This document shows, piece by piece, positions 1 to 25,056 of a DNA stretch of 25,056 nt. The position numbers and the translations under genes are program-made. The first letter of the stretch is position 1, and every line of letters begins with the position of its first letter. The stretch is from a virus: IMG/VR virus record IMGVR_UViG_3300032731_000205, positions 1 through 25,056 of that record. One strand, given 5' to 3'. The notes under the pieces are model-generated. The model saw only the letters and a list, made by a program, of their open reading frames with translations, had not been told where the DNA came from and searched no databases.

Positions 1-1194
1 ACCAATGGTTGCTGAGAAAGCATTGGCTGAGAACCGAAGCAACAACCGCCGAACCTTAGCGGACACATCAGTTGTGGTTATATCCGATAAATCGTCTGCC
101 GTAGCTGTGGCGTTCAATGCACCTATTAAGGTAGCATTAGCCAAAATAGTAGTTTTTAATGCTCCAAGACCATCGGTAACATTACTCAGGTCGGTCTGGA
201 TGCCGTCAACTACAGTTTTAACAGCTCCTACGTTGGTGGTAAGGGTATCAATCAGACTCTTAATGTTGGCTAGACCATTAGTAGCGTTGTCCAGAATATC
301 AGTGTAGGTCAGGATTTGGGCGATGTCCGTCCCCAAGTCCCCAGAGGAGTCCCATCTTGCCCCGATAATTACATCCAGCGACCTAGCTATGTCGCCTATC
401 TTAGCCGAGATAGAGGCTAAGGTTTCACCAGTCGGGTCGCCCACATCAGTCTGAACCGCATCAATCAAATCCTTGAGAGCAGATAAGCCATAGGTGGCAC
501 TTAATAAAAGTGTAACCAACTGCTTAACATAAGCCATCACATAGTCTGTAGTTGTTACCGCTCCTGTGGCTGCTGCCGTAGCCTTCGTGCCTAGTGAGGC
601 AAGTAGGGGATGGATAATCAGAACCTCATCATCAACAGCTATTGGTGCTGTGAAAGCTGCGTGTTGGAACGTGCCATCACCAGTTGTATAGGCTACTACT
701 GGTTTCTGCTCGCCTTGTGGAGCAGCCCCATCTGCCTTGAAAACAAATATCTCATAAGGAGTGCCCGCAGCAGGCAAGAAGGTGCTTGCCCCTAGACCAG
801 CTAGACCTAGCACCTTGAAGTGAGTGGTATCAGTATAGGTAGTAACTACGCCAAAGAAAGCCAAGCCGTAGTCAGCATATTTTTCAATAAAATTAACGGC
901 GGTATTAAGGTCAGTTACACTCTTAGCCGTTATATTAAGAGCCACTTGAACGCCGACAGAATGAGCAGCAGCCGATGTGTCTTGCTGTGCTCTTGTAACT
1001 GTCAGGGTATCGGTAACACGATTAGTGCACCGCATAATTTCATCTTCAATGGTTATGTCAAAAGGATAAGTAGAAGGAAACCTAGCTCCTTCACCAGCAA
1101 TTACTACAACGCTGACATCAGCATCGTCAATAGCTGTAACGAGCTTACTATAAGCTCGGTTCTTTACTACCAGAAAATCAGTTGCACCAGCCAT
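1..1194 (-). CDS. Phage structural (tail/fibre-side) protein, partial at left edge
   Basis: The minus strand is open from the ATG at 1194 to the window edge, giving at least 398 residues with no stop. An AGGTGAT ribosome site lies 6 bases upstream. Residues about 15-90 form a small beta-rich module with the signature TLTVTRAQ followed by an AAAH turn, which is shared with the protein at 2584-3456 and is common in phage tail or decoration proteins. From about residue 225 the protein is rich in regularly spaced hydrophobic residues with repeats such as IDTLTTNVGAVKTVVDGIQT, as in a coiled-coil stalk. It is the last visible gene of the structural operon. I infer a virion surface or tail-associated role. 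The C-terminus, and with it any receptor-binding domain, lies outside the window. Confidence 0.75.
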   Translation of the reverse strand, partial: MAGATDFLVVKNRAYSKLVTAIDDADVSVVVIAGEGARFPSTYPFDITIEDEIMRCTNRVTDTLTVTRAQQDTSAAAHSVGVQVALNITAKSVTDLNTAVNFIEKYADYGLAFFGVVTTYTDTTHFKVLGLAGLGASTFLPAAGTPYEIFVFKADGAAPQGEQKPVVAYTTGDGTFQHAAFTAPIAVDDEVLIIHPLLASLGTKATAAATGAVTTTDYVMAYVKQLVTLLLSATYGLSALKDLIDAVQTDVGDPTGETLASISAKIGDIARSLDVIIGARWDSSGDLGTDIAQILTYTDILDNATNGLANIKSLIDTLTTNVGAVKTVVDGIQTDLSNVTDGLGALKTTILANATLIGALNATATADDLSDITTTDVSAKVRRLLLRFSANAFSATIG

Positions 1195-1206
1195 AATATC
1201 ACCTAC

Positions 1207-1812
1207 TTAATCTACTGGAAAGAGTTGCGTTATCCTTTGTTTGGTTTTCAGGGCTAAGCCACTATTGAACTTGCCCTCCTGAACCTGTGCCCAAGTCAAA
1301 TGCTCCCTTGATACCCTAGTCCCACCTATATTCATCTTGTTGATTTGGGTGCGAGACCTAGACCTAGCTGCCTTAGCAGCCACGCCAATCACAAGCAGTT
1401 TCTCAAGGTCAGGTGGTAAGGTAGAAGTAGACTCCGTTACGCTGTGGAGCTTGTGGCAGTATAGGTAAGCCGTCTCGTCCCCTGATGGTCGCCTGTTAGT
1501 AACTACCCTGACCGTATCACCGAACCTAGTAACATTCCTGTAATCAGGGTTTGGTGTAGTGCCGACAGGATACTCCGCATATCGGACAGAGATTAAATCC
1601 TCTATCGTGCTGACATCAGTCTCAATAGAGTTGACAGTGAGGGTAACGCTTTCCTTGACTTCATAGGGTCTAGCGTTTGATATATCCAAGAGGACAGCAG
1701 TTATGAATATGTCTAGCTCGTCATCTTCCCATTCCATCGTCTTATTAACATCAAACTCATCCCTCAAGAGCTGACGAACTAGAGCACGGATGCCATCTAA
1801 GTTATTCGCCAT
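1207..1812 (-). CDS. Head-tail connector (adaptor)-like protein
   Basis: This is a 201-aa protein with an N-terminal helical segment (IRALVRQLLRDE, then a WEDDELDIFI stretch at about 27-36), a central beta-rich part and a C-terminal helical, basic part. Its size, this layout and its position just after the coat-protein cluster resemble phage gp6-type head-tail connector or adaptor proteins, which form a ring under the portal. I see no catalytic motif. The ATG at 1812 has an AGGTG site 5 bases upstream. It sits 7 bases after the stop of the 80-aa basic gene and 12 bases before the next structural gene. The family assignment is inferred from position and general pattern; a tail completion protein is the main alternative. 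Confidence 0.55.
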   Translation of the reverse strand: MANNLDGIRALVRQLLRDEFDVNKTMEWEDDELDIFITAVLLDISNARPYEVKESVTLTVNSIETDVSTIEDLISVRYAEYPVGTTPNPDYRNVTRFGDTVRVVTNRRPSGDETAYLYCHKLHSVTESTSTLPPDLEKLLVIGVAAKAARSRSRTQINKMNIGGTRVSREHLTWAQVQEGKFNSGLALKTKQRITQLFPVD

Positions 1813-1819
1813 TTAGCAC

Positions 1820-2062
1820 CTATCTTCGGCTTCGGCTACCTTTGCTCTTGGAGCTACTTCGGCTATGGCTTGTTGAGTGTTTGGCACTTGGCGGTTTATA
1901 TGTTCTGGCTTTCTTTTTGCCAGTAGGTTTGAAGCCGTGCTCAAGACCTCTTATCAAACTAGCCTGAGCCTGAGCCTTCTGATGAGTAGTGCTCTTAGCT
2001 TTAACTCCGCTAGGAGTGCTAACTTCGTAGCCGTCAACCTTTCTTACTTTTACAGGACACAT
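1820..2062 (-). CDS. Small basic phage protein with Ser/Arg-rich tail
   Basis: This 80-aa protein starts with a compact part built around KVDGYEVSTPSGVKAKSTT and a short helix, LIRGLEHGFKPTGK, an arrangement I have seen in small conserved proteins of phage structural operons. Its last 25 or so residues are almost entirely Ser, Lys, Arg and His (for example SHSRSSSKSKGSRSRR). The ATG at 2062 follows a run of Gs that can act as the ribosome site. The function is unknown. The basic tail would allow binding to DNA or to acidic virion surfaces, but that is inference. Confidence 0.65.
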   Translation of the reverse strand: MCPVKVRKVDGYEVSTPSGVKAKSTTHQKAQAQASLIRGLEHGFKPTGKKKARTYKPPSAKHSTSHSRSSSKSKGSRSRR

Positions 2063-2071
2063 AATGCCCCC

Positions 2072-2518
2072 CTAGTCCTTCTCCTCCTCTGGTGGAAAGA
2101 ACTTATCGTAAAGGCTTTCGTGAGCTTCGGTTAATTGCTTGGTGTCATTGAGCCGTTTCATAGCAGCAGAAGCTATGCTGTGAGCCTTAGTGCCCAGATG
2201 TATCTCTTTCTCTAACCCCACCGACTCTGGCGGAATAAAGAGGTTCATTACCCCAGTAGGTATCATCAAAAGCTCGTGCTTTCCACAGGTCGGTTGTTCC
2301 ATAAAGAAGCCTTTGTTATCACAGGTAAGCCGTTGACCCTCCTTATCTTCACCACGATAAGGGCACACATACTCGTTCCGTGCCTCAAAAGACTTCAATT
2401 CCTCCTCGCTAAAGCTCAGTGTCTCTCGGAGCTTACGCAGGATTTTGATGGTCAGTATGTCCTCTTTCTCTGGCAAAGCCCCTAGTAGTTGCGTCCTTTC
2501 CAGTATGGTCAGTTTCAT
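2072..2518 (-). CDS. Conserved phage protein with Cys/His cluster
   Basis: This is a 148-aa protein. The N-terminal 45 residues (ERTQLLGALPEKEDILTIKI, then a LSFSEEEL stretch) match a pattern I recognise from small hypothetical proteins in phage structural operons. It then carries C52, C66, C78 and H81, spaced so that they could bind one zinc ion. The C-terminal half is helical and charged. The ATG at 2518 has AAAGGGAG 8 bases upstream. It lies between the beta-rich structural gene and the basic small gene. The function is unknown; a role in head or tail completion is only suggested by position. Confidence 0.65.
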   Translation of the reverse strand: MKLTILERTQLLGALPEKEDILTIKILRKLRETLSFSEEELKSFEARNEYVCPYRGEDKEGQRLTCDNKGFFMEQPTCGKHELLMIPTGVMNLFIPPESVGLEKEIHLGTKAHSIASAAMKRLNDTKQLTEAHESLYDKFFPPEEEKD

Positions 2519-2545
2519 TTTTATACTCCCTTTCCGAGTTTATTT

Positions 2546-2571
2546 GGGGGAGATTTTTAAGGCTCTCCCCC
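2546..2571 (-). other. Hairpin between structural genes
   Basis: A perfect 8-bp inverted repeat, GGGGGAGA with TCTCCCCC, encloses a 10-base loop. It lies in the gap between the stop of the gene at 2584 and the ribosome site of the gene at 2518. In the minus-strand transcript the stem is followed by AAATAAAC, not a U run, so it does not look like a full intrinsic terminator. It may set mRNA stability or partly attenuate distal gene expression. Confidence 0.5.
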
Positions 2572-2583
2572 TTGCCTTATATG

Positions 2584-3456
2584 TTATGCGTCAGCAACAC
2601 CAAGTAGGTAAAAGGTGGTTGAACCCATCAAGCACCTTACCTTATGTGTCCAAGTAGCTGTGCTAGTATCTACCGCAGCAGCAACAGGACCGACACCCCA
2701 AGCACCTTCTTGCTCAATGAAGTTGGTGGCAACCTTAGCGTTGTTGTTTGCCTGCAAGTAGAGGATACTGGTTGGTGTGCCTGTGCCGTGATTTCTAAAG
2801 CGGATAAATGCTTCACGGGTAGCAGCACTAGCCGTTGGATTGCCTGTTTGCAGGTCAAGGATATGCTCGTAGGTAACACCAGTGCCTATGTTATCCATAT
2901 AGATGCTCAAGGCACTAATCAGCCCTATGGTCGGGTTACCTGATTGGCAGAAGTATAGGCTGGCGATATAAGCATAGGGCGTATCCCCAGTAACAGTCAG
3001 GTCTATACCAAGACTATTATGCTCCCCACTACCTGTCTTCGCCCCACTTGCGGTTGCTGCGATATACAGCCCCCTAGAATAGCCCGAAGCATTAGTAGTG
3101 GTGTCAGTAACGGTCAAGGACATAGCGTTTAACGCTGTAGAGCCTGCTATGGTTACAGTCAGCCCATCAAGGTTGATGTTCACAGCACCAATTTCACAGT
3201 GATGGAACAGGGTATTGTCTCCGTGTGCTACCGCCGTAGTGCCCCCCTGTGCCCTGACGATGGTCAGCGTCTTGGTGGCTGTCGCAACAGCCGTAACCTT
3301 GACAACCTCCTCATCAACGCTACCACAGTCAAGCAATGCCATAAATGGGGCAGTAGGAATATCGGTAACACTCTTGAGCACCAATTCGGTATCATCTGCG
3401 TCTATCGCTGCCGTGATGTATGAGTTCCACAAAGCTAATAAAGTTAGAGTTTTCAC
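2584..3456 (-). CDS. Beta-rich structural protein (decoration or fibre type)
   Basis: This is a 290-aa protein read from a GTG at 3456, with AAGGAG 11 bases upstream; no better in-frame start is seen. Residues about 10-85 form the same module as in the left-edge gene (TKTLTIVRAQGGTTAVAHGD and flanks). The rest is Gly, Thr, Ser and Ala rich with alternating hydrophobic residues, as in beta-solenoid or beta-sandwich virion surface proteins. It is directly downstream of the coat gene, a usual place for head decoration or head-fibre genes. I infer a capsid or tail surface role; no enzymatic motif is visible. Confidence 0.65.
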   Translation of the reverse strand: MKTLTLLALWNSYITAAIDADDTELVLKSVTDIPTAPFMALLDCGSVDEEVVKVTAVATATKTLTIVRAQGGTTAVAHGDNTLFHHCEIGAVNINLDGLTVTIAGSTALNAMSLTVTDTTTNASGYSRGLYIAATASGAKTGSGEHNSLGIDLTVTGDTPYAYIASLYFCQSGNPTIGLISALSIYMDNIGTGVTYEHILDLQTGNPTASAATREAFIRFRNHGTGTPTSILYLQANNNAKVATNFIEQEGAWGVGPVAAAVDTSTATWTHKVRCLMGSTTFYLLGVADA

Positions 3457-3532
3457 TTCCTTAACTTCTCCTTATTTTATTTCATCAGAGAGGAAGTGTT
3501 ACGTCCCCCTCCCGACCTTTATTTTGACCAGA

Positions 3533-4660
3533 TTAACTAGCGTCATACAGACGGACAGCGAGTTCAGGTGTCAGGGTCTTGAAGCCACAGAGCAAGGATA
3601 TGGTCATCAGGTTCTTGAACTGTGGTGTAACGTAGTCATAGACCACGTTCATCGTGATGCCATTGTAGGCTACAGTAGCACCCTTCGCCCCACCCAGAGG
3701 CGGTTCTAGCGGTGCTGACACCATCGCAAAGGCGTTCTTGTGGAATAACAGGTTTTCCTTGCTGGTCGTGGCAGCAGCGTGGAAGGTAACGACCTTATCA
3801 TTTTCAACCGCAGCGTTCAGAGCAGGATAGATAGGGAAGTCAGCCTCATTGCCAGATAAAAGCACATCAGCAGTTATTACATACTGACCAGTATTATCTG
3901 CAATGGTGATGATAGTTCCCTTAGCTATCGTATCCGCACTTGCTAGATTGTCAATGTGAATGGTTGTCGTGCCAGCAGGATAGGTAGTCCCTGTGTCAAT
4001 AATCCCGCTAACATCGGTTGAGCCTATAGCGTGGGTCTGGATGTTCTGGTTCTCAAAGAAGTCAAAGCCAAAGATACGCCCCAGAGAGGCTTCACGGAGA
4101 GCCGTTGTAACCCCTGTCTTATCTAAGTCTCGGAAAGCATCCAGAGCAAGCAACGAAGCAGTAGTAAGCGGACTCATTACCGCATACCTGTTCCTCTGCG
4201 GAGCTTTGTTGTTGCCCATTACCTTACGAGCATTTAGTAAGTCAGCGATGCTAGTTGTGGTCTCACAGTCCTCATAGTAGGGGATGTCCTTGTAGAGCGA
4301 TGCCAGTTTAACATCAACCTTATCGGCAATCGCCTGCACCGCAGGCTCAATGAACTGACTGTAGAAGCTCCTGACTTCTAATGTCAACTGTTTCGCTCCT
4401 ACCTGTAAAGGCACAACGATAATAGTGTCCATCAAAACGTCAATCTTTTCCTCTACAACGTTCTGGAATTGCCCAGTGAGGTCGCCGTCAAACTCAACAG
4501 CGTCTACCGTTATCGGCTTAGTAACCTGAACGGTATCCCCTACGTGTTTGAACTCTTTGGAGTAATCCTTGAAACAAAGACCCCCGAAAACCCAGTTGTT
4601 CAAGAGGGCGATTAAGCCCATCTTGGCTACAGCAGTTGGGGTAATCAGCGTATTCGCCAA
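3533..4660 (-). CDS. Major coat (capsid) protein, P22 type
   Basis: This 375-aa protein builds the icosahedral head. Its N-terminus shows the pattern of the P22 coat protein family (HK97 fold): ALLNNWVFGGL at 18-28, KDYSKEF, the GDTVQVTKP strand at 41-49, then FIEPAVQAIADKVD at about 103-116. Residues about 225-295 are a Thr/Ile/Val-rich insertion, in the place of the beta-barrel I-domain of P22 gp5. The C-terminus ends with strands typical of the family (TPELAVRLYD). Translation appears to start at TTG (4660), because AGGAGGG lies 9 bases upstream and no ATG is placed better. It follows the scaffold gene by 22 bases, as expected for co-assembly. Confidence 0.9.
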   Translation of the reverse strand: MANTLITPTAVAKMGLIALLNNWVFGGLCFKDYSKEFKHVGDTVQVTKPITVDAVEFDGDLTGQFQNVVEEKIDVLMDTIIVVPLQVGAKQLTLEVRSFYSQFIEPAVQAIADKVDVKLASLYKDIPYYEDCETTTSIADLLNARKVMGNNKAPQRNRYAVMSPLTTASLLALDAFRDLDKTGVTTALREASLGRIFGFDFFENQNIQTHAIGSTDVSGIIDTGTTYPAGTTTIHIDNLASADTIAKGTIITIADNTGQYVITADVLLSGNEADFPIYPALNAAVENDKVVTFHAAATTSKENLLFHKNAFAMVSAPLEPPLGGAKGATVAYNGITMNVVYDYVTPQFKNLMTISLLCGFKTLTPELAVRLYDAS

Positions 4661-4682
4661 TCTCTTGTCCCTCCTATTTTAT

Positions 4683-5423
4683 TTATTTAGGCGGCGGGGC
4701 AAGCTCCTTCTCTAAGTCCCCTGTCGGCATTTTCTCAGCCGACTCAGAAGTTAAAGCAGTTTCCCTTGCACCAGCGGACTCAGTTGAGATTGGCTCAAAA
4801 GACTGGACAGTGGGAACTTCATCCCCAAGAGGCTCAGTCTCAGTTTCAGTCGGGATAGCCTTCGTGCCAGCAATTCTAGCAGCAACTCTATCAAGGGCTT
4901 CCTCATCGGTTATGCCTAGCTCCTCAAGTTCAGCTACATCAAGTTTGTATTTGGCAGCAATCTTAGGGATGGTCAGCGTTGACTTCGTTCTAACTGCCTC
5001 ATCCTCGTCAGCTTTCACCTGTAGCTCTCGCACTTTAACCTTAGACTCCCTATCAATAATGTCTCTTTCACGCTGGTTCAGGCGGTCAGTTCTTTCAAAT
5101 GCTTGTATCGCACTTGGGTCTCCCGATTGACGAGCCGTATCAAATGCTCGGTTTCTGCTTTCGGTCTCAAGATGCTCAAGGCGAGTATTAAGAGTGTCAA
5201 CCTGACCTTTCAAATTATCCCTCTCGCCCTTCGTGGTTGTTAGCTCTTTCGCCCTACCTGCCGAAGCCTCCGCATCAGATTTCAGTTTGGCATAGTCCTT
5301 CTGGGACAAGGTAACTTTCTTGCCCTCTTGGGAAGTCTCTTTACCTTTCTGAGAAGTTGTCGGGGTCTGGTCAACCCCAAGTGCGTCCTTATTCAGGTTT
5401 TGATTGTCCCCTTGTTGAACCAT
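4683..5423 (-). CDS. Capsid scaffold protein
   Basis: This 246-aa protein is highly charged and poor in aromatic residues, with a long predicted coiled coil at about 40-140 (KDYAKLKSDAEASAGRAKEL and following heptads) and a disordered acidic Pro-rich C-terminus. Such proteins placed directly upstream of a coat gene are scaffolds that direct procapsid assembly and then leave. The ATG at 5423 has AGGAGG 9 bases upstream. No Ser-His-Asp or other protease motif is visible here or nearby, so the scaffold is probably released whole, as in P22. The assignment rests on position, composition and coiled coil rather than on a sequence motif. Confidence 0.75.
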   Translation of the reverse strand: MVQQGDNQNLNKDALGVDQTPTTSQKGKETSQEGKKVTLSQKDYAKLKSDAEASAGRAKELTTTKGERDNLKGQVDTLNTRLEHLETESRNRAFDTARQSGDPSAIQAFERTDRLNQRERDIIDRESKVKVRELQVKADEDEAVRTKSTLTIPKIAAKYKLDVAELEELGITDEEALDRVAARIAGTKAIPTETETEPLGDEVPTVQSFEPISTESAGARETALTSESAEKMPTGDLEKELAPPPK

Positions 5424-5481
5424 TATTGGTCAACCTCCTATTGTTTAATTCTTACCACAGGATTTAAGATTTGTCAAACTT

Positions 5482-8400
5482 TTATTTCATACGCTCCCTC
5501 CAATCCCTTAATAATGCGTCAAGTTCATCCGACCTTTCCTCATATTCCTCAAATTGCCTTTGCTGCTCTAACCATTTCTGATAGGCAGCACTAGCTTCTC
5601 CCTCGTAAGGCGAAATACCCTCTGTATCTCTTTTCTCAACAGGCGTGGATACTTTACCTGTTACGATTAGCCAATCATCCAGCTCAGGATATTTCACTCT
5701 CATTTCGTATCTAGGTTCACCTTTAGGCGTGAACTGGTATATCCCATAAAGTCGCCAGACCTCTCTTGACGGCACTTTTTCAAATGTCCTACGTTCCTTG
5801 AATATACCCAAAGTCAGCATCGTATCGTAGAATTGGCGGTGCTCCATCAAGAACCAGTCATCGTCATACCACTCGTCCTGACCCGATGGCTTGCCTTTGT
5901 CTATTATCAAATAATACTGGACAAAGTTATCTACTTGCTCCTCATAGCCAATCAAGTCTTTGTAGGCATCCCTGCGGTAGCGAGCTGTCTTGAACTCTCT
6001 GCCTAACGTGCCTGAGAATAATACTGACCTTGCCTTTGCCCTAGCTTCTGAGTCAGTAATGTAATCTGGCGAAGTGTTGTCGCCATAGGCATCCCAGATG
6101 TCAAACAGGTCTTGATACTGCTCGTATATTTCATCATACTGGACAGCAGGAACGTCCTCAGCTTTTGGAATATCAACACCCTGAATGGTGTTCATAGCCT
6201 GAGCAAACTCAGGGTGTTGTAGCAGAAATCTCTCTTGCCTGTATCCCCTTGCTGGCAGTTCGTAATACTGGACATACGTCTCTACCTGTTCGGGGGTGAA
6301 CCGCAAGAAGTCAGGTTCAATACCAACCGCAGAAAAGGCTCTACGCCTCCACCTATCAAGCCTGTATTCCTCATTACCCTCAAGGAAAGCAGCACGCTCT
6401 CTTTTAATAGCCAGAAGCCTATCATCATCATTGCTGATATGAGCGTGATTGTCAGGTATGCCCTCATTATACCAAGTGTCCTGCTCTCGCCACATCCTGT
6501 TGATGGTGAGCACAGGTATATTCCACTTGACGTTGCTCCTGCCGTTCTCCAAGATATAAACATCGTTATCAGGTAGACCGCCATCATCGGAAAGTTTATC
6601 GTTCTCCAAAGCCCAACGGTAAGCATCCGCATTATCTACCAGCCACATCTTACCTTCGGAACTGCCTGCCTCAAACTCATCTATTACCCTACCCCTATTT
6701 ACCCAAGCGTTGATTATCTTATCAGGTGTAGGCTTTTCATTAGTGCCGACCTCAATAGCTTCAACTCGCCTCAGTATATCCCTGAACTGTAGACCGCCAC
6801 CTACATCGGTCTGCATTATCTTGTCAATTGCAGCCTCTCTCTTGTCCTCATCCTCAATATCCTTAGCCAAATCCAGAGCATCGTATAAGTTCCTGTGCGT
6901 GGTTTTCAGTTCTAGCGATGGTATCGGCACGTCAGGGACTTCAACCCCTCGCCATTCGCAATAGTCTAGGTCTTTAGCCTTGAGAAGCTGAGCCTCCCAA
7001 CTATTAGATTTGCCCTCAGCTACCAGTTGCTCATAAAGGAAGTGGGTCTCTATGGACTTTTCAGGAGGGAGCGTCAAGGAGGGGATTGCACCGTTAGGAA
7101 TATCCAAGTCGGCGACCATCCTATTGAACTCGGTATAAGCCTCAAGGGTTAATATTGGGGCTTGACCCCATAAAGCTAATCTGGCATTGTCCTTCGGGTT
7201 AGCCCTGAGCCAATCAAGTCTAGGATTAGCACGAAGGTCGGGAATATCCTTGAGCATCTGTGCCTGCTCATCTTCGCTGGCACGGTGATACTTGCGAATT
7301 AGCTCTAGCTGTCGCTTGGTTAAGTTGCCCAGATAGGCTTTGGGATACTCCTTAATATGGTCGGCAAGCTCCTGTGGGTCTGTTATCCTTTGACGCTCCT
7401 GCCATTGGAGATAGTATTGCTCAAATGTAGTGCCTTCACTTGGGTCGGCATTTATCTTATAGATGGAAGTATTAGGATAGACACCAACTAGCTTTTCGCT
7501 GGTCTCCTTTTCAAACCAGTTGAACACGGTAGCAGGGATGCCAGCTTTACCTTCCAAGTCCTCAGCAGTAACCGCCTCAAGCGTCTCGGTATAATCACGG
7601 TTCAACTTCCGCATATCGTAAATATCAGGTAGCTCAAGTGATAACACTGGCACGTCCTCAATTACCTCGCCTAACCTGTTATCAGCTTCGCTCAGGCTGT
7701 GCTCCATTACCTCTGGGATTTCGCCCAAGAACAAGACCATAGCTCTGCGTGCTACCTCTGTTTTCAAAATGTCTATCTCGTCAATCTTGGCTCGCTTCTC
7801 CTCTGGGGTCATAGTCTTTGATTTGTAAATCACGTCCTGCTTCTGACGCAATTCAGATAAATCTCTTGCGACCCTCCTCAGATAGCGTGCAGCAGCCGAA
7901 TAGAATATATCCCCCTCAAAGTCATAATAGAACAACAGCTCAGGATGGGCTGCCTTATATGTCTCAAACTTCCCCTGCTCGTCCAGAGACAGCATTTCCT
8001 TGAGGTAACTCTCGCCCTTCTGATATTCCTCTAGCAGTTCATAGAACTTATTGACCGTCTCGCCAGACGAACCGTAGGGATTGCGAACTACGAAAGCCTT
8101 AATTACTGGTATGTCAGCCAGCGTGGGTGATGGCTCTGGTATATATGGGCTGACGCCTGTGCCTTTAAGGATACTGCCAAGAATATCCAAAGCATACGAA
8201 CCCAAGCCACCTGTCCACCCCCTAACCACATTCTCAAACTTGGCTGGCGATATGTTCAGCCATTCGCCTATTTTCTTGGAGAACTCGGAAGTCCAGCCTG
8301 TGTATTGCAGCTCAGGAGGCATATTCTTTCGGCTGTCTGGGACTATCTTTCTCGCCATAAAGAAGCTGTAGTTGGTTAGAGCCTCAATGACAGGCAGGAT

Positions 8401-11400
8401 AGCAGTAGGCATCGGATTAGGAGCACCCTGACCAAGTATCTCAAGCAAAGTATCTTTGAGCATATCTGGGTCTTTCTCGTCTAACCACTCTAAAAACCGC
8501 TCAGGCATAGACCCGAATATAATGCCTAACTCAAATGGTTTGGGAATACGATAGATGGCATCCTCCGTGAATATAATCCAGAACAGGTCTTTTTGCCATT
8601 GCGGTATCTCTTTCCAGCGTGGGTCGTCCCTATTGGCTAGATAAAGAGTTATGGAAGGCAAGGTTATCCCGACAAATATCTTGAAAGAAGTCCTGGCTGG
8701 ATGCTCTTTGAAGGAGCTTGCCATCCTGCCCCAACCACGAACATTAGCGTTAAAGAATGCTGCGAGCCTGTTGATGGAGAAAGCGGTAGTTCCTGCCTGT
8801 GCGAAGTCCAGAGATACATTCCTTGAGGAGTAACCAGCTTCAAGAGGAACAGCACCAGCTTTGATACCTTTCTTGAATTCGCCTAGCCTGGTGGCTTTCT
8901 CGCCAAACTCACTCACAATCTGAAATAGCTCCAATGGATGCTTGACGTAATCGGTGAACTTATGTCCCTCAACAACTTCCTTGAAGGACTTGCTGAGATA
9001 CTGCCTGTCCATTGAGACCAGCATAGCACGCTCACCACCAGAGGCTCGGTATAGCTGATAATCGCTATCCCTACGGATAACGCCAGCCAAGCCTTTCAAA
9101 AAATCAACAGCAGGCAGAAAGTTATAATTAGAGTAGACGAAGGCTGTCATCTGGTCTCTAGCAGGATTACGCACCATAAAGTCAGGACTCAGGGTAGCAC
9201 CAGCTCTTAGCCACTTAGCAGGGTAGGATAGAAACTTGCCGATAAGTCCCATTGACTCCCTATCCAGATTAAGCAGGGCATCACGGAGGTCTGGGTCTAC
9301 CCTAAAATACCTTTTCTTCCCATCAATCAATACTGTAACCTCATCCCCACGCACATAGAAAGAGGGGCGGAATATATCTACGACCTGCTCATTCTCCTCA
9401 TCTGTCAGCCCCTCAACATCAACGCCTAGCTCACTAGCCTTGACTCTGGCTACTCTGGCGATGGGGGTTGCTACCCGCTCAAAATATTCGGCAAGCTCTG
9501 GGTTCTGGTCTACCAGATTTGCCATCATTATACCGACCTGGTTTCTCTCAGCAGCACTCACCAATACATAAGTGTTCTTGACGATACTCTCAAGCGGATT
9601 GATTATCTCACGCTCCGAGCCTTTTATCCTCTTGATAGGCTGAGCGATATTTGCCATCTTCTTACCCATCAAACCCTTGGCTGCCAGCTCATTGTAGACA
9701 CGATAGAATGGCACATAAGATTGTGATGTTGCCCTCAGCTTCTCAAGTAGCTCAGGACTTAGTAGACCCATTTCATTAGAATAAACCAGGAGTCTATCCT
9801 GATACTCATAGAGCCTGTTTGCCAGCTTGGGGAAGTATGTGTTTTCGCCAGCTATTTGAGCCACTGTATCCCTAGCATCCTCTAGGCTAATACCAGTTTC
9901 AATCTCCCTGCCGTGCAGCTCTACAGCCCTGCGAGCTACAAGGTAGGTGCTGAAATCTCTCCACTTCTGCGGTTCTCTGACAACGTGGAGTATGCTCTCA
10001 AGGGACTCACCTGTATATTCTATCTGGGACTTACCCTTGACCGCCTTATAGATTTGCTTCCCCAGAGTTCCATACTCAATAAAGACATTCGCCTTGCCGA
10101 TAACGCCCCTGAGCAATCTACCTGCGATATAGGGGTCGTCCTGTATCTTGAGTTGAATACCACCTTTAACCGCTTCGTCTCGGAACTTCTGGATGGCGTA
10201 GATGTCATCTACCATCTTGACCTGAAAGGTATGCCACCCCCTCTTAATCTTGTCAGCTATACCTACATCAGTAGGCTCGGTCTGTATTCTCTGAGCTATC
10301 CTGCCTGCTGCGTCCTTTGGCATAGGAGCTTCTGGCATAGGCGGTGAGACCACAGACGGAGCTGGCTTAGGTGCTACCTTCGGAGCTTGTATCCTTGCCT
10401 TTGGAGGAGGAACTGCCTCAGCCTCCAACTCCGCAGCCATCCTAGCTGCTTCGGCTAGTGTCGTGGGGATAACGCCAACTCTAGGTGTCGTAGGTATGAC
10501 TTCCCTTATTGAAGGGATGACATTTTGGGGATTATCAATAGCAAGAGATTCTATTAGAGTTCCCTCTTTATTGTTTATGTCAATAAAATACTGAATACCA
10601 GTACGGTGAAGGGCTGTCAAGGATTTAATAGCTGCTTCTTGCTGGACATTTATCCCACCAAATATTTCTAGGTTGAGATTACCTGACTCCTCAAAGAAAG
10701 CCCTGATATAACCAGACTCTCGCTGAAACTTTATGACATCTATCCCTGCTGCTTTAGCAAGTTGGACTAATGCTTCTGCGTGAGTGCCCGTAACATCAAG
10801 AAACCCTACAAAGTTCCCTTCTGGTGAAATCAATCTGATACGTCTTTGTTCGGTTATCGGTATAATATCTAGTTCGGCTTGTTTTATAAGTTCAACCTCT
10901 GGGGTAACAGGTGGAACTTCAAGGGCAGATTCGGGAGTCATCTTGTGCCTGATAATACTATCTCTCTCTGCCTTATCAAGTTCTGCTATCCGAGAGTCAG
11001 CCCAACCCAAATCTCTTAATTGTGTAACCTCTGGGGTAGTGGGCAAGACAGCTCCCTCAATCCTAGCCTGTCTCTCTATTTCTGACGGCAATTTTGTAGG
11101 TTCATACCAGTTACCAGTTTCAGGGTCTTGGATAAAACCTTTCGCTTCTAATTCCAAAGGCGTCAATCCTGCAATAGCGGATGGTCTAGCCCTACGCAAC
11201 GAAGCGTAGCCAGCTCCGAACACAGCCAGAGGAGCAGTAGCTATGAGCGTCCTCACAAACACATCGCCCATACCTTCAAATATACTTTGGTTCTCGTCAA
11301 TTATCCTGACGCCAGCGTTCATTACTGCCTGCTGAGCTACTTCCTCCATAGCCTCAATTATCTCAATCGTGCTGAATGTTCTTAGACCTTTCTTTGCCAG

Positions 11401-12978
11401 ATTACGCAATGTCCTTGTAGCTAACTGCTCAGTTACCTCTTTAGAGAACATCTTGAATATATGAGGGAATACTTGCTTTAGGTATGGTAGGTCTCCTGCT
11501 ACCTCTATTGATGAAACGAGCACGCCAATCGGCAGAGACATAAGACCAGCCTGTTCCTCAGTAGCTCCGTGAGCCAGTAGTGTTTCGTGGGCTTCCTGAG
11601 CCTGCGGAGGTATAGCCATAGCCATACCAGCAGCTATGCCCAGAGCTGGATTGCCTGTGGCTGCTGCTACCGTAACAGTTGTCCCCATAATAGCCAGCAT
11701 AAAAGGAGCGGTGCTTGCGAACTCGTAAGCCCAATACATCGGGTCGCCTGCTACTTCTGGATGCTTGACACAGCCCTCAGACCACTCTAATCTAGGGGAT
11801 AATTCTGGACGCTTGGCTATCCACTCCTGCCACTCATTCTGAGATAAGGAATAAACTCGCCTGAACTCATCCCTTATCTGCTTGTTGCCAGCGTTGACCT
11901 TATCCACCCAATCATCACCATAGATACCACGCTCAAAGTCGCCCATATCACGGAATAAGAAGTTAGGCAAAGCGGAAACAACAAACTCCTGAGACCTCTG
12001 ATAGAGCTGCTTCCCCCCTAAGTAGAAGGCATCCCATACATCCTTGAGCTTGCTTTCTACTGGTAGGGGGTCAAACTCCTGAGTTGCGTAATTATAAGTG
12101 CCGACCCACGCACCAGTATGGTCGTAGGCTGTGCCTCTATTTATGTCTATGGTGAGGAGCTTACTAACTCCATCAACAGGTAACACTAACTTTTGGATAC
12201 TAAAGACTTGCCCTATCTCCTCCCAACTAAAGCCCATAGTCCTGAGCAAATCCTGTTTAGGTCTGGTGCTACCGCCTGTTCTTATCTCATCAATGAAGCC
12301 ACCGAAGTCCTCCTTGACCTGAGTTTGAAGCTCCTCATATCCCCTGTCTGGATAAACAGAGTGAATTGTATCAATATACTTCTGCTTCTCAGTAACCATA
12401 AAGAAACGACTGATTTCCTCTGCTGTAATACCAGCCACAAACACACGGAGCAAACTCTCACTATCAGGAGTTCTACCTAGATTGTAGATAGTATTAAATA
12501 AGGCTTGCGGGTCTCTCTGGGATAAGTCAACTAGCTGCGTCCACACCATTTCAGGCAGCTCCTCTACTGTGTAGCCCCAACTAGCCTCTGGTCTAAACCT
12601 CTCAGGGAATAATCGCTTGAGCAAATCAGAGACCGCAGGTATTATCTGTGGTGAAACAGGTATCTCGGCAGGCTCAATACCTTCAACTGGCGTAACACCA
12701 ATCCGCATCTGCTCTATTTGTTCTTCGCTATACCTAATTCCCTGCGGACTGATTGCACCGCCTTCGGGAAATAACTCCCACCGCTCAGGAGTAACAAAGG
12801 TATAAACAGGCTGTGCCCCTTCACCCTGCCCGACAGCCTTTAAGTTCCACAGTGGATTGATGTCATAACCCAAATCCTTTGCCTGTCTGGGGTCAATGAT
12901 TAAGGTCTGACCTTTCCTCAGAGCCTTGAGCCTTTTCTCTAACTCGGTCTCTTGTGTTACTTGTGCTTCTTGAACCAT
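5482..12978 (-). CDS. Giant polyvalent / internal virion ejection protein (LPD38-like)
   Basis: This 2,498-aa protein fills nearly a third of the window. Hydrophobic stretches at about 424-457, 475-492, 577-592 and 1433-1446 could insert in membranes. Residues about 714-800 hold a small alpha/beta domain (from GNFVGFLDVTGTHAEALV on) of a type seen in phage polyvalent proteins. A Pro-rich linker (about 856-891) follows. Residues about 1255-1465, with DFMVRNPARDQ and the sequence after it, match my memory of large polyvalent protein-associated domain 38. The last 1,000 residues are helical and charged, with loosely repeated YVQYY/HPEF-type blocks at about 2231-2263 and 2349-2387. I infer a protein packaged in the head and injected with DNA. 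It starts by a one-base TAATG overlap with the preceding gene. No HExxH or other enzyme site was found. Confidence 0.75.
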   Translation of the reverse strand: MVQEAQVTQETELEKRLKALRKGQTLIIDPRQAKDLGYDINPLWNLKAVGQGEGAQPVYTFVTPERWELFPEGGAISPQGIRYSEEQIEQMRIGVTPVEGIEPAEIPVSPQIIPAVSDLLKRLFPERFRPEASWGYTVEELPEMVWTQLVDLSQRDPQALFNTIYNLGRTPDSESLLRVFVAGITAEEISRFFMVTEKQKYIDTIHSVYPDRGYEELQTQVKEDFGGFIDEIRTGGSTRPKQDLLRTMGFSWEEIGQVFSIQKLVLPVDGVSKLLTIDINRGTAYDHTGAWVGTYNYATQEFDPLPVESKLKDVWDAFYLGGKQLYQRSQEFVVSALPNFLFRDMGDFERGIYGDDWVDKVNAGNKQIRDEFRRVYSLSQNEWQEWIAKRPELSPRLEWSEGCVKHPEVAGDPMYWAYEFASTAPFMLAIMGTTVTVAAATGNPALGIAAGMAMAIPPQAQEAHETLLAHGATEEQAGLMSLPIGVLVSSIEVAGDLPYLKQVFPHIFKMFSKEVTEQLATRTLRNLAKKGLRTFSTIEIIEAMEEVAQQAVMNAGVRIIDENQSIFEGMGDVFVRTLIATAPLAVFGAGYASLRRARPSAIAGLTPLELEAKGFIQDPETGNWYEPTKLPSEIERQARIEGAVLPTTPEVTQLRDLGWADSRIAELDKAERDSIIRHKMTPESALEVPPVTPEVELIKQAELDIIPITEQRRIRLISPEGNFVGFLDVTGTHAEALVQLAKAAGIDVIKFQRESGYIRAFFEESGNLNLEIFGGINVQQEAAIKSLTALHRTGIQYFIDINNKEGTLIESLAIDNPQNVIPSIREVIPTTPRVGVIPTTLAEAARMAAELEAEAVPPPKARIQAPKVAPKPAPSVVSPPMPEAPMPKDAAGRIAQRIQTEPTDVGIADKIKRGWHTFQVKMVDDIYAIQKFRDEAVKGGIQLKIQDDPYIAGRLLRGVIGKANVFIEYGTLGKQIYKAVKGKSQIEYTGESLESILHVVREPQKWRDFSTYLVARRAVELHGREIETGISLEDARDTVAQIAGENTYFPKLANRLYEYQDRLLVYSNEMGLLSPELLEKLRATSQSYVPFYRVYNELAAKGLMGKKMANIAQPIKRIKGSEREIINPLESIVKNTYVLVSAAERNQVGIMMANLVDQNPELAEYFERVATPIARVARVKASELGVDVEGLTDEENEQVVDIFRPSFYVRGDEVTVLIDGKKRYFRVDPDLRDALLNLDRESMGLIGKFLSYPAKWLRAGATLSPDFMVRNPARDQMTAFVYSNYNFLPAVDFLKGLAGVIRRDSDYQLYRASGGERAMLVSMDRQYLSKSFKEVVEGHKFTDYVKHPLELFQIVSEFGEKATRLGEFKKGIKAGAVPLEAGYSSRNVSLDFAQAGTTAFSINRLAAFFNANVRGWGRMASSFKEHPARTSFKIFVGITLPSITLYLANRDDPRWKEIPQWQKDLFWIIFTEDAIYRIPKPFELGIIFGSMPERFLEWLDEKDPDMLKDTLLEILGQGAPNPMPTAILPVIEALTNYSFFMARKIVPDSRKNMPPELQYTGWTSEFSKKIGEWLNISPAKFENVVRGWTGGLGSYALDILGSILKGTGVSPYIPEPSPTLADIPVIKAFVVRNPYGSSGETVNKFYELLEEYQKGESYLKEMLSLDEQGKFETYKAAHPELLFYYDFEGDIFYSAAARYLRRVARDLSELRQKQDVIYKSKTMTPEEKRAKIDEIDILKTEVARRAMVLFLGEIPEVMEHSLSEADNRLGEVIEDVPVLSLELPDIYDMRKLNRDYTETLEAVTAEDLEGKAGIPATVFNWFEKETSEKLVGVYPNTSIYKINADPSEGTTFEQYYLQWQERQRITDPQELADHIKEYPKAYLGNLTKRQLELIRKYHRASEDEQAQMLKDIPDLRANPRLDWLRANPKDNARLALWGQAPILTLEAYTEFNRMVADLDIPNGAIPSLTLPPEKSIETHFLYEQLVAEGKSNSWEAQLLKAKDLDYCEWRGVEVPDVPIPSLELKTTHRNLYDALDLAKDIEDEDKREAAIDKIMQTDVGGGLQFRDILRRVEAIEVGTNEKPTPDKIINAWVNRGRVIDEFEAGSSEGKMWLVDNADAYRWALENDKLSDDGGLPDNDVYILENGRSNVKWNIPVLTINRMWREQDTWYNEGIPDNHAHISNDDDRLLAIKRERAAFLEGNEEYRLDRWRRRAFSAVGIEPDFLRFTPEQVETYVQYYELPARGYRQERFLLQHPEFAQAMNTIQGVDIPKAEDVPAVQYDEIYEQYQDLFDIWDAYGDNTSPDYITDSEARAKARSVLFSGTLGREFKTARYRRDAYKDLIGYEEQVDNFVQYYLIIDKGKPSGQDEWYDDDWFLMEHRQFYDTMLTLGIFKERRTFEKVPSREVWRLYGIYQFTPKGEPRYEMRVKYPELDDWLIVTGKVSTPVEKRDTEGISPYEGEASAAYQKWLEQQRQFEEYEERSDELDALLRDWRERMK

Positions 12979-13178
12979 TATGCTCTCGGTGTCCTCACTG
13001 GCAATAATTTCTGCTTAGGTGGTTCGCCAAAGAAAGGGGCTGCCTCTCCTTCCTTAGTTTCTGGCTGCCCTGTTCTCTGGTTCAGGTATTCCCTAAACTT
13101 CTCTATATTAACTGAACTCGGTGATATAAGTGATTGTTCTACCTGCCTGTCAGCCTCGGCATGGGTCAACTTCGCCAT
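12978..13178 (-). CDS. Small protein between portal and giant protein
   Basis: This 66-aa, Pro/Lys/Glu-rich protein has one amphipathic helix near the start (THAEADRQVEQSLI) and a disordered C-terminus. Its start overlaps the portal stop by one base (TAATG), and its own stop overlaps the start of the giant gene in the same way, so the three are translationally coupled. GAGGAGG in the end of the portal gene is its ribosome site. I do not recognise the family. Position suggests a small head-assembly or portal-associated factor. Confidence 0.65.
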   Translation of the reverse strand: MAKLTHAEADRQVEQSLISPSSVNIEKFREYLNQRTGQPETKEGEAAPFFGEPPKQKLLPVRTPRA

Positions 13179-15004
13179 TATGTCCTCCTCGCTCTCGGCT
13201 TGCTTTTAGCTGTTTCCACCAGAGCCTCCTGAGTCCTGCCCCCTCTAGCAGTTTCGGCAAGCCTAGCTATCCTGTCCTCCTCATCTATCTCAGCCCCGAC
13301 CTCCTCCTCAGATGTGGCTTGCCTACCACCGCCACCACCACCCTCACCCAACAGGGACACAGGGGGTTTGCCACGCTCCAACTGCTTAGGTTGCTGACCA
13401 GCCCCAAGAGCCATTTCGTCCTGCATAGTGCTTTCTTTTAGTATCCGCAGCAGGGATTTCAGTGTGAGCTTGGCTTCGGTATCATACCGCTTAGCTTCCT
13501 CGCCAGTAGCTTGCTCAGCTCTGGTTATGAGGCTATGGACTCTCCTGTAAAGACGGATGCGAATGTCATCCCTCTCTGATTGCTCATCCCTCAGACCATC
13601 CTCATCTTCCTCTGGGTGTCTACGCTTCAATATCTCTATCCTGATAGCCCTATCAGGTATCACACCACGCATAGATTGAGCTTCGGTGATTTCAGCGAGC
13701 TTCTGCTCCCTAGACTCGGAGAAGTATTTATACTGTAATCTATACTCGCCTTTCAATTTCGCAGGTTCGTATGTAGTCCTGCCACCTTCCTCACCTAACT
13801 CCACAGGCAATCCCATCTGTATTATTTGCTTGATAACCATTCGGGACATTGCCTGATAGAACATAGCAAAGCATTGAAGTCTGGGGACGAATATCTGGTC
13901 TCTGCTTTCTGTTAGTCTGTAAATAGCAGCACCCGACAGGGGGAAACTGAGGTTGCCGTAATCTACGTTAGGCAAAGAGCCACGCTGCAAGCGACCCTCA
14001 ATCATAGCGTATTCCAGTCGGGTAGCGTTCCTGATGTCATTGACAGGTATAAGCGTGTAACCTCCACCCTTTTCAATACTGACCACTACGCCTAACCCGA
14101 ATGGGATAGCTTCAACTTCCTTACCCTCGCCTGCGTCTGAGGCATACTGCCTAGCCCCAAAGAAGCTCGCCATAGTAAGGTTATGGAGCACGGTAGCCAT
14201 ACGGTTCATTTCAGGATACAGCAAGCGGTTAAGAGCGAAGATGCTCTCGCCTTCGTGGGCTACATTAAGAGGGTCTGCCAGCATTGAACCAGAGGGGACT
14301 CGCTTGTAAATGATAGGCACATAGCCCTCGCCGTTATTCTCGCTGGCATAGGGGTGCTCCTCATCCCTGACCTGCTCCGCATTTTGTCCCTGACCTACCC
14401 AAGCCAAGTGCCTCTTTCTGCTATAGACATCGTAGACCAGAGCATCCTTCTCCACCCCGATGTCCTTTCCTAGCTTTTCCAGAATGTAAGTTCTGGACTG
14501 TCTGGTTAGGTAAGACCCCCAGTTCATACCGTCCATCCCCATATCATACCAGAAGTATCGGGTATCTAATGGACGAACATCCTTAACTGGTTTCCCATCC
14601 TTGCCCTTGCGGTTCAAAATCTGGGCTGCCAGAGAACCCCTGACGCAACTCTGCTCAACGTGGAAAGGATACATACCGATAAGTGCCCTGTTGCCCATAT
14701 TCTCATCAATGGTAATGTAATAATCATCAAGCATCCTCTCAATATAACTGTCCCTCACCCTCTCCTTGCTTTCAACTATTGTCTGGGGAGAGGCTGACTG
14801 TAGAATACCGATGCAGCGGAAAGCAAATAAGATAGCATCATTGAGGGTGATATTAACAATTCTGGGAACTGGCTTGGTTTCGTCTGTTATCATCTTCATT
14901 TCATACGCTTTATTCCAATACAGGTCAAGGTCGGTGTCGTGCCTGTCATAAAGCGGTTGAAACTCGGTTTTCCTCTGCTCTATCTCTTTCAGTTCTAATG
15001 GCAT
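13178..15004 (-). CDS. Portal protein
   Basis: This 608-aa protein is the likely portal, the dodecameric ring at the head vertex through which DNA is packaged and leaves. Supporting facts are its size, its place directly after the large terminase, the helical and charged N-terminal part, the central mixed region (NRKGKDGKPVKDVRPLDTRY, FWYDMGMDGMNWGSYL) and a long helix region at about 375-480 as in portal stems. The C-terminal 110 residues are low in complexity, with a run of six Gly and then a Lys/Arg-rich end, and probably face the head interior. The ATG at 15004 has GAGGAGGG 6 bases upstream. Confidence 0.8.
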   Translation of the reverse strand: MPLELKEIEQRKTEFQPLYDRHDTDLDLYWNKAYEMKMITDETKPVPRIVNITLNDAILFAFRCIGILQSASPQTIVESKERVRDSYIERMLDDYYITIDENMGNRALIGMYPFHVEQSCVRGSLAAQILNRKGKDGKPVKDVRPLDTRYFWYDMGMDGMNWGSYLTRQSRTYILEKLGKDIGVEKDALVYDVYSRKRHLAWVGQGQNAEQVRDEEHPYASENNGEGYVPIIYKRVPSGSMLADPLNVAHEGESIFALNRLLYPEMNRMATVLHNLTMASFFGARQYASDAGEGKEVEAIPFGLGVVVSIEKGGGYTLIPVNDIRNATRLEYAMIEGRLQRGSLPNVDYGNLSFPLSGAAIYRLTESRDQIFVPRLQCFAMFYQAMSRMVIKQIIQMGLPVELGEEGGRTTYEPAKLKGEYRLQYKYFSESREQKLAEITEAQSMRGVIPDRAIRIEILKRRHPEEDEDGLRDEQSERDDIRIRLYRRVHSLITRAEQATGEEAKRYDTEAKLTLKSLLRILKESTMQDEMALGAGQQPKQLERGKPPVSLLGEGGGGGGRQATSEEEVGAEIDEEDRIARLAETARGGRTQEALVETAKSKPRARRT

Positions 15005-15027
15005 AATACCCTCCTCATAGGGACACC

Positions 15028-16500
15028 TTATAAGTAACTTTTTACCTTGGGTCTATCCATTAACGATTTAGCCACAGGCTTCATCAACATCATCAGGGCA
15101 TCGGCTCGGTCAGGAGATTTGACCCCCCTTGACCTAGCCTCCTCCTTTGACTCAAGGAGGAGCTGGTTTCTTTTATTATAACGGTATCTCAGGTCGGCTA
15201 GTTGAGCCTTGAGCTTGGTATCATTCGGTATCTGTAGTTGCTCATCCTGCAAGTCCTGACCCAACTTGAAGTATAGCTCAGCTCTGAGGTTGCCAAATAT
15301 CTCCTTATTCAGAGCAGCCTCGCTGGAATTAAAAGCCTCCACAGCCAGCCCATTATCAAGTAGAATATCAACCACGCCACTACCCACGCCAGTAGCGTCT
15401 ATCCGAGTAATAACTGGTTTCCATTGCTTGATGAGGTTAGCCGTCCTGCCTGCGGAGAACACGTTATCTTGGTGCATCCAAGTATCCCAAGCGATAATCC
15501 TCCCCCCACGCCTTGCCATAAAGACGGTCTCATCATCGCCATACCTTGATACATCAAGGGCAGCGACCACAGAACCCTCTGGCTCAACGAGCACAGACAT
15601 CATAGCGTGCTCTATAACCCATAGCGGAATGAGGGTGTTAATACCCATCTCTGGGAAATTGCCGAGACAATAACATTGGAACAGGAAGTTAAACTCCCCC
15701 CACTCAAGAAACCGCTCATAGACCCACTCAGGAGTAATGAGATAAGGTCTCGGCATCGGCTTATCGCCAATCTTGGCACGCCACTTATTTGAGCGGATGT
15801 CCTCCATAGTGATACCGAACTCGGTGAAGTTCGGCGTATCAAAGCAGGAGATATGAAAGACGCTCCACAGACCATTCTCATTGAGGTAGGCATCCCTGAA
15901 ATTGCCAGTTGGCTGCGTAGGGTTGCCAATAAGCAACTGAGACCTGAACTCGCCAGCAGCCAGAGGGTTCTCCATTGCTGCGTAGACATTGGGGGTGAGA
16001 CCAGAAGCCTCATCGCCAATCACCAGCACGTATTTATTATGTAAACCCTGAAACCGCTCAGGCTCATCGGTAGAAAGACCGATGGCGAACCAGTCCTCCC
16101 GCATATCAATGCGGGTCAGCTTGATGTCGCCACCCAGATTAAACCTAGCCCCTGTCCACGCAGACCTTAGCTCACGCCACAGGATAGACTCAACCTGTCG
16201 GAAAGTAGGAGCGGTAGTAATAACAGTGGAAGGGACGAAGTTGAAAAGGAAAGCGACAGCTATCCTAGCTGCCGTATGCGATTTTGAGGTTGATGTGCTG
16301 GACGCACAGACAGTCCTTCGTGAGTGCCCGCCATCCATATTGAATACAGAGCGTGCTATCTGTCTGGGTGTATCCCACATTGAGCACCCCAGAATATTCT
16401 CAATCCAGAGGTCGGGATAAGCCCTGCCCCACGCCCTGAGCTTGGCAGCTCCCTCTGGCGTCTCCACGTCTAATTTCGGTAATGTCTCAACCTGACTCAT
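15028..16500 (-). CDS. terL: Terminase large subunit (TerL)
   Basis: This 490-aa protein is the packaging motor ATPase and headful or site-specific nuclease. The Walker A region is unusual: SSTSTSKS at 67-74, with Ser in place of both glycines of GxxxxGKS but with the Lys kept. Walker B with the catalytic Glu is VLVIGDEASG at about 156-165. Motif III, IGNPTQPTG, is at about 188-196. The RNase H-like nuclease carries three acidic sites: ALDVSRYGDD (about 311-320), RIDATGVG (about 364-371) and DRADAL (about 463). The length is normal for TerL. The ATG at 16500 overlaps the stop of the 54-aa membrane protein by one base (TAATG). Confidence 0.93.
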   Translation of the reverse strand: MSQVETLPKLDVETPEGAAKLRAWGRAYPDLWIENILGCSMWDTPRQIARSVFNMDGGHSRRTVCASSTSTSKSHTAARIAVAFLFNFVPSTVITTAPTFRQVESILWRELRSAWTGARFNLGGDIKLTRIDMREDWFAIGLSTDEPERFQGLHNKYVLVIGDEASGLTPNVYAAMENPLAAGEFRSQLLIGNPTQPTGNFRDAYLNENGLWSVFHISCFDTPNFTEFGITMEDIRSNKWRAKIGDKPMPRPYLITPEWVYERFLEWGEFNFLFQCYCLGNFPEMGINTLIPLWVIEHAMMSVLVEPEGSVVAALDVSRYGDDETVFMARRGGRIIAWDTWMHQDNVFSAGRTANLIKQWKPVITRIDATGVGSGVVDILLDNGLAVEAFNSSEAALNKEIFGNLRAELYFKLGQDLQDEQLQIPNDTKLKAQLADLRYRYNKRNQLLLESKEEARSRGVKSPDRADALMMLMKPVAKSLMDRPKVKSYL

Positions 16501-16664
16501 TATTCGCCCTCTAGGAGCTTCATCCCCAACATCCCGATACCAGTTACCACGCCACCAGCGATAACCTCAATGTAGTCGGGTGCGAAAAAGATAGTGAGTA
16601 TTCCCAGAGAAGCAAGGCAAAGAATAGCGGTGAATATCTGGGGTCTAAATCGTCTGTGTTCCAT
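16500..16664 (-). CDS. Small two-helix membrane protein (holin-like)
   Basis: This 54-aa ORF starts at ATG 16664 with GGGAGG 6 bases upstream and ends in a TAATG overlap with TerL. After a short basic N-terminus (MEHRRFRPQ) it has two hydrophobic segments, about residues 10-28 and 32-51, separated by an APDYIE turn. Size and topology match class II holins or other tiny phage membrane proteins. No lysin gene is visible next to it, so lysis is only a possibility; a membrane-anchored packaging factor is another. Confidence 0.65.
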   Translation of the reverse strand: MEHRRFRPQIFTAILCLASLGILTIFFAPDYIEVIAGGVVTGIGMLGMKLLEGE

Positions 16665-16680
16665 CTGAACCTCCCTTGCT

Positions 16681-16701
16681 ATATAGTTACGATATAGTTA
16701 C
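16681..16701. repeat. 11-bp-period direct repeat upstream of the 54-aa gene
   Basis: Two perfect copies of ATATAGTTAC lie at 16681-16690 and 16692-16701, one base apart, so their period is 11 bp, about one helical turn. They lie directly upstream of the ribosome site of the membrane-protein/TerL block. A third partial copy (ATAG) follows. A paired operator is a reasonable reading. I do not see a clear -35/-10 pair here. Confidence 0.6.
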
Positions 16702-16879
16702 TATAGAGTGAAAACGTAGCTAATAACCTTGAAATCCGCTACATAACCCTGCGTCATTTTTAACCCCGCTTCTTGGCTACGATTTTAGTCTGGGCTGGGA
16801 TTTTGAATGAGGGGGGTTGACTAAGCACATTCGTCTATCCCATTTACGGCAGCCCCTCTCCAAACGTAAGGGCATCCCT

Positions 16880-17083
16880 CTACTTGGCAGACCGCTTAGG
16901 TCGCTTAGCTGTTTTCTCTGGTGGTGGAATGGCAATAATCGGCTTGTCGCCTAAGCCCAAGCTCTCAGCTATACGCCTCATATTCGTGGCGTTAGTTCCG
17001 TTCCAAGCGAACCGCTCCGCTTCCGCCTCAGTAAAGCCTAGCTCTATTGCCAGCTTGTAGGGTGAATATAACTCCTCTGTCAT
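16880..17083 (-). CDS. Small protein upstream of TerL block
   Basis: This 67-aa protein has two or three short helices (PYKLAIELGFTEAEAERFAW and a MRRIAESLGL segment) followed by a basic Pro/Lys/Arg tail (KTAKRPKRSAK). The ATG at 17083 has GAGGAGG 8 bases upstream. The helical core could be a small DNA-binding fold, and the basic tail would fit that, but I do not recognise a family. It lies between the small terminase candidate and TerL, so a packaging accessory role is possible. Confidence 0.65.
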   Translation of the reverse strand: MTEELYSPYKLAIELGFTEAEAERFAWNGTNATNMRRIAESLGLGDKPIIAIPPPEKTAKRPKRSAK

Positions 17084-17096
17084 TATCCATCCTCCT

Positions 17097-17136
17097 CTTG
17101 ACTTGACTTAACTTAACTTACCTTAACTTACCTTAG
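17097..17136. repeat. Pentanucleotide array, eight units
   Basis: Eight consecutive 5-base units, CTTGA twice, CTTAA twice, then CTTAC, CTTAA, CTTAC and CTTAG, run without a break. On the minus strand they read as NNAAG units and end directly at the GAGGAGG ribosome site of the gene at 17083. The transcript here has almost no C, so it should be unstructured. Confidence 0.75.
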
Positions 17137-17158
17137 GGAGGAGTTTATCGGGATAAGG

Positions 17159-17180
17159 TCTGGATTAACTCTGGATTAAC
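17159..17180. repeat. 11-bp tandem repeat
   Basis: Two perfect head-to-tail copies of TCTGGATTAAC lie at 17159-17169 and 17170-17180. They are between the small terminase candidate and the 67-aa gene, and touch the hairpin at 17180-17198. The 11-bp period is the same as at 16681 and 21512. Confidence 0.65.
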
Positions 17181-17198
17181 TCCCGACCTAATCGGGAG
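17180..17198 (-). other. Hairpin after the small terminase gene
   Basis: A perfect 7-bp stem, CTCCCGA with TCGGGAG, has a 5-base loop and lies 11 bases past the stop of the small terminase candidate. In the minus-strand transcript it is followed by TTAATCC, without a U run, so complete termination is unlikely. It may protect or partly terminate the message. Confidence 0.5.
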
Positions 17199-17208
17199 TA
17201 TATTGAAG

Positions 17209-17586
17209 CTAATTAGCATTAGTTTTAACCCTCTTTGGGATATACTTAACAGTCGGTTGAGGTTCGCTTGTATCGCCCTCTGATGCACCTTGTACCGCTT
17301 TTTCGTCAAACTGTTCGGCTAATTCCGCCAAATCTTTAAGGGTTAGCTGGTCTCCTGTGTGGGTATAGTCAACCTTTTGCCTAGGTAATCCAACGGCGTG
17401 AGCTATGCTTTGTAGACAAGCCGTGAGCTTGACCATCGTGATGCTGACCTTGTTGCCGTGTTGGTCTTTGCCCTTGATATAGTCTCTGACTAGCATAGCA
17501 CCATACTTGCCAGCTTCCGTCATCGTCTTTTGTATCTCAGCCGTGTTATGGTCTTTGCTTTTACGCCCTGAACCTTTACCGCCCAT
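17209..17586 (-). CDS. terS: Probable terminase small subunit
   Basis: This 125-aa protein begins with GGKGSGRKSKD, a basic Gly-rich start common in small terminases and packaging-associated proteins. A helical core follows, ending in IAHAVGLPRQKVDYTHTGDQ, which resembles the end of small terminase DNA-binding regions. The C-terminus is acidic, then basic. It is the first gene of the leftward packaging operon, the usual place for TerS, which recognises the packaging site and loads TerL. The ATG at 17586 has AAGGTGG 7 bases upstream. The family assignment is moderate: the position is strong but the sequence match is from memory. Confidence 0.6.
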   Translation of the reverse strand: MGGKGSGRKSKDHNTAEIQKTMTEAGKYGAMLVRDYIKGKDQHGNKVSITMVKLTACLQSIAHAVGLPRQKVDYTHTGDQLTLKDLAELAEQFDEKAVQGASEGDTSEPQPTVKYIPKRVKTNAN

Positions 17587-17632
17587 TGATAACCACCTTA
17601 TCCAGTCTCGCCAATAATCTTTTATCAGCTTA

Positions 17633-17648
17633 GGCTTAGCTATAAGCC
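17633..17648. repeat. Inverted repeat near small terminase start
   Basis: GGCTTA and TAAGCC form a perfect 6-bp dyad around GCTA. It lies 46 bases upstream of the leftward ATG at 17586, where a repressor or activator site for the packaging operon could be. Confidence 0.45.
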
Positions 17649-17660
17649 GTTATATTCTTT

Positions 17661-17690
17661 TCCCTTGCCGAGCTTTCACAAGGCAAGGGA
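17661..17690. repeat. 9-bp inverted repeat
   Basis: TCCCTTGCC at 17661-17669 pairs perfectly with GGCAAGGGA at 17682-17690 around a 12-base loop. Neither strand has a U run after the stem, so it is not an intrinsic terminator. In leftward transcripts it would be a 5' leader hairpin. Confidence 0.55.
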
Positions 17691-17702
17691 TGATACAGAC
17701 AG

Positions 17703-17736
17703 GAGGCGAACCAGAGGCAAAGCTGGTTGAGACCTC
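17703..17736. repeat. Two-layer hairpin
   Basis: AACCAG (17709-17714) pairs with CTGGTT (17723-17728) around an 8-base loop. An outer GAGG (17703-17706) can pair with CCTC (17733-17736). The outer strand overlaps the AGGAGG of the leader-like sequence at 17692-17706, so the fold would mask it. Confidence 0.45.
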
Positions 17737-17739
17737 TCA

Positions 17740-17762
17740 CCGATAACGATAAACAGTATCGG
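17740..17762. repeat. 6-bp inverted repeat
   Basis: CCGATA and TATCGG are separated by 11 bases. It is the third dyad in the 17661-17762 cluster. Confidence 0.4.
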
Positions 17763-17785
17763 GCTATTTGTCAAGCATAAGGCTG

Positions 17786-17796
17786 ACTTGCCAGCT
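17786..17796 (+). promoter_or_regulatory. CTTGCCAG site without promoter
   Basis: The 11-mer ACTTGCCAGCT occurs here, 124 bases before the TATCGT box of the early promoter. The same 11-mer occurs inverted at 24371-24381, and its CTTGCCAG core lies in the spacers of the promoters at 17920 and 19512. It may be an auxiliary operator. Confidence 0.4.
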
Positions 17797-17847
17797 ATGG
17801 GACGCACTATTTCACAGATATTATGACAAGCCCACTCGTAAGGAATT

Positions 17848-17904
17848 ACACGCAAACGTGTGAGATTGTAGCTAAAATAAATATCCTGACATAATGTTTG
17901 TCAG
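17848..17904. promoter_or_regulatory. Paired dyads upstream of early promoter
   Basis: ACACG-CAAA-CGTGT lies at 17848-17861, and CTGACA-7 bases-TGTCAG at 17886-17904. The second ends 15 bases before the -35 box of the early promoter. They have the size and spacing of repressor or activator binding sites. No regulator has been assigned. Confidence 0.45.
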
Positions 17905-17919
17905 ATACAAAACAGGGGG

Positions 17920-17948
17920 TTGACAGCTTGCCAGCCTTGTGGTATCGT
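17920..17948 (+). promoter_or_regulatory. Sigma-70-type early promoter P1
   Basis: TTGACA (17920-17925) and TATCGT (17943-17948) are separated by 17 bp. The spacer contains CTTGCCAG (17927-17934). The next 20 bases include GATACAGA, as in the second early promoter. From the -35 to the start of the -10 it differs from the promoter at 19512 in 2 of 26 bases. It drives the HNH gene and the early cluster. Confidence 0.8.
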
Positions 17949-17983
17949 AGCGGTAGATACAGATTAGGTTCAAGGTGAAGCTG

Positions 17984-18607
17984 ATGGCATACAAGAGTGA
18001 AGCTACAGACAGGGGAAGGCTAAGACGCCAGCTAATTGAGACTGAGAATAGACCGTGCTCACACGATGGCTGCGAGACGCCGTTTGACAGGCGAGAAGTC
18101 CACCGAGTTAAAAACGGCTGTAATGGGGGACGATACACCGAGCATAATACAATCGTGCTCTGCTTTACTCATCACCACCTAGAGCACATCAATTCCAAGT
18201 TCAGGGTCGGCGACAAGGTTAGGCTGCACCCCATTGACGCAAGGCATCCGATACCTAGCGTCTTGGGCTTTACCGATTACGAGCTAACCAGACCACGCAC
18301 CATCGTCAAGGTTCGCTATGACCACGCAAAGCAATGTAACTACTACACGCTAGGCAGCAATGCCAAGGGCGACAAGTTTACCACTAACGGCAACCCACTG
18401 GACGGCTATACCGATTATGAGTTTCGCTCATATCAGCTCATATCCTACGTCCCTAGACACTACCACTTCAAGCGGGCATATACACGGAAAAGTGTAGCAC
18501 TCTCAGCCACGCCGTCAAATCAAAATCTACAGCAACAAGGTGCTGAGATATTAGGGACGCCAGCAAGACAGCCTTGGCGTCCATCGCAAGAGATTATAGG
18601 TAAATAA
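17984..18607 (+). CDS. HNH nuclease-like protein with C-terminal beta domain
   Basis: This 207-aa protein has an HNH-type metal/zinc region: C25 and C30, then EVHRV with H40, GGRYTEHN with N55, and LCFTHHHLEH with C60 and H63-H68. This fold cuts DNA in many phage proteins. From about residue 72 a second part begins with FRVGDKVRLHPIDAR and continues as a beta-rich domain of about 75 residues, like small SH3-type barrels. The C-terminus is disordered and ends with a Pro/Gln-rich stretch. I chose ATG 17984 because AAGGTG is 6 bases upstream; a GTG at 17975 would add three residues. It is the first gene after promoter P1. The substrate is unknown. Confidence 0.7.
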   Translation: MAYKSEATDRGRLRRQLIETENRPCSHDGCETPFDRREVHRVKNGCNGGRYTEHNTIVLCFTHHHLEHINSKFRVGDKVRLHPIDARHPIPSVLGFTDYELTRPRTIVKVRYDHAKQCNYYTLGSNAKGDKFTTNGNPLDGYTDYEFRSYQLISYVPRHYHFKRAYTRKSVALSATPSNQNLQQQGAEILGTPARQPWRPSQEIIGK

Positions 18608-18628
18608 ACAGGAAAGGGGGTTAAAGTT

Positions 18629-18748
18629 ATGGCAAGGGCAAGAGTAGCAACCAGAGGGCTGCACGGCAGCGACAAGGTTGCCGAGACCAAATCGCTGATG
18701 CTATTGAGCGATGGAGCGAACTCTTTGGGGAGGATTAAATATGATTAA
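18629..18748 (+). CDS. Small ORF, 39 aa
   Basis: ATG 18629 follows GGAAAGGGGG by 8 bases, and the ORF ends 8 bases inside the next gene. The product is short, basic at its start (MARARVATRGLHGSDKVAET) and has no motif I recognise. The good ribosome site and overlap with the next gene argue for translation, possibly coupled; length alone gives little support. Confidence 0.45.
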   Translation: MARARVATRGLHGSDKVAETKSLMLLSDGANSLGRIKYD

Positions 18749-18923
18749 GTTTAAGCAGCCCCTATGCGGTCAGCGTTGGCTTGATAAGCACGCACACGAC
18801 CACACTCACCGAGAGATTGAGGAGCTTGGAATAGTGGTTGTAGTTGACGGCAAGCGAACCTATAAGGCTGACAGCTTTACTAGAAGTGGCACGGTCAGGC
18901 AGTTGACTAAACTAATGAGGTAG
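18741..18923 (+). CDS. Small early protein, 60 aa
   Basis: ATG 18741 has GGGGAGG 7 bases upstream, which is why I prefer it to a start at 18711. The protein has a His-rich stretch (KHAHDHTHREIEELGI), a central VVVVDGKRTYKAD strand pair and a basic end. The His cluster could bind a metal. No family is recognised. It lies in the early cluster between two very small genes. Confidence 0.6.
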   Translation: MIKFKQPLCGQRWLDKHAHDHTHREIEELGIVVVVDGKRTYKADSFTRSGTVRQLTKLMR

Positions 18924-18932
18924 GAGGTTAAT

Positions 18933-19085
18933 ATGTGGCATTGGGCTAGGTGTAATCATTGCGGTCAGTTCAAGAGGGTCGGCTACATACCCTGCATTGA
19001 CAGGGAGCTATGCGTTGACTGCTTCTGGGGCTGGCAGAACGGAGAGATTGAACTAGAGCAGAGATTTGTAATCTGCACGAATTAA
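18933..19085 (+). CDS. Zinc-ribbon mini-protein, 50 aa
   Basis: ATG 18933 follows TAGGAGG by 6 bases. The product has C7-x2-C10 and C27-x2-C30 with a 16-residue gap, the arrangement of a single zinc ribbon, and several Trp residues (MWHWARCNHC, CFWGWQNGE). Such mini-proteins in phage early regions often bind host proteins or nucleic acid, but the target here is unknown. Confidence 0.6.
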   Translation: MWHWARCNHCGQFKRVGYIPCIDRELCVDCFWGWQNGEIELEQRFVICTN

Positions 19086-19096
19086 GGGGGTGAACT

Positions 19097-19231
19097 ATGC
19101 CGAATATGAAAACTGACCATTACAATATGCTAAGGCAGGAGTGCAAAGACTGTAAGTGGCTGGTGATTAAGTCAGATGGTGAGCACGTGGACTGCGACCC
19201 ACCAGAAGGTGAGTGCCCACTAGATAAATAA
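19097..19231 (+). CDS. Cys-rich mini-protein, 44 aa
   Basis: ATG 19097 follows AAGGGGG by 6 bases. The product carries C16, C19, C33 and C40, a C-x2-C plus C-x6-C arrangement that can hold one zinc ion. It follows the zinc-ribbon gene by 11 bases and lies 21 bases before the KTSC gene. The function is unknown. Confidence 0.55.
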   Translation: MPNMKTDHYNMLRQECKDCKWLVIKSDGEHVDCDPPEGECPLDK

Positions 19232-19252
19232 TAATATAAAAGGGGGTGAGCT

Positions 19253-19471
19253 ATGGCTGTAGAATGGATTGAGGTAGAGTCCTCTAACGTGGCAGCTATC
19301 GCCTATATCAGAGCAGCCGAACAATTACTTGTTCAATTCAACAACGGCAGCGTCTACTCCTACTCAGCCGTGCCAGTTGAGGTCTTTGATGGCTTAAAGG
19401 CTGCCGACTCAAAGGGCAGGTATCTCAATGCACATATCAAGGGTGTGTATGATTGCCAGAAGATTAGCTGA
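19253..19471 (+). CDS. KTSC-domain protein
   Basis: This 72-aa protein is essentially one KTSC domain: SSNVAAIAYIRAAEQLLVQF at 10-29, then NNGSVYSYSAVPVEVFDGL, and an ADSKGRYLNAHIKGVY end. The KTSC family is common in phages and bacteria and is linked to nucleic acid metabolism by context only. The ATG at 19253 follows AGGGGGTGAG. It ends the first early cluster before promoter P2. Confidence 0.85.
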   Translation: MAVEWIEVESSNVAAIAYIRAAEQLLVQFNNGSVYSYSAVPVEVFDGLKAADSKGRYLNAHIKGVYDCQKIS

Positions 19472-19477
19472 TAGCTT

Positions 19478-19491
19478 CAAAATATATTTTG
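19478..19491. promoter_or_regulatory. 14-bp AT-rich palindrome
   Basis: CAAAATATATTTTG is a perfect palindrome 20 bases upstream of the -35 box of promoter P2. It may act as an UP-like element or a regulator site. Confidence 0.4.
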
Positions 19492-19511
19492 GGGTTATAT
19501 GTGAGGCTGAC

Positions 19512-19540
19512 TTGACAACTTGCCAGTCTTGTGGTATGCT
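19512..19540 (+). promoter_or_regulatory. Sigma-70-type early promoter P2
   Basis: TTGACA (19512-19517) and TATGCT (19535-19540) are 17 bp apart, with CTTGCCAG at 19519-19526 in the spacer. It is a near copy of promoter P1. The leader GATACAGAAAAGGAGG at 19550-19565 follows and supplies the ribosome site of the next gene. Confidence 0.8.
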
Positions 19541-19549
19541 ATAGAGAAT

Positions 19550-19565
19550 GATACAGAAAAGGAGG
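19550..19565 (+). promoter_or_regulatory. Repeated GATACAGA-AGGAGG leader
   Basis: GATACAGAAAAGGAGG gives the ribosome site, 5 bases before ATG 19571. The same sequence is at 21803-21818, and close variants are at 20569-20585 and 17692-17706. Confidence 0.6.
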
Positions 19566-19570
19566 TCAAG

Positions 19571-19822
19571 ATGTTCCAGCGAAAGACCCTCAGCAAGATG
19601 AACCCCAAGACCAAGAAGCTCGCCATCACCTGCAATCAGGCGGAGCAGGTCTACCGCAATCTTAAACGACAGGTTGAGGTAGTGCGTGAGCTAGAGTTTG
19701 AGGAGCTGGCTTTCACGAATGAACAGCGTTTCCGCAATGAAGTCAAGGCAGGTGAGAACCCTGACGAGAAGCGGTGGAAGGACGAGTCGGCTATAAGCAA
19801 GGCTACTGGTAAAATATTCTAA
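19571..19822 (+). CDS. Small early protein, 83 aa
   Basis: I chose ATG 19571 because it is preceded at 5 bases by AAAGGAGG and lies about 24 bases after the expected transcription start of promoter P2; an upstream TTG at 19520 would sit inside the promoter. The protein is highly charged and mostly helical (EQVYRNLKRQVEVVRELEFE), with one Cys and no hydrophobic segment. I do not recognise it. It is followed by the methyltransferase-like gene after 11 bases. Confidence 0.6.
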   Translation: MFQRKTLSKMNPKTKKLAITCNQAEQVYRNLKRQVEVVRELEFEELAFTNEQRFRNEVKAGENPDEKRWKDESAISKATGKIF

Positions 19823-19833
19823 AGGAGCGAACA

Positions 19834-20535
19834 ATGGAAAACTATCTTGATAGCTGCCGAGAGTATACCGAGTGGCACACGCCAGCTACCGATTACCCAG
19901 AAACTCAGGTCGGCAACTACCGCATCAAGCGGAGTAGCTACGCTGGCTACTACCAGAACTATGGTATTGACGGCTATATCTTCTTCCGTACCAAGAAGCG
20001 GATACCGATAACTAATCTCCAAGAACTCAGGGGTAAGACTTGGCATAGCTGGATGGTTGACGACCCTCCTCACTGGCGAGCTATGGAGATATATGCCGAG
20101 CAATCACAGGGCACTATACTATGTGCTGGTCTGGGGCTAGGTCTCATCCTCCACGCACTAGCCAAGAACGACAGGGTTAAGCGTGTCGTATGTGTGGAGA
20201 TTAACCAAGATGTGATTGACCTTATGCGGGGGAATATAGCTCACCTGCCTAAGATTGAGATAATAAAGGCAGACTTCTTTGACTTTGTGGAGCTTGACCC
20301 GCACCCCGAAATGTGGGGTGGGATGATTGTGGACTTGTGGGTAGCCAATGAGAAAACGAAGATGGGGATTTATTATCACGAAGTCTTACCATTCGCTGCC
20401 CATCTTGGCTTCAAGTATCCGAACACACCGATTACTTTTCACGGCTTCTCTACCATCTCATCAATCCAACATACTAGCCCTGAGATGATAGAGAAGATTA
20501 AAGAGATGCACGGACTGTTAAAGCGGAGGGGGTGA
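19834..20535 (+). CDS. Class I SAM-dependent methyltransferase-like protein
   Basis: This 233-aa protein has a Rossmann-type SAM-binding core: GTILCAGLGLGL at 93-104 is motif I, VVCVEINQDVIDL at 118-130 holds the acidic ribose contact (E122), KADFFDF at 146-152 is the adenine-side motif, and MIVDLWVANE at 164-173 is the strand-4 end. There is no DPPY/NPPY, so adenine-N6 or cytosine-N4 DNA methylation is not supported; the arrangement is nearer to spermidine synthase-like proteins. The N-terminal 90 residues are a separate aromatic-rich region. The substrate is unknown. It starts 11 bases after the 83-aa gene and ends at the pentanucleotide array. Confidence 0.65.
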   Translation: MENYLDSCREYTEWHTPATDYPETQVGNYRIKRSSYAGYYQNYGIDGYIFFRTKKRIPITNLQELRGKTWHSWMVDDPPHWRAMEIYAEQSQGTILCAGLGLGLILHALAKNDRVKRVVCVEINQDVIDLMRGNIAHLPKIEIIKADFFDFVELDPHPEMWGGMIVDLWVANEKTKMGIYYHEVLPFAAHLGFKYPNTPITFHGFSTISSIQHTSPEMIEKIKEMHGLLKRRG

Positions 20536-20572
20536 TGTGATATGAAGTAATGTGATGTGATGTAACTTGATA
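20533..20572 (+). repeat. Pentanucleotide array with start-stop codons
   Basis: Eight 5-base units of the type TGATG/TGATA/TAATG begin with the stop codon of the methyltransferase-like gene and end just before the AAAGGAGG leader. They contain AUG directly followed by a stop four times (20535, 20550, 20555 and 20560). This is the second such array; the first is on the other strand at 17097-17136. Confidence 0.65.
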
Positions 20573-20599
20573 CACAGAAAGGAGGACAGGTATTGAGCT

Positions 20600-20746
20600 A
20601 TGCCAGAGTTTAATGTTACGGTGGTTTTGACTACTTCAAAGCACATCAAGAACAAGGAACACGCTAAGGAATGGGTGTATCGGCTTATCCTTCAACCTCA
20701 CGGCATTGATAAGCGGGCTATCAAGGAAATCAAACGGACATACTAG
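20600..20746 (+). CDS. Small early protein, 48 aa
   Basis: The ATG at 20600 is 14 bases from GGAGG, a long spacing, and no better start exists in this frame. The protein reads MPEFNVTVVLTTSKHIKNKE, then a helix with WVYRLILQ, and a basic end. A short beta-strand plus helix with a basic tail is possible for a small nucleic-acid binder, but no family is recognised. It is followed after 10 bases by the next gene. Confidence 0.45.
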   Translation: MPEFNVTVVLTTSKHIKNKEHAKEWVYRLILQPHGIDKRAIKEIKRTY

Positions 20747-20756
20747 GGAGGTAAAT

Positions 20757-20972
20757 ATGGAAGGTGAAGAAGTCAGGTTTAGATACGAGCACAAGAAAAG
20801 AAAATGGTATGGCTACTTCGGTTGTCCCGACAAGGGCGGAGTAACTTGTGATTTGTGTCTGGGGCTTATCCGTCAGGGTCAGAGGGTCTACCTCAACTTT
20901 GATAACGGTAAGCACTTCTGCGAAACCCACAAGTCCTCAGCCCTGACGGACTTCGTTCAAGTAGTCAGCTAG
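20757..20972 (+). CDS. Small zinc-binding protein, 71 aa
   Basis: I chose ATG 20757 because GGGAGG is 6 bases upstream. The protein has C31-x2-C34 and C55-x2-H58 around a beta hairpin (IRQGQRVYLNFDNGKHFC), the pattern of a small treble-clef or LIM-like zinc knuckle, with another Cys at 23. It is likely to fold around one zinc. The role is unknown; it lies between two small early genes. Confidence 0.6.
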   Translation: MEGEEVRFRYEHKKRKWYGYFGCPDKGGVTCDLCLGLIRQGQRVYLNFDNGKHFCETHKSSALTDFVQVVS

Positions 20973-20977
20973 AAAGG

Positions 20978-21343
20978 ATGGTCAAAGAAAGAATGACAGA
21001 GTTCAGGCACTTTCTCCCACCCTTCCTGTTTGAAGCTGTATTAGGAGGTAGATATAAAGTGGTAGAAATAGCACAAGCACAAAATGGAGACCTAAGAGTG
21101 TGGTGGATACCTCAAGTCCCTGACAGCGAGCATTTTAGCGTGCCTGTTAAGGACGTTGAGCAAGCCAAGCTGGTGCTTGATACCCTTGCCAAGTATGACT
21201 TGTATCAACTGGCACGCAATATAAAGCCAGACTATTCTAACGCTGGTGGGTTGAATACCTTTGAGGATGGTGAGTGGTCAACGTGGTATAGCGAGCTTGG
21301 TGAGGACATAGACGACATAATGAAAAAGGAAGGTGAGAAATGA
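20978..21343 (+). CDS. Conserved phage protein with PDYSNAGGL signature
   Basis: This 121-aa protein holds a signature I recognise from small proteins in many tailed phages: VPVKDVEQAKLVLDTLAKYD, then IKPDYSNAGGL and FEDGEW with W..W-type spacing, followed by an acidic end. Some members are labelled superinfection exclusion in databases, but I cannot confirm a function and no membrane segment is visible here. ATG 20978 has only a close AAAGG; ATG 20993, in frame, is an alternative start. Its stop overlaps the start of the RHH gene (ATGA). Confidence 0.65.
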   Translation: MVKERMTEFRHFLPPFLFEAVLGGRYKVVEIAQAQNGDLRVWWIPQVPDSEHFSVPVKDVEQAKLVLDTLAKYDLYQLARNIKPDYSNAGGLNTFEDGEWSTWYSELGEDIDDIMKKEGEK

Positions 21344-21492
21344 AAGTAACAATCAGAGGCGTAGACCCTAAGCTCTGGGAGTCAAGCAGGATACAAGCCC
21401 TGATAGAAAAGAAAACGATGGGCGAACTGGTCAATGAGGGCTTGGAACTACGCCGTGAAGCAAAGCGGAAAGAGCAAGAACCTAAAAAATAA
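21340..21492 (+). CDS. Ribbon-helix-helix DNA-binding protein
   Basis: This 50-aa protein has the short strand KVTIRGVD followed by two helices (WESSRIQALIEK, TMGELVNEGLEL), the Arc/MetJ-type fold that binds DNA as a dimer through paired strands. The C-terminus is basic. The start overlaps the previous stop by ATGA with AAGGTGAG upstream, so it is co-translated. Members of this family bind tandem half-sites about one helical turn apart, and the next promoter holds an 11-bp tandem repeat 19 bases past this gene's stop. It is a likely phage transcription regulator. Confidence 0.7.
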   Translation: MKVTIRGVDPKLWESSRIQALIEKKTMGELVNEGLELRREAKRKEQEPKK

Positions 21493-21504
21493 TTATCAAA
21501 GGGC

Positions 21505-21532
21505 TTGACAAGGTGTATAATGGGTGTATAAT
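21505..21532 (+). promoter_or_regulatory. Promoter with 11-bp tandem operator
   Basis: TTGACA (21505-21510) and TATAAT (21527-21532) are 16 bp apart, close to the consensus. GGTGTATAAT occurs twice, at 21512-21521 and 21523-21532, with an 11-bp period; the second copy contains the -10 box. Start of transcription about 7 bases past the -10 falls at the ATG of the HTH gene (21539), so its mRNA would have no leader. Confidence 0.8.
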
Positions 21533-21538
21533 AGGCGT

Positions 21539-21721
21539 ATGAGTATTGCTAATGACATAAAGAAGCTCAGGTTAAAACTCATACTAGACCAGCAAGAGTT
21601 CGCAGAGCTTATGGCGGTTCATAGGGAAACTGTATCTAAGTGGGAGCGGGGAGTTCAAAGACCAAAGGCTGTCCACTTGAGAAGAATGGATAGGCTTGCA
21701 AGGAAGGGGAAGGGAAAGTGA
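21539..21721 (+). CDS. Small HTH (XRE/Cro-like) regulator
   Basis: This 60-aa protein has the Cro/C1-type helix-turn-helix: IANDIKKLRLKLILDQQEFA, then ELMAVHRETVSKWERGVQRP, with the usual recognition helix HRETVSKWERG at about 28-38. The domain is nearly the whole protein, so it probably acts as a dimer without a partner domain. The start is set at ATG 21539; a start 15 bases upstream would lie in the promoter. No ribosome site precedes it, and the promoter placement predicts a leaderless message, as for lambda cI. Its stop overlaps the next ORF. Confidence 0.75.
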   Translation: MSIANDIKKLRLKLILDQQEFAELMAVHRETVSKWERGVQRPKAVHLRRMDRLARKGKGK

Positions 21722-21900
21722 ACATTGCTTGGGATTACCTTGACCCGATACAAAGAGCACAGTTGCTACATTGCCGTCCTGAGTTAAGGGACGAATATGA
21801 ACGATACAGAAAAGGAGGAGACCAATGTCAGAGGCAAAGAGAGGATGCGGAGCAGTCCAAAGGTATGATTGGCAAGACCTTGAAAAGTTATACCTCGTAG
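21718..21900 (+). CDS. Possible small ORF after HTH gene
   Basis: This 60-aa ORF starts at GTG 21718, overlaps the HTH stop by GTGA and has GGAAGGG upstream. It begins MNIAWDYLDPIQRAQLLHCR and is charged and helical. Its last 76 bases overlap the start of the HNH endonuclease gene and contain that gene's ribosome site. It may be a true coupled gene or a chance frame; no family is recognised. Confidence 0.4.
   Translation: MNIAWDYLDPIQRAQLLHCRPELRDEYERYRKGGDQCQRQREDAEQSKGMIGKTLKSYTS
21803..21818 (+). promoter_or_regulatory. Second exact GATACAGA-AGGAGG leader
   Basis: GATACAGAAAAGGAGG here matches 19550-19565 in all 16 bases and supplies the ribosome site of ATG 21825. It lies inside the possible ORF at 21718-21900. 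Confidence 0.55.
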
Positions 21901-22382
21901 ATTGCCTATCCTCTGACGACATTGCTACTCTCAAGGATTGTTCTAAAAGTGCGGTTCGCTATGCCTTGATACGAGAGGGCATCCCTATTCGCACATCCTC
22001 AGAAGCCCAAAGGTTACGCTTCCAACAGGTAAACAAGCAACGCTACGGTGCTAATTCAGCCCATTGGAAAGGCGGTAGAATACGTGTAGGTAAGACTAGC
22101 TATTACATTGAAGTAAAGCTCTATCCAGACTCACCCTTTTATTGTATGGCTAACTCACAAGGTTATGTCTTAGAGCATCGCTTGATTATGTCTGAAAATA
22201 TTGGCAGACTTTTATCTAAATCGGAGTTAGTGCACCACATCAATGGAGATAGGCAGGATAATAGACTGGAAAACCTTATGCTTTTGACATCCCGCAAACA
22301 TAACGCATACACGGTTATTTGTAAAGGCTGTCCTTTGCGAAAAGAGCTAACAAGGTTAAAGTCAGAATTAAATGAAGGGTAA
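21825..22382 (+). CDS. HNH endonuclease with N-terminal HTH (homing type)
   Basis: This 185-aa protein has a helix-turn-helix-like start (LSSDDIATLKDCSKSAVRYA at about 29-48) and an HNH core at about 113-160: H118 in VLEHRLIM, H137-H138 in LVHHINGD, N146 and N150 in DNRLENLMLL, and H159. This combination is typical of free-standing phage homing endonucleases, which nick or cut DNA and carry their gene to related genomes. The end is helical and charged. The ATG at 21825 has AAAGGAGG, from the repeated leader, 6 bases upstream. It overlaps the preceding small ORF, which may mark an insertion. The recognition site is not known. Confidence 0.85.
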   Translation: MSEAKRGCGAVQRYDWQDLEKLYLVDCLSSDDIATLKDCSKSAVRYALIREGIPIRTSSEAQRLRFQQVNKQRYGANSAHWKGGRIRVGKTSYYIEVKLYPDSPFYCMANSQGYVLEHRLIMSENIGRLLSKSELVHHINGDRQDNRLENLMLLTSRKHNAYTVICKGCPLRKELTRLKSELNEG

Positions 22383-22440
22383 AGAACACGACCCGAACTA
22401 TAAGCCACGAAAGCAGCGTAAATCTAAGAAAGGAGGTTAA
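22372..22440 (+). CDS. Very small basic ORF, 22 aa (doubtful)
   Basis: ATG 22372 overlaps the HNH stop and encodes a Lys/Arg-rich peptide (MKGKEHDPNYKPRKQRKSKK). No clear ribosome site precedes it. The AAAGGAGG near its end serves the next gene. I keep it only as a possibility. Confidence 0.2.
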   Translation: MKGKEHDPNYKPRKQRKSKKGG

Positions 22441-22444
22441 ACCT

Positions 22445-22621
22445 ATGAACCCAGAGCAAGTGAACACACTGAACAAGCTGACAGCGGAGCTTGGCTTACT
22501 CGTTATGGAAGTTCAGCCGACAAATGACGGCGAGTGGGAAGCCCTAGAGAAAATGACCACAGCCCATAAACAGTTACGGTCTATTGATAGGACACCACTC
22601 GGTCAGAAACCGCTAATCTAA
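22445..22621 (+). CDS. Small early protein, 58 aa
   Basis: ATG 22445 follows AAAGGAGG by 7 bases, a strong ribosome site. The protein is mostly helical (EQVNTLNKLTAELGLLVMEV) with no Cys and a Pro-containing end. No family is recognised. It leads the recombination cluster and is 19 bases from the next gene. Confidence 0.55.
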   Translation: MNPEQVNTLNKLTAELGLLVMEVQPTNDGEWEALEKMTTAHKQLRSIDRTPLGQKPLI

Positions 22622-22640
22622 AAGTAAATGGAGGTAGACA

Positions 22641-23114
22641 TTGGCAAAGAAAGATAGTAAAGTGCTTGACTACTCGGACTCGGCTGTAAACCTTTGCAAC
22701 CCACCTGACCTCAAGGTAAAGCTGGCTGAGCTATCAGCTCTAAAGGCTCAGGGCTTGATGTTTGTGGAGGAGCTGAAAGACAACGACAGTTATAAGTCCC
22801 TGAAAGCAACAGAACAATCTATCTCTGACACGCAAGCCCAAATCAGGGCGATGATTGATGCTCTCGGTAGCTATCAGGACTTAGATGTTGGTCATTACGC
22901 TGTCAAGTATCGGCGTGCTACTAGGGAATACCACGCTGAGAAGTTTGTCGGCAAACCCTATGACCAGTATCGCCCTGCCGTGATTACTGAGGCTATTAAC
23001 CTTCAAGCTCTTAACGGCTTAATCAAAGGTAAGCTGCTGGACGAAGCCGAGCTACTCAAGCACGGAGTCATAACTGAGAGAGAGAACTTTGCTATCGTCA
23101 TTAAGGTAGACTAG
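22641..23114 (+). CDS. Phage protein next to annealing protein, 157 aa
   Basis: The frame opens at TTG 22641, with GGAGG 6 bases upstream and no ATG before residue 39. Residues about 20-75 are helical with heptad character (LAELSALKAQGLMFVEELKD), and the C-terminal half has mixed strands (GHYAVKYRR) and a helix-rich end (AINLQALNGLIKGKLLDEAE). Proteins of this build are frequent beside phage RecT and exonuclease genes, so a recombination accessory role is likely but unproved. It has no nuclease motif I can see. Confidence 0.6.
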   Translation: MAKKDSKVLDYSDSAVNLCNPPDLKVKLAELSALKAQGLMFVEELKDNDSYKSLKATEQSISDTQAQIRAMIDALGSYQDLDVGHYAVKYRRATREYHAEKFVGKPYDQYRPAVITEAINLQALNGLIKGKLLDEAELLKHGVITERENFAIVIKVD

Positions 23115-23135
23115 GGCATCAAAGGGTATTGAATT

Positions 23136-23294
23136 ATGGGAAGGATATTATGTTTCTTCGGACTCCACGATTGGTTGTATAACAGCATAGAATTAGAAGT
23201 GGGGACGGAAAGAGTCTGCCAGCGATGCGACCACAAAGAGGTCTATACTCAATCTATAGTTGATGGTCATTACTGCTGGTATCGTTTGAGGTAG
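23136..23294 (+). CDS. Small Cys-rich protein (DUF1660-like)
   Basis: This 52-aa protein begins MGRILCFFGLHDW, has C28-x2-C31 (RVCQRCDHKEVY) and ends CWYRLR. The LCxFGLHxW start and the zinc knuckle resemble the small phage DUF1660 family (typical start MKLFCKLFGHKW). The ATG at 23136 follows AAAGGG by 9 bases. The function is unknown. It ends 6 bases before the RecT-like gene. Confidence 0.65.
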   Translation: MGRILCFFGLHDWLYNSIELEVGTERVCQRCDHKEVYTQSIVDGHYCWYRLR

Positions 23295-23300
23295 GGTAAT

Positions 23301-24353
23301 ATGCCTTACTACCCAGAGGGCAAAGAGCTAAAGGACGCTTGCAAAAAGCTAAGGCTTTACAGTGTATGTGCCGAATGTGGTGGCAGGCTTGTAGTCCGAT
23401 ATGACCTGATAGAACATAGGGAATATATCATCTGTAACGAGAATGAGGCACACGAAGGAATAAGGAATACTTGGGCGGAAACCTTAAAACAAATAAGGGA
23501 GGAAATTAGTATGGACAGTATAGCACTAATGAAGTTGGATGAGGGCGGTATGCTGGCTCGCATTGACACGGCAAAGTTTCCTCAAGCTCTAAAGGCAGAG
23601 GAAAAGAAATGGATAGCTGAAATGGCTCTAAGTTATGGGCTTGACCCAATTATGAATGAGCTATCAATCTATCAGGGTAGACCATACCCTACTGTTAATG
23701 CTTGGTATCGTAAGGCTCAAGAGACAGGTAAGTTTGATGGGATGAATAGCCGACCTGCCAACCAGCAAGAGCGAAAGGAAAGGAACGCTAAGGAGGGCGA
23801 TTATCTTTATTGCGTTGAGGTATGGCGTAAGGGTAGTGCTCATCCTTTTGTCGGATGGGGCAGGGTGCGTGCTGAGGAGACTAAGGGAGACCCCCACCTG
23901 CCAATAGTGAAAGACCCTGACCGTATGGCAGAGAAGCGTGGTGAAATGCAGGGTATGAGGAAAGCCTTTAGTATACCTATGCCACCTATGTCGTTTGAGG
24001 AGGCAACGGATACCTATGTTGAGGGGGTGGGTAAGGTAATCAAAGCGACAGGCGAGATTATTGAAGGTGAGGTAGTAGTTAGGAAAGCTGAGGAGTCTAC
24101 CCTTGAAACACCTGTAACTGCTGTGCCTGAACCTGAAACCACCATTGAGAGGGACGAGAGTCCCATCACTGAGGAGCAAGGCAAGGAACTCCAAGCCCTT
24201 GTTACCCAAGTAGGTAGTTCAATGGGTGAAATCTGGAAAGTCTGCACTAAAGAGAATTGGAAAATCACTAAGTTGGGCGACCTCAAAGTGTGGCAGCTTG
24301 AGGAGCTTAAAGGGCGGTTAGCTAAAGGTAAAGAACAACCACCACTCGTTTGA
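23301..24353 (+). CDS. RecT/Bet-like single-strand annealing protein with N-terminal zinc ribbon
   Basis: This 350-aa protein pairs complementary single strands in phage recombination. The core at about 100-230 has ALSYGLDPIMNELSIYQGRP, TVNAWYRKAQETGKFDGM, RKGSAHPFVGWGRV and DRMAEKRGEMQGMRKAFSIP, a pattern I recognise from RecT/Bet-related phage proteins. Residues 1-70 add C23-x2-C26 and C45/H51, a zinc ribbon not usual for the family. A linker at about 235-290 and a small C-terminal helical domain (KLGDLKVWQLEELKGRL) follow. A second in-frame ATG at 23511 (M71) has GGGAGG 8 bases upstream, so a shorter product starting at the core is likely too. No exonuclease partner is visible. Confidence 0.65.
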   Translation: MPYYPEGKELKDACKKLRLYSVCAECGGRLVVRYDLIEHREYIICNENEAHEGIRNTWAETLKQIREEISMDSIALMKLDEGGMLARIDTAKFPQALKAEEKKWIAEMALSYGLDPIMNELSIYQGRPYPTVNAWYRKAQETGKFDGMNSRPANQQERKERNAKEGDYLYCVEVWRKGSAHPFVGWGRVRAEETKGDPHLPIVKDPDRMAEKRGEMQGMRKAFSIPMPPMSFEEATDTYVEGVGKVIKATGEIIEGEVVVRKAEESTLETPVTAVPEPETTIERDESPITEEQGKELQALVTQVGSSMGEIWKVCTKENWKITKLGDLKVWQLEELKGRLAKGKEQPPLV

Positions 24354-24357
24354 TAGC

Positions 24358-24378
24358 TGCCAGTTTGGAGAGCTGGCA
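24358..24378. repeat. Inverted repeat containing inverted CTTGCCAG site
   Basis: TGCCAG (24358-24363) and CTGGCA (24373-24378) form a dyad around 9 bases. The second arm extends to AGCTGGCAAGT (24371-24381), the exact reverse complement of 17786-17796. Confidence 0.45.
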
Positions 24379-24380
24379 AG

Positions 24381-24468
24381 TAGGGGGGTTGCTGGTAAAA
24401 TCAGGAGTGCACACAGTGGAGTAAAAGCCACGAATATAAGTCTGTCAAAGTAGCCAGCAATCCCCCTA
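24381..24468 (+). ncRNA. Structured leader RNA before the replication gene
   Basis: TAGGGGGGTTGCTGG (24381-24395) can pair with CCAGCAATCCCCCTA (24454-24468) over 15 positions, with one G-U. The 58 bases between include a GTGG/CCAC hairpin (24416-24431) with an 8-base loop. The region has no ORF and ends at the ribosome site (AAAGGA) of ATG 24481. It could be a cis-regulatory leader or a small RNA. I do not recognise a known class. Confidence 0.5.
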
Positions 24469-24480
24469 AAGGAATAAGTT

Positions 24481-25056
24481 ATGCCAGAAGCAAGGTCAGT
24501 CAAGCGAAAAGTAGTTGATGATTACCGAGTTAATGCCTGCTCGGTAGAGGCTGAACTACTATTTATAAAAATGATACTTATGTGTGATAGGGAAGGCAGG
24601 CTAAAGGGCGACCCTAAGCACGTGAATAGGACGTTATACTCGTTACGCAACTTCACAGATGAACAAGTCGCTGGCTTCATTAAGGAACTAGAAGCTCAGG
24701 AAAGCCCTAGAACTGGTCTAGGGCTAATCACCGCATACACTATAGGTGGACATAAGTATATCTGGTTATCTGGCTTTGAGGACGAGCAAAGTAAAAGCTG
24801 GAAAAAGGATAGGGAGGCAGAGAGTAATATTCCTCCGCCTCCTGAAAGCGTTATAAGGAAAGCTAAAGCTAATTTACAGAAGCCGAGAAGGGGCTTAGCC
24901 CCTTCAAGTGAACCCTCATCCCTTGACGAAGTATTAGACCCCAGACTTGCCGAAGCCGTAAAGACCTATGAGGATACCTTTGGCAAGATGGTAGTGCCTA
25001 CAGTCTACGAAAGGCTGAAAGACATAATTGACAATTATACTGACGATGATTATAAG
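24481..25056 (+). CDS. DnaD-type replication initiator, partial at right edge
   Basis: The frame is open for 192 residues to the window end. The first 100 residues match the winged-helix start of phage replisome organisers: VEAELLFIKMILMCDREGRL, GDPKHVNRTLYSL, a GLITAYTIGGHKYIWLSGFE strand pair. A Pro/Ser-rich linker (about 115-148) follows, and from about 155 the DnaD domain begins (EAVKTYEDTFGKMVVPTVYE, then LKDIIDNY). Such proteins melt or mark the phage origin and load the host helicase. ATG 24481 follows AAAGGA by 7 bases and the structured leader RNA. The C-terminus is outside the window. Confidence 0.75.
   Translation, partial: MPEARSVKRKVVDDYRVNACSVEAELLFIKMILMCDREGRLKGDPKHVNRTLYSLRNFTDEQVAGFIKELEAQESPRTGLGLITAYTIGGHKYIWLSGFEDEQSKSWKKDREAESNIPPPPESVIRKAKANLQKPRRGLAPSSEPSSLDEVLDPRLAEAVKTYEDTFGKMVVPTVYERLKDIIDNYTDDDYK
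24887..24905 (+). other. Intragenic hairpin in the replication gene
   Basis: GAAGGGGC-TTA-GCCCCTTC is a perfect 8-bp stem with a 3-base loop in the linker-coding part of the initiator gene. It could slow translation between the two domains or be part of an origin inside the gene. No U run follows. Confidence 0.45.

Follow-up and report, generated by a model that had tools for sequence, protein, structure and literature searches.

The window (the whole stretch of 25,056 nt analysed here, positions 1 to 25,056 of IMG/VR record IMGVR_UViG_3300032731_000205) carries a gene for a giant protein of 2,498 aa which, judged by profile comparisons, is a chimera of exchangeable modules whose N-terminal head and C-terminal tail travel together. 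This modularity is more interesting than the size of the protein. The initial annotation missed, besides this chimeric make-up, the ability of head and tail to hold a middle without LPD38 and the relation of the head to the N-terminal domain of the N4 virion RNA polymerase. We consider it reasonably likely that the giant protein is an internal virion protein of modular build, which is ejected along with the DNA and enters the inner membrane, working as N4 gp50 does but with no polymerase.

The gene runs from 12978 to 5482 on the minus strand as a single open frame of 7,497 bp and 2,498 codons, while the plus strand across 5482..12978 contains many stops. In the order of transcription, the terminase large subunit (15028-16500; PHROG 2, E 4e-25) is followed by the portal (13178..15004, minus strand), a 66-aa ORF (12978..13178, minus strand) that has one base in common with either neighbour, the giant gene, a scaffold-like coiled-coil protein (4683..5423, minus strand), and a P22-type major coat protein (3533..4660, minus strand; Pfam E 7e-44, PHROG 283 E 5e-70). 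The scaffold-like protein was assigned by a weak PHROG 194 match, position and synteny. The portal itself matched nothing in the databases and was assigned by position and through relatives, two out of 15 of which hit PHROG 64, a portal family (best E 1.4e-5). The frame, gene order and sequence of the giant gene are kept across dozens of IMG/VR loci, far beyond chance, and the portal-giant-scaffold-coat slot is constant wherever portal and scaffold or coat genes were recognised. The initial annotation, which gave no strand, was right about both the ORF and its position between portal and scaffold.

The central part of the protein is the LPD38 core module, aa 886-1747 (7738..10323, minus strand). 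Pfam LPD38 proper (PF18857) lies at aa 1452-1624 (8107..8625, minus strand) and was found by the profile search against LPD families that had been proposed with the initial annotation. The match covers profile positions 1-187 of 189 at E 1.4e-46 and scores 159.4 bits against a curated cutoff of 27; at this level of similarity the presence of LPD38 is certain. PHROG 9854 matches aa 910-1749 (E 3e-113). By tblastn the core is present in 51 of 50,697 phage records, including Pelagibacter, Bacillus Page group, PTXU04, Vibrio and BA3 phages (24-34% identity for those listed), and none of the 51 matches extends into the tail. The core is mostly helical in the predicted model, and its alignment contains strictly conserved stretches, e.g. 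RWKEIPQWQK and RIPKPF. LPD38 is confined to phage-type polyvalent proteins (PMC5512222). A search of viral structures with the model of aa 1255-2454 returned LPD38 proteins of many phages; PDB structure searches with the same model gave no convincing fold.

The C-terminal tail, aa 1748-2498 (5485..7737, minus strand), is defined by the alignment and by the helical model, and is found at about 50 IMG/VR loci. It is about 750 residues long after the LPD38 core, and not 1,000 residues as had been claimed. Structure prediction in pieces (aa 1-1200 and 1255-2454), as also proposed earlier, confirmed that the tail is helical: aa 1789-2454 are entirely helical in the predicted model, with a pLDDT near 90. 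The model of aa 1255-2454 has a mean pLDDT of 80.7 and a pTM of 0.46, so the packing of its domains is unreliable. The view that the tail is undescribed and has no clear enzyme site holds, as this long helical array includes no recognised enzyme domain and has no relatives in Pfam, PHROGs, PDB sequences or the 50,697 annotated phage records (tail alone, no match at E 0.1). No relatives were found in bacterial genomes with the single peptide pattern searched, and the tail appears so far to be known only from uncultivated phages. Tandem repeats were not found by BLAST or hhalign self-comparison. An FL..NPE-like motif, picked after viewing the sequence, occurs in three copies in the tail (shuffled mean 0.18, maximum 3), which does no more than suggest a repeat ancestry.

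IMG/VR scans gave 24 loci with the whole protein as query, 50 with the tail and 78 with the core, some of them on the same contigs. The head, core and tail profiles were run on all fetched ORFs, and complete distinct ORFs were counted, with the window included. Seven have head, core and tail, 25 have head and tail without a detectable core, 46 have the core alone, one has core and tail and two have the core with a weak head hit, although these counts depend on the thresholds and on the queries (core and tail, none with the head). Head and tail thus occur together in 32 complete ORFs, of which 25 have a different middle. LPD38 proteins without the tail mostly stop within a few dozen residues past the core, and the N-terminal regions of 38 of the 46 core-alone proteins join one cluster, for which no likeness to either the head or the N4 domain was detected. 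The possibility that the middle of the non-LPD38 tail proteins, as in L033:7357-9069, is a diverged LPD38 was rejected, with no detectable relation by hhalign (0.5%). In the tail tree the LPD38 and non-LPD38 kinds cluster without clean separation. At least seven changes are required on the tree, yet the data are compatible with the LPD38 group having arisen once (p-AU 0.36), and several independent swaps of the middle were not accepted. Two loci were unusual in other ways. The giant gene at L003:1-7208 is divided near head residue 405 into overlapping ORFs (1-1332 and 1263-7208) by a natural split or a frameshift, and contig IMGVR_UViG_3300036760_000421 (44.6 kb; L041 and L061) has two portal and giant pairs, which stem either from an assembly that fused two related phages or from a real duplication.

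Between head and core there is an insert, aa 651-838 (10465..11028, minus strand), followed by a Pro-rich linker, aa 839-885 (10324..10464, minus strand), which is of low confidence in the model (for the most part at a pLDDT of about 30-60). The nearest relative, L001, is about 80% identical and is without the 188-residue insert; an IPTTP motif lies at its junction and IPTTP-type motifs lie on both sides of the insert in the window. Comparison with L001 shows that the slot between head and core accepts insertions. The small alpha/beta domain noted in the initial annotation is there, at about aa 705-835, but it is modelled poorly (block pLDDT about 29-58) and its nature as an insert had been missed. 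A search for relatives of this domain found none, and it may be cargo, possibly an effector. The variable regions of other members hold ART-PolyVal, polymerase-beta-type nucleotidyltransferase, Zeta toxin, DNA methylase, InPase and histidine phosphatase domains. Elsewhere, LPD38 proteins occur as fusions with ART, Zeta toxin, methylase or InPase, and tail relatives as fusions with ART or NTase. Three LPD38 giants have such a domain in their variable N-terminal part: Zeta toxin in L018:2713-11553, DNA methylase in L016:4492-11694 and ART in L021:1453-11760. No enzyme domain was recognised in the giant protein of the window by Pfam or PHROGs. Phage polyvalent proteins have been described as very large, with an LPD-type domain, a location among virion genes, and several disparate, mostly enzymatic domains (Iyer 2017). 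The earlier designation as polyvalent agrees with the size, the LPD-type domain and the position among virion genes; it goes too far with regard to several enzymatic activities, enzyme domains being seen only in relatives.

The head module, aa 1-640 (11059..12978, minus strand), is common to the 32 complete ORFs with the tail and is modelled with a pLDDT of about 90 at aa 10-90 and 200-490. The model of aa 1-1200 (mean pLDDT 71) gave no convincing fold match in the PDB, and the PDB and VIA matches of the head were ordinary helical pieces; other LPD proteins were among its weak viral structure matches. The head alone had no match at E 0.1 in the 50,697 annotated phage records. Its Gly/Ala-rich helical part, aa 400-600 (11179..11781, minus strand), contains three hydrophobic stretches (aa 420-438, 477-495 and 573-591), in keeping with the possible membrane segments suggested earlier, although they are only moderately hydrophobic. 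At aa ~463-588 the head profile matches the N4 gp50 N-terminal domain by hhalign (93-94%, E 1e-7 to 2.4e-7). On the N4 side of this comparison stood 23 such domains from N4-type virion polymerases, gathered via their own contigs. This match makes the hydrophobic part of the head a relative of the N-terminal membrane domain found in the N4 virion RNA polymerase. If the match merely reflected the Gly/Ala-rich hydrophobic helices present on both sides, the link to ejection would come only from position and LPD38. We give this very little credence, since 30 column and 30 block (6-block) shuffles of the N4 profile scored at most 23.5 against 67.2 for the real comparison, the reversed N4 profile scored 19.7, and none of the tail, core and non-LPD38 middle profiles matched the N4 domain.

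The N4 gp50 N-terminal domain is likely to be membrane-spanning and ejected, and is joined to the polymerase by a 100-residue low-complexity linker (preprint, PMC12633501). Like gp50 of N4 (Schitoviridae), the giant protein is a single giant chain with a related N-terminal hydrophobic domain, a low-complexity linker between domains and a large C-terminal part. In contrast with gp50, which is matched by vRNAP Pfam models at up to E 1.7e-97, it is matched by none of these models and has no RNA polymerase domain. The giant protein is classed as LPD38-containing and is not an N4-type polymerase, but it probably works like gp50 as a delivery chain. The core itself gave a structural hint of likeness to the gp50 C-terminal domain, which ranked fourth in VIA-align (Z 5.0, rmsd 5.3, 187 aa) and showed a pattern noted by eye. 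However, hhalign gave 0.1-3.5%, our own profile alignment was the same as shuffles (z 0.26), and Foldseek with the core found no PDB match at E under 0.001 and did not list N4. Equating the two domains has no support from sequence or Foldseek PDB searches and is kept only as a lead.

The giant protein shares its LPD38 core and late-gene context with the LPD38 polyvalent proteins JC1 gp69, HTVC034P gp44 and PHROG 9854. Unlike tailless LPD38 proteins, which have their own N-terminus and end soon after the core, it continues with a 750-aa helical tail. In Pelagibacter phage HTVC034P (gp44, core HMM E 1.3e-197) an internal-virion-protein-B-like gene is followed by one more gene, gp44 and a tail fibre gene, which puts gp44 in the place of T7 gene 16. 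The likeness to T7 gp16 is only one of gene position and of working; no transglycosylase domain was found in the giant protein by Pfam, and the head, core and tail profiles had no convincing match to T7 gp14, gp15 or gp16 (best E 0.037).

Taken together, these data point to ejection with the genome because the portal-giant-scaffold-coat slot is constant, an LPD38 core is present, and the head matches the N4 gp50 N-terminal domain with negative controls. Consistent with this, the 4,515-aa LPD38 protein JC1 gp69 was detected by mass spectrometry in purified virions (PMC9144972), HTVC034P gp44 takes the place of T7 gene 16, and the BA3 giant sits two genes after a gene annotated as DNA ejection. 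The co-occurrence of head and tail in 32 complete ORFs, the absence of the insert from L001 and the enzyme-like domains of relatives argue in the same direction. The moderate hydrophobicity of the head stretches, the lack of a recognised enzyme domain, the poor T7 gp14-16 matches and the purely structural nature of the hint linking the core to the N4 C-terminal domain argue against it. Head, core and tail could instead build a large internal scaffold or core round the portal, required for capsid assembly and afterwards left behind or processed. The giant gene does adjoin portal and scaffold or coat genes wherever these are detected, and the tail, a long array of helices, has no enzyme site, but the hydrophobic head is related to an ejected protein and the enzyme-like domains of relatives fit poorly with a purely structural role, making such an assembly factor unlikely. 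Alternatively, LPD38 or the alpha/beta domain might itself be an enzyme whose targets early in infection are the host or defence systems, with the remainder for delivery. The enzyme fusions of LPD38 proteins and tail relatives and the strictly conserved core stretches would fit, but there is no catalytic family match, the core is mostly helical and 25 relatives that have this head and tail carry an unrelated-looking middle in its place; we regard an early effector of this kind as distinctly improbable.

If the giant protein is ejected, head, core and tail may bring about its loading into the procapsid, close to the portal, and at infection it would leave through the phage tail as loosely linked domains. 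The head would then embed its hydrophobic helices in the inner membrane of the host, a step that has been proposed for the related domain of N4 gp50; the LPD38 core and the helical tail would serve as a structural chassis. The slot between head and core would take up small effector domains, here perhaps the one alpha/beta domain. More tentatively, head and tail, the former in common with the N4 virion RNA polymerase, might be a general protein-delivery platform of uncultivated podovirus-like phages, with exchange of whole middles (the LPD38 core or some other) and of small effectors; the LPD38 and N4 C-terminal domains might even be one fold for encapsidation or ejection. A chassis with an N4-related head and an exchangeable middle provides a testable model for the packing of giant proteins, their passage through the tail and their anchoring in the membrane. 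It also shows where to look for new phage effectors. Some small phages devote about a fifth of the genome to one virion protein.

Elsewhere in the window, 23301-24353 encodes a RecT-like annealing protein (Pfam RecT E 2e-4, just under the cutoff), 19834-20535 a methyltransferase or spermidine-synthase-like protein (E 6e-5) and 19253-19471 a KTSC-domain protein (E 8e-22). A small protein at 20978-21343 matches Pfam GP17 (superinfection exclusion; E 2e-16). Finally, an HNH endonuclease (21825-22382; Pfam HNH_3 E 1.2e-11) adjoins an HTH protein at 21524-21721.
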